This document shows, piece after piece, positions 1 to 64,000 of a DNA stretch of 64,000 bases (the first letter of the stretch is position 1; every line of letters starts with the position of its first letter). Source of the stretch: Dysidea avara. Taxonomy: Eukaryota > Porifera > Demospongiae > Dictyoceratida > Dysideidae. The DNA lies in NCBI RefSeq assembly GCF_963678975.1, contig NC_089280.1, positions 15,598,780-15,662,779 on the forward strand, written 5' to 3'. A model generated the notes under the pieces. The model was not told the DNA's origin, searched no databases, and saw nothing but the letters and a program-made list of their open reading frames with translations. Position numbers and translations under genes: made by a program.

Positions 1-111
1 TAAATATGTAGATAACTTTTTCGGTGATGCTTCAATAACAGTTCGTCCTTCAACTATACCTGAGTACTGATATATACACACTAGCTGCTACAAATTCAAA
101 CTAATATAGTT

Positions 112-1000
112 TTGGAAATTTTAGGTTAGAAATAAAAAAAAGCAATGAAACAAGGGAGGTCACCTGTACCCACAGATATACTATTGGGCATTATAATTCC
201 TACTTTTGTCAGATACAGCCTGTTGATAGTCCGCCCATGACTGAAATATAGAAGCAGCTGCAGATGTATGACTTCCATATTGCTTTTATGCTCCCTACAT
301 ACGTAAACATAACAATTCTAATTTTCCCTTACACTTGCTTTTATATATTGTTTTGCAACGAGCCATGATTTATTACTGGTGAGCGTATACCGCATCAAAG
401 GGAAGAATGGTGCCAACCACATCAATTAAGCAATTGAATATGCCCTGACTATCAATTACTGAAAGGGATGAGGTCATTCTGCTTTGTTTTCAGCTATGTT
501 CTACTTGTTGTACAGCATCACAAACAAAGAACAGTATGAGAAGTGCCTTTGCAATCAATCTACTGACTATAAAATTATGGACAATTCTCACACTGAAACC
601 ATGATATGTTACCCTGAGTCAACATCTATGCAGCAATGGAGAAAGAAATAGGACACAAGGAGGACAAAAATAAGTCAAGGATGCATGCACTATAACTGCT
701 GCGGTTGGCAAAAGGCACGTCTTGGGCCCAGTGATGCCAAACAGTAAACAAATCAAACCCATAGCCTCAAGCATAGTCAAGTTATACTTTGCTGGAGATA
801 TCTGCAGTCAGTCAGTCAGCCATTTGGTTGGTCAGTCAGTTGGTCCGTCCATCCATCCATCCATCAGCCAGTCAGTCAGTTGTTCAGGCATGAGGGTGGG
901 TGGGTGGGTGGGTGGGTGGGCGGGCGGGCGGGCGGGCGGGCAGGCAGGCAGGCAGGCAGGCAGTCAGATTTTTGGGTGATGCTTTTGGGCAGGAAAGTCC
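112..1000 (+). repeat. Dispersed repeat ending in CAGT-type microsatellite
   Basis: From about 360 to 800 this stretch matches 35490-36100 in segments and order: an ACTGGTGA...TACCGCATC start, a middle part around TTGT-CAGC-ATGTTC, then a GCC-TAG-CCT segment followed by CAGT repeats. Here the 3' end has grown into a simple-repeat tract at about 800-965 (CAGT, CATC, GGGT, GGGC and GGCA units in turn). The first 150 bases also resemble the hairpin family at 46620-46790. It looks like a non-autonomous mobile element; the short open frames through it are repeat-encoded and not gene-like. Confidence 0.55.
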
Positions 1001-1183
1001 AAACCCTCATGATCCAGTACTACCATACTGTATAATGAAAGTTCAAACATTGCTGCTGGACTCAATCCTGACCCTAACTAAGGTTTACCTGCTAAGGATA
1101 ATGATGCTTTTTATTGTTTATGTTCAACATTATCACCAGCCAATGCATTTCACTGTGCAAAAAAATATGTTTTCATGGTGTTT

Positions 1184-1383
1184 NNNNNNNNNNNNNNNNN
1201 NNNNNNNNNNNNNNNNNNNNNNNNNNNNNNNNNNNNNNNNNNNNNNNNNNNNNNNNNNNNNNNNNNNNNNNNNNNNNNNNNNNNNNNNNNNNNNNNNNNN
1301 NNNNNNNNNNNNNNNNNNNNNNNNNNNNNNNNNNNNNNNNNNNNNNNNNNNNNNNNNNNNNNNNNNNNNNNNNNNNNNNNNNN
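1184..1383. other. Assembly gap (200 Ns)
   Basis: A run of exactly 200 N bases, the size commonly used as a scaffold placeholder, so the true gap length is unknown. It lies between two copies of a dispersed repeat, a likely cause of the break. Exons of the minus-strand death-domain gene that lie further left could be hidden here. Confidence 0.98.
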
Positions 1384-1454
1384 GCACAAAATAAATCTCA
1401 GGAAACACAATTTTTTGTGCAGTGTTTATTCCCTTCTATGTTATAATTTTCCTT

Positions 1455-1690
1455 ACACTTGTTTGTAAGCCTTTAATTAGTGAACATGCATTGCATCAAA
1501 GCAAAAAGTCAAACATATTTGTGGCTATAATTGCACAACAAATTAATGCCCCAATATTACAGTAACTACTGGCAAGCAAAGCAGACTTTGTTTCTTAGCT
1601 TTCACTTTTCAGCAATGTTCTATGTCACACAGCCATACATATGAAGAACAGTAAGTGAAGTTAACCTGCAAATTAATCCATTACACCTTA
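1455..1690 (+). repeat. Second partial copy of the 360-1000 dispersed repeat
   Basis: It shares the order of short segments with 360-560 and 35500-35800: GTGAACATGCATTGCATCAAAG, AAGCAAAGCAGACTTTGTT and a cagcaatgttcta-type segment. It is more diverged than the copy to its left and has no CAGT tail. Confidence 0.4.
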
Positions 1691-1742
1691 TGTACTGACA
1701 TCTATGCAGCTATATAATAGCTTTACTAAAACATAACCTTAC

Positions 1743-4700
1743 TTGTTTATTCATTATGACTTCATTGCCAACACTGAAAAATATAACAGATTTCCTAATC
1801 AAATCACTTTCACGTAGTCTAGCCATCTTGATGATGTGTGCAGTTGCTAGGACAGGAATGTACCAGTCAAGACGTAAGGAACTGAACAAGAAACTGATAT
1901 AGGGATATGAAATGTACTTCTCGATGTCTAAAGTTGCAAATATAAATTCTTTGATTTCCAAATACTGTTCTACTGTAAGTTTTGCATAAGGTTTCTTCAG
2001 AATAACCGATAATTTAATGGCCTTTGGAGGTAAATTGTGAATTGAAACTGTATCAGAAATAATTTCCATTCCAACTTTTGAAGCCATAAACTCTCCAAAC
2101 TTTTTAAATTCTTCCTCTGCTTCTGTTGATTTTGACAGTTCAATGATGTGTTCCAGTATTGAATATTCTGTCCAATCCCAATGGTGACGAAGTTGTGAAG
2201 CAAAAAATAGTTGGTGAAAATTTCTACAATCATCAATAGATTTTAGTTGCTCATCATCAAACATCAACTCATTCGAGTTGTCACTGATGTGCAGAGTACA
2301 GCAGAACTGTTTGCAAATGTCCAACTTGTCACTGCATGATTTATCAAGATAGCCCACAATGTTAGCCAACAATGAGCTAAACTGTGTTGTAAAAAATCTG
2401 TTGGCTCTTTTTTCTTTTTTAGTATCAATATGGTGATGAGGCTCAGATGCTATATAAATGCACATGTATACACATAAATGAAAATTACATGTTTACAGCA
2501 TCTTATGGCAGTAGTAGAGAAAGTTGTAAATGTGAGGAGTAGCTCACCAGGGCACAGAATTTCTATACCAGAAGGTTGCTATAGTACTTCTAGTTTTCAT
2601 GTCTTAAACTTCACCAGAATTAAATATAATAAAAAGTATCGCAACTGTAACATCAATCCATGCAAAAAGTTATGAAATTAAAGGTAAAACAAGTTTGTTA
2701 AGACTACCAGTAGGCAAATTAAAGCTGTTTTGGATGTCAAAAGCTATTTGTGATGCGAGTTTATGAACACTTCATACAACAATTATTCTAGATATACCCC
2801 TAGCTGTCCTAGTAGTGGCTATGAGGTGCTATTTATACAAGAAATTTGGTTTGTCAAAAAGATGCAATAGTTAGAAGAGAGTCAACACATCAGAAAACGG
2901 AAAGCAGAACTAAGGTCTTTCATACATACTAGGCATGCAGTCCTGTATAACACTTACCAGTTCAATGCACAAGGGATCTAACAGATTCTCTAGGTAGGGT
3001 ACACAGAACATTGAAGATAAAAGTGCAGAAGGCAGATACTCATCAGAACCAGAAAAGGCACATGTTTGTTATTGTGGCATAAAATGGTGGCCATGTGATG
3101 CTTTGTTTGGCTTCTAGCCTTGTGACTGTGGTCAGGCAGGAAGGCTGGCAGACCAAAATCTGAGTTTTGGTGGCTTTTTTAAAATTTCATATTCTGGCTG
3201 CCAGTAAGAAATCAATGCTATAATTGATGTAAGATGGACTAAGACTATTCTGCTAAGATTTTCAACATGTACGTATAATATGTAAACGGATCTGCAAAAA
3301 CCTGGCACAATGGTGCAATTTTCAAATTCTGTAATTAGAATCTATTTAGCTTTGTGTATGCTGTGTCCAAGTTTCAGCCTTGCGTGCAAACAATTTTTGG
3401 AGTTACAGCCCTACAAAATAGCAGCAACAGAAAGATTGAAGTATTGGGAAAATAAATTACAGGCGCTTACAAAAATGGCTGTATCTTATGAACACAATGA
3501 AGACTAGTACTGAAGTACAGAGTTGCAACCTGCACCATCGTGTTCGCCATGAATAGGGAAGTATATTACTGGGTTAGTTTTTCCTTCTATCACTTTTCTT
3601 CACTACATATGGAGACAAAATCAGTGAAGAAAGATCGATCCAGTCACATATTTCTGTGATGGTTTTTGGGGCAGAATTTAGGGGGCGCCCATCATTTAAG
3701 GAGGGAACCTACTAAACAGTACTACTGTACTCTTAATAAATTTACCAATGCAAGGTTAACAGGCAGCTTCAAGGATTAGGATTTTCCAGTATGTATATCA
3801 AACTTCGCTGTATGGATTCATCCTTCCAACATACAGTGATAATGCCTTAGAACAAGTTGCTTGTCTTGCTGTGTAAAAGTGTGCATACATTTTATTTTTG
3901 GCTTAAAACTTCTTTGCTTATGCGGGTGTGAATAGGATGCACAAACACATGAACACTCAATTTCCTTTCAAAACTAGAAAACAAATCACATACACACCAC
4001 ACACACACTACTTTGCAAACAAGAAATAACAGCTGCTACTTAATCTATATACAACGAATCATAGTCCTTACTACGTATAATAGCCTGGTAGTAAAAGCAC
4101 TGCCACACGTGTGTATGGAAAATATAGCACAAGGGAGTGTGTTGAGAGATCAGTACAGCACCAGGAGAAGCCAAGTGCTGTATTTTTGGTATCCACAAGC
4201 ATAGGTAGTGTTACAATATATTGTACTTCCTGGTTACCTTGCTTATCTTGAGTACCCGAACTGCTTCAATTTTTGGTGATCAAAGTATCAGTAAGTGTAT
4301 GCATGATAAATTGCACACAAAATATAGAGTACCTTAACGTACATTCTGCTACAAGTACACTCTTACTTAAAGTATCTGGAGTGTGTAAACTGTACCTGTA
4401 CCTAAAAACAGCTTGCCTATGAAAAAGGCAGAACCAAGAATGCACAACTAACTGATAACCACCAAACAAAAACAACAAGTATACATTATAATACAACAAC
4501 TTACTGACTAACATATCTTCAATACTACTAGCTAAAGTCTTCATGTTAACACTCGGACTCTTCAGAGCATCCAACAGTAGATCCCAGCTGGCATCTTTTC
4601 TTGACTGGAGCCATATTTCGAACATTTTTCTGCAGCACTCCTTAACATCCTGTCCAATAGAATACATGATAATACAAGGCAAAAATCACTTTATGTGGAT

Positions 4701-6501
4701 ACAGCTTATTGATGTACAGTAGTACATATTAAGAATTTTATAGTAACAACTGCAACTTCAGTAGTGAGATGTAGCAAAATCTGTATTAAAATACTATGTG
4801 CACCCAGTTATCTGTTTATATGAATCACATGAATACCACAAAATAGTTGTCTGATTTGTCGGTAGTATATCAATAGGCTTGTGTTTTGGCAAGCTATCAC
4901 ATAAGAATAAAACAGGAATTGCCATAACTTCTATACCATGCCTCTTACAGTCAAAGTGAACAAACATATTGATTGCAGACATGTTTCTCATACTCATCTC
5001 TGTTAATAATCTGTGCAATGGGCTGAAAACCATGGCTACTTTCCAAAGATGGAATACATGTTGGTTGACTTTAATAGTCTGAATATGCATGGTACTTTAG
5101 TCCTTCCTTTGATGTGCTATACACCTATAAGCAAAATACACAGTGAGCAATTATCACAATAAAAAGTACTGAAACAAGAATGGTCAGCTATACTCAGGGC
5201 TGCCCAGAGAAATTAAGGGGTCCAGGGCAAAGAGTTAAAGTGGGGCCCCAAGGGCAAGGAGGTTTCCATTCTGAATCACAAGTTGTAAGTCAAAGGCCAA
5301 AAAAAAAAAAGAAAGAAAGGAAAAAGGTCATTACATGCTGACAATGACAATAGCTACCTCTGAAGAATACTGTGACTGCTCTATTAGAGTATCCAGATCT
5401 GACTGCTCTATTAGAGTATATAGATCTTTTAAACAAGTATTCAAGGGGCCCTTCATGGGGCCTCCTGGGGCTCCTTTCAGGCTGGGGTCCTGGGCAAAAT
5501 GCCCCAGTTGCCCCCCCCCCAGCTATACTTGCAGCAATGCTAGTACATATTGTGGCAATGCTAGTACATACAGGGTGTATTTAATCCCATTTTTTGGATA
5601 TGTACATACATTGTCATGGGAATTAAATGTGTCTAAATGTTGTGGCTGCAGGTATGTATAGCTGAATTTTTGTGTAAATCAGTAATCCCTACCAAAACAA
5701 TTAAGTGTAAGGAAAAATTAGGAATTTTAAGTTTCATTAGGGGTCATAGAAAAATGTAAGGAAACAAGTGAAGATAATATACTAGTGGGCATTTAACAAT
5801 TAACCACTTACCTACCTATATTACTACCTGAATGATAGGGCAGTTCATTTGCTACTAGCTTGACGATTGCTTTAGCTAAATACATTCCTAAATGTTTACT
5901 TAAAGTGGCAAATTCACATCACTTGCAGACTCATGTACTTTAAAACTGACATCATCATGCATGTTACAAGTGTACAGCTTTAGGACATAAAGGGTGCTGA
6001 AGTTTAATGCTCAATTCTAAATCCATTTTATGCTTGGTTTCTATAATGGGTTAATGTGGAATCTGAAGTGGTCCTGTACATACACTGTAGGGCAGGTATC
6101 AATGTTAGTACTATGTATTTCCAATGTGAGTCACCCATATGATATTATACTGTAGTTGGTCGATGCTGTAATTTTAGTGAATAACATTGCTGACCTTCAA
6201 GAATGTAGCATACTTTAATACTGTATGGTAAATATTGTGTATTGTATATCTGTAGTCATAAAGACTCCAATTCAACATGCGTTTGCTTTCATGTGACATC
6301 AAAAGATTATAGTGATCAAACAATACACAATTCATGACAACAGATGGAGACACTACACACAAACACATACCTGTGGATGCTCTTTTTCAATAATACGCAA
6401 CGAGTTTGGGTCCAACAATTGAGTCCCTATATCTTTCCATTTGTCTGCAGTTTGTGGAATTATGTGATTAGATAAATCACGTACAGATGGAGGATCACAG
6501 C
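1743..6501 (-). CDS. Death-domain protein gene (three internal exons, partial)
   Basis: Three minus-strand exons join in phase: 6501-6371 (CAG/GTATGT donor), 4649-4505 (donor GTAAGT) and 2449-1743 (donor GTAAGG). The first two together encode a death domain. The N half contains DLSNHI, ADKWKDIG and LLDPNSLRII; the C half contains CCRKMFEIWLQ, ASWDLLLDAL and LASSIEDML. The phases (0, then 1) fit with no stop. Exon 3 adds 235 residues rich in aromatic and acidic residues, with DWTEYSILEHI and LRLDWYIPVLATAHIIKMA, ending near FFSVGNEVIMNKQ. I believe such a region recurs beside death domains in sponges, but I cannot name it. Death domains build oligomeric apoptosis or innate-immune adaptor complexes in the cytosol. 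The first and last exons are not identified: exon 1 here begins at an acceptor, and the 1743 donor implies more sequence to the left, possibly in or past the N gap. A skipped exon inside the 2 kb intron cannot be excluded. Confidence 0.75.
3285..3720 (+). repeat. Probable dispersed repeat in death-domain gene intron
   Basis: Intronic stretch with an open frame at 3310-3507 that has no recognisable domain. The wording (a CTGCAAAAACC start, then a long AT-rich body) resembles interspersed repeats of this genome, such as 18540-19080, but I did not find a clear second copy in this window. Nothing else is visible in the intron between 2450 and 4504. Confidence 0.25.
5195..5520. mobile_element. Non-autonomous DNA transposon (MITE) with 9-bp flanking repeat
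   Basis: The 326-bp element is bounded exactly by the direct repeat AGCTATACT at 5186-5194 and 5521-5529. It starts CAGGGCTGCCCAG and ends in a C-rich run; internal GGGGCCC and CCTGGGCAAA segments recur near both ends. Target duplications of 8-9 bp suggest hAT-like movement. It lies in a death-domain gene intron. Two CTCTATTAGAG motifs (5379 and 5406) sit inside it. Confidence 0.65.
5695..5810. repeat. Partial copy of hairpin repeat family (see 46620-46790)
   Basis: Shares AGGAATTTTAAGTTTCATTAGGG, a GAAACAAG segment and ATATACTAGTGGGCATTTAA with 47975-48080. It appears to be one arm of the hairpin element only, within an intron of the death-domain gene. Confidence 0.45.
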
Positions 6502-6559
6502 CTAAATAAACAAAATAAGCAAGATACATAATAATTATGTATGCACACCCACGAACCAT

Positions 6560-7461
6560 CAGAAATCAGTGTATTGGCAAAATTTGTTGTAATAGGTTTC
6601 TGGTTGTAGATTAAAGTTTAATGACTGACAAGATTTTTGGCACAAAATATAAAATACAATAATGTGGTTGCAATAAATGATAATTTGACAATTATATGTA
6701 CAATATAATTACAAGCTAGGGGTCAGGAGTCTAGTCTCAGGGTTACTAAGTTATTAATTTAAAATGTACTAATAACTGGAGCCCTGGCAAGACAAACAGA
6801 AAAAAATTGTAGCTACTTATAAGACTAAATAATTATATCAAAAGTTCAACAGATCAACTAACACCCAATGATGCCATAGCCTGAGCATTATACATCCTGA
6901 TGAAGTATGTTGAATTACAAACTACTAGAAAATATTGTATCAGTGCATCACCACAAGTCATGGTTGCGGTCTACGATGATTTATTGTCCAGGAGAAGTGC
7001 TGGTGGGTCTCATGTGTATCAGAAAAAGTTAATAGGATCTTTTGTTGTTTTCTTTAGCACATAGTGGCTAGCTACCCAAGCACTGCAATTAGTTAATCAT
7101 GAAGCATTTATAAAAGCTAATAGGAGTTTCCATCATGTAGAAATGTTTTAGACATGGCTGCATGTGCTCGATTTTGAAAAATTCTCCACAATAAAAAGTT
7201 CTTATGTAACCTACAGATTTCTGCTAAGCTCTGCTATAGACTGACATTGTTCCTGTATGTGTACAAAGAAGACTCCTAAGGTACATGCATCATTAATTGT
7301 GTCAGCTAGATCACCTGATGCAGGGACATCATTCCTGGGTCACAGCATTAGATTGATGGGATGGCTGAAACAGCACCTTGACCAGTGATTAATACTATGT
7401 GGAGTATAACTGCTAAGCAGGAGCAGTTTGTCTACTTTGCCTAACCAAGAGTAGATAGTGA
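6560..7461. other. No gene seen; AT-rich unique-looking DNA
   Basis: About 900 bases upstream of the identified death-domain exons. No open frame with recognisable sequence. The gene's missing 5' exon(s) must lie here or further right, but no convincing start-plus-donor in the required phase (phase 1) could be picked out by eye. Confidence 0.4.
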
Positions 7462-7661
7462 TACCGCACGCAAGGAAATTTAGACGTAAGAAAAATTTGA
7501 CGAATTCACATTTCAGCAGATTTGACGAATAAAATGTTGACGAAAATCAAGACAAAACCTGTACTTTTAAAGGCACTAATAAACAATTGACGAATTTAAA
7601 TTTGACGAATTAAACCGATTTGTCAAATTTTTCTGATGTCAAAATTTCCTTGTGTACAGTA
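7462..7661. mobile_element. 200-bp MITE with TA-flanked inverted repeats
   Basis: The left end TACCGCACGCAAGGAAATTT is the near reverse complement of the right end AAATTTCCTTGTGTACAGTA, and the pairing continues inward for about 40 bases (AGAAAAATTTGACGAAT type). The short interior holds repeated TTGACGAA segments. TA at both tips fits a Tc1/mariner-type non-autonomous element. Confidence 0.65.
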
Positions 7662-9941
7662 ACCTGCAAACCAGTTGTAAAGATGGCAATGGAAATATTT
7701 GTTTAAAATATGGTTTTTAAGGCATTTACTTTACTCTATTTAACAACAAATCCACTCATTGCCTAGGGGGCATGTAGAACATAACGATACAACTACAAAC
7801 AATACTGAAATCTTTGCAACGCCTAAACACAATGCATTCATGTGACATGAAATTTCAAATACCTGTAATATGTTATACAGCTATAAGACATGTATGACTG
7901 AATGAAACACTGATCCATGAGTTTCAAAGAAGTAACTTGTATGGTTGAATCACATTGGTTGTATCAATCACCAGTCATGTTTGTAAAAGGCGGGAAGTGA
8001 TGTAGAAGATATGTTTTTCGCTTTACACTTTACAGGTATGTTGCAAAGATTTGGAAACCCTCAGTAAAACACTATTGGCAAATGTGGTTCTAAGGGAGTT
8101 TCACCAGTTCCGGAAATCAGTTAGCTTAAAAATTAATTAAAACACAGTGAACAAAATTTAACTCTAAAACTAGGGTATATTACTAAAGATAGTAATTTCT
8201 AGTGGTCAAACTATGCAAACTACTTCTCTCCAGTACAAAATTGCTAGTTTTGTGCGACCAGCCATTTTTTTCCTGCTTGCCAAGGAAGACTGCATTATCA
8301 AAGAGTTTCAGAAATCACAAAAGCTTAATTGACAATTATTTTTAGAGGCGCTTAATGCATTTAAGGCTTGGGAGAAGCATTTTTGTAGCATTAAATCTTT
8401 TTATTAACTGTGAGATGATTTGTTAGGGTGATTTATTCATATTTAGCTAAAACAGCTGTAATTAAAATATCTCAGAATGGACCTCACTCCTAATGGACTT
8501 TTCTGTGTTTGCGTTGGAACCAGTCAGCAAATTTTCTATAACTGCCCCTGATTACTGGTAGCTATTCTTGCAGTTCTATAGGAGCATGCTACTGTGCTAT
8601 AAAAGAAATTGCTACTCTGTACTCTTAGGTGTTAAATGCACTGTAACTACAATGTTTGTAGCTACACCAATTAGAGAGCATATTTGCTACATTATTAGCT
8701 GGGTACCACCCTATGCACCCTGGCCTAGATCTGGTGTCATGGAGACACATTACAATTCCCGGCACAAAAATACTTAGGGATGCGTGTTTCTCCAAATACA
8801 CACATACATATCACTAGGAATGTGTTTATCCTAGTTCTCTTTGATTGTTGAAATCATATGTGGCACATATCGTCTTTTCTAGATCATTTCTCCATGTAGC
8901 TGCATGATAGTTACTGAGAAGCTTGTGTCACAAAAATAAAATGAATGATTTAATAGAACAGTCAGATAACCAATAGGATTTACAGCAATGTGATCCAGTG
9001 TTATATATGTAGAAGCAATAAAATATGGGCCAATCAATTAAGAAGCAGTAGTGGTGGTGGCAGCAAATACACAACAGTAGAAAAACAACAGAAGTTGCAA
9101 GAAGGATTGCAGCAAGCTGCAATATCCAAAGCTAGGAAAAAGTCCATGTGCCCTTAAACACAGCACAGAAACATTTTCAAAGGGGGACACACACACACGC
9201 ACACATTTCAAATCGTTAGCAAGCCAGTGATATGTATTCAAGACCTCTAGGGATATTATATGATATGTGTGCAGGAAACATGATACCTGGGGACCACATG
9301 TCTCTGTGCAATTGCAGTTTTATTTGTCCAGCACTTTACAAGGGGGTGGCACTCCAATACATCCTGAACTCCAATCTTCGTCCTCAGTCAAAGTGAAAGT
9401 CAAAAGTCATGCTAGAATTTTGCAGCTGGTCAAAGGACAAGTGTGATTTGTAAAGTGTATACTACTTTTAGAATAGCAACGTGAACGTAATTTTACTAAA
9501 ATATACAGAAATTGGTCAAGGGTCAAGGGCAAATTTTAGTAAAAGTCAAAGGTGAAGGCTTATTTTTCGAGTTTGACCACTTTGACCGAGGACAAAGATT
9601 GGAGTACAGGATATATTGGAGTGCCACCCCCTTGCTTTAACATCTAGCTGGCATCCTGGAAGTGCAACAAGGTATATAATGAAACCATAGATTGTAGGCG
9701 GTGGATACTGAACTGAAAGTTGGTTCAATAAGCCATACTGGCTACTGAAGCAACAGTAAGGCTGAAGTCAAATGCTTGGGGCAACTATTAGACATAAAAA
9801 TAAAAACCTTTCAGTTCAGTGACCACTTCCTAGATTGTATACCTCCAGAGCTATACAATCTATGATGAAACCTCGAATCTCGCATCGGTTTTATTATCAA
9901 CTTTACCAGTTAGGCACTGGAGAGCGAACACAGAAGGCAGA
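7662..9941. other. No gene seen
   Basis: Roughly 2.3 kb without a supportable gene. It contains a CA-rich microsatellite at about 9186-9203. Two stretches with an inverted relation, around 9340-9400 and 9520-9630, share GGGGGTGGCACTCCAAT against ATTGGAGTGCCACCCCCTTG, with GTCAAAGTGGTCAAA-type filler between them. That is a probable small fold-back element of about 300 bp. Confidence 0.45.
9338..9633. mobile_element. Probable fold-back MITE
   Basis: The left arm near 9340 reads CAAGGGGGTGGCACTCCAAT and the right arm near 9614 reads ATTGGAGTGCCACCCCCTTG, a perfect 20-bp inverted pair. Inward of it ACATCCTGAACTCCAATCTT pairs with AAGATTGGAGTACAGGATAT. The interior is rich in TCAAAGGTCAAAG. No coding capacity. 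Confidence 0.65.
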
Positions 9942-10119
9942 GCCTAGTCTTGCGAGGCCAGACCACTTTTTCTCAGCACGGTGCTGATCAATTGAGCTTT
10001 TTTCCCCTCGGAAAATTCTTTTCTTAAAAGGTTACAAATACAAACATACACAATTACATTGAAAACTGAGTCTCTGCTTGGATCAGGTCAACTGGAGCAC
10101 ACTTTATGTAGTGGCCTTG

Positions 10120-10700
10120 TGAAGACCGGGCTCCTCTGATACACTGCATGGCTGATCAGAGTATAAGCAAAAAGATAGTCGGCACCTGACCCAACCCAAT
10201 ACTGATGTATAAGGTTCCTTCCATTTCTCAGACAAAAGGCTAGCTAGTCTCCTGTAAAATATGGTAGCTTCATGACCCATTCCTCTGGTCGCAGAAAACA
10301 CTAAAGGCAGGGGTGGCTCCAGGGGGGTTTCTGAGGTTTTCAGAAGCTGGTCATGTTCAGATCAAGATACTCTAATAGAGCAATCAATCACTCTAATAAA
10401 GCAGTTACAGTATTCAGAGCAGCAGGGTAGCAATCATTATGTACTTTATGAGTGATATTTTATATAATTTTTGGAGGGCAATTATTCTTAGCAGGTGGTG
10501 ACCTTTTTTTTTTGGTCTTCACCCAAAAATCTAGCTATACTCTTGATCAGAAACCAGTCACCAAAAATCCTGGAGCCGCCTATGAAAGGTGTGAAAGTAC
10601 TGTGCTCCACTTCACGGATGTGTGACTCAAAAGTTCTCTTTTTAGCAGAATTGTGTTTTCTATAGCAAGATTGAATGCTGGATCCACTGTCCATAGATAT
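10120..10700 (-). pseudogene. Retroelement-like coding fragment, minus copy (fossil)
   Basis: Minus-strand coding remnant with the signature REVEHSTFTPF and, on the far side of an inserted MITE, RGMGHEATIFYRRLASLLSE and WVRCRLSFCL. I recognise this signature as the C-terminal region of a repetitive, reverse-transcriptase-associated protein common in sponges and cnidarians, but I cannot assign its family. It is broken and truncated and is treated as a fossil. A second copy on the other strand starts only about 80 bp away. Confidence 0.6.
10308..10584. mobile_element. MITE with 5-bp target duplication AAAGG
   Basis: The 277-bp element has ends CAGGGGTGGCTCCAGG and CCTGGAGCCGCCTATG, which are inverted repeats. 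AAAGG flanks it on both sides (10303-10307 and 10585-10589). It sits inside the retroelement-like fragment, so it is younger than that fragment. It holds a CTCTAATAGAG motif at 10370 and a degenerate second one near 10391. It belongs to the same end-sequence family as 12308, 23298, 28207 and 40984. Confidence 0.85.
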
Positions 10701-10920
10701 ATAACCCCCAGGTACACTGTCGATTGAGCAGGTGCTTAATCGCCGCGCCTAGAAGTAGTCTGGCCACGTGAGACTAGGCAAAGCGTATACAAAGCGTTTT
10801 AACCCTACTGCACCCTCAAATCAACCCCTAAATTCTGCATACCAATGTCATGATAAGGAAAGGAGACATGAATACCAACAACGGGTTCATGAAGTAGAGA
10901 ATGCCTTATTTACTCCTTTA

Positions 10921-12158
10921 GGCCCCTATTCGGTGATTATTAGTTTCTCATCCAGCCTTTCTAATTATTATGATGCGGGCGGGAGGGTATTACCATTATG
11001 CCATTATTTTATAATATTAACACACTGATGTACAGACCTTGTCCAAATTGTCTTTCTTTCTTACTACAAACATTTCCTTCACCAGCTGATTCTACTGTTC
11101 GTGATCGCCAACTGTTTTTCGACAGTCAGCTGAAAGCCTGCTTTGACGAAGTCGATAGAGCACAATTGCAACTGGCACTGCAGCAATTTGCTAAGGAAAA
11201 CAACAGTTCTCCTGGTGATATATAGCGCATTGTAGCGTTCATCAACAAAAATTATAACAGTTTGGTATCACGTGTTCTTCTGAGCATGCGCAGAGTAAAT
11301 AATGGCTTACCATGCGGTACCGGGGTTTTCAAGTCTGTTGTCCTATTATAATTGTGCATGCGCTAAAAACCTACTAACCGAAGGGCCATTCACTGGTGAT
11401 AAAGGAGTCACAACAACACAGTGAGTAATAGTTTACCACATTTACAATCATCCATCATAATAGGGCACACACAGTTACCTGATCTCACTTGAATCTGCCA
11501 TTTCTTTCGCACTGCTAAGCGCATGCGCCAAAATACATAGGACAACGGACTTGAAAACCCCGGTACAGAAAATTGCATTGTCTTTGCAACAACCGGCCAT
11601 GCGCGGTTTGAGCATGCGCGTGTTTTGAATAATAAAATGCGCGCAATACTGCGGTTTTCCAAGTTCTTGCAATGCAAAGCGTCATGCGCTATACAAGCAT
11701 GTACGTGCGCAGCTGTTCAACAGTGTATTTTCAGTGACAACTACTGACTCACAGGACTTCAAGGATGCCTACGCATACAACTTGACAGCCACAGAATATT
11801 ACAGGAGTTTTTAAAGAACTGCGCATACTGACACATTATTAGCGCATGATGCTTTCCATTGCAAGAACTTGGAAAACCGCAGTACCGGGTATAACAGTAC
11901 GCAGGTATCGAAGCCGTTCAATTCCGCGTCAGTTAAATCATTGTATAACCGGAATTATACACACTTTTACGGCAAGTATACCAGGAATGGTAGCTAGTTA
12001 GCAAATACCAAAACCCTGTATTGCACGCATTTTATTATTCAAAACACGCGCATGCTCAAACCGCGCATGGCCGGTTGTTGCAAAGACAATGCAATTTTCT
12101 GTAGCTTAAGAAGGATGCGGGCGGTGGATGAGAAACTAATAATCACCAAATAGGGGCC
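10921..12158. mobile_element. PIF/Harbinger-like non-autonomous element
   Basis: The ends GGCCCCTATTCGGTGATTAT (left) and, reversed, GGCCCCTATTTGGTGATTAT (right) match over about 34 bp with one difference. The 3-bp duplication TTA flanks both sides (10918-10920 and 12159-12161); this TSD length, motif and GG start are typical of PIF/Harbinger. The interior is complex. It has three further inverted pairs: 11318-11365 with 11519-11564, 11570-11650 with 12018-12104, and 11652-11692 with 11841-11887. It is rich in GCGCATGC motifs, so it looks like nested or self-rearranged copies. No transposase was recognised. Confidence 0.7.
11087..11225 (+). other. Exon-like open segment inside the Harbinger-like element
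   Basis: After a polypyrimidine tract and AG (...TTCCTTCACCAG) comes an open frame of 46 residues, including TVRDRQLFFDSQLKACFDEV and LALQQFAKENN, ending in TAG at 11225. Its amphipathic, protein-like composition contrasts with its surroundings. It could be a captured host terminal exon, a remnant of an element-encoded protein, or chance. I do not recognise a family. Confidence 0.3.
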
Positions 12159-12307
12159 TTAAGGTTCACCACTACTGGTGAATGGGTGATGCTGCTACTC
12201 AGTTTTATAATAGATTGGCCAACCTTTTGAGTGCTAAGCACAGCCTTTTCTTATGTAGTGATAGGATGGTTGAGATGTAAATAAGCTTCTCCTTGTGAGA
12301 TCTGCAA

Positions 12308-13494
12308 CAGGCCCGTAGCCAGGGGGGGTTCGGGGGGTTCTGAAGAACCGCCCTCTTGGAAAAAAGGTCCACAATTTCAGTAAAAAGGTCCACAATTTTA
12401 GCATAAAGGTCCATAATTTAACCAAAAAGATCCACAATTTTAGTATACAAGTCCCAATTTTCAGGAGCAAAAGTCCATTAGCTACAGTTTACTAGATAGC
12501 ACTAATAAGAAGCTAAATTAAGTGCTCCAAGTAACTTATTCAGTGCTTGTATTATATGCAATGCAAGATCGAGATACTCTAATAGAACAGTCAACCACTC
12601 TAATAGAACAACCACTCTAATAGAACAGTCACGATTACATTTTCTTTTAAAAGCTACTTAATTTACATGTAGATTGTCTAAACCGAGCTTTCATTAAAAT
12701 GTAAGATTTTGGTAGAAAAGCCTCTCCATACAGAGCCCACGAATAGCACCCATACTTCAACTCCATGCAATGTGTAAATTTCATTGTTTAAGACACCCTT
12801 TGTTCTGCTCCACTGCCCCTGTTGATCATGGCAGAGTGCTCAATCTTTCCCATTCTTATTCACTGTGACATTCCAATATATTATATTTAGATACATGCAT
12901 GTGCAGATGGTATACAGTAGCAGTATAGAGATATTTTTCCAGATATCATCCATACAGCTGGTCTTCAGCTTACCTAAAAAATTGTTATTTATTGACTGAA
13001 ATGCCACTAAATTCAACCTTTTAGTACCTATTTTCAAAAAATTTCCTGGGGAGGCATGCTCCCAGACCCCCTAGTTTCAGCATGCTGGGTGCGCACACCA
13101 TAATATAATCTGAAACATGTCATATAAAAAGGTCTACTTTTCTTCTAAAAGAGCCTACCCAGATAAAAGTCTGGCTACGGCCCTGCTATTTATTATTTCT
13201 ATGAAATTTGAAGTACGTATTGTGGCTATAACTACTCCTTTATGACTATATATTGTAATATAGTTAGCCATATGCAGTATAAGTTATATATAGAAAATAG
13301 TCAGAAAATGCCACCAGTTTCAATCTCCAGACTCCAATTTTCAAAAATTTTCTGGGGGAGCATGCCCCCAGACCCCCCTAGATTGGGTGTGCTTCGCACA
13401 CCCAGTCTCAGTACCTTTATTAATCATCATGCAAGTAAAGGTCCACTTTTGGTCAAAAAGAACCCCCCTTTCAAACTCCCTGGCTACGGGCCTG
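12308..13494. mobile_element. Non-autonomous transposon with TGCAA target duplication, carrying a nested relative
   Basis: The left end CAGGCCCGTAGCCAGG pairs with the right end CCTGGCTACGGGCCTG; TGCAA occurs at 12303-12307 and 13495-13499. A second right end (CTGGCTACGGCCCTG, ending 13185) and a duplicated body (TTTTCTGGGG-GCATGC-CCCAGACCCCC at about 13040-13080 and 13345-13380) show that a related copy is nested inside. The left part has AAGGTCCACAATTT tandem units (12365-12450). Three CTCTAATAGAA motifs lie at 12577-12625. No intact coding sequence. Confidence 0.8.
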
Positions 13495-13499
13495 TGCAA

Positions 13500-13862
13500 T
13501 TATGTTCATTCGCGGTGCCAGGTCCAGTTTGCACCGATTGCTGTGCAGTCGCTGAGGCTCGTATTTAAGTTCACTTGCATTTGCTTATTATGTATTATCT
13601 ACTGTTTTCATTTAAAATTAAAAATAAAAATACGAAGCGTTTACCACTAGCCTACAACCCATCGGCATCCGAAGGCTGACACAACAATGTACGCAAAGTT
13701 ATATCTACCTGTTGAATTAGCAGACGGTACCTGTTTCATACCACAATCCACTGAAAAACAGGAGCCAGTTACAGTAGCCAAAACCTCGAGCGAGTTGCCG
13801 GGCTTTTGATCAGTCCTACTCACCCACGCATCATTAGCGTAGCAAAGTCACGTGCCCTTATC
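13500..13862 (+). promoter_or_regulatory. Upstream region of the TRAF-like gene
   Basis: The interval between the transposon at 13494 and the gene's first ATG. It has no open frame of note and is less AT-rich than its surroundings from about 13730. An in-frame TTG extension to 13806 is possible on paper, but the ATG at 13863 (ATCATGG context) is the natural start. No TATA box or defined operator could be identified. Confidence 0.3.
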
Positions 13863-15551
13863 ATGGCGATAGCCTCATGTACGCTGGGTAATATTGGTGG
13901 ATACTCCGGTGGATATGACTACAAGTTTGTTAATACTCCACCAGACCGTCTCATCTGTAAAATATGTCACCTTCCCAGTCGACAAGCATTCCTGACTACT
14001 TGTTGTGGACATATTTTTTGTAAGTCCTGTTTGGACAATGCTAAGAGAAACACTGCTGTTAATTGTTGTCCAGTGTGTCGTGATGAAGAATTTATCTCAT
14101 ACACTAACAAACAAGCTGACCGAGAGATTAGGGGTCTTCATGTGATGTGCATTAACGTGGAGAGAGGCTGTGAGTGGCAGGGTGCGCTGAGTGACATCGA
14201 CAACCACCTTGGAAACAGTGATGGTTGTCAGTTTGAAGATGTGAATTGTATTAATGATTGTGGGATGATGCTCCAAAGGCGACATATGGCCAGTCATGTT
14301 AAGACTGAGTGTACTTGTCGTAAAATCAACTGCCAGTACTGCGATATTATAGGAGAACATCAGTTTATTGACGGAGAACACAAGAAACGGTGTCCCAAGT
14401 TTCCCCTTTCCTGTCCCAACAAATGTGAAGTAGGGATTATCCTTCGTGAAGACATGGAAACACATAAGAATGAATGTCCTTTTGAGGAAGTTGAATGTTT
14501 TGTAAAATGTGGAAAGATACTACGACGACAAGATTTGACTAGTCATATTGAGAATGAGTGTCCTTGTCGTAAGGTCAACTGTCAGTACTGCCACAGTACA
14601 GGAGAACATCAGATTATTGAGGGAGAACACAAGGAGCAGTGTCCAAAACTTCCTTTACCCTGTCCTAACAAATGTGAGGTAGAGAGCATACCATTTGAAG
14701 ACATGGAAGCACACAAGAAGGAGTGTCCTCTTGAGATAGTCCAGTGTGAGTATCACAATGTGGGGTGTGGGGAGAGGATGATGCGTAAGGACCTAAAGAA
14801 ACACGGCAGTGAGAAAATGAAAGAACACCTTTCATTGACTAAGTCTTCATTAGCTTCCACTACACAGCGCTTGAATGAAACTCAACAAGAACTGTCACTG
14901 ACTTATCAGGAGCTATCATCTGAATTGGCTGACACAAAGTCACAGCTTAATAGTGCATTGGAACAGATCAACTCACTAATGATTTTGGTACATCAAGCAG
15001 CTATTCCCCACGGGCACACTAGTGGTAATTTAGCATCGATTGCCTCAAGGACAAAATGGTGGGCTAAACTAGCTGCTATGGCAGCAATCAACAGATCAGG
15101 TGATCAGGTATGCCCAGTAATTGTGAATATGTCAGACTTTACAAAAGTTAAGAGAGACAATCTTGAATGGTACAGTGAGTCTTTCTATACTCATGATAAG
15201 GGATATAAGATGTGCCTAAGAGTTGATCCTGCTGGTAACGGTGATGGTCAAGGTACTCACTTGTCAGTGTTCCTGTATATTACGAAGGGTCCACATGATA
15301 AACAATTAACTTGGCCAATTAAGGGAATATTTGAAATAAAATTGTTGAACCAAATTGGTGACCATCAACATTTCTCAGAGACGGTGAAGTTTGGTGATCA
15401 TACCCCAACCAGTAGAGTTACTTTTGGTGAGAGGTCTACCAAAGGGTGGGGAAGAAGAAAGTTCTTTTCCAATGAAGACTTCTTTAAAGTCACTTGTACA
15501 CGACAGTATCTCAAAGATAACTGTGTCTTCTTCCAAGTTGGCAAACTATAG
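13863..15551 (+). CDS. TRAF-like RING / TRAF zinc finger / MATH protein
   Basis: An intronless 562-residue protein. RING finger at about residues 32-73 (CKIC...CCGHIFCKSC...CCPVC), the E3 ubiquitin-ligase module. TRAF-type zinc fingers at about 100-310, in repeated blocks: CRKINCQYC / HKKRCPKFPLSCPNKCE, then CRKVNCQYC / HKEQCPKLPLPCPNKCE. A coiled coil at about 315-375 (SSLASTTQRLNETQQELSLT...), and a C-terminal MATH/TRAF-C domain at about 405-560 (GYKMCLRVDP, THLSVFLYI, VTFGERSTKGWGRRKFF). TRAF proteins trimerise under TNF/IL-1/Toll-type receptors in the cytosol and activate NF-kB and JNK signalling. The order matches TRAF2/3/4/6-like proteins; two near-identical zinc-finger blocks suggest an internal duplication. 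AATAAA follows at about 15602. The lack of introns suggests a retrogene-type or expanded family origin. I cannot tell the orthologue group. Confidence 0.94.
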   Translation: MAIASCTLGNIGGYSGGYDYKFVNTPPDRLICKICHLPSRQAFLTTCCGHIFCKSCLDNAKRNTAVNCCPVCRDEEFISYTNKQADREIRGLHVMCINVERGCEWQGALSDIDNHLGNSDGCQFEDVNCINDCGMMLQRRHMASHVKTECTCRKINCQYCDIIGEHQFIDGEHKKRCPKFPLSCPNKCEVGIILREDMETHKNECPFEEVECFVKCGKILRRQDLTSHIENECPCRKVNCQYCHSTGEHQIIEGEHKEQCPKLPLPCPNKCEVESIPFEDMEAHKKECPLEIVQCEYHNVGCGERMMRKDLKKHGSEKMKEHLSLTKSSLASTTQRLNETQQELSLTYQELSSELADTKSQLNSALEQINSLMILVHQAAIPHGHTSGNLASIASRTKWWAKLAAMAAINRSGDQVCPVIVNMSDFTKVKRDNLEWYSESFYTHDKGYKMCLRVDPAGNGDGQGTHLSVFLYITKGPHDKQLTWPIKGIFEIKLLNQIGDHQHFSETVKFGDHTPTSRVTFGERSTKGWGRRKFFSNEDFFKVTCTRQYLKDNCVFFQVGKL

Positions 15552-15607
15552 ATGTGCGCGAAACTGTATTACATTGTTTTTATACAGCACACCCTGTTGT
15601 GAATAAA

Positions 15608-17760
15608 AATCAGGACTGTTAGTATAACTTTGTAGTATTGTTTTGTGTAACTGAAATTCTCCATGCGATAGCAGCTTGGCTGTAAAAACAGGTGTGTCCA
15701 AGAAAATATAGCTAACAGTAAATAAAATTTACAATAAAGTTGTAACATATCATTGAGTCATGCTCTACGTTCAGTCTTAATGCATTTCCTAATTAATAAC
15801 TTTGCCTCTGATTAGCTAGTACAGTACAGTGTATTTTGGCCGCCTTTTCTTCCTCTAATCTGATTATTGAAAATGACACCTAAATTACTAGCCAATTAGA
15901 GTTCAGAGGAATTAATTAGGAATGCAGCAAGGCTGGGTATGGATATAGAACACAACCCAATGATAAAGCCCCAATGTTACAACTTTGTTTTTTGCATTAA
16001 CATTTATTCTTGGCCACTCCAGATATCAGCTCTTTCTATCGCCAGTTACCTTTACTTTCTTGGACATGCCTTTTTTACATCCAAGCTGCTTTTGCATGGA
16101 GGATTTCTCTGTCAATTAAATATTATTACATTATATAATTGTATTGTGGGTATGTGGTACAGATATTATTGCTTCAAGATACAATCTGTGTTGCAGGTCT
16201 TATATCTAGGAAAAGCTGGCAGATTGGTGTTTCTTCCTATGTGGCATAGTTGTATTGAATCCAGACGGTAAACTGAACAAAACATAAGCAGTATGTTATG
16301 CAAATACAACGTGTCCTGCTTACAGTAATGTACACAGAGAAGAGTTTCTTCCATGGTCTTGCTTACAGTTATAGTACAGTACTTTTTAAGTAGTGGAAGT
16401 ATATCTTGCATGAATACTATTATATAACTGCTTGAGAACAGCCTGGATGTGAAATTCAGCATACAAGCTTGGATGACAGCATTGGTATGTGTGGAGTTTC
16501 ATAACTCCTTTATCCTCCAGATATATATGCATTGATCTGTTAGATTAAATGGCTGAAGGACAAAATCAGTAGGCCTTCTAAAGATAAATAAATCCCTCTC
16601 CCAAAGTTGGAGCCTCTGAAACAGAATTAGTGGAGCAAGGGAAAAAGTGGGTAAAAGGTGGAGGGGGGGTAGTGAAAGTTTCTGTATTTTCCAAAATCTT
16701 GTGGCATACAAAGTGCCATGCACTAACAGTGCATCTGGCAAAATGGGTCAGTACTGATGTTCACAATTGATTAATGAACAGTAGAAGACTAACAGCTAAT
16801 TACAATATAGAATTTAGATAAGGTAGCTTAACTTAAATAATATTTTGTAATTCGCTTCTTGTGCATTATTAGCAAGCACATGGCGCTTCATACATGTATA
16901 CCAGAAAAATACAGTACATAGTAGAGCAGACCAACTCTGATGATAGATGTCAAAAAAAGATCTAGACAATTATTGTAGGTTGGGTAACTATTTTATTAAG
17001 TAGCAACTCATGTGAAATTCTTTAACAACTGCTGTATTAGAGTAGCTAGCTATATTGTGTACTATCTAGCATGACCAATGAACCCTCCTTTTGACCACCT
17101 TTACTTTAAAACTTTCATGCTAACCAACCAACCTGGTACACAAAGTCAGTTGCCTCTTCCACACCTGTTACCATCCTCTAGATTGATAATATCCATTACC
17201 CTAATAAATTCATGCATGTATTAAGAATTCTTTACAAACTTTGAAAGTGTATCAAACAGTTTGGTAGTTAAGAATATCACGGCAATTCGTTCCACTATCA
17301 TAAAGCAGCATAATAAATCTTTGGAATCAATCAACATTTTGATGACTTCTGAAGGTAGATTTCTTTAATGACTGTTAATCCAAAATATATAAAATGATAT
17401 CTTACAAACTGTGCAGACCGGTCCATCTGATTGATTACCAAATGTAATCCCTAAATAATTCTATAGGTGCCTACATTTTGCACCATGATGGCCACATCAG
17501 GAGGTATAGAGAGCAAGGTCTAAACCACATGACACCTAGTATTACTAGTGTTAAAACTGCATCTATTGTAGATCCAGTTGTGTACAAAGTTGAGCCAAAG
17601 CTGCCAGCCGTCATTTAACCACATAACCATGAAAGTCTAATCATAGTATACCTCTTGCACACGTTGCATTACTTTTGACATCTATTTTTCAGTATATTAA
17701 CAAATTTCTTTGGGTTTATCTGCCCTTGAGGTGTAAATACCAATGGGCAGATAACTTTAT
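15608..17760. other. No gene seen
   Basis: About 2.1 kb of AT-rich DNA downstream of the TRAF-like gene. Further AATAAA-type signals occur at about 15720-15740. Open frames here (for example 15939-16271 and the minus-strand frame 16462-16166) have no recognisable protein features. Confidence 0.5.
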
Positions 17761-17764
17761 AGAA

Positions 17765-18035
17765 TTTCATGGCTAATAGAATCCACACAGCCATTATTAA
17801 TTTTTTTTAGCATTAACATCATTGCAGCCATTTCTTGGCTGCCATCCTTGATTTCACAACTTTTTTCACCCAGGCTTTTTAAGGCCGCACCATTTTTTCA
17901 CAGCTTGGCTGTTTTTGTGTGGATTTCACTCCTTTTTGTACTTTATAAGGCCCCAAAACCAGCCTATGGCTGACTTTGAGGTTTGTTTTTACTCACATTT
18001 CTTCTTTTCTATGTAGATACAATGATGATTGTTGA
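17765..18035. repeat. Copy of the 48944-49250 fold-back family
   Basis: Shares CAGCTTGGCTGTTTTTGTGT-type, GGCCGCACC and CAGCCTATGGCTGACTTTG segments and a TTTCTTCTTTTCTATGTAG tail with 49120-49255. The arms are more degraded than in the second copy. Non-coding. Confidence 0.55.
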
Positions 18036-18100
18036 AGACAGACTTATAAATGTATTTCATTGCATGATTTAATTCAATATTTGATAATATTATTGTAATA

Positions 18101-18560
18101 CTCTAATAGAGTGTACATTTTTTGAGGGCTTCTAATAGAACATATATAGAATGCTCTAGAACAATCTAGTACTTCTATTGGTAGATCTATGAAATTACAA
18201 ACGTTTGATTATGGGCAGATTTCAACTAGAAATTTCATTTATAAAGCAGAAATTAAGTGAGGTGATCAGCCAAGGTAGTAGTGATTCAGTGGTTAAGGAT
18301 GTAGGTGTTGGGTATGGAGGTCCCTGGTTTGAACTCTGGTAAGTCTTTTTTTCGACATTTTTTGCACACTTTTTTTACCCCGCGGTGACTGTTCTACTAG
18401 AGTATCTCGATCCGTGATGTTACACATGCTTAGTTTTTGCTTTATAATTTTGTCGCTGTAACTCTATTCCTATTCAAACTATCAATAGGCACTGCTACGA
18501 TGATCAGCCTATCCATACATCAATTTTCAAGTTATTTCTATACTTGGTTTACCCTGTAGC
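18101..18560. repeat. Repeat segments carrying CTCTA-N-TAGAG motifs
   Basis: A perfect CTCTAATAGAG at 18101 and a near copy (TTCTACTAGAG, then TATCTCGATCC) at 18392. The second is followed by a TATAACTCTG-like AT-rich body comparable with 55041-55210, where CTCTATTAGAGTATCTCGAT starts a similar stretch. Likely one dispersed family with this motif near its start. Confidence 0.4.
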
Positions 18561-19080
18561 CGTGACAGAAGTTTGATCTTTTTTTACGTGAATAAACGCT
18601 CATAACTCCTTGAATATTACTCAGATTCACAACAAACTTAGTACGTGAATCCACCGTTACACGCTCTTTATTTGTTCCAAAGATCATGGCAATCGAGTTA
18701 CACGTTTGCATTTTATAGCAATTTTTGCTAAGTGTGCGAAAAGAAATTGAAGTCCCCCATAGCTCCCCCCGTACGGCATAAGAAGAAAAAAACGAAGAAA
18801 TTAAAACAAAATTTTGAACACCCATACCTCGCAAATGGCTGTTGCAAATTTAATTTAATTTTCTGTGTGGCGTACCCTACTTGGGGGACAGCTATAATGC
18901 AAAAATAGTGTGCTTTGGAGAAGGGGCCATGGAGGTATGCACGCATGAAAAAGCTGTTTTCTTTCTTCCTGTAAATAGTGGTCGCCGGGTTTCTTGGCCG
19001 CACGACACACTACCGTGTGTCTTGATTAATCATAACTTTGGAATGAAATCACCTACTGACTTCAAATAAAAACCAAGTTG
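18560..19080. repeat. Probable dispersed repeat, no gene
   Basis: Contains overlapping short open frames on both strands, none with domain features. The composition (CATAACTCC, CGAAGAAATTAAAAC, GCCGCACGACACACTACCG) looks like interspersed-repeat consensus rather than unique sequence. I found no second copy in the window. Confidence 0.25.
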
Positions 19081-19709
19081 TTTCGTTCAGCAAGACCTTT
19101 AATTTGAAACCATTTTAACAGTGTAAAATAATGCCTCAGGAAGATAAAAAACAAAACTACTAGCTAAGTTATTAATATATAAAGGTCAAATCTGCAATGG
19201 CACTACATCAAAAAAATGTCATAAGGAGTGAAATGTTTGTGTAAATTTTCAAAATTGTATTAAAAATTATCATTAAGTACGGTAGTACTTATCATGAAGT
19301 ATGGTAATACCCAGTAAGTAGGGATTGGTAAGAAATCATTCAGCTTTGTAAATTTTCGCACTTTATAAAATAGCCTTGCAATACATTTTTCCAGAAAAAA
19401 CACCTGGAATGCATTAGTACAGCTATAATGATGCTGTACCGAAGTGAAAAGCTGACTGTTTTGATATACAGTAAATTTTAAAAATTTCTAAATTCACCTG
19501 CATTTCCTCTATACCTGCCTGCCTGCCATAAGATCCGATAGTACTAGGTGTACGGCTCCAGAAATTTCAGACAGCCAAGTTTATGATGGCATATACACAA
19601 ATCTGTTGTTTCGTGTAACAGAATTGTGAATCGCAAATCACGTGCATTATTCACAAATCACGTGCAATAATCATACGTTACTGCCTTAACACGTGATTTT
19701 AATGAAGTG

Positions 19710-22700
19710 CACTGTTAAAAAAGGGTTCTTTATTAAACACCCCTTGGGGTGTTTTATCTACAATTGTTGTCAGGCTCCCCCTTAGGGTGTCCCAGTACAC
19801 CCTTAAAGGAGTTTCAGTAACACTCACCAACGGTGTTCCAATAAATTTTAAGGTGGTATACATAACACCCCTAGGTGTTTCAATAACGTCTTTAGCAGTG
19901 TTCAGTAGTCTTACAATTTTATTAGGGTGATATTAAAAGTACAAGCATTGAAAACTGCTATACATAATGTATAAAATTAATTTCATAAGAGTTTATTGTT
20001 CTATACACATTTTCTCCAGATTGGAATAACAGTCTCCAGTTGCAACAGCTACTCATCTTTGAGATTAAACATTTAGTACTGGAATGGAACTAGTGACGGA
20101 AGACTCAGCTACCCTCATCTTCAGGATCGTATCCAGTAATAACCAGAAATGGTTCTGACTGACAATTCGAAACTGCACAGAGTCTACATCGACATCATGT
20201 CACTGCAAATGAAAGAATAAAAATATATAACATATAACAAGCATGACAATAGGTACATATTTCAAGGAACTATAGTCTTGGCAGTATACTGCACAATACA
20301 AAATTTTGGTGATTTTACTCGAGAAGGAATTTGGTGGATAATATATTGGCGAATAGTTGTGTCATATTGCATTTTTGGCGAATCAAAAATCATTTTGCCA
20401 AATTAGCCAAAATTTTCTCCCACCGTACAGTAAGTAGTACTGGACTATTATTGATTTTGGATGCCAAGAAGCACTACAGCCTATCTAGAGTTGTGAATTT
20501 ATATGCTAATACGTAATTAATGCTTCATGCAGTGAAACTATTAGAGGTTTTATATGTCAACCAAACATAACTTTGTGAATGTATACTACAGGTAAACATA
20601 CCTCAAAATTCTTAAGTAAAACACTATCCTTGCAAACCATCTTGGATGTAACAGATGACAAATCAGCTTCCAAGTACACAATCAGTAACATCTGAGAAAA
20701 ATAAGACCTTGTTACATACATTCAGTATTCTTAATTGTTACTTACCATCTGGGTGGACAAAAATCATTAGCTACATTCACTAAGAAGTCCCAATAGCTTC
20801 TTAAATTATGGCCTGGTCTTACACTAAAATGTTGACATCAATTTTGTTCTCCACATAGGCCAGTTGATAAAAATGAAGTCCTTTATACTGTCGTCAATTG
20901 GAACAGTTGCTTTAACCTTGTTTTGTATCTATATACCAAAAGAAAACATAATTTTCAAACTATAACAAACTATTATGGTACACTTACCCAAGTACTTGAG
21001 TGCAAAGAGGGGAATTTTGATCAACGACCTCTGACAAAAGTGGACATTCAGTCACTATTAAAGCCAGGTGTTCAGTAGGGTTAAATCCACTTATCTTCGA
21101 ATTGTACAGTTCTTTTGCCACCCTCTTTTAATAGTCACCCTTCATGGACTGAATAGTGTCATCATACTCAGCCATCAGAAATTTCCAATCCATTGTTGTT
21201 GGATTCCATTCTCAAGTTTATTAGTTGGTTCATTACTGATACTTTGATCAATTTGTTTGCTACACCTCCTCTGAATTCTTAATTTCTAAAATAAACCAGT
21301 ATATCAAGGTTTTACACTTAACAACATACTGACACAAGTCCACTGTCCATTGTCATCCAGGACCTAGCTGGGTGCCGCTTTTGAACCAGCTTCTGGCACA
21401 CCACATTGTAAGCCTCTGACTTTGGATGTGCAATGATGCATGTTCTTGGCATCTGAGCTATCTCCTGTCTGCCCTGCCAGTTGTCAAACCAGTGGAAATG
21501 GCCTCTAATATTGTCACGAGAATGTATAAAGTTCTACTGAAGATACCAGTCTCATTACGCTGTTCAGAAGTGAACACTTCTAATCGTCGCCAGTTCTTTC
21601 TTCACAGCAATAGATCATGTATTATTCACGTCAAAGTTGCCAGGCCGTTACTCACCTTTTCCCACTCTGGGCGCCCAAGCACTGACAGCCGCTGCAGCCG
21701 GGTACAAATCGTCTTCCACATTCCAGCCGTCGATGCTGTTAAATTTTGGTACATTTCTTTACTATCGAAAACTGCTCGCACGTTATCGTCTCAACTGCTT
21801 CTTTCGGTGGCCATATTACTGATATTGTGCACCTGGTCTCGCACCTGGTACACGCTATATAGTGCGCACTGCTGTTCAAAAGCTGGGCATTCAATGGAAT
21901 ACAATTGGATCGTCAAGTCATCACTTATTTCTTGGTATATTTTGACGTTCTGGAAGGTATGCGTGTATATAAATGCCAACACACGGGCCTAGGACTGCAG
22001 GGAGTATAGCTCAGTATCCGCTTGAATTGTTCATTGGCCTTGTCACAATCAACTTTCATTAGTGAACATGTGTTGACATCTATTAGTTCTTGGAATTTTA
22101 AAGGTCGGATCAAGTGTATGAAAAATCTTGATAGCTAAGCTTGATGTATAAATCGGACTCACAAACTGGCGTTTTGAATCACGTCACAGTGTATGATGAT
22201 GACCATAAGGCTACCCGCCGGCATCACAAAGGAAAATTGCCTTCCATTTTGAACATGATATGGAGTCTCTTAATGATATTATTACATGACCAGCTGACGA
22301 CTGGAGTGATTGAAAAGATGTTGGATTATGAAGTAGCATTTAATGTGTAGCCTTGTATCAACGCTGACATTACCATGCTTATATAATGGATTGCAATCCT
22401 ATGGCTGACAAAGTAGTATGGCACACAGAATTATTTACTTTATCAACTGCACGTGCATTCATGCTCATATCTGTGACCTCTGCCTTTTGCACAGTGTACA
22501 ATTTATATTTTAGATGTCTATAATTGTACGGAATTGAATTATTATTAATGCATACAAAAATCAAATATACAGAATGTACAAACACTATTAGTACTTGTAA
22601 AAGCAGTTATTGACATGTACAATCTAGCAAGCTACAGTACGTTGATGGATTGAGTGTGGATATAGTATTGCTGATCTGTTCGTCTGCATGCTGAGCTCAG

Positions 22701-23013
22701 TGTAACATTGTTTGGGCTTCACTGTTGCACTTAACTAAATCAGCAACACTGCATGAGCTTATAATCCTATAGCATCACTGTATGGTGTGTAGACTCATTC
22801 CTACATTAAAAGAAATTCATTTCAAATGTATCAGTATAGAGTGTACAATAACACCTTTAATACACCCAAAGGTGCTTCACTACACCTATTACAATCCAAT
22901 AACATTATAGGCGTAATATAACACCCCTGGGTGTATATGTACACTTTTAAAGGTGTAGGTGTTCCATAAACACCTTTGTCAGGGTGTAACTGAACACCTC
23001 TGTTTTAACAGTG
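19710..23013. mobile_element. 3.3-kb CMC-like transposon with CACTG ends, decayed
   Basis: The left end CACTGTTAAAA (19710-19720) and right end TTTTAACAGTG (23003-23013) are perfect inverted repeats, flanked by the dinucleotide TG on both sides. Both subterminal 150-200 bp carry palindromic ACACCC-GGGTGT motifs, such as AACACCCCTTGGGGTGTT at about 19736, ACACCCCTAGGTGT at about 19864 and ACACCCCTGGGTGT at about 22921. Those are probable transposase-binding sites. CACTG ends with a short duplication suggest the CACTA/Mirage/Chapaev group. The interior has no recognisable transposase; open frames at 21426-21992 and opposite are not convincing. A 146-bp MITE is inserted at 20287. Confidence 0.65.
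20287..20432. mobile_element. 146-bp MITE inside the 3.3-kb element
   Basis: The left end TACTGCACAATACAAAATTT and right end (reversed) TACTGTACGGTGGGAGAAAA share TACTG-AC and an AAAATTTTGG segment. The body repeats TTTGGCGAAT. Like the 7462 element it has TA tips, fitting a Tc1/mariner-type MITE. Confidence 0.5.
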
Positions 23014-23297
23014 TGCCCTCATAAGATAAGTATGAATGGGCGTAGTAGTCAAGGAGTCGCTATCTCTAATTGCTTTATAGTCTTACCAGTTTTAGTTTTG
23101 GGCGAGGTAATCATGTGAACAAAGGAAAAAGCTACAACCAAAAGCACTACATGGAAAACAAAGCCAGAGAAAATAGCTGGAAAAAGAAAAGGAAAAATAA
23201 GGCACTTATATGGCCACTACATAAGAGGTTTGCTGATTAAAAAAGGACATAGATACTTTACACTGCTGGAATTGTACTGCTTTCATTACTATGATTA

Positions 23298-23734
23298 CAA
23301 TGGCAGATCCAGGATGGGGCATTTGGGGCAAATCCCCCCCCCCCCCCCCACCTTAATTGTGGAGCTAGGAGCCAGCCATGCTCCTGATTAAAATAGCTAC
23401 TAAACTTTATGTCAGGACAGATCAGTTTATAAACTCATGAAAATACGCACATTTTACTAGCATTTATTACAAATTCACCTGAAACCAAAGCAAACCTATA
23501 GCTGTAAAATAGTCACCCAGCACCTTCGTGCATACTAAGCGCCTCTAAAATAATTATCGTGTTGTTATTTGAGACATTCAGAGCCTTTTAAACAGCTTTC
23601 AAGACTTCACAACCATCTGAAAAAGGTCAAAATAGCAAAAATACACCACTAAGATTATTTGCTGCCTCAAAAATGCATCACTGAACTAGAGAATATGACA
23701 CTCCCCTCTTACCCTGTTTGCAGATCCGCCCCTG
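23298..23734. mobile_element. MITE with GATTA target duplication
   Basis: The 437-bp element has ends CAATGGCAGATCCAGG and GCAGATCCGCCCCTG and is flanked by GATTA at 23293-23297 and 23735-23739. A poly-C run lies near the left end (about 23332-23350). Same end family as 28207 and 40984. No coding sequence. Confidence 0.8.
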
Positions 23735-23739
23735 GATTA

Positions 23740-25570
23740 AAAGTTTTAAGGTTAACTACATATCTGCAACATATCAACAGGCTGTGGTCATTACAGCAGT
23801 ATATACACTAAGGTGAGGTGGCATTGGTTGGGAAAATGTAGTATCTCCTAGCAACCAAATGACAGTTATTGTTAGCGCTACAAACAAACATGCACACATT
23901 GACCTTTATGGTACCACTATTGGTTTTGCAAGGACATTTGTGTCTGCCTATACTCATTATGGGCAGACATTGTGCTATTTGTGCTGATTTTGTATGTTGA
24001 CTAACTGTTAATTTAAGGCTAACTATAATGAAGGCTAACTATTGGCTAACTATTGGCTAACTATAATGAATAAAATCACCCTAACAAATGGTTTCACAGT
24101 TGTATCTTACCATTCTGGACCTATACAAAAAGATTTGATGTCATATCAAGCAGTTGCAGAAGTTATAGCATTCAAAATAATAATTATTTGTTCTCAATTA
24201 GCACATTTTTAAGGCACAGGAGGAGCAATTTTGGATCATTGTGTGGCAGAGAGGAGTAATTTCTAAAGGTTGAAATACTTTTTAATAAACCTAGTTTCAG
24301 ACTTAAAATTACAATAGTTCTTTTCTAGAAACCAGTGACGACCTCCCCCCCTAGAAATGCATCTGTAGTTGTGCATAGTTCCATCAGTTTCTGATGTTTA
24401 TATCATTACGTATATAATACATTTTGCATAATGCACTTCAATGAAGTCATAAAGTGAATTAAGTACTAGTCAGCTAGCTACCTTAATTAAGTAATTATGA
24501 ACTGCAGTTTGCCATTAATTGAAAAATAGTGACCCAGTACTTAATTTTCATGTATAGCTACATATTTAGCCTTAGTTATGTTAAAGATTATGGATAATTA
24601 TGAACACAAATTCTAGAGACAGCAACAATGGAAGTGAACTCATCAATTCTTTAGTATGTGCATTTGTCTGTCAATCTCTAATCTGTCACTGAAGTCAATA
24701 AAGTTCAAACAAAACATTAATTTTCATTGCTGCCCAAGATAGCTACATATTGTAACCTGTTGCACACAATATAATTAAAAGCATTATGCTTGTAGGCATG
24801 AAAACTGTTCAGGAAAATTTTCTGTGTGCCTGCGCATGCGTGTGTGTGTGAACTTTTGCACTAATAAAAAATGTCTTACATTGGATAGTGAGGTACATTT
24901 TCTGAGTTAATACCAATTGTTGGTGCTAATTAATGTGTGGGACAAATTTTATTCAATAATGTGAAAACTTCGTAAAATAATAATGTACAGTTAGCTAATT
25001 AGCATATAATAATAGTTTTGTAGTGCAGGCTTGAATGAGATTTTATTTTACATAGCTACGTAATACAGTGTATAATGCAGCAGAGTAATGTAACTGACTG
25101 TACATTTAATGTTGAAATTTCATGTATCCTTCATCTTAAACTAGCCTATTGTGCAACGCTCATGAGTTCATATTTAGTGCATCAGTTAATGAGTCTAAAT
25201 GTTTTAAATTTTAGTTCACACGTTTTATTAGGCCAATCACATGACCATCCTCCTCCACCTGTTTAACAATCACTTTTTACCATAACTAGTTAGATTATGT
25301 GTCATATACATGTACAATACATCCTGATTACATTCTAAACTATGTGGCTTATGCCTAGAAGAAAGTGTGGACCTTAATTAATAATTATTATTGTGATGTG
25401 TATTACCATCTCCCTTATTTGGTGATGGGTCAGCCTCATCTTAATCTCCACATAGCTATAGTCACTTGCTTTTAATTCATTTGTCAGTGTGCATCAACAT
25501 TTATGTAAAGCACAGTAGCTAGGACACAAAAAGTCTAATTAGCCCCACATTGCTATAAATAGTAACATTA
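23740..25570. other. No gene seen
   Basis: About 1.8 kb of AT-rich DNA. It holds short tandem GGCTAACTAT units at about 24020-24065 and a short TG run with CGCATGCG at about 24830-24850. No open frame or splice pattern with protein-like content. Confidence 0.5.
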
Positions 25571-25800
25571 CACTGTAAAAATTTAGTAGTGAATTGCTCT
25601 GCCACAATACTCACTACTTTTAAGTAGTGACGTTCACTAGTTTTTGTAGTGAACATCACTACTTGGTGGTCAATGTAGTGACGTTCACTACAAAATTAGT
25701 AGTGAACGTCACTACACAAAAATAGTGAGTATTGTGGCAGACATTAGTAGTGACGTTCACTACATTTAGTAGTGACGTTCACTAGTTTGTTTTTACTGTG
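25571..25800. mobile_element. 230-bp MITE made of TAGTGACGTTCACTA motifs
   Basis: The left end CACTGTAAAAA and right end TTTTTACTGTG are inverted (one mismatch) with TA flanks. The interior carries about six copies, in both orientations, of the palindrome TAGTGACGTTCACTA, and a CCACAATACTCACTA / TAGTGAGTATTGTGG inverted pair. The CACTG start matches the larger element at 19710, so both could be served by related transposases. No coding capacity. Confidence 0.7.
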
Positions 25801-26554
25801 TATATCCCGGTTTAACTTATTATTGAAACCATGTAACTTGCATTCTTAAAGGGTGACCTTAAACCTTTGTGATGTACTCTGCCCTTACTAGGGTCTAGAG
25901 TACACTTGGCTTAAACATATAGACTTTTAAGGCACATATGTATTTTGTACTTCAAGTAAAAGTTTAAGAGTACACATGCCCACTCTTTGCAAAACCAATG
26001 CTAGTTCCATGACTTCAAGTATAGTCATTCCACTGATTAGATCATTCACATTACATTTACAAGGCAATATCCAAAAGATAATATCATAGATTTCTAAAGT
26101 TAGTTTGAGTTTTGTCCTTTATATGTACAGTCTGCACTAAAGTGTATATGTAGGGCATTGTTTTGTCCCCTTATGGTATAATTTCAATGTAGTGTGTAAC
26201 TGTGTATGCATATATATCAGATTTAGTACATGTGCAGCTCTTACATGCACATTAACTCTTACATGCCAAGTTTGGTAGACACACACTATGTGTGATTAGG
26301 TTACCAACCTTGTGTGCATGTAAAGTGGCTTCTACCCATGGTCATGGGAAGCTGCTAATGGTTCTATCAATTGAAATGTATACACTGCATCTTTTATATG
26401 CTTGTAGTAAATGACTGGGAAATGGCATGTGATCAAATGCACTGTGTATTGCATGCATATATATTTACTGAGTTTGAGCAAGCTAAAAATAATACCATTT
26501 GGAAAAATTATATTATATGGCTTCTAAACTACACTACTTCCTGTTGACTGCGAC

Positions 26555-26642
26555 AATAAAAGAGGCTAGCAGACACTGCAGTTGTGTACTTTGCTGAATA
26601 GAACATCGTGTGAATGTGTAACTTCATTAGTTTGTGTTGAGA
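26555..26642 (+). promoter_or_regulatory. Conserved proximal promoter of Calx-beta gene 1
   Basis: A TATA-like CAATAAAAGAGG about 85 bp before the ATG, followed by TAGCAGACACTGCAG. Both are conserved in the downstream paralogue at about 31997-32030, at a similar distance from its ATG. Core-promoter identity is inferred from position and conservation only. Confidence 0.4.
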
Positions 26643-29600
26643 ATGAAGTTTATCATAGCTGTGTGTGCTGTTGCTATCATTTTATGTCAGACTTCTAATA
26701 CTGATGGTAATGGTGTCGCTACGTAGCTACATAGTTCTACTAGTTGCGTATGCTTAATTGTATTAAGGTGTCTTTTATTCATGATGAGTTCTACAGTGCT
26801 AAACCCCACAGAGTTTGGGAAAGTAGAAACAAAGGCTGCATGACTGTTGTCTAATCTGAGTGGCTTTGACCCAATAACAATTAAGTTTGGTCTCAATGGT
26901 CAAACCTACATTGTGGTATGTATGGACTTGATTGCAACTGACCAAATGAATGAAAATTTCAAGCTGTTTTTTTTTTGTCAGTGGGAAAGAAAAACCTTTA
27001 ATGATCCCTATTATTGTACAAGTGTGCACTTGATGATACTAATTGTACAAGTTATTATTTGTTTCCTCCTCTCAACTATATAGCTATTACAGTTAGTTTC
27101 CAGCAGTCCTCATACTCTTTGGTTGAAGATGCAGTTAGTTTTAGTATTTTGTTAGATCTAAGTGTACCACTGTCTAATGACTTCACTGTGACTGTCATCA
27201 GTTCAGATATCACTGCTACTGCTAATGGTACGTAATATAACTACTGATAAAAAGCAAAAAAATATGATAAAACTACATACTGTGCATACACATTAGGTCA
27301 CTATATTTTGTTAAATCATGTTTGCCCTCAGGATGTTACAAAAAAAGTGTTGATATATAGATAGGTTATTACAATTATCCTTTGCCAATATGAATATACT
27401 CACTTTAGTTAGTTTGGTTTCCTAATAAACAATACCCTCTGCCATACTGATGTTAAGTCTTGTACATAAGTGATTCTGAACTACTGCAGTAAAGAGATAC
27501 ATTTGGCTGGTGAGCAACATGACAAAATTGTGCCAAATAAGGTAGTAATAGCAAAAATACAATTGTGACTCAGTAACATGGAACGAGAAATACTTTTATA
27601 GTTTATAGATTTAAATGAATTTAGCAAGTAAACAACACTGCAGTTATGGTTTACAAACACACACAATTCATTGCAAGACTCAAGTAAAACAGTACTCATG
27701 TATGTGTATGATGTTTCTAGATGATTATTTTCCTGGACCATTTGGGATCACATTTTCACCAGGGCAAACCAGACAGTCATTGTTTACTTTCATAGAAGAC
27801 GACATTATATTGGAGTCCGATGAAGTTTTCAGTTATTCGATTGACTCTTCTTCTTTCCCAAATGGTGTTACCACTGGCAACTTTGCCACGATCAATATAA
27901 CAATCTTGGATGATGAATGTAAGTAATTGTAGGCTATAATCTACAATTATTTTAACAATCGATTCAGTTGTTGTATGCATGCAGGTGTGTATGAATGTAT
28001 AAAGTATGTACACTGCAACATAAACAGGTTGACAGAAAAATTGCCCTAGAATCTGTACAGGGGGCACAAATTACTTTAGTGAAACAAAGTTATGAATATT
28101 AGTTGAGAGAAACTTGTTAGTATTGTATCATTTTTTCTATGTCCACTCTAACAATAGTGTATACGTATAGTTCTATGCTACTTTGTTAACTTCATATCTG
28201 CTTCACCAGGGGCGGATCCATACTTTATAAAAAAAGAGGCTCCATTTTGGAACATGGTAATTAGTTGTATAGCTTCAGTATAGGTGCTGAGTAGTAATGA
28301 ATAATCATCCTCCTGCAGTGTTTCACTGTGAAATCTTACTATAAGATGCTGGGTAGTAATTTCATGTGATTTACAGTAAAGAGAAATAATATGAGTGGTT
28401 TGCTACTATAAGTGTTTCCTATATAGACTGCATGATAAGCTGAAATTTAAAGAAAGCTTGTCAGCAGCTAATAAAGTAAAATTAAAGCTCTTCCAAAACA
28501 GGGTTCACCCCAGGTACTGGATCTGCCTCTGTTCACATCTCCCTGTATATACACATTCTTTCTCTTAGTTTAGTTACCAATTTTTGAACTTTAACCTCAG
28601 ATTGATTCATTAAATGTATCAAACCTACAAATATTAGCTATAGGTATAATACATTGTATTAACTATATAGTAGTGCTGTATTTGTTTATCATGTAGCTAC
28701 GACTGTGAGGTTCAGTCAGTCAAGGTTTAATGTCACTGAAAACAGAGGACCAGCGCAAGCTATGTTAGTCTCAGATGAACCATATTCCAATGAAGTTGTG
28801 ATAAATGTCATTGCTAGTGCAAATACTGCTCATGCCAATGGTAAACAATGTGCCTAAAAATGTAAAAGTTGTATAGGAGACTTAGTTTATAAAACTTAAA
28901 ATTACACTTTTAATTTAGACAATTTAATGGATGCACTTGACCAGATCTGTATTACATTGTATGACAAGCTGTTGTGAAGGAAAGTGAGGATGATGCTTTT
29001 TAAATGGGTTGTTTCATCTCGCTTGTTTCTTAGTTTTACACATAATCCTTATATATATACTCAAATTCCTATTTTTCTTTGTACTTGTAAAGTAGAAAAA
29101 AATTGGCGTACATCTTAAAATTTCTTTACATGCCGGATTATTGTCTTATTTCTAGATGATTTTATAGCTGGAACATACAGTGCCACCTTTCTGCCTGGAG
29201 TAAACACTGCTTTATTTGAAATTAGCATAACAAATGATGATGACTTTGAATCTACTGAAGAATTCACTGTTTCCATTGACACACATCCCGCATTTATACC
29301 TAGTGGTGTACTGATTGGTGACCCATCACAAGCTATTGTAGAAATATTGGATGATGATGGTGAGCAAATTTAGATTTGTCATACTTTTGTATATGCATGC
29401 CACTCCAAGTCACCAAAGTCACATTCAGGCTATAAATGGTTTGTACAGTTACAGTAGTATAAGGTATACAAACTACAATACAGCAACCAAACATGCCTAT
29501 ACATGAATGATAAGCAACTAAATCTTTTGTTTCTCAGACTGAAACTAGTTGAAAAGTGGGTCGGTAGGTAGGTATAAATAAAATAATAATAGGTGCAGGG

Positions 29601-30850
29601 TAATAATTTTTAAAACTGAAGTTATGGCAACACGTATAACTACGATGTTTGATAATGACTAGTACATTTAAATGACCAAGCGTCCATCCATAGTCTGCTT
29701 TTACAACTCTTCTTGTAATAACCAAGCTCACCCCAAGCATAGCAGATATGGATGGCCAATAATACATCTACACCACAAGCTCATGTGATTAAACACGTGA
29801 TCTTTAAAAATGAACAAAAATATTTCATTTACAAATTTTATGGGTCAGTCGGGTCCGAGGAACAAGAAATTTAGTTGAAGTGGCCTAAGTAGAATTTGTA
29901 TTATTATGTTATAAGACCATTAAATTACTGTTATAATTCTGCATGCATTGCTGGTAGCTACACAGAAAAACAATATTATACCTTGGCTAGCTTTATACCA
30001 TGTAACAACATACTAGTGGCAAGTTAAACTTAAAGCAGAAACACGCAAATGTCTTTTTTAGGTGGCCAAACCATTAAAAATGATCCTCATTTCTTCATAC
30101 CACTACCTAATGGAGAAAACTTGTGCTATAGTGTGCAAGGACAACCCGACTTTATGTTCAGTTTGATCAAAGACAAGTATGTACAGTTGAATGCTCAGTT
30201 TGTGCTGCCTGCCAGTGATGAGAGCCACACAATTGCCAATGTCTCTACATTTCTTGGTGATCTTGGGCTATTATTAAGATGTCCAGATACTGGTATTACT
30301 ACAGCTATCCAAGTGTCTGCAAGAGATCACAGTATCAAAGTGGAAAATGAACATGTTGTTGTTGGGAACAAACCAGTTACAGTAACAATTTCTAACACAT
30401 CTGTTACTGCTACTGTGTATGCTGATGTGCAAGACAAATTGAAAGATGAATCTGCTTGGCTTTACATCAACTCAGTCATTGGATTTGGAATGAAAGTAAG
30501 ATTCTATAAGAAACATTTAGACATGATGATTACCAAAAGTGATGGATTAACTGGTGAAGCAGATGGATTGATAGGTAAGTGTATGTGGTCATGTATTCAT
30601 ACAAATGGGGTATTGTACTTGTCCATCAACAGGACAATTTATGAAGAAAATAATTGAAATTGATGAAAACTACAAAATAATGAAGATAGCAAATCACAAG
30701 CCAATAGCAGTAGTGAAGGGTCCAGCGTGGCACTTCTTAGGAACTGATGACCAGTGTTGGTATGGAGTATCCACTGATAACCAGGGGACTGGAGTGATAG
30801 AAGGCACTTATTTAGATTATGTGGTAGAAGATCTCCTTCCAGGGTTTTGA
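26643..30850 (+). CDS. Secreted protein, 2 x Calx-beta plus ITIH_C-like domain (gene 1)
   Basis: Seven exons: 26643-26706, 27084-27227, 27721-27918, 28697-28840, 29156-29359, 30062-30574 and 30633-30850, giving 494 residues. All six introns are GT-AG and in phase 1. Exon 1 is a signal peptide (MKFIIAVCAVAIILC). Exons 2-3 and exons 4-5 each make one Calx-beta domain at residues 22-135 and 136-251, with the GQTRQSLFTFIEDD / LESDEVF and acidic ILDDE ends of this calcium-binding beta-sandwich. Exons 6-7 (252-494) resemble the inter-alpha-trypsin inhibitor heavy-chain C-terminal domain: NDPHFFIPLPNGENLCYSVQ, GQP, LIGQF, and a final CWYG...GVIEGTYLDYVVEDL. Calx-beta modules form the core of sponge aggregation factors; ITIH C-regions join extracellular matrix. 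An extracellular matrix or recognition role is inferred. No transmembrane segment follows. AATAAA lies at about 31221. Intron 5 is about 390 bp longer than in gene 2. Confidence 0.9.
28207..28531. mobile_element. MITE in intron 3 of Calx-beta gene 1
   Basis: The 325-bp element has ends CAGGGGCGGATCCA and TGGATCTGCCTCTG, with TTCAC duplicated at 28202-28206 and 28532-28536. A degraded copy lies at the same intron position in gene 2 (about 34285-34680, sharing the right flank TTCACATC), so it inserted before the gene duplication. Confidence 0.8.
29514..29890. repeat. Insertion specific to gene 1 intron 5
   Basis: About 380 bp between CATGAATGA and the AGTAGAATTTGTAT segment is absent from the matching intron of gene 2. 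It begins near GGGTCGGTAGGTAGGT and ends near GGGTCAGTCGGGTCC. Its class is not recognised; no clear inverted ends. Confidence 0.4.
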
Positions 30851-31996
30851 CATGACTGAAAGTATTGCATTGCCTTTCTTAATTGTATAATTTTTGCATC
30901 TCCATATTCATAATGTACAATGTTAGTACAGCAGTTTTCTACAGTGGATTTTGCATTGGATTCTACTTTGGATTTTGCATTGTATGTATTTTATTACTTG
31001 ACTTTAAAGCTGTGGCCAGTTTTAAAACTGCAGGTGGTTGGCTGGTTTTAAATGGGAAATGCATACGTCCATAAAATCTCTAAACACTTAGTTAACTAGT
31101 TGGCATGCAGTTGCAATGAAGCTATTCCAGATAATGCATGCAGACAATGTAGTTGTCAACAATACAACAATGGAGGAAGATTTGAGGAACACATTAAGAA
31201 GTTTAATTTGATGAGAGAAATAAATTAAATGTACGTAGCTAATTAAACAAGTTTGTATCTGAGCTGCTTTATGCAGTACTATCGTACTGTATGATACTTA
31301 TGTGTTGTACATCTTAACTTTTTTACAATTTACTACAGAGATTTAGAGCAGTGGCTGAACAGATCTCAAACCTTTGTAAAGGTATACATGTACTCTGCTC
31401 TTACTAGAGTTTAGAGTACACTTGCTTAAACACATAGCTAGACTTTTAAGGCACATGTATTTTGTAAAATTTTAGAGTACACATGCCCACTCTTTGTAAA
31501 AGAATGCTAGTTCTATGGTTTCAGTAAGAATGTAAGATCATTCCACTGATTAAATCATCCACATTGTATTTGCAAGGAACAAATGGATTGAAGTTAGTTT
31601 GAGGTTTGTCCTTTATATGCTGAAGTGTATAATGTAGGGCATTGTTTTGATCACCCTTATGGTGATATTTCAATGTCATGTGTGTATGCATATAATGTAT
31701 ATCAGATTCATGTAGTACATGTGCAGCTCTTTACATGCACATTAGCACCAAGTTTGGTAGACACACTATAATGTGATTAGGTTACCAATCTTGTGTGCAT
31801 GTAAAATGGCTTCTATCCATGGCCTGCTAATGGTTCTACTAATTGAAATGTAAACTTGTATACATATACATTTACTGGATGAACAAGCTAAAAATAATAT
31901 TTTAAAAACCATTGAGAAAAATGTTTTGTATGGCTTCGTTTTGTATGTCTTCGTTTTGTATGGCTTCTAAGCTATACTACTTCCTGTTGACTGTCA

Positions 31997-32077
31997 CAAT
32001 AAAAGAGGTTAGCAGACACTGCAGGTGCACTTTGCTGAGCACAGAACACTGTGTAACTTCATTAGGTTGTGTTGAGA
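31997..32077 (+). promoter_or_regulatory. Conserved proximal promoter of Calx-beta gene 2
   Basis: CAATAAAAGAGG followed by TTAGCAGACACTGCAG, matching the block before gene 1 with few changes and ending about 80 bp before the ATG. Confidence 0.4.
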
Positions 32078-35000
32078 ATGAAGTTTATCATAACTCTGTG
32101 TGCTGTTGCTATCATTTTATGTCAGACTTCTAATACAGATGGTAATGGTGTAGTTAATTATGTGCATAGTTATAGTCTAGTTAAATAAGATGTTTAGTTC
32201 TTTCTCTTATTCAGGATGAGCTCTAGACAGAGATGGGGTAACGCGTTACGTAATATATATTACAATTCACGATTCTGAGTAATAACGCGTTACTTTTGGA
32301 AATGCAGTAATATAACTTTAAGTTACTTTTGGAAACTATAATTCGTTACTAGTAACGAAAGAAGTTATATTATTACGTAACGAGTAGCTGGAAGCGAAAA
32401 GTAACGAGTAACTCTACAGCGATGTAACGAGTAACTCTACAGCGATGTAACGAGTAACTCTACAGCGATGTAACGAGTGATACTACGAGTAAAGATGAAC
32501 AAGTAACGCATTATAAATGGATTTTACTGCCAATTATCCATTCCACTATTAATTAATCACCATAATCCATTAACCTTTCTTTTATAATGGTGCTCAGGTG
32601 TTGCACGTACACGTGACTGATGTGCATCACGTGACTGCACGTGGTTTATATGTTAACTTTAACTTAGCTGTCTTGTAACTTAGCATTAGTAACTTAATAT
32701 TTGTAGCTAATATTATTAAGTTAGTAACTTAATATGTAATATTATTAAGTTACTCTTTATTCTAAGTAATATGTAACTGTAATATATTATACTGATATAA
32801 AAGTAATATGTAATAGCGATGTAATACTTTCATGAAGTAACTTCCCCAACTCTGGCTCTAGAGTAGGTAAACCCCACAGAGTTTGGGAAACCAGAATATC
32901 AGATTGACGGCTGGCTGCATGACTGTCATCTTATCTGGCCCAATAACAACCTTGGTCTCAAAGGTCTTACCTACATTGTGGCATGATTTCACCTGCCCAA
33001 TCCCAGTGTTGAATGAAAATTTGAAGTTTTTTTTGTCAGTGGGAAACAGAAACCTTTGGTGATCCCTATTATTGCACAAGTGTGTACTTACTTAATGATT
33101 ATACAAGTTATACTATTTGTTTTTCTCCTCTTGACTATGTAGCTGCTACAGTTAGTTTCCAGCAGTCCTCATACTCTTTGACTGAAGCTGGAGCTCGTTT
33201 TGGTATTTCATTAGATCTAAGTGAACCACTGTCTACTGAGCTCACAGTGACTGTCATCAGTTCAGATATCACTGCTACTGCTAATGGTACGTAATAAATG
33301 CTGATAAAAAGAAAAAAATATGATAAAACTATATATTGTGCATACACATTAGGCCACTATATTTTGTAAAATCATGTTTGCCATCAGGATTTGCAAAAAA
33401 AATAAATAAAAAAATTGTGTTGGTATATAGATGGGCTGTTACAATTATCCTTTGCCAATATAAATATGCTCACTTTAGTTAGTTTGGTTGCCTAATAAAC
33501 AATACCTTCTACCAAACTGATGTTAAGTTTTGTGCATAAGTGTTTCTGAACTATAGTTGTTTATTGCAGTAAAGAGATGCATTTGGCTGGTGAGCAACTT
33601 GACCAAATAATTGCACCAAAAAAGGTTATGATTCAGTAACATGGAAGGAGAAATACTTTTCATAGCCTTTAGTTTTAAATGAATTTAGCAAGTAAAAAAA
33701 ATATACTTCAATTATGGTTGTACAAACACACACAATTCATTGCAAGACTTATGCATGTGTATGATGTTTCTAGATGATTATGTTCCTGGACCATATAGCA
33801 TCACATTTACACCAGGGCAAACCAGACAGTCACTGTTGTTTAACATAGAAGAAGACAATATATTGGAGTCCGATGAAGTTTTTAGTTTTTCGATTGACTC
33901 TTCTTCTTTGCCAAATGGCGCTACCACTGGCAACTTTGCCACAACCAATATAACAATCTTGGATGATGAATGTAAGTACTTAATTGTAGGTGTAATCAAA
34001 CATTTACAACATATTTTGGCAATCAGTTGTTATATGCATGCACATGTGTATAAGTATGTATACCAACATACGTACATAAACAAGTTGACAGAAACATTGC
34101 CCTAGAATCTGTGCGCTGGGAACAAATCACTTTGCAAGGCATTAGTAAAATGAAGTTATGAATGTTAGTTGAGAAAAACTTGGGCATCCATTTTTCCATG
34201 TGACCATGTCCTCTCTAATAATAGTGTATATATATGTATAGTTCTATGCTACATTGTTTATAAAATTTTTTACTTCATATCTGCTTTGGATCCAGACTTT
34301 TAAAAAGGGGCTCCATTCTGGAACATGCATTGCAAATAGTTGTATAGCTTAAGTGTACGTAGTTACTGAGTAGTAATAAATAATCACTTTCCAGCAATGT
34401 TTCACTGTGAAATCTTATTAGATGTTGGGTAGTAATTTCATGTGATTTACAGTAAAGAGAAGTAATATGAGTTGTTTGCTACTATAAGTGTTTTCTTGAC
34501 TGATAAGCTGAATTGGTTTACTTTTTAAAGAAAACTTGTTAGCAGCTCATAAAGTAATATTGAGACTCTTCCTAAAAGGGGGTTCACCCCAGGAATTCCC
34601 CCATCCCCTTTTGGAAGAGCCTTAATATTACTTTATGAAAATCATGGAACCCTTTAAACCTTTCCCTGGAACTGCACCTGTTCACATCCTCCTGTATATA
34701 CATTCTTTCTCTTAGTTGAGTTACAGATTGATTCATTCATTAATGTATCAGACCTACAAATATTAGCTATAGGTATACATGGTATTAATTAGTAACGTAT
34801 TTGTTTATCATGTAGCTACGACTGTGAGGTTCAGTCAGACAAGATTTAGTGTCACTGAAAACAGAGGACCAGCACAAGCTACATTAGTCTCAGATGAACC
34901 ATTTTCCAATGAAGTTGTGATAAATGTCATTGCTAGTGCAAATACTGCTTATGCCAATGGTAAACAATTGTGCATAAAAATGTAAAAGTTATATAGGAGA

Positions 35001-37734
35001 CTTAGTTTATAAAACTTATAAAAATTACACTTTTAATTTAATGGATGCACTTGACCAGATCTGTACTACATGCATGGTATGACAAGCTGTCTTGAAGTAA
35101 AAGTGAGGGTGACACTTTTTCAACAGGTTATTTCATCTTGCTTGTTTCATTACTTTTATATTTACACATAATCCTTATATACACAAGTACACAAAAAATT
35201 TAAATTTTCAACTAGAGTAGGGACCATAGCACATCAATAAATAGTGCTGAAACAAGCTGGAGTAGTGCACGATATTAAATCACAGTAAAACAATAAGAAG
35301 TGTTATATCCCTACTGTGCATTTCCATTATGGTATCTTGAGCACAGTAGGGATATTACACTTCTTATTGTTTTACCGTGATTTAATATTGTGCACTACTC
35401 CAACTTGTTTCAGTACTTTTTATCGATGTGCTATGGTCCCTACTCTAGTTGAAAGTTCCAAATTGTTTTGTGTGCTTGTTTGTTAACTTTTTTTGTAAAC
35501 AATTATTATGACTGGTGAATTCATGCATACCGCATCTGAAATGGCGCTGCACGCCTCAGCTATATCAATTATCTTCTGAAAAGTGAAGTATCCATTATGC
35601 TTTGTTGTCAGCCATGTTCAACCCGTTACACAGCATTTCGGATCAAGAACTGTTTGAAAAGCACCTCTGTAATCCATGCATACTGAAAGAAAGAAATGGT
35701 GCCGTGCCCCAGTTATATCAATTATCGTCTGAAAAGTGAAGTATCCATTACGCTTCGTTGTTGGCTATGTTCAACCCGTTACACAGCAGTATGACTCAAG
35801 AACTGTTCAAAAAGCATCTCTGCAATCAAAATAGCCGCTATGAAAATACAGACGATTTCCATTACGAAGGGAAGCCATCACGTGTTACTGCCAAATTGAC
35901 ACTTCTGCTGTCAGCAAAGATGAATGGGACACAAAGGAGGACCCATGAAGAATGTATTGTACGTACTACGGTATACCAAAAAGGCACCTCTCGGACTGAA
36001 GTGACGTCGAACAGTGAAAAAATCAAGCCCGTAGCCTTAGCTGTTATCAAGTTATGCTTGTCTGAAGCATCAGTCAGTCAGTTACTCAGTCAGTAGAAAA
36101 TTCCGCTAAATAACTTTTTTTTAAATTCCGTAGCACCTTGTTAAAAGCATTTCAGGCTTGTTTGGGCTTAGTTTTACCTAACCAATACTGCCTCATCATT
36201 GTCAGGGAAAATTGAGGTTGGTTTTTGGATGATGTTATTTTGTGGGCCACACCTACTCCTTTGTGGTCCCTACTATACAGTACTATCATACTGTATGATA
36301 CTCAAATTCCTATTTTTCTTTTGTACTTGTAAAGTAGGAAAAAAATTGGTGTGCATCCGTAAAAATCTAAAATTTCTTTACATACCGGATTATTGCCTTT
36401 CTAGATGATTTTATTGTTGGAACATACAGTGCCACCTTTCTACCTGGAGTAAACACTGCTTCGGTAGAAATTAGCATAACAAATGATGATGACTTTGAAT
36501 CTACTGAAGAATTTACTGTTTCCATTGACACACATCCCGCATTTGCACCTAGTGGTGTACTGATTGGTGACCCTTCACAAGCTATTGTAGAAATATTGGA
36601 TGATGACGGTGAGCAAATTAGATTTGTCATACTTTTTGTATATGCATGCCATTTCAAGTCACCAAAATCACATTCAGGCTATAAATGGTTTGTACAGTTA
36701 CAGTATAAGGTATACAAACTACAATACAGCAGATAAAAATATACCTATACATGAATGATTAGTAGAATTTGTATATTATATAAGACCATTAAATTACTGT
36801 TATAATTCTGCATGCATTGCTGGTAGCTACACAGAAAAACAATAGTATACCTTCTAAAAATGTTTGTAATAGCTATCCATTTATGTAGCAACATACCAGT
36901 GGTAAGTTAAGCTTGGCAGAAACACATCAAATGCATGTCTTTTTTAGGTGGCCAAACCATTAAAAATGATCCTCATTTCTTCATACCACTACCTAATGGA
37001 GAAAACTTGTGCTATAGTGTGCAAGGACAACCCGACTTTATGTTCAGTTTGATCAAAGACAAGTATGTACAGTTGAATGCTCAGTTTGTGCTGCCTGCCA
37101 GTGATGAGAGCCACACAATTGCCAATGTCTCTACATTTCTCGGTGATCTTGGGCTATTATTAAGATGTCCAGATACTGGTATTACTACAGCTATCCAAGT
37201 GTCTGCAAGAGATCACAGTATCAAAGTGGAAAACGAACATGTTGTTGTTGGGAACAAACCAGTTACAGTAACAATTTCTAACACATCTGTTACTGCTACT
37301 GTGTATGCTGATGTGCAAGACAAATTGAAGGATGAATCTGCTTGGCTTTACATCAACTCAGTCATTGGATTTGGAATGAAAGTAAGATTCTATAAGAAAC
37401 ATTTAGACATGATGATTACCAAATGTGATGGATTAACTAGTGAAGCAGATGGGTTGATAGGTAAGTGTATGTACATGTATTCATACAAATTGAGTATTAC
37501 ACTTGTTCATAAATAGGACAATTTATGAAGAAAATAATTGAAATTGATGAAAACTACAAAATAATGAAGATAGCAAATCACAAGCCAATAGCAGTAGTGA
37601 AGGGTCCAGCGTGGCACTTCTTAGGAACTGATGACCAGTGTTGGTATGGAGTATCCACTGATAAACAGGGGACTGGAGTGATAGAAGGCACTTATTTAGA
37701 TTATGTGGTAGAAGATCTCCTTCCAGGGTTTTAA
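32078..37734 (+). CDS. Secreted protein, 2 x Calx-beta plus ITIH_C-like domain (gene 2)
   Basis: Exons 32078-32141, 33143-33286, 33774-33971, 34816-34959, 36405-36608, 36948-37460 and 37517-37734. Each has exactly the length of its gene 1 counterpart (64, 144, 198, 144, 204, 513 and 218), giving 494 residues with all introns in phase 1. Same order: signal peptide (MKFIITLCAVAIILC), Calx-beta 1, Calx-beta 2, ITIH_C-like end. By direct comparison, amino-acid differences from gene 1 are 12/48 and 13/66 in the first Calx-beta exons, 5/48 and 4/68 in the second, and 2/170 and 1/72 in the ITIH_C exons. Introns 1 and 4 carry transposon insertions absent from gene 1. No break was seen, so both copies look functional. 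The falling divergence suggests partial homogenisation. Confidence 0.9.
32228..32854. mobile_element. hAT-type MITE in intron 1 of Calx-beta gene 2
   Basis: The 627-bp element has ends CAGAGATGGGGTAAC and (reversed) CAGAGTTGGGGAAGTTAC, and a perfect 8-bp duplication GCTCTAGA at 32220-32227 and 32855-32862. The GTAACGCGTTACG-type subterminal sequence is known from hAT-like elements in many animals. Inside is a 23-bp tandem unit (GTAACGAGTAACTCTACAGC...) in three copies at about 32398-32470. It is absent from gene 1, so it postdates the duplication. Confidence 0.85.
34285..34680. mobile_element. Degraded MITE in intron 3 of Calx-beta gene 2
   Basis: Counterpart of 28207-28531: the left tip is reduced to TTGGATCCAGAC and the right end reads CTGCACCTG before TTCACATCC. 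It has about 70 bp of additional sequence near its right end. Confidence 0.65.
35206..35454. mobile_element. Nearly perfect fold-back element in gene 2 intron 4
   Basis: Arms 35206-35319 and 35341-35454 are inverted repeats of about 114 bp with only a few mismatches, around a 21-base loop. The tips read TTTCAACTAGAGTAGGGACC. A transcript would form a very long hairpin. It is absent from gene 1, so it arrived after duplication. Confidence 0.85.
35490..36200 (+). repeat. Dispersed repeat copy with internal duplication
   Basis: Same family as 360-1000. It starts near ATTATGACTGGTGAAT and ends in CAGTCAGTCAGTTACTCAG. A segment of about 155 bp (TATATCAATTATCTTCTG to GAACTGTT) is tandemly repeated (about 35557-35680 and 35710-35830). 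The open frame at 35758-36096 is part of the repeat; its product (FNPLHSSMTQELFKKHLC, GTQRRTHEE) has no domain I know. It lies in intron 4 of Calx-beta gene 2 and is missing from gene 1. Confidence 0.6.
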
Positions 37735-38389
37735 TGAGACCACTAATAGTAATAATTATCATTGCCTTTTAAAATTAATGTGCAGTTTTTGTATTTACAT
37801 TATATATGTGATTTCTGTGTTGGATTTTGCAAGACTAGCTACATACGAATATATATATATGCTATGGCTCAACTTTTATCCTGTGACTGGTTGTAAAACT
37901 GCTCAACCTGAAGTAAAAATGGGAGTGTCTGTAAAAATCTCTCAACACTCTAATATGCTGAGTATGTGCATTGTAATGATAGCTGTTCCAGTGATTATCC
38001 AAATACATCTGCACACAATGCAGTTTCCGGTTTGACAACACAATGAAGGATTTTAAGGAACACATTAAGAAGTTTGACTTGATGAGAAATGCATTTATGC
38101 AAATGCCCATGACTGAATTAGAGATAACATGTCCACTAGCAAGTATATTTGCAGGTGTAAGCTACTTCCCTTGTTTCACTTATTATTATTAATTTATTTA
38201 TAATTGCTCTGTCATACAATGACAATTCTGCATTTTGGATTCGATTTTTACTTAATTGAATCCGAAAATTCTAAAATTTTCCGTTTAACAACTTGTGCAC
38301 ACATGTAGTTGACTTTAATTCTGTGGAACAGCTTGCCACTTTTTATAACTTAAAGTTTCTACTTAAGTTATCAAAGTTGCACTATCTTT

Positions 38390-38590
38390 GAACAATGTCA
38401 CAAGACATTCTTATTTAGAATTCCTCACCTATGCAATGCCCTGCCAATTATTAATCTTGATCAGTCAATGGACACCATCAAAAGACAGCTGAAATATTTC
38501 ATGCTCAATCACTTTCTGATCAATTTTGATCCTAATAATTCATGCAGTCTACATTTTCTATGTCTATGTTCAAGATGCTGATCCTGGTCT
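38390..38590 (+). pseudogene. LINE C-terminal fragment (plus strand)
   Basis: An open segment containing KTFLFRIPHLCNALPII, DTIKRQLKYF and a HFLCLCSRC end, the familiar C-terminal tail after the reverse transcriptase in CR1/Jockey-like LINEs (compare 'FFNRIPRLWNALP'). Only about 60 residues survive. It meets the minus-strand LINE at about 38590 end to end. Confidence 0.7.
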
Positions 38591-38594
38591 TGTG

Positions 38595-40005
38595 TTTCAA
38601 TTTCCGAGCTTTAGCAAAGTAGAGTTGTTCCAGAGGAAAAGACAATGTAATTGTTAATGTTGAAATTGACAGTTGGAGTATTCAAGGATTTGATGAAGAA
38701 TAGTTTATCAGAAATCTCATATTGATGCATAAGTGGTAAAAGTTTCAGTGAGTTTGATTAGTCCCTGTCGATACTCACTGGTAAAGTCATTCAGAATACA
38801 AATTATTTGGTTGCACATCGCTGAATTCTCTCAAGACTATTGATATCAGTAATGAGATAAGGCCGCCACAAATAGGAGAACAGTAATTTAAAACAGGTCA
38901 AACTAATGATAGGTAGAACTTGTCATTGATTACTAATGCATGTGATGATTTAAAAATACGATGGATGATACCTAAAGTTTTATGCACTTTGGATGAGATG
39001 CAAATGTAATGATTTCTCCATGCACGAGAGATTATTATTAGAAATGGTGATTCCAAGGTCCTGTGACTGTCTACCTTAGGTTACCGGCGGTGTTCATTGT
39101 GCACTTGAAAGATAAGTGTACACATCACAGTTTAGTAGGACTAAAGGATAAACAATATGTAAAAAATCCAACCAAAAAGCTAGCTGATTGATGTCTCTCT
39201 GTGGTGCCAGTTGGTCTAAATGACTCATTACTTTCATAAAGCATTTTTTGGTGTCGTTGGCAAATATGAATAATTTACTCAGAATATTGAAATGGAAAAT
39301 GTCATTGATGTAGGTAAAAATAATGGAGGACCAAGAATGTTGCTCTGAGGGACACCGAATACAACAGGTAACAGCTCTGAAAAGTGATTGCTTATAGTTA
39401 CAAATTGATGCCAACTTGACAAATACAAAACCCAGGACCAGAGTTTTCCAGTGATACCACAAGGCCATAATTTGACTAGATGTTAGTTGTGGGGATACTG
39501 AGTCAAAGGCTTTGCATATTATAGCTATATCAAAATAGATGGTGTCAATTTGAGTGGTACTAGAGAAAAGGTTAACGTTGTTGGTAAAAAGTAAAAGTTG
39601 CTTGGGTAAAGTAGAGCAGTCTTGAAGAGAAAGCCAAATTGAGCATTGCTAGGTTTTGTCAGTGAAACAATTTTGTTGCAGATTTGGTTGCAAGACCTCT
39701 GATGCATTGCTTAGTACTGATAAAGAAGATGATATGGTAATATTTGATAGAGTTCCAGTTTCCAGATTTAAAGATGGGTACTACAGTATCTTGTGAATTT
39801 TCCAGGAGTCAGGAATTGTAGCTACCATATTTTGAAAGACATTGAGCAGAGATGGTAAAGAGGTATAGACAGAACGGTGGAACAAGATTGTAGTATGATA
39901 GGTGATCATAGGTCCAATATAGTCAGCTCCCACAGATTTCTTTGGGTCACTGAAGAGTGGTAAAGTATTTTTGAAGTTGAGCAATGCCAGCTAGTTATCA
40001 AATTT
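38595..40005 (-). pseudogene. Decayed CR1/Jockey-like LINE reverse transcriptase (minus strand)
   Basis: Minus-strand pieces in order: VPDSWKIHKI-type entry to the RT; CNYKQSLFRAV; then HSWSSIIFTYINDI, the 'GPLLFLIYINDI' motif; LFIFANDTK, the 'FADDT' catalytic motif with an N in place of the first D; INQLAFW; then the post-RT region YLWRPYLITDINSLERIQR and LLPLMHQYEISD. Several stops and frameshifts interrupt it. The C-terminal tail is not in the same orientation but appears reversed at 38390-38590, so either two copies meet tail to tail or the 3' end has been inverted. Confidence 0.75.
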
Positions 40006-40149
40006 AAAAGTTTTTGCAGATTTGCAAACAATTCCAAATATATTGAGGTAACATTTCAAGAATATTTTCGTTGTTAACTAACTCCCAAAACTTCGAAATC
40101 AGCAAAAGTTGCTCCCTCGAAATAGTTAGACTACTTATGGCTATGCTGG

Positions 40150-40235
40150 GTGGCAAGCCTAATCTCGCATTGCCAGACCAATACACGCCAGGCGCTTATC
40201 AATATTCTGCAAAGAGCCAAGAACAGTCATTTTGT
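40150..40235. repeat. Fragment with GCCTAATCTCGCATTGCCAG end
   Basis: Resembles the inverted ends of the 9942-10779 element (GCCTAGTCT-CG-GGCCAGACC) and is followed by a CAGGCGCTTATCAATAT segment. A remnant end of that dispersed family, between two LINE fragments. Confidence 0.4.
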
Positions 40236-42960
40236 AAGAACCCTTGGAAATTTTCTCAGTCCATTTGTAGACCACCTCAAAAGGTAGATCTTGCTTTCTC
40301 AGATCAGAGTTTCCAATACTTCAAATCTACAACTTCTACACCAACTAGATATGATGGCTTCCCTGACTGGATTCAAGATGTGCGGTCAATTTCTAATCAT
40401 GACTTTGACTTCCATCTGAAGAAACTACCCAGTTGTCATTTATTCTTGGCCACCTTATACTCCAAGATACTGTTGCACTCCCACTCTGCTTGATCCCCAG
40501 TGTTGGTGCCAAGAGAAAAATATATTACTTTATAAGAAAGGGGACCCAACCTCTCCCTAAAACTTCCATCCCATTACACTGACCTTGGTCTTTGGGAAAC
40601 TCTTTCATCGAATTCTGTCTATTCATTTAGAGAAGTTTGCTTTGAACAACAAATTGTTAAACCCCTCACTTCAGAAGGGTTTTCTCTACAGAGTGAATGG
40701 TACAATGGAGCATATATTCAGTACTGATTAGCTATTAGATAATGCCAGAATTACTAAGAAAATCCCAATGTTATGTTGTTTCTTGACCTGAAGAATGCTT
40801 TTGAGTCAGTCTGTCATCAATACCCCCTTTGATATTTTGCAGTACATCAAGTTACCTTCTCCTGTTATCTCATACATTACCAGCTGTTATTCAAAATTGT
40901 CAGCATATGTGTCCGGCCACAAAGACATGGAACACTACAGCATTTTCTATACACCGAAGAGTTTTCCAGGTTGATACTTTATCCAGGGGCAGATCTAGGA
41001 TTCAGAAGGGGGGGTGCTAACATAATGGTTGGTTGGCTAAGAAAAGTGATGACTGGTTAATAACTAGCTATAGTGTGCAAAGCACACTCAGAATGCGGAG
41101 CATGCTCTATCTAGGGGGTCTGGGGACACCCCCCACAGAAAATTTTGCAAATTTAGCCTATTCAGTATTACAATTTGGTAATATTTTTGACTGAAAAATG
41201 ATGCCACTTTGTTTAAGTGATTTACAATGCTTGTAAAGCATTGAGTCACCTCAGTGTAATAATGATGAAATGACACCATTATTCTAGAACAGTTATAATA
41301 CTAGCTGTCATATAAGGGCACAGCAGCCAGTAACTAAAAAGATATTCTTTACATAAAGAATAGGAAGGGGAAGGATATGAATATCAGCTATACATGATCA
41401 ATACTTGCCATTAATTTTGTGTTTGAAGTATCTTAATTTAGCAGTACATTAAATTTAGCAATTTTAGAGTTTTGGTTTTTTGCTAATTGATTACATCAAT
41501 TCACGAATTAATAAAATTTAAATGGTGGGTAAATTCATCAATATACAAGATTGTGTATTGCTTGGCTTAAGGTATAGCTAGTGTGCTTTACAGTCTCATG
41601 GCTCAAACTATAATATCCAAACAGTAACAATGAAGAGAGGGCTTGAGAGGGCAAGTATACACTCACCATGCAGTGTATAGAGTACGCATACGTAGAATTT
41701 TCCAGCTAGAGGGTCTGGACTCTGGGGCGATGCTTCCTCTTGAAATTTTGGAATATGGCTATCACAAGATTGAATCTGGAAGCTATTTTTATATTGCACT
41801 GAAAGATTGTGGGTACAAGATGGATGAGTTCAATCGTAAGCAATTCTAGAAAAACAGAACTACACTTTTAAATGCTATTGGATTATAAGGCAATACATAA
41901 TAGTGGATTGTCAAAGACAATACACAGAATTGGATCTTAAGGTCATTGTAGAGATTTAAAATGTACACAAAAATAACTTCAACTTTGTAGTATATATAGT
42001 CACAGACAGTTCTGTTGCTATTTCAATCTGACTTTTTACAACTATATGGCCCCATCACCACATTAATTTTTTACAGCCAGAGTCCAAAGTCACTTACATA
42101 TACAACTAGATTTTGGCCACAACTAACCCCCTTATAACGTGACAGCGCAAATGCTGTGGTATCATTTGAGCTTATAAAGTTGAGCTTCAAGGGGTTTGGG
42201 AGTGCAAACCTGTATGACATTAAATTTTATTAGCTTCAATTGATGCTAGATTCAGATCAGATAAATGCAGCATGGAACTTTGGTGGTAAAGCAAAAACAA
42301 ACAGTTCTCAGATACTACAGCCTTATTAACTGTATACATGCTAAGAAATTGACTGTAATTAAGCATGTCAACCCAAGCATCAAGTTTGTAGCAACAACCG
42401 AGAATATCCACTATAATATTAAACCATTTGACAAAAGTTGTTCTCAGAAAGTGATTATTATATGGCAGATGTTTGGAGCAATGGTAAGATAGCAGTGCAC
42501 AAGTCAAGAAAACACACTGGCAACTTCTTGAAATAACAACAACATTATGATGGATGTTCTATTAGAGTAGTTGACTATTCTATTAGAGTATGTCGATTTT
42601 TAACAGCTTTTAGGTTTAGTCTCACACCAAACGTATAATTTGAACCCCTCTTAGTAAAGATTAGCCATTCTCCCTTCTCTTTCCATCTTTTCATTGCCCA
42701 TGCATATGTATAAGATGCTGCAACATCTAGAAGCTTCCTAGCTTGCACATGGTAAAATTTTGGGTGTTTCAGCAACTCAAGCACCCCCTAAATCTGCCCT
42801 TGCCTTATCACCTTCATTATTCAACTTAACCACTAATCTATTTAGCAAGTTTTTATATGCACCCATAACTGACATTTGCTTCATGGCATTGAAACAAAAC
42901 AAAGATATTCTTACTCACCATTAACAGGCAAAATCTGTTGGTCACTTAGTTATCTCGATT
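40235..42960 (+). pseudogene. Decayed LINE of a second family, split by a transposon
   Basis: Plus-strand remnants: LLYKKGDPTSP, HPITLTLVFGKLFHRILSIH, LEKFALNNKLLNPSLQKGF and FLDLKNAFESVCH (RT motif A, DxKNAF). After the transposon at 40984-42802 comes LSPSLFNLTTNLFSKF ('PLSPLLFNL' motif), continuing to about 42960. The 'KKGD...FRPI.LT...GK.FH' wording differs from the minus-strand LINE next door and resembles LINEs with a restriction-like endonuclease. Frameshifts and stops are present; the 5' and 3' ends are missing. Confidence 0.7.
40984..42802. mobile_element. 1.8-kb non-autonomous transposon inserted in a LINE
   Basis: The left end CAGGGGCAGATCTAGG and right end CCTAAATCTGCCCTTG are inverted repeats. 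The flanks share TTATC (CTTTATC before, CCTTATC after), the duplicated target within the LINE's LSPSLF region. The interior includes the GGGGGTCTGGGGAC / AAAATTTT block shared, inverted, with 13040-13090 and 13345-13380, so it contains a relative of the 12308 element. Two TTCTATTAGAG motifs lie near the right end (42557 and 42578). Frames at 41643-41849 and 42784-42575 are not recognisable proteins. Confidence 0.75.
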
Positions 42961-43443
42961 TGAGCCTTGTTTCATTGTTTACTGAAGTGATTAAAACGTG
43001 CATAAAATTATTTCTGTAGTACACAATTTTTACCCAATGTATTTCAATGCGGTCTTTCTCAAAAACAGAATTATGCAAACCAGTCAGGTTTTCGCTCAGT
43101 GGGTCAATTTATCTATGCATGAAAATCATAATTGTTCCTGTAAATATAGAGGCACTGCCACAGGAGTGTTCATGAATCACATGCACAGACATTATGAAAG
43201 CTATATAACTTTGCAAAGATATATGGTTTTGATATAGATTAACTCGTATGTTATAATTATAGTGTACTTACACAGCTTATACAATCTAGCAATAATATAT
43301 TTCAGAGGAAAACTAATATTAAATCTAAGGTCATTTAACAGACATAAGAAACTATACACAAAAATAGCAGCTATGTAGCTAATGTAAAAAAAATGTAGAA
43401 AATAATATATACTTACTTAATGCTGTAACAAAAGTCTGTTAAA
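42961..43443. other. No gene seen
   Basis: About 480 bases between the split LINE and the last exon of the minus-strand membrane-protein gene. It would hold that gene's 3' UTR. No obvious polyadenylation signal on the minus strand could be singled out. Confidence 0.4.
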
Positions 43444-46400
43444 TTACAACTGAAGCCATAGTATGTCCAGCACTTTTATTGCAGCTTCAGGAAGCCAAAC
43501 TTCAGCAACAGCTTTAAAGATATCTTTAACATCTACATCCTGAGTATTAACGAGTAGTGGTAAGAGTCGTATACATATTTTCAATATCGAAGTTACAATT
43601 TTTTCTGCAATGTCTTTTGCAATCTGAAAATTTGGAAAAATGTAATCAGCAACTTTTCCTCCACAAAATTTTGCAGCATTATCCAGTATTTTCACAAGAA
43701 CATCTTTGACAATTTCTTTAGCAATACATTCAAAGTTGATAGCTCTACTGTGCAAAATAGCATGTGACAAGGATTCAAGAAAAAATTTTCCAGCAGAATA
43801 TCCTATATTAATTGCTAGTTTACAGCCAGGAAAACGCCATTTAGTTAATTTTCCACCAAAGCAACCTCCACAATCTCCTGCTATATCTATTGCAGTGATT
43901 AAAACCTCTTCAATAGTTATTTCATATAAATGTGATACAGTTAGTTGTAGTCGGTACTTTGTATGAAAGACATGAAGTGGGATTATGCAAACTCGTGATA
44001 AGACCACTAGGATAATCCGGGGGATAGGCTGCACATTTACTGTAACTGTATAAAAACAAAAATACTATGTAGCTGCATATATTATTTGGATAATGGTATG
44101 CACAATATGCTTTGATCTTTGAGGCCTTTAAAATCCTCTAAGAAACTTGCTAGCAGGTCTTAAAATGCCAAATTCTCAGGGACCACTGGTCAAATTGCTG
44201 AATCATGTCATACTAACCATCCAATACATAGAACTACTTAGTAACCATGTATCTAAATACTCACTAAAAACTAAAAAGGTGTACTATATTGTTTTTTTTT
44301 TACATATAGTAATAACCACAATGAAGCAACAAAGTCTAAACTTCAGCAAAAGCCAGCTGGAACAAACAACGGAATCCCAATCACCTATTTACAAAGGTGT
44401 ATTGCACTCCAAAGAACTATTCTATACAGTTTACTTACAGTGCAATCCATTTCACATTACTGATTTCTTTGTGATTTGTCCCATTTTTGCAGTTGCGCAT
44501 GCGTATATGTACTCATGTTCACCATGCCATGTCCGGGATAAAGCAACCAACTGTCAACTTTACTTGTCTCCATTAATGTATAACACTTCCTTTATTATCA
44601 AATAATACTTTTCAGCTGGAAGAACAATTTAACTCGCCTATTATGAAAGGTTACGTTTTGAGCTATTACATAATAAACGTGCACTAGTCAGGGAAAGATC
44701 TGGCTATCCCAGAAATGAAACTTCTATGGGTGTGCCCACTTCAGTACTAGCACATCTTGCTATGAAACACGTTTTACAAATTATAGCTAAAGTTTATTAT
44801 ATGAGTGAGCTATGATGCCATTCCGTCATATGGCAACAGTGGCCATTAATGGGTTAACCAGAAACCAGTCTTACTATATGTTCATGGCACCTTGGCAGCA
44901 TTGGTTAAGCCCAAAAATGCCTTCTTCCAATTGGTTACAATGATATTTAAAATATTAAGTGGAATTTTATACTGACTAGCTTGCTTTCAGACAAGAATAA
45001 CTCAATAATGTAACCTAATCTTGGAAAACCTACCCTTCTGGCACATTGGTCAATTTTCTGTTTTATAGCTTAAATGAGGTACTGGGTGTTTATCTATCTT
45101 GTGTTAAGATTTTAGCTTGCTATCTTTAAGCATTCCTGAGATATGGCTGATTTTTTGTCCTGTACATTACAATCATTTTGTTTACAAATAATTTCATTCC
45201 TACCATCTAAAATACTTTAAAAGAGATTAGTGATAGTTTAATGTGAAGTATTCTTGGTAATTTTTGCAGGCATGTACCATTGTCTGAGACTTTCCATTCC
45301 AGCACCTGAACTAATCACTCAGTTTGTAAGTTTTCAGTGTCCTAATGTGAAATCACTACATGGTCTGATATAATCATCCACATCTCCTAGAAAAAGAAAC
45401 TGTGGGTGAAAAACTTCACAGCAAGAAGGTTTAATAGTTGCTTTATCCAAATGTGCAAAAAAAAAAAAATTTTTTTAAATTATTGACATTTTCATTTGAG
45501 ATTTTCCAAAAGTTTTACTTGTGCCCAAAAGGTCGGTTTTCCAAGATCCGGTCACATAATGGGTAATGCTACACTGACCAGTGACGTAACCAGCCAATAT
45601 TTGATGGTTGGGCATAACATCAACTTAACTACACACACAAGAAACATGCTCATTTTCATGTGAGACATTATCAAAGAATAATATGAAAAGTGTATGGACA
45701 CAAAGCCTACAGCTACCTGTGCTATAGTGTAAACAAATGCTGCTTACATGCATGGAAACATTTACTAGCTATAAGCTATTCCATTAAACTTGTAGGGCAG
45801 GCATCCACCAATTATTGCCGTAGCCGAGCATCACGTGACATCAAACTGCTGAACCAACAGTATACACTGTTCATTACATACATACTACAATCAACTGGCA
45901 GTGTAGCTTACAGACCAACCACCACAGTGATGTGCAAAGCTTTTTCAAGTAAACGCCACATGGCCCCAGATGAAGGCTGGGGCATTAATTTATGAACTAT
46001 AATGGGTCTTATCATAAACATCAGCATGTAAGAAAGCTTCATCCCAGAGTTATAGCAGCCAATGTACATTTTGCATGACCATGCCAAACTATGGTGAGCG
46101 TAGTTCACCATAGTTTGGCATGGTAGACGTTCATCGCATATTTTGGCAGGTTTTGGTCACAACCCACGATCGATTCTATTGTGACATATGGTGATGCATT
46201 TTCATGATATCTCTAGGACTTGTCCATTTACATTAACAAGCGTAACAGTAACATTACCTTCTCCCACCCATCATTGAAGTATGTCTATAAAAGCAATCCA
46301 GTGGTAGAATTTGCGTTGACTGGGATGATTGACCACTTAGCACAGTGCGGGCTATCAGCCTACACCGGCTAGGGTGATTAGTCATACTGGCGAGAGTGCC

Positions 46401-47910
46401 GTAGGCTATTAGCCTGCACTAGAGCATGTGGACAACTGTACTTTATTGCCCACAAAGAGTGCTTTAATTCTGCAATAAAGCACTCTTTGGGCAATAAAGC
46501 ATTGTTTGTCCTAAAGTGTACTATATGAAATATAAAGTACACTTTCCTTTGATCTCACCCACGTAAAGTTATATAAGCTACAAATAGAGTAAACAAACAA
46601 GTACAAGGAACACAATTAGGAGTTTTACGTTCAAATAGGGATTATAGAAGGTTGCCTACACATGCAGATATATACTTGTGGACATTTAATCCCTACTTCA
46701 GTTATGGCTATAGACTGAAGTAGAGATTAAATGTCCATTAGTACATATATCTTCAGGTGTGGATGACCTCCCTTGTTTCACAGTTCTAAATAGATAATGT
46801 AACATGACTACTAAAACAAGTAAAGCTTTTGATACTGAATGGTTGATGCTAGACACTGACAATTATAAAGAAATATTATTAAAAACATAACATAAAAATA
46901 TGAAAATGACACATAACCTACCTTCTTTTAGTTTAATGTGAATAAATCTCCTTGATTCTTCGATACATATTGTTAGACACACATCAGACAAATTAAAATC
47001 TAATTTTGACTGCAAATGTGGCTTTAATAGCAGTCTTGGGTGCCTGAAAGGTCATAAAAAACAGAGTACAGTGTACGCTTGACATTTGTCACACTAAACA
47101 TTAGAGATGTACTGATTCAACATTTATGAAAATTTCAGATACCATTTTCAGACAGTATGACCTCAATTACACATCCACTTTGTAAGTTGCTGTAGCTAGT
47201 GCAGTATCCAAATGCTTTAATTTATTGCATGTACTGCAGCACTATAGTGTGTTAATAGCTGCGGTTCACAAGAAGGTCAAGAGTAAGCTGTTTCATTAAA
47301 TATACATGTATTCAAATGGAGAAGAGAAATAAAGTGAGTCTAGTATACTTGAAATTAATAGAAACATTCAACTGGCCTTTTCTAGCTACACACTATTACA
47401 TAACTGATTTTTGCTCAATTTGTCAAGATTGGCACCAATTTGATACAAATCCAGGAAATCAGTACACTTGTATTCTTATTAACCTTACCTTGTTGGTTGT
47501 AGTTGTCTCTCTAATGTCAATTTTGGCTCTCTATTCTCTTGTGACTTCGATTTTGGCTCTGTATTTGGTGTAAACTTTTCTTCTTCTGGCTTCGGTTTTG
47601 GCTCTGTATTTGGTGTAAACTTTTCTTCTTCTGGCTTCGATTTTGGCTCTGTATTTGGTGTAAATTTTTCTTCTTCTGGCTTCGATTTTGGCTCTGTATT
47701 TGGTGTAAACTTTCCTTCTTTTAGCTCTGTAATTGGTGTAAACTCTTCTACTGGTTGTGACGGTGATGATATATACTTTATTAGAACAACACCAGCAAAA
47801 ACAGTAACCACAGCAGGAACAAAAGCAGGAACAAAAGCAGGAACAAAAGCAGCTAAAGCAGGAGTAGTAGTAGCATAATAAGCATATTCATAAGCACGAG
47901 CAGGATCCAT
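43444..47910 (-). CDS. Unrecognised membrane protein with AFVP and 15-residue repeats
   Basis: Three minus-strand exons join in phase: 47910-47489 (donor GTAAGG, phase 2), 47043-46922 (donor GTAGGT, phase 1) and 44045-43444 (acceptor TTTTTATACAG), giving 381 residues. An acceptor AG just before 47919 implies an upstream 5' exon, and the ATG at 47910 (MDPARAYEYAYY) is the first in frame. Residues about 17-50 are very hydrophobic with FVPAFVPAFVPA repeats and then VVTVFAGVVLIKYI, a likely single membrane anchor. Residues about 55-125 hold four near-perfect 15-residue units (KFTPNTEPKSKPEEE), encoded by 45-bp DNA repeats. The middle is basic and beta-like (LSDVCLTICIEESRRFIHI). The C-terminal 170 residues are helical and contain two related blocks: CGGCFGGKLTKWRFPGCKLA and FCGGKVADYIFPNFQIAKDI. 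No known family was recognised. The 2.9 kb intron could hide a further exon; the start is uncertain. Confidence 0.6.
46080..46122. repeat. Perfect 18-bp hairpin
   Basis: CATGCCAAACTATGGTGA (46080-46097) and its exact reverse complement (46105-46122) around a 7-base loop. It lies in the long intron of the minus-strand membrane-protein gene and may be the junction of a fold-back element. Confidence 0.8.
46441..46499. repeat. Inverted repeat with 25-bp arms
   Basis: CTTTATTGCCCACAAAGAGT... pairs with ...CTCTTTGGGCAATAAAG around a short loop (one 2-base bulge). Intronic in the membrane-protein gene. Probably a small MITE or the core of one. Confidence 0.7.
46615..46790. mobile_element. Hairpin MITE (GGACATTTAAT family), copy 1
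   Basis: Arms ATATATACTTGTGGACATTT... and ...AAATGTCCATTAGTACATAT enclose CTACTTCAG / CTGAAGTAG. Related copies lie at 47975-48127, 5695-5810 and about 112-250. The ends run to GGGATTATAG and CCTCCCTTGTTTCAC. Confidence 0.6.
47530..47740 (-). repeat. 45-bp coding tandem repeat
   Basis: Four consecutive 45-bp units (plus-strand wording TTTTGGCTCTGTATTTGGTG, then TAAACTTTTCTTCTTCTGGC) with very few differences, plus a diverged fifth unit at the left and right margins. In frame on the minus strand, they encode the KFTPNTEPKSKPEEE units of the membrane protein. The near identity suggests recent expansion and probable length polymorphism. Confidence 0.85.
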
Positions 47911-47974
47911 TTGATTCACCTACATGGATTTAAGCATATGTAATAGTTCATTGCAAACTTAGTATGAAGTTTAC

Positions 47975-48127
47975 AAATACAAGGAATTTTAAGTTTGATT
48001 AGGGATCAAAGAGATAAAAAGTAGTGAAACAATGGAGGTCTCCTACATCTGAAGATATACTAGTGGACATTTAATCTGCACTTCAGTCTATACCCATGAC
48101 TCAATTAGGGATTAAATGTCCACTAAT
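47975..48127. mobile_element. Hairpin MITE (GGACATTTAAT family), copy 2
   Basis: AGTGGACATTTAATCTGCAC and GGGATTAAATGTCCACTAAT form the arms around CAGTCTATACCCATGACT. The left part (AAACAATGGAGGTCTCC, then GAAGATATAC) matches the other copies. It lies just upstream of the identified first exon of the membrane-protein gene. Confidence 0.6.
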
Positions 48128-48128
48128 A

Positions 48129-48586
48129 GTTAGAGACCTACCATGAAGATAACCGTGTTTTTAAAAATCTCTGGAGAGGTTCTCTAAAATGATTATAAAG
48201 ACCCGGGTACTTGCATATCCCCAGTTGAGGGAGTCAATCCACAGCACACTTCACTATTGATCACTGAAGTGCTGAGTGGCATTGCAGATCTCACAGTTGA
48301 TCACTGATTTGTTATGTCTCCTGCAAGAGGCAGAGCAGATCAGTGAGCTCTCGTTTATAGATAACAATGTAGAAAGTAGTTGTGGGTTTACATTTTGTGC
48401 AAGATATGATGACATGATGATGTGTTACTCAACCCACAATCAACCCATCTACTAGTACGTATAAATACACCCATACCATTTTCTAAGTCAGTTAAAGACC
48501 ATCTACTCATATCCTCGTGGCTTTAAAAAACCTCACCTTTGCCCAGGTTTTTTAAATCATGAAGATCCTCATGGTGGGTCTCTAAC
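48129..48586. mobile_element. 458-bp MITE with GTTAGAGACC ends
   Basis: The left end GTTAGAGACCTACCATGAAG and right end (reversed) GTTAGAGACCCACCATGAGG are inverted repeats with TA on both flanks. Internal TTTAAAAA / TTTTTTAAA segments pair as well. It abuts the preceding hairpin MITE directly. Confidence 0.7.
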
Positions 48587-48599
48587 TATTACAGAGTAC

Positions 48600-48880
48600 T
48601 AGTTTGTTTTCTTTTTTTTGTAACATAATTATGGTGAAATAGCATGTACTGCATCTATCCAAGGAAAGAATGGTACCATACTAATGTTTTTGCTTGAAAC
48701 ACGTGCCCAATTACTAAACAAGTGAAGTAGCCAACTAGCGATACCACTTTGTTTTCAGCTACATTCAGCCCATTACACAACATTACAAGAAAAGCGCCTT
48801 TACAATCAATCCAGTCACTATGGAAATGAAAGCACTTGTGAAGTGAAAATACTCTCCTGCTAAGAGTAACTGAGACTATA
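48600..48880 (+). repeat. Fourth partial copy of the 360-1000 dispersed repeat
   Basis: Shares ATAATTATGGTGAAATAGCA, AGGAAAGAATGGTACCA and a TTTGTTTTCAGC segment with CATTACA in the order seen at 360-560 and 35500-35800. It lacks the CAGT tail. Confidence 0.5.
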
Positions 48881-48943
48881 TGGTTATAGCATACACGGTG
48901 TGTTAGGGCATACTTCCAGTATATAGTACTTCCAGTATATAGC

Positions 48944-49260
48944 TATCTAATCAAAAAACAGCTAAGCTGTAAAAAAATGGTGTGGCCTCCAAAAAAGCCA
49001 GGGTGAAAAAAGATGTGAAATCCAAGGTGGCAGCCAAGAAATGGCTGTGGTGGTAGGTTAATGGCAAAAATTTTAATAACAACAATTCAGGTGAACTGAA
49101 TTTTTTCACCCTGGATTTTTTGGAGGCCACACCCTTTTTTTACAGCTTGGCTGTTTTTGATTAGATATCACTTCTTTTTGTAATTTCATACCTAAAGCCA
49201 GCCTATGGCTAGCTTTGGGTATTTCTTTTAACTTGTCTGTTTCTTTTCTATAGGAATGAT
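48944..49260. mobile_element. Fold-back element, CAGCTTGGCTG family
   Basis: Arms of about 65 bp (48944-49012 and about 49103-49167) pair from TATCTAATCAAAAAACAGC to GCTGTTTTTGATTAGATA, and include GGTGTGGCCTCCA / TGGAGGCCACACC and CAGGGTGAAAAAA / TTTTTTCACCCTGG. The family-specific extension to about 49260 (GCCAGCCTATGGCTAGCTTTG) is shared with 17945-18030. Confidence 0.7.
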
Positions 49261-49429
49261 TATTAATTATATTGTTTAGCTATACATGCACATTTAACAA
49301 TATTTGTGTTGATTAATTATTAACTCAATGCGAATACTCTATAGGGAAATGTGTATGTAGCTGAAAGTTTTACAGGGAGTATCATAATGTGGCTGTACAC
49401 TTAGACTACATGGTGAACAGTTTGTATAT

Positions 49430-51783
49430 AGTTGAAGTCGCCACGGAGTGACTTGTAACATAACTAAACTCTACAGAAAGAATTGCAAGATAGCCAAACT
49501 TTATACAGGGTAGTTTTATTGTAGGTGAACCCTCTACAGGGTGACATGTTCTAGCTGAACTCTCTACAGGGTATATAACCTGGTTCTATCTGATCTCTCT
49601 ACAGGGTGAATTGCTTCTAACTTATCCTTCTACAGGGTGATATGTTTCAAGCTGACCTTTCTACAGGGTGATTTGAATTGCAGCTGATTTTTCTACATGA
49701 TGACTTGTTTTTAGCTAAACTCTTTACAGGGTAACTTGTATCTAGCTGATCTCTCTACAGGATGATTTATTTCTAGCTCTTTAACTGTTTTAAGCCGATA
49801 TCTCTACAGGGTGACTTGTTTTTAACTGATCTCTCTACAGGGTGATTTATTTCTAGCTCTTTCTACAGGGTAACTGTTTCAAGCCGATATCTCTACTGGG
49901 TGACTTGTTTCTAACTGATCTCTCTATGGAGTGATTTGTTTCAGGCTGATCTTTCTACAGGGTGATTTGAAATGTAGCTGATCTTTCTACAGGGTGACAT
50001 GCTTCTAGCTGAATTCTCTACAGGATAACTTGGTTCTATCTGATCTCTCTACAGGGTGAATTGTTTCTAACTGATCCTTCCACAGGGTGATATGATTCCA
50101 GCTGACCTTTCTACAGGGTGATATTGAAATGTATCTGATTTTTCTACACAGTGACTTGTTTCTAGCTGATCTCTCTACAGGGTAAATGATCTCTCTACTG
50201 GGTAACTTGTTTCTGACTGATCGCTGTACAGGGTGATTTGTTTCAAGCTGAGTTTTCTATAGGGTGATTTGAAATGCAGCTAACCTCTCTACAGGATGAC
50301 ATGTTTCTAGTTGACCACTGTACACAGTGACTTGTTTCTAGTTGATCACTAGACAGGGTAACTGATCTCTCTAACTGGGTGACTTGCTTCTAATTGTTCT
50401 CTCTACGGGGGTGATTTGTTTCAAGCTGATCTTTCTACAGGGTGACTTGAAAATTTTTTAAACTCTTTACAGGGCAATTTATTTCTAGCTGATCTCTGTA
50501 CAGGGTGATTTGTTTCTAGCTGGTCTTTCTACAGGGTGACTTGTTTCTAACTGATCCTTCTATGGGATGATTTGTTTCAAGTTAACATTTCTACAGGGTG
50601 ATTTGAAATATAGCTGACCTCGCTACAGGGTGACTTGTTTCTAGCTAGCTATTCTCTCTACAGGGTGACTTGTTTTTAGTTGATTTTTCTACAGGGTGAC
50701 TTCTTTCTGGCTGTACTCTCTGTACAGGTTGACTTGTTCTTACCAGACCTCTCCAGAGTGATTTGTTTCAAGACAAGGTGAATGTAACTGATATCTTTAC
50801 GAGGTTACTTGTTTCACTGTGGCTTATTTCTAGCTGAAACATTCTACAAAATGTACCTGAACTTTCTATAGGGTGACTTATTTCTAGCTGATTTCTCTAC
50901 AAGGTGACTTGTATCTAGCTAACTCTCCACAGTGTAACCTGATCTCTCTACAGGGTGATTTGTTTCTAGCTGAACTCTCTACAGGGCGACTTGAAATGTA
51001 CTTGAACTCTCTACTTGGTGGCTTAATCAAGCCGATCTCTCTACAGGGTGATTTATTTCTGGCTTATCTCTCTACAAGGCGATTTGTTTCTACTGATCTC
51101 TCTTCATAGTGACTTGCTTATACGTAGCTGCATGAACTCTTTATGCATGGTGACTTGTTTCTAGCTGATCTCTTAACAGGGTAGTTTGTTTCAGTTGAGC
51201 TCTCTACAGCGTGACTTGAAACGTAGCTGAAATCCTTGCAGGGTGACTTGTTTCTAGCTGATTTCTCTACAGGACAATTTGTTTCTAGTTGATTTTGATT
51301 TGTTTCTGGCTGATCTCTCTACAGGGTAATGTTTTCTAGCTGATCTCTATTCTAATAGATTTGGTTCTAGCTGATATCTCTACTGTGTGACTTGTTTATA
51401 CGTAGTTGATCTCTCTACAGGGAAACTTGTTTCTATTGAACTTTCTACAGGATGACCTGATCTCTCTACAGGGTGATTTGTTTCTAGCTGATCTCTCCAC
51501 TAAGAGATTTGGTATCTCTACTGTGTGACTTGTTTATAGCTGATCTTTCTACAGGGAAGCTTGTTTCTACTGAACTCTCTGCAGGGTGACTTGTTTCTAG
51601 CTGATCTTTCTACATAGTGATTTAGCTAATCTTTTTTTCCAGCTGATCTTTCCACAGAGTGACTTGTTTCTAGATCTACAAGGTGATTTGTTTCCAGCTG
51701 ATCTCTCTACAGGATGACTTGCTTCTAGCTGATCTCTCTACAGGGTTATTATGTAGCTGATCTCTCTACTGAGTGACTTGTTG
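49430..51783. repeat. 31-bp minisatellite, left block
   Basis: Tandem degenerate units of about 30-33 bp with consensus CTGATCTCTCTACAGGGTGA followed by CTTGTTTCTAG. Roughly 75 units; the most constant parts are CTCTACAGGGTGA and TTGTTTCTAGCTGA. Units vary by substitution and small indels, and a few dimers recur (for example the CTAACTGATCTCTCTAC types). No conserved open frame; one short frame at 50909-51109 simply reads the repeat. It continues after the hAT element. Confidence 0.9.
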
Positions 51784-51791
51784 AACTCTAT

Positions 51792-53982
51792 TAAAGGTGG
51801 ACCGATACCGATACCGGTATCGGAACCGATACTCATGGTATCGGCTAAGATCAGTATCGAAATAACTAAAGGTTCAATACTAATAGAGTTTCCTATTAGA
51901 CCGCACTGATTAGAAATGTCAAACGTAGGACAAAAAAAAGCGAAGTATGGGATTATTTCTCAATTTCTGTCTCTGACAACAACAAGGCTGTTTGTCATGA
52001 ATGCAAGGAGAATGTAGCTCGTGGAGAAGACAAGACAAATTCATTTAACACTTCCAATTTACGGAAGCATTTAAAAAATCGTCACCCAGATAAGTTAAGG
52101 GAACTCGAGGAAAGTGAAAAGGCGGCCAGCAAGAAAAAAAGCCAGTGCCCAAGAACAAGCAAGTTTCTCGCAAGCAATGCTCGAAGATTGTTTAGAATGG
52201 TCGCGTCCTTACCCATTCGACCATCCAGTAGCACAAAGGATTACTCGTTTAATTGCTGAAATGATGGCTCTGGATTGCCAGCCGTTTAGTGTAGTTGAAG
52301 ACCAGGGGTTTGTATGTCTATTGAACTATCTACAGCCCCATTACCAGGTTCCTGGCCAAAAGTATTTTTGTCAACCATGATTCCTCAGCTGTATAGTAGT
52401 TGTAAAGAAACTGTATAGAAAATCATGGATGCACAGAGTTTCATTGCACTTACCAGTGATATTTGGTCCTCTCATGGGCACGGTTCTGTAATCAGCTTTA
52501 CAACCCACTTTGTTACAGATAAGTTCACCAGAGATCAATGCTTGCTGCAAGCAAGCTCAATGAACGTCACACTGGAGACAACATTGCCACAGTATATTCT
52601 GATTGTGTGTGTGAGTGGAAAATTGAATCAAAAATTGTTTGTGCTTTGCGAGATGGTGGATCCAATTTTGTTGCAGGGTTTAATAGCTCTGGTGTCCCTA
52701 GCATTACCTGCCTAGCTCACAGTCTTCAGCATGTAATACATGATGGCATGTTAGCACAGCGGGATGTTCAAGAACTTCTAGCTGCTGGAAGGAGGATAGT
52801 TGGGCACTACAAGCACTCTAATGTTGCTTTCCGTTTGCTTCAGAGAATACAGGCCCAATTGGAGCTAAACGTGTGTGCATTATACCAAGATGAGCCAACC
52901 AGATGGAACAGCAGCTACTACATGTTGAAGAGGCTGGTTGAGCAGAGGAAAGCTATCAGTGCTGCTAATGCTGAGGCTGGTGCGTCATTCGATCTCAGTG
53001 CAGCTCAGTGGAAATTGGCAAAAAAGGTGATTAAGTTGCTGCAGCCATTTGAGGAGGCTACTGAAGACATAAGCATTAACTCTTCCTCCATTGCTCTGTT
53101 TATACTTATTGTAAACTCACTTAATAAACTGCTCCAGGAGACCACGGAATTATGGCTATGAAGCAGAAGATGTTGCTATCCATGCAAAGCCGTTTTGCAA
53201 GTTGTGAAACTGAAGATCTTTACTGCTTTTCCACATTGCCGGACCCGAGATTTAAGGATAGGGTATTTTCTAGCCAGTCCAGAATGGTTTCTTCTAAAGA
53301 AATGCTGATATCTACATATGAAGATTATCTGGAGTCCAACCAGTCTGAGGCTAACCCAAACTCATTAGAGTCAGCAGCCAAGCGATGTCGACAGGATGAT
53401 TCTACAAGTGTTTTGTGAGTGCAGGTTGATGAAATGGTGAAGGTGCATGATTCTGAGCCTGATAATGATTACACAATTAGCCAAAAGATGGTGAATGCTT
53501 ACCTCAGTGAAGCCAGTGCTCCTCGGCACAGTAGTCCACTACTATATTGGAATGAGAAACAGGCATCATGGCCTTTACTTGCTACCTTAGATTTGGCACC
53601 ACCATGTACAACTGTACCATCGGAGAGGCTGTTAGTACAGCTGGCAATATTGTTACCGATAAAAGAACAAGGCTAGATGCAGAAAAAGTGGAAATGTTAC
53701 TGTTTTTAAACAAGAACATGTTTTTAAAGAATGACTAGGAAGCATTTGATCAAGAAAGCAATCAAACAACAGGTTTTTAACTTTTTAATCATTGTAATAA
53801 AATTGTATACACTACAAAAAAGTACAAAAATATTTCATAACTTTCATTACATGTACAAGTTGTCAAAATTACAAATGAATGACATAAATATACAAAAATA
53901 TCGGTATCGGAATTGGCATAAATAATAGTCATAGTACTCGGTATCGAAATTATTGGAAAAAATCAGTATCTGTCCACCTTTA
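51792..53982 (+). mobile_element. hAT (zBED) transposon inserted in the minisatellite
   Basis: The 2191-bp element has the end TAAAGGTGGACCGATAC and the reversed right end TAAAGGTGGACAGATAC. The 8-bp flanks AACTCTAT and AACTCTCT differ by one base; they are an hAT-type duplication of a satellite unit. Subterminal regions are rich in GATACCG / CGGTATC palindromes (51806-51840 and 53895-53965). It carries one decayed transposase gene. Confidence 0.93.
51914..53740 (+). pseudogene. hAT zBED transposase, broken
   Basis: A BED zinc finger at about 51930-52110 (SEVWDYFS, CHECKENVARG, SNLRKHLKNRHPDK: C-x2-C then H-x4-H). Then TRLIAEMMALDCQPFSVVED (52240-52310), FIALTSDIWSS (52440), the catalytic-core region VCALRDGGSNFVAG and ITCLAHSLQHVIHD (52640-52750), EPTRWNSSYYMLKRL (52890), and the C-terminal hATC dimerisation region YWNEKQASWPLLATLDL and TVPSER (53545-53635). 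ZBED4/ZBED6-like hAT transposases have this order. Reading frames change at about 52135 (an A-run), between 52310 and 52430, at about 52545 and at about 53640. An in-frame TGA lies at 53416, and the BED frame has no ATG start. The gene is therefore dead, but its ends could still respond to a transposase supplied elsewhere. Confidence 0.9.
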
Positions 53983-54985
53983 AACTCTCTACTGGGTGAC
54001 TGGAAGTATAGTTGAACTCTCCACTGGGTGACTAGATCAAGCTGATCTCTATACAGGGCAATTTGTTTCTAGCTGACCTCTCTTCATGGCAACTTGCTTA
54101 TAACTGCATTAACTCTGTATACACAGTGACTTGTTTCTATCTGATCTCTCTGTACGGCAGCTTGTTTCTACTGAACTCGCTCTTGAAACATAGTTGAACT
54201 TTCTGCAGGGTGACTTGTTTCTAGCTGATCCCTCTTCAGGGTGATTTGTTTCTAGCTAATCTCTCTAGGAGTGACTTGAAAAGTAGCTGCATGAACTCTT
54301 TGCAGGGTGACTTGTTTCTAGCTGATCTCTGTACAGCGTGATTTGTTCCTTGATCTGCTTCTAGCTGATATCTCTACTGTGTGACTTGTTTCTAGCTGAC
54401 CTCTCTACTGAGAGATCTGCTTCTAGCTGATATCTCTACTGTCTGTATGACTTGTTTATAGCTAGTCTCTCTACAGGGCAGCTTGTTTCTACTGAACTCT
54501 CTGCAGGGTGACTTGTTTCTAGTTGATCTTTCTATAGGGTGTCTTGTTTCTACCTAATCTCTCTTTGCATCTAGCTGTTCTTTCCACAGGGTGACTTGTT
54601 TCTATCTCTACAAGGTGATTTGTGTCCAGCTGATCTCTCTACAGGATGATTACATAGCTGATCTCTCTACTGGGAGACTTGTTTCTAGCTGATCTCTCTA
54701 CAAGGTAACTTGTTTCCAGCTGAACTCTATACAGGGTGACTTGAAATATAGTTGAATTCTCTTTAGGGTGACTGGTTTCTAGCTGATCTCTTCACAGGGT
54801 AACTTGTTTCTAGCCGATTTTTCTACAGGGTGACTCTAGCTGAATACTCTACAGGGTGACTCAATGTATCAGTAGTTTAACACTTTGCAGGGTGACCTGA
54901 TCTTTCCACATGATTATTTTATTGCAGTTGAGTTGTATACAAAGTGGCTTATAACTGAGTTAGATTCTCTACAGGACATAGTTGA
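53983..54985. repeat. 31-bp minisatellite, right block
   Basis: Continuation of the 49430-51783 array with the same unit (for example CTGATCTCTCTACAGGGTGA and CTTGTTTCTAGCTGA), about 30 units, becoming more degenerate towards the right end. It ends near ATAGTTGAATGC; a CTCTATTAGAGTATCTCGAT motif follows at 55041. Confidence 0.88.
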
Positions 54986-56206
54986 ATGCTTAAATATAGT
55001 AATTTTTATTTCATAGCTGACTGCTTTATTAGGGTGAGTGCTCTATTAGAGTATCTCGATCTCACACTTGCTACACCGAGTTGGATTTCGTGTTATAACT
55101 CTGTTGCTTGAAGTCTGATTCTTCTACACAGTTGAAGGTCCTTTCTAAGATGATTATTCCATCTGTGCACCAAATTTCAATTGGTTCCCTTGAACGGTTT
55201 TTCTAGTAGGCGAAGCAAGTGATCGTTTTTTTGTTAGCTGATCTCGATTGCATAATTGTTACACACTATTGGTTTTTTTTGTTGTATCTTCGTGGTCTTT
55301 AAGGGTGCTCTGTACAGTTCGTACAAGGCTTCCCAAGACATAGTCTGTTTTGCACTAAAATAAATATTATGGTCACTTAATTAGTCTGTGACGTGTTGAC
55401 GCATTTTAGTACCTGTAAATTAGGTATCCCATAGCAACAAACACACGCATCTTGCTATTCTACACTCTCTCACTTAAATTAGAACTAATCCGTCATTTTA
55501 AATTCAATAGATATGAAATTTTCACACAAGCTACTTTAGTAATTTTATCAAAGAAGAGCGTTTTCCATTTTCAAATAGCAAGTTCAGATGATGAATAACG
55601 TGGAAGTAAAGAAAAGGATTCCTGGGAGTGTCAACCCGAAAGATAAATATGTGATGATTGAGAAGCTAAAAGACAAAAATAAAAACGCACAATGGTTTCT
55701 GCTTTTTAGCATAGTGTATCATAAAAGTATCAAGGCTCTTGTGTGTAAACTGTAGGACTAGTTCTAGTATAAAGGGAAAAACTGTAACTCATGTTCTAAA
55801 GCAAATTTTTAGTCATATTTACAATGGTTAGGCTCACATTTGGGCTTTGGAAAATACATTAGTTGACACTAAATATAAATACACATATGATACATTTAGA
55901 CTGTGCATGCCTAACATCAACAGCAAACACTATCACAGAGATATGCACAAAATAATCATGCAGTTGTTCAGTTCTATTTCTTTATATCCAGCAAATGTAC
56001 CAAAGATGGTATAGCACACTCCAGTGCCCAACAGATATGGTAACTATATATATACTGCCTGGAAACTGGCTTAGCACATTTACACATACCCCACACAAAG
56101 TAAACACAAATTGCACCATCACAATATGACATATGAATGTATTAGTAGTGTTTGTTTATGAAAATTAACACACCAAAATGACTTGTTTTTGTTTTGTGCC
56201 ATGGCT
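54986..56206. other. No gene seen; repeat segment then AT-rich DNA
   Basis: 55020-55210 is a dispersed repeat that begins with CTCTATTAGAGTATCTCGAT (compare 18392). The rest is AT-rich with no protein-like frame. A run of open sequence at about 55590-55760 (ATGAATAACGTGGAAGTAAA, then AAAGATAAATATGTGATG) is short and I cannot assign it. Confidence 0.4.
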
Positions 56207-56208
56207 AC

Positions 56209-57303
56209 AGGGGATTTATTACTTCTTGCAACATTGGAGAGTGAAAAGCGTAGTGTGATATGGCTTCTTATTACATGTTAACTAGCCACAAACATGTATA
56301 GTTCATTGGTAGTGCCTAATCACTGGACTGGACTGGACTATGGACTGGAATACTGGAATGGACTACTGGACTGACATTTAAGGGAGGGGTCACTGTACAT
56401 TTGGGTGACTTGTGACAACATTTCAGCACTAAGTGGTGAATATGATCCTACTGTGATAAGCCAAATGCGTTCAATTAAATGTACTCTATTCACTGCGGCT
56501 TGACAGTAGCTACTCTACTATATATAGCATATACTGACATGTAGGTATACCCAAAAATGTTTCTCTCACTCTTAGGCACACATGATTATTGTGATACAAC
56601 TTCATATGAACTGGTGACTAGTCACTGGAGTCCATGATATGTAACTGTGTAATGGGGGCACATTAAATTAACCTACTTTTAAATTTGTACACACTAGTGT
56701 ATGCCATTGTGCTATGACCATGCAATTTTCTACTCCTACTAAAGCTAAATGGCATTGTAATACAATTAACAGAATGCAGATATTTCATTCCAGTAATGAA
56801 ATATAACCAGTTATACGATGGGATCTAGTTTGTGTGTTCATACATGCCATATAAAGGTGTACTACGATCACACAATAATCACGTATGCCTAACAGTGAGA
56901 GAATGGGCATACACACGTCAGTCTATACAGTCAGAGAGTAGATACTTTCAAGCAGTGAATAGAACACATTTAACTGAACCCAATTGGCTTATCACAGCTA
57001 CTTTTTAGGAAAATATTCACCACTCAGGCTGAAATGTTGTCACAAGTCACCCAAATGTACACTGGGTAACCCTACCCTTAAAAATGCCAGTGTAAACCCA
57101 AAAAAATGTCAGTCCAGTATTCCAGTCCAGTGATTAGACACTACTATATTTATTCCCATTATAATGGTTGTTTACAGTTATCATTCCTAATATAGACTAT
57201 AGAACAACATTCTTTGGTCAATTAAAGAAGCCATATCAGTGACGCTCAAGTTAACGCTTTTTGAATTTTGCCTTCTGTGTTGCAAGAAGTAATAAATCCC
57301 CTG
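56209..57303. mobile_element. 1.1-kb fold-back transposon with TA flanks
   Basis: The ends CAGGGGATTTATTACTTCTT and (right end reversed) the same 20 bases are identical, extending to at least 26 bp. Further inverted pairing reaches about 280-320 bp inward: GTACATTTGGGTGACTTGTG with CACAAGTCACCCAAATGTAC, and AATGAACCAATTGGCTTATC-type segments. TA lies on both sides. A CTGGACTGGAATACTGGAAT tandem tract is found in both arms. No coding sequence was recognised; a Tc1/mariner-like non-autonomous element is most likely. Confidence 0.8.
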
Positions 57304-57545
57304 TACCAGTGGTGCTCAATAAAGGCGTCTGCACGGAGAACCAGAGAACCGCCTACTTGTTTGTTTAACGGTTACTAGAGCAGAAAAAAAAATTACAAAA
57401 TTAATTTAATTGTTAATTTACTTGGTAGCTATCACAAAATTTATTTTAACCATATAGGGTAGGGAATATATAATTTTAACCCTACCCGCAAAGAGCTATC
57501 AAGGTTACTAGCTTACCGTACTTCAGACACTCGACGAGATATTAG

Positions 57546-57802
57546 TGTTACGGATGTACGATAATCTTCTATACCGGTCGTAACAGCTACCAGGTTCTGC
57601 AGGTCGGAACGCCCGATGAAAGCCACTCGACTCTTGTAACCTTGCAACACGAGGCGGGGAGAACTCTATCTAACGCACACACAATAGCTCACGTGTACAA
57701 GCACACAAGGGGAAATACCTAAGTTTATGACCTAACCTAATACAATAAATAAATGAATGTACACTAGCTACAAATAGAGTTATTCAGTCATCAATCTCGA
57801 CA
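57546..57802 (-). repeat. 3' LTR of the BEL/Pao element
   Basis: 257 bp. On the minus strand it reads TGTCGAGATTGATGACTGAA ... CCGTAACA. The polyprotein frame ends inside it at 57784, so the last codons of the protein are encoded by LTR sequence. An AATAAATAAATG stretch (plus strand) lies at about 57748. Confidence 0.95.
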
Positions 57803-60800
57803 TCCTCCGGGGGGCGGCGTAGAGTTTCAGTCCATTCACTCAACTGTTTCCTTGCTCTTACAGCAGCGGCTCTAGGGTGTCTGGGTGAAACTTGATCAGT
57901 ATTCTGTTGGACAGTTGACTCAGTTTCCTGTTGAACTGGCTCAACATCTGTCGAGGGATCTTCCACTTCCAGGGGGTATAGACGGGCAATGGGACGGTTG
58001 GTACGTCCACTTGCTGTGCGTACCGTCACTGATCGGATATACCCATCATTCCCCTTCACAAGTTCCTCAATTACTCCAAGTTTCCAACGGCTTCTGGGTA
58101 TGTCATCATGAATTTGTACCACATCACCTGTCTTCACTGTCTGTTCCATAGAGCCCGCTGTACGGTGTCTTTCTCGTAGGGAGGTCAAGTACTCCTTTTT
58201 CCAACGAGATACAAAGTGTTGTAACAGCAGCCCCTGCCGGTCCACCTTACTTCGCAGTTGTTCAGCTGAAGGATAATCTGGGTCTGCAATCTCTTCTTCC
58301 TGTACATCAGGGTGTGGTAGGGCAATGATTCGGCGACCATACAGTAAGTGAGATGGTGTTAATGGCACCAGGTCTCCTGTGGAGGATGGAAGGTAGGTCA
58401 GTGGTCGATCATTAAGTACTGCCTCTACTTCCACAATAGTAGTCTGTAAGGTGTTCAGAGTGATGAAGGCTCGGCCCAAAGTCTTCTTCAAAGACATCTT
58501 CACCATCCCGACTAACCTTTCCCAAAAGCCCCCATACCAAGGGGCTCTCTTGGGAATGAACTTCCATGTTGTGCCCCTGCATGTGAGAGCAGACTGCAGT
58601 GTTCGTGACTGGAAAAGCTCATTTAATTCCTTTGCTGCTGATGCGTAGGTCGAAGCATTGTCAGATATAATTAACCGAGGTAATGACCTGCGTGCTGTAA
58701 ATCTACGGAAGGCTTGTAGGAAGGTTTCCTCAGTAAGATTAGTCACCACTTCAAGGTGCACTGCCCTGGTACTGGCGCAGGTGAACAGGCAGACATATAC
58801 CTTGTACTCACCAGTTGCTCCTTCACTCTTCACATACATGGCTCCTGTGAAGTCAACTCCAGTTACACTGAAGGGAGGCCCATCTTGGACTCTGGCCAGC
58901 GGCAGTGGTGGGGGATCAGGGGTAGGGAATGGTTTACCAGCGACTCTGCGACAGATCACACACTTCCTTAGTAACTTGGCTACCACTCTTCGTGCTGCTG
59001 GAATCCAGAAGCATTGTCTTAGGGCTGTGACAGTAGCATGAGTGCCTCCATGTAATTGAGTGGCATGAGTGGCGTACACAATCAATGTGGTCAGTCTGTG
59101 ATTCTCAGGGAGGAGGTAAGGAAACTTGGTGTTGTGGTCAACAGGAGCATTATGTATCCTCCCGCCACAGCGGAGAAAATTGGAGGAGTCTAAAAACAAT
59201 CGAAGCTGTCTGACTAGTGGCAAACGTCTAGTAGATGTCTGGCTTCTGTGTAAGGAGTTGATTTCCTTCAAGTATGTTGAGTGTTGGCAGCTTTGTATCC
59301 ACATGTTCTGAGCTTTGCTTAGTTCACCAGCTGTAATTGGTCCTGTAGGCTTGGACCCGTGTGATTTAATACACTCAATGAATCGTAGCACATATGCAGT
59401 GACATATAACAGTTTAGACAGTGTACTGTACCTTTCTATGTCAATGATGGTTGCTACAGAGGATAATTGATTGTCTTCACTTGTTTCCTCAACTGGGTTG
59501 GGGGATAGCACTTCAGTCTCTGCAACAGTGAGTTGAACATGCTGTATGTCAGTCGTACTCCACTGTGGCCGTAACTCTTCACGGACAATCCACTCTGGAC
59601 CATGTGTCCACATACTGGAAGTTCGTAGTGCTGAAAGTGAAATGCCTCTGGTTAACAAGTCTGCAGGATTGTCTGCAGATGGACAGTAACCCCACCATTG
59701 AGCAGGGCAGGCCTCGGTAATTGATGACACACGGTTTGAAACAAACTGTTTCAGTCTCTTGTCACTGTTGAGCCAATGGAGTACGATTTGGCTATCACAC
59801 CACATGTGAACTACGTCAATCTTGTAATTGATTGAGGAATTGATCCAAGTGTACATCTGTGCAGCAACGGTGGCACCCATCAATTCCAGTCTGGGGAGTG
59901 TATGCTGCTTCAGTGGAGCTACTCTAGTTTTGGAAATGACAAATGATGATTCACAGTGTTGATGGAAGTATGCCACTGCGCCATAAGCCTTAGTGCTTGC
60001 GTCACAAAATATGTGTAATTCAATTGGTGCAGCTGTACTCAATCCATTCTTTAAATAACATCGAGGAATAGAGATAATGTGCAATTGTTCAAGATCTTGA
60101 AGTAGTGTCTGCCATTGTTGTTGATGCTCTGGTGGGAGTGGGTCATCCCATGATAACTTCTTCTGCCATAGCTGTTGTAGTAGTAACTTAGTACTAATTG
60201 TAACTGGGGAGGTAAAACCCAGTGGATCAAAGATCTTTGATGATTGTTGCAACACCTCACGTTTCGTAACTGGAGAATCACATGATGGAAAGGCCTTCTG
60301 AGTAAGTGACAAACTATCATTACTTGTGTTCCACACTAGTCCAAGAGTGTTGACTTGTTCACTATTGTCTGCGACATGATCCCTCTCTGCTGCTGCACAA
60401 ACTTGCTTGCTGTTAGATGCCCAGCTCCGTAAATTGAAATTGGCTTCAGAAAGTGTTGTTCGGGCTTCAGTGTAGTATAGAATGGCTTCTTCTTCAGTTG
60501 AGCACCCTGACAAAATGTTGTCCACATACAAATTGTGAAGAAGATCCTTTGCTGTGGTTGAATTGCATTGTGTTAGATGGCAGTGAAGAGCAGCATACAA
60601 CATAAACGGAGAGCTGGCTGACCCAAACAAAACAACTTTGAAGCGGTAGGTCTGAAGTGGGCTCTCAGGATCATCAGGGTTGCATGGCCACAGGAAACGG
60701 GTGAAATCACGGTCCTTGGGGTGTAACTGCACATGCAGAAACGCCTTCTCAATGTCAGCACTGACACCAAACTTGCGGGAACGGAAACGGAGGAGGATAG

Positions 60801-63396
60801 CTGGTAGCTCTTGTAAAAATGGAGGCCCTGTTTCTAGACAATCATTGAGACTGGCCAAGTGCTTAGCTTCATGGCTGCTGCAGTCATAGACTATCCTCAA
60901 GGGGGTTGTGGTCGAGTCCTTGTGTACCCCATGGTGTGGTATGTAGTGGCACGGCTTCGATAAATCAGAGTCTGGCACCTTCTCAATGAAATCACGTCTC
61001 AATTGTTCTTCAATTATTCCGTTGTAAACTTTGAGCAGCTCAGGTGTTTTACTCAGTTTACGGGTGAGTGACTGCACTCGTCGTTCACAAGTAGACTTGT
61101 TGGTAGGCAATACGGGGTGGTTAGATTTCCACGGAAAGTTCACAAGATAGGTACCATCACTCTGACGAGTTACTGAGTCACGTAGGTACTCCTGTAAGAA
61201 TGTGGACAAGTGGCTAATTTGCTCAGAATCAGTTTCCCACACGTTGCCACTGTTGGTAAAATCAGTTGAGTCATACAGTGATACAGAACTGAGGTGGAAC
61301 ATGCCAGATGTTAGAGCAGGGGTGTAGTTGTACAGTGGTCCTGAAAGTAAGAATCCAAGCTTGCTTTCCACAGCAGTGGGACCTGGTCCTCTAATTACAG
61401 CTTCTTTCACAATTGACCAGTAGGCGTCAGCTCCAATAAGCATGGATATGTTAATGTCACCACTATCTGACACTGCATGATTGAGCTGTAACCCTTTCAA
61501 ATATGACAATTGCTTAACATAGGAAAATGGAAGGTTACGGAGTGGCTGAGCAATTCTTGGAGTGACAAGGACTGATATTGGAATCTCTGTGCCCTCAGTA
61601 GTCTGTAATTGGATTGTGGCAATTGGAAGGGTTTGGTTGGAGGCTTCTGATGTTCCAAATGCAGCAATAGCAATACGTTCTGTTCTTTGAGTGTTAAGAT
61701 GTAGAGAATTTGCAAGAGTTTGTGTGATAAATGAGCGTTGTGCTCCCTCATCCAGAAGAATGTTTGCTTGTGCAGAATAGTTGTTAGCTCTAACTGTGGC
61801 AACGGCTGTCTTCAGGAAGCACACCTTAGCTAGCTGGGGTTGTGACATTGCAGAGTTGATCAGATTCTGTGAAGCTTGCGTAGGAGGGACAGATGGCTGT
61901 TCGGAAGCTGGTTTCTGTGTGTTACTGGGAGTCTGGGGATTGTGTGTTCCTCGGCACAAACTGGTATGATGCCGTTCCTTACAATGTTTGCAGCGACCCT
62001 TAGACTGGCACTGACTGACTCTGTGGTGTCCAAGACAATTAAAACACAACTTATCCCTTTTGACAATGTCAATACGTTTGGATTGGTCTGAGACGGAGTC
62101 ACACTGTGTGGCTGGATGTGATCCCTTACAAAACACACACTTCGGCAGCTTCCTGGGTTCATGTCTACTTAAGGCTCCTGTGTGAAATGATGCGGTAGAG
62201 TGATGATCTTCAAACTGAGATGGAGGAACAAAGGCACCAGCTTCAAGGACTCGTATTTCCTTTGTGATTGCCTCTCTAAGTTTGTCAAGTGTCCACTCAA
62301 GACTGCTGTGTTCTCTGGCCAAGTTCTTTCTAATGTCCACTGGAAGTTTCCCTAGTATCATGGGAACTAGTAGGGCTCCGTACGATGTTGTTGCTTGCCC
62401 TAATGCTGACAGTCCCCTCACGTGGCTCTCAATTGCATCATGAAAACCCCTTAAACTTGTGATGTTGTTCTTAGCTAGTGGCAAGTTCATCAAAGCATGC
62501 ATGTGGGCATTGACAATCCTTTGTTGATCACCAAATCTACCCTTTAAAAGGTCTACTGACTGTTGGTAATTGACACTAGTTAAAGGAAACCCAGCAATGG
62601 TTCTTGCAGCTTCACCCTCAAGGTGTGCCCTTAGATAATTAAGCTTCTGAACATTTGTTAACACATTATTGGAGTGCACAGCAGAGTCAAAGGAGTCCCA
62701 GAATGTTTGCCACTTCAATGGGTCACCTCCAAATGTTGGTAATGTTAGCTTAGGGAGGCGGCTAACATTCTGGGGGACACCAGCAAATGTATTAACATAC
62801 CCCTGAGCCTGATTAGGTTGTGATCCTTCATTGGTTTCTCTTGGTTGTTGTTGAGTGGTATTAGTTACCAGCGTGGCCTCACTAGACTGTTGATCACTAG
62901 CCGGATGGCTACCTGGTTGATCACTGACTGAATCACTTCCTTGTTGATCACTAACTGAATCACTTCCTTGTTGATCACTAACTGAATCACTTGCTGGTGT
63001 TGGTGGTGGGCTTTGGACACTCAGTGGTTGAAAAGGTGGAGCTTGAACATTGAGTGGTTTCGGTCTTGACTGCACTGCCTTAATGAAGGAAATCTTCTCT
63101 GCCAATGTGAAAATTATCTCCTCTGAGTCCAGTATTTCTGTCTCTAATTCTGTTGCATCACTGATGGTGGCTAGGATTTTAGCATCCAACTCTGTTAGTG
63201 TGGCTTTCTTAGCCTCAATTTGTTCTAATGATGTTTGAAGGGTGGCAGCATCTCTCTCGTTGGGAGCCTCATCACTCTCCAGGATGGAAGCAATCTTTCC
63301 AAATACACGTGTCAGGTGAGCGCGGTGAGCCCTTCTTGATGCTCGGAGGTGTGAAACTTCCATCGAACAAATTCCGATCGCCAACTGAAATAACAA
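57784..63396 (-). CDS. BEL/Pao gag-pol polyprotein
   Basis: One open frame of up to 1870 codons; the first in-frame ATG is at 63363. Counting from the frame start, the regions are: a gag N-terminus with a SDQQGSDSV-type repeat (about residues 145-170); a DUF1759-type gag region (about 215-345, LPTFGGDPLKWQTFWDSFDS); Cys/His knuckles (about 418-475, CVFCKGSHPATQC and CFNCLGHHRVSQC); a DUF1758-type aspartic protease region (about 545, ILLDEGAQRSFI); reverse transcriptase (about 830-960, YDCSSHEAK to LYVDNILSG); RNase H with the A17-type linker (about 1040-1170, HIFCDASTKAYGAVAYF); an integrase zinc-binding region (about 1440-1480); the integrase core (about 1505-1640, GVDFTG and IISDNAST); and a DUF5641-type C-terminus (about 1680-1810). 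This order is diagnostic of BEL/Pao. The frame looks whole. Confidence 0.95.
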   Translation of the reverse strand: MLFQLAIGICSMEVSHLRASRRAHRAHLTRVFGKIASILESDEAPNERDAATLQTSLEQIEAKKATLTELDAKILATISDATELETEILDSEEIIFTLAEKISFIKAVQSRPKPLNVQAPPFQPLSVQSPPPTPASDSVSDQQGSDSVSDQQGSDSVSDQPGSHPASDQQSSEATLVTNTTQQQPRETNEGSQPNQAQGYVNTFAGVPQNVSRLPKLTLPTFGGDPLKWQTFWDSFDSAVHSNNVLTNVQKLNYLRAHLEGEAARTIAGFPLTSVNYQQSVDLLKGRFGDQQRIVNAHMHALMNLPLAKNNITSLRGFHDAIESHVRGLSALGQATTSYGALLVPMILGKLPVDIRKNLAREHSSLEWTLDKLREAITKEIRVLEAGAFVPPSQFEDHHSTASFHTGALSRHEPRKLPKCVFCKGSHPATQCDSVSDQSKRIDIVKRDKLCFNCLGHHRVSQCQSKGRCKHCKERHHTSLCRGTHNPQTPSNTQKPASEQPSVPPTQASQNLINSAMSQPQLAKVCFLKTAVATVRANNYSAQANILLDEGAQRSFITQTLANSLHLNTQRTERIAIAAFGTSEASNQTLPIATIQLQTTEGTEIPISVLVTPRIAQPLRNLPFSYVKQLSYLKGLQLNHAVSDSGDINISMLIGADAYWSIVKEAVIRGPGPTAVESKLGFLLSGPLYNYTPALTSGMFHLSSVSLYDSTDFTNSGNVWETDSEQISHLSTFLQEYLRDSVTRQSDGTYLVNFPWKSNHPVLPTNKSTCERRVQSLTRKLSKTPELLKVYNGIIEEQLRRDFIEKVPDSDLSKPCHYIPHHGVHKDSTTTPLRIVYDCSSHEAKHLASLNDCLETGPPFLQELPAILLRFRSRKFGVSADIEKAFLHVQLHPKDRDFTRFLWPCNPDDPESPLQTYRFKVVLFGSASSPFMLYAALHCHLTQCNSTTAKDLLHNLYVDNILSGCSTEEEAILYYTEARTTLSEANFNLRSWASNSKQVCAAAERDHVADNSEQVNTLGLVWNTSNDSLSLTQKAFPSCDSPVTKREVLQQSSKIFDPLGFTSPVTISTKLLLQQLWQKKLSWDDPLPPEHQQQWQTLLQDLEQLHIISIPRCYLKNGLSTAAPIELHIFCDASTKAYGAVAYFHQHCESSFVISKTRVAPLKQHTLPRLELMGATVAAQMYTWINSSINYKIDVVHMWCDSQIVLHWLNSDKRLKQFVSNRVSSITEACPAQWWGYCPSADNPADLLTRGISLSALRTSSMWTHGPEWIVREELRPQWSTTDIQHVQLTVAETEVLSPNPVEETSEDNQLSSVATIIDIERYSTLSKLLYVTAYVLRFIECIKSHGSKPTGPITAGELSKAQNMWIQSCQHSTYLKEINSLHRSQTSTRRLPLVRQLRLFLDSSNFLRCGGRIHNAPVDHNTKFPYLLPENHRLTTLIVYATHATQLHGGTHATVTALRQCFWIPAARRVVAKLLRKCVICRRVAGKPFPTPDPPPLPLARVQDGPPFSVTGVDFTGAMYVKSEGATGEYKVYVCLFTCASTRAVHLEVVTNLTEETFLQAFRRFTARRSLPRLIISDNASTYASAAKELNELFQSRTLQSALTCRGTTWKFIPKRAPWYGGFWERLVGMVKMSLKKTLGRAFITLNTLQTTIVEVEAVLNDRPLTYLPSSTGDLVPLTPSHLLYGRRIIALPHPDVQEEEIADPDYPSAEQLRSKVDRQGLLLQHFVSRWKKEYLTSLRERHRTAGSMEQTVKTGDVVQIHDDIPRSRWKLGVIEELVKGNDGYIRSVTVRTASGRTNRPIARLYPLEVEDPSTDVEPVQQETESTVQQNTDQVSPRHPRAAAVRARKQLSEWTETLRRPPEDVEIDD

Positions 63397-63529
63397 GCAA
63401 GAACAACAGTGTCACTAACGAAATCGCTTGCCTTACTGGGTACCGTTATCCTTTATGCCACGGTACCACGACTTTTCAATGGCGGGTTAGAAGTGTAAGG
63501 CTCGCGATTCAACTGCGTCACAGCACCAA

Positions 63530-63786
63530 TGTTACGGATGTACGATAATCTTCTATACCGGTCGTAACAGCTACCAGGTTCTGCAGGTCGGAACGCCCGA
63601 TGAAAGCCACTCGACTCTTGTAACCTTGCAACACGAGGCGGGGAGAACTCTATCTAACGCACACACAATAGCTCACGTGTACAAGCACACAAGGGGAAAT
63701 ACCTAAGTTTATGACCTAACCTAATACAATAAATAAATGAATGTACACTAGCTACAAATAGAGTTATTCAGTCATCAATCTCGACA
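63530..63786 (-). repeat. 5' LTR of the BEL/Pao element
   Basis: 257 bp, with no difference seen from the LTR at 57546-57802. It lies upstream of the polyprotein in minus-strand orientation and should contain the element's promoter. Confidence 0.95.
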
Positions 63787-63796
63787 ATTAGATGCC

Positions 63797-63913
63797 ATGG
63801 GTCGTCCTCTCTAGTCTGAGCCACTCCCTGCACTCCCGCCACGCGCTTTACGAAAATTCGATTGTGGGTAGAGCAAAATTCCCACGAAAGTTTGTTACGA
63901 ACAAGAACGTGTA
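63797..63913. promoter_or_regulatory. Possible GC-rich promoter between divergent starts
   Basis: About 115 bases, noticeably richer in G and C (CACTCCCGCCACGCGC) than the surrounding DNA. It lies between a minus-strand CCATGG (63794-63799) and a plus-strand ATG at 63914. A bidirectional promoter is a reasonable guess. The minus-strand frame stops soon after its ATG once the retrotransposon is ignored, so that side may be a non-coding leader. Confidence 0.3.
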
Positions 63914-64000
63914 ATGGACACAGGAAATGATTGCAGAGCGGAAGATCAATCTTTAGAAGCGATCAAGTTATTATGGATGTTTATTAACAAACATGCTAGC
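63914..64000 (+). CDS. Possible N-terminus of a gene leaving the window
   Basis: ATG in GTAATGG context followed by 29 open codons to the window edge (MDTGNDCRAEDQSLEAIKLL...). The start of an acidic, then helical, protein is plausible. Too short to identify; the GC-rich upstream segment supports a real gene start. Confidence 0.35.
   Translation, partial: MDTGNDCRAEDQSLEAIKLLWMFINKHAS

Follow-up and report, generated by a model that had tools for sequence, protein, structure and literature searches.

A gradient of divergence along two tandem Calx-beta genes of the sponge Dysidea avara, probably owed for the most part to uneven purifying constraint

The window analysed here is a stretch of 64,000 nucleotides of Dysidea avara (assembly GCF_963678975.1, contig NC_089280.1, positions 15,598,780 to 15,662,779 of the forward strand), and all positions given below count from its first letter. 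From its sequence we rebuilt two intact genes on the forward strand, gene A (26643-30850) and gene B (32078-37734), each encoding 494 amino acids in seven exons. Exon lengths are the same in A and B (64, 144, 198, 144, 204, 513 and 218 bases), as an initial annotation of the locus had reported and as we found for all seven exons. The boundaries are GT-AG in 12 of 12 introns, all introns are in phase 1 as computed from the exon lengths, and neither reading frame contains a premature stop. In gene A, exon 1 (26643-26706) carries the start codon and a likely signal peptide, exons 2 (27084-27227) and 3 (27721-27918) encode the first and second halves of Calx-beta domain 1, exons 4 (28697-28840) and 5 (29156-29359) those of Calx-beta domain 2, exon 6 (30062-30574) a region resembling ITI_HC_C, and exon 7 (30633-30850) the C-terminal end with a TGA stop. 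The exons of gene B lie at 32078-32141, 33143-33286, 33774-33971, 34816-34959, 36405-36608, 36948-37460 (exon 6, with the ITI_HC_C-like region) and 37517-37734 (exon 7, ending in TAA).

Each gene sits in a larger duplication unit that runs from its 5' flank to its 3' flank on the forward strand, and the two units, delimited by their mutual homology, are arranged head to tail with approximate ends at 25858 and 31216 for A and at 31372 and 38087 for B. Stretches tested beyond the unit ends scored at the level of shuffled sequence (156 and 101 of 200 shuffles reached the score). The 3' flanks inside the units, past the stop codons (30851-31072 and 37735-37933), are more diverged than the introns and still alignable, both parts beating 200 of 200 shuffles. 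Introns 1 and 4 are longer in B (1001 bases vs 377, and 1445 vs 315), and intron 5 is longer in A (702 vs 339). The roughly 1.1 kb by which intron 4 is extended in gene B include a part that is self-complementary (87% across some 300 bases, 35183-35479 and 35518-35827) and, after it, a direct repeat about 157 bases long (81%); the insertion looks like the remnant of a mobile element. The extra 650 bases or so in intron 1 of gene B (about 32209-32855) hold a 23-base unit repeated 3.4 times free of mismatches. Short palindromic repeats occur at 25600-25790, just upstream of the unit of gene A; a promoter and terminator scan of 25600-25860 was uninformative, its consensus patterns being bacterial. 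A tblastn search for further copies within the window returned A, B and matches of their domains to one another; the four remaining rows had E-values of 1.8 or worse.

Both proteins begin with a hydrophobic segment and look secreted, and no later strongly hydrophobic segment was found in either (no 19-residue stretch past residue 30 above a Kyte-Doolittle value of 1.34). All four Calx-beta domains (PF03160) of A and B exceed the Pfam gathering score of 27 bits, the first domain scoring 49.3 bits in A vs 63.0 in B and the second 63.0 vs 64.8. Residues 306-434 match PF06668 (ITI_HC_C) weakly, with E-values of 4.5e-6 in A and 1.2e-5 in B, and narrowly miss its gathering score of 27 (26.9 and 25.5 bits); as these scores come close to the cut-off while staying under it, we call the region no more than ITIH_C-like. 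A von Willebrand D match (PF00094) in A stayed below its gathering score (14.8 vs 22.9 bits), and none was listed for B at E-values up to 1. The exon 6 sequence gave a best E-value of 0.45 against solved structures, and a fold predicted for exon 6 alone from the two sequences was too poor to use (mean pLDDT 41.9, pTM 0.32). Gene A has an additional N-glycosylation sequon at residue 147, and residue 411 is a cysteine in B and a serine in A, which leaves B with four cysteines past the N-terminal segment vs three. In Calx-beta domain 1, the stretches NDD, LESDE and LDDE, which we take to be typical of Calx-beta calcium sites, are unaltered between A and B; residue 96, adjoining one of these stretches, is aspartate (D) in gene A and glutamate (E) in gene B.

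Counted exon by exon, the two proteins differ at 2/21, 12/48, 13/66, 5/48, 4/68, 2/171 and 1/72 residues in exons 1 to 7. These figures reproduce the earlier residue counts, except that exon 6 has 171 residues where 170 had been given, and the base differences in exon 6, previously put at about seven of 513, amount to 6/513. Substitution rates computed by the Nei-Gojobori method were 0.042, 0.143, 0.109, 0.052, 0.036, 0.005 and 0.006 for dN and 0.074, 0.057, 0.107, 0.076, 0.152, 0.036 and 0.000 for dS in exons 1 to 7, the synonymous values resting on small counts (between 1 and 6.5 changes for each of exons 1-5, 20.5 in total). Grouped, exons 2-3 have a dN of 0.123, a dS of 0.084 and an omega of 1.46, exons 4-5 have 0.042, 0.119 and 0.36, and exons 6-7 have 0.005, 0.025 and 0.21. 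The initial annotation had implied a general 5'-to-3' gradient of divergence, and this is true of replacements, dN falling more than 20-fold from exons 2-3 to exons 6-7, but dS is roughly level over exons 1-5 (0.06-0.15) and lower only in exons 6-7, and noncoding divergence is not monotonic.

In a gap-tolerant alignment, introns 1 to 6 differ by 0.137, 0.091, 0.113, 0.076, 0.048 and 0.143, the 5' flank by 0.088 and the 3' flank by 0.173, the last from a gap-rich alignment. With one-sided stretches left out, introns 4-5 came out less diverged than introns 1-3 with each of four alignment settings (p = 0.0004-0.003), while intron 4 by itself is not clearly lower (p = 0.066). The silent dip is about twofold over introns 4-5 and deeper at the synonymous sites of exons 6-7 (4/161). 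Inside it lies a diverged island, intron 6 of gene A (30575-30632, forward strand), which differs at 8/56 aligned bases from its counterpart in gene B (37461-37516, forward strand), although exons 6 and 7 on either side are about 99% identical between the genes; why a short intron should be diverged where its neighbouring exons hardly differ is a minor puzzle. Divergence is likewise high in the 3' part of intron 5 (9/79), and this part pooled with intron 6 (17/135) differs from the synonymous sites of exons 6-7 (p = 0.001).

Setting replacements against these noncoding rates separates the domains. Exons 1-5 are as diverged at their synonymous sites as introns 1-5 (p = 0.89), and replacements in exons 2-3 (30/260) match introns 1-3 (167/1495, p = 0.83). 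Replacements in exons 4-5 (11/266) are fewer than in exons 2-3 (p = 0.002) and fewer than changes in introns 3-5 (p = 0.007), and those in exons 6-7 (3/568) fall far below introns 5-6 (23/366, p = 2e-7). The ratio of replacement to silent changes is 30:6 in exons 2-3 vs 14:13 in exons 4-7 (p = 0.012); these are rounded from fractional counts, and 29:7 in place of 30:6 gives p = 0.027. A chi-square test over the three exon groups gave p = 0.03, and exons 2-3 compared with exons 4-5 alone and with exons 6-7 alone gave p = 0.03-0.06 and 0.04-0.06 respectively. Gene conversion would reduce the time for divergence equally at silent and at replacement sites and should leave this ratio unchanged, yet it differs, and the shift therefore points, with moderate strength, to constraint that differs along the protein; the contrast comes from small counts and several uncorrected tests.

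We consider it probable that uneven purifying constraint on two tandem duplicates accounts for most of the gradient. Differing constraint between domains is an explanation that was absent from the initial annotation, which had offered recent conversion, diversifying selection or both. A head-to-tail tandem duplication would have produced two intact genes, each coding for a pair of Calx-beta domains followed by an ITIH_C-like C-terminal region, and the copies would since have diverged to about 9-10% at silent sites. Selection would keep the C-terminal region (exons 6-7) nearly fixed and act moderately on the second Calx-beta domain, and the first Calx-beta domain would accumulate replacements at about the neutral rate with its frame kept. 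A silent dip towards the 3' end, possibly left by short or old conversion events, would add to the similarity of the C-terminal halves. We infer that the level of constraint reflects function: the task of the C-terminal region would be fixed, and the first Calx-beta domain would be relaxed or open to adaptation. The synonymous deficit of exons 6-7 and the lower divergence of introns 4-5 are left unexplained by protein constraint. No exon carries a net indel, whereas the rate of introns 1-3 would predict about 13 gap events for the 342 bases of exons 2-3, which indicates that the reading frame has been maintained there. The expectation derives from a gap-rich alignment, and the zero may mask a compensating pair near codons 90-93 (judged by eye).

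Conversion, in which the 3' part of one copy overwrote that of the other after the duplication, making exons 6-7 and in part introns 4-5 younger, is an unlikely main cause, though several silent-site comparisons speak for it. Synonymous divergence is 4/161 in exons 6-7 vs 16-17/178 in exons 1-5 (Fisher, p about 0.01; binomial p = 0.0006 for four or fewer changes at a fixed exon 1-5 rate), and it is lower than the divergence of introns 4-6 (p = 0.04) but not of intron 5 alone (p = 0.32). Introns 4-5, being less diverged than introns 1-3, also favour conversion, as do the positions of the longest identical runs of DNA, of 206 and 150 bases, which start just before exons 6 and 7, and the sharp loss of similarity past the stop codon. 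A change point at 28542, where silent divergence goes from 0.106 to 0.063, was reached in 13 of 2000 site shuffles, but it weakened when blocks of 50 were shuffled (68/2000) and when noncoding sites were used alone (103/2000, and 380/2000 with block shuffling). Its poor alignment led us to leave the 3' flank out of the change-point and tract tests. The silent-identical stretches span only about 56 silent sites at exon 6 and 49 at exon 7, the diverged intron 6 and 3' part of intron 5 fall within the supposed tract, and a silent-identical tract as long as the longest one observed (84 silent sites, within intron 5) arose in 406 of 5000 permutations. Together the change-point and tract tests lend a conversion tract weak to moderate support. 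Of the proposed conversion of the 3' half, the lower silent divergence in introns 4-5 and exons 6-7 stands, but the dip is interrupted and its longest tract does not clearly exceed chance; likewise, the drop in synonymous divergence that was to be looked for towards the 3' end is present in exons 6-7, but exons 1-5 are level and no clean tract emerges. Conversion is a possible secondary contributor at the 3' end, in the form of partial homogenisation. An assembly artefact, in which two haplotypes were placed in series or the 3' end was copied wrongly, is very improbable: silent divergence between A and B is about 9-10%, introns 1, 4 and 5 differ in length by hundreds of bases, the 3' flank is strongly diverged, the similarity ends at both unit edges instead of running on, and the window contains 200 N in all, with a long run of X in the frames listed at 900-1446, far from the gene pair.

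The other explanation put forward, which we regard as improbable, was diversifying selection on Calx-beta domain 1, such as would be expected of a recognition surface mounted on a constant C-terminal module. In its favour are the omega of 1.46 in exons 2-3 and of 2.53 in exon 2, a cluster of eight nonsynonymous changes at seven codons among codons 35-44, and the alternation, noted by eye from the sequence alone, of replaced residues 40, 42 and 44 with unchanged hydrophobic residues 41, 43 and 45, as in an exposed strand. The excess of dN over dS is not significant (p = 0.41-0.54 in exons 2-3, p = 0.24 in exon 2), in a test of low power, exons 2-3 having 6.5 synonymous changes, and dN in exons 2-3 is not above the introns (p = 0.83). 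The densest cluster was reached in 1681 of 20000 neutral simulations, and none of the four window widths tried gave significant clustering (1681, 4646, 3142 and 3781 of 20000). Domain 1 of A also fits the Calx-beta profile worse than that of B, and drift in A fits at least as well as selection: the lower profile score (49.3 vs 63.0), with the second domains alike, suggests that domain 1 may have drifted more in A than in B. The elevated dN/dS that had been named as the mark of selection in exons 2-3 is present as a ratio but not as a significant excess, and since replacement there equals intron divergence, diversifying selection is not demonstrated. A compound reading scores lower still: domain 1 as a recognition surface under diversifying selection, the C-terminus kept identical by homogenisation confined to exons 6 and 7, which spares intron 6, and the whole a secreted protein for self/non-self recognition. 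We give it very little credence.

Uneven constraint places the pair in familiar company, tandem duplicates with domain-specific constraint being a general pattern. A and B share with it two intact copies, a conserved exon structure, one region that hardly changes and another whose rate is close to neutral, and they differ from it in nothing clear, the odd points being the 3' silent dip and the diverged intron 6 inside that dip. They are, in this light, an ordinary duplicate pair, with the caution that an amino-acid gradient between paralogues will pass for conversion or diversifying selection as long as silent sites are not considered separately. Profile matches link the Calx-beta domains to the regulatory domains of Na/Ca exchangers (3rb5_A, E = 3.4e-7; 3ead_A, E = 9.9e-7), but A and B are not exchangers, because they have no strongly hydrophobic segment after the N-terminus, and they end in an ITI_HC_C-like region. 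The inter-alpha-trypsin inhibitor heavy chains share the weak PF06668 match at the C-terminal residues 306-434, from which A and B differ in scoring below the cut-off and in having no other ITIH-type domain among the listed hits.

Calx-beta domains are linked to sponge aggregation factors, which are defined by Calx-beta domains in an extracellular protein. A and B show the same combination, Calx-beta domains in a secreted-looking protein, but they are short (494 amino acids, two Calx-beta domains), and their own tie to aggregation factors is putative. High polymorphism between individuals is a further mark of aggregation factors; the present comparison covers one sequence. Wreath is a domain specific to aggregation factors, and this family was absent among the Pfam hits of A and B; the motif RGD is absent from both proteins. 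In the portion of the literature available to us, aggregation factors are described as taking part in allorecognition and adhesion (PMC8380372), and the accessible part of a grafting study in Amphimedon queenslandica describes genes of aggregation-factor-mediated adhesion as without significant enrichment (PMC5450542); neither text deals there with A and B. This gene pair appeared in no title among the matches listed by a literature search, which is not proof of absence. If the variable front and constant back were to hold in population data, the pair would become a candidate gene family for recognition that is small and readily studied.

For an outgroup, two patterns of seven residues were searched against a collection of genome contigs, where close animal relatives are not expected: 167 stretches matched and one of them, a bacterial locus (L001), encoded a relative, which at 29% identity over residues 4-251 was too distant to serve. 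A collection of viral contigs, in which close animal relatives are not expected either, gave 102 pattern-matching stretches and no relative.

Elsewhere in the window, a frame of 581 codons on the forward strand (13806-15551) contains four stretches of the TRAF-type zinc finger and a match to MATH, with RING matches slightly under their cut-offs, and is predicted to encode a TRAF-like protein. A frame of 1870 codons on the reverse strand (57784-63396) matches the Pao retrotransposon peptidase, reverse transcriptase and integrase zinc-binding families. Arrays of a 31-base unit with similar consensus lie at 49504-51782 and 54191-54835.
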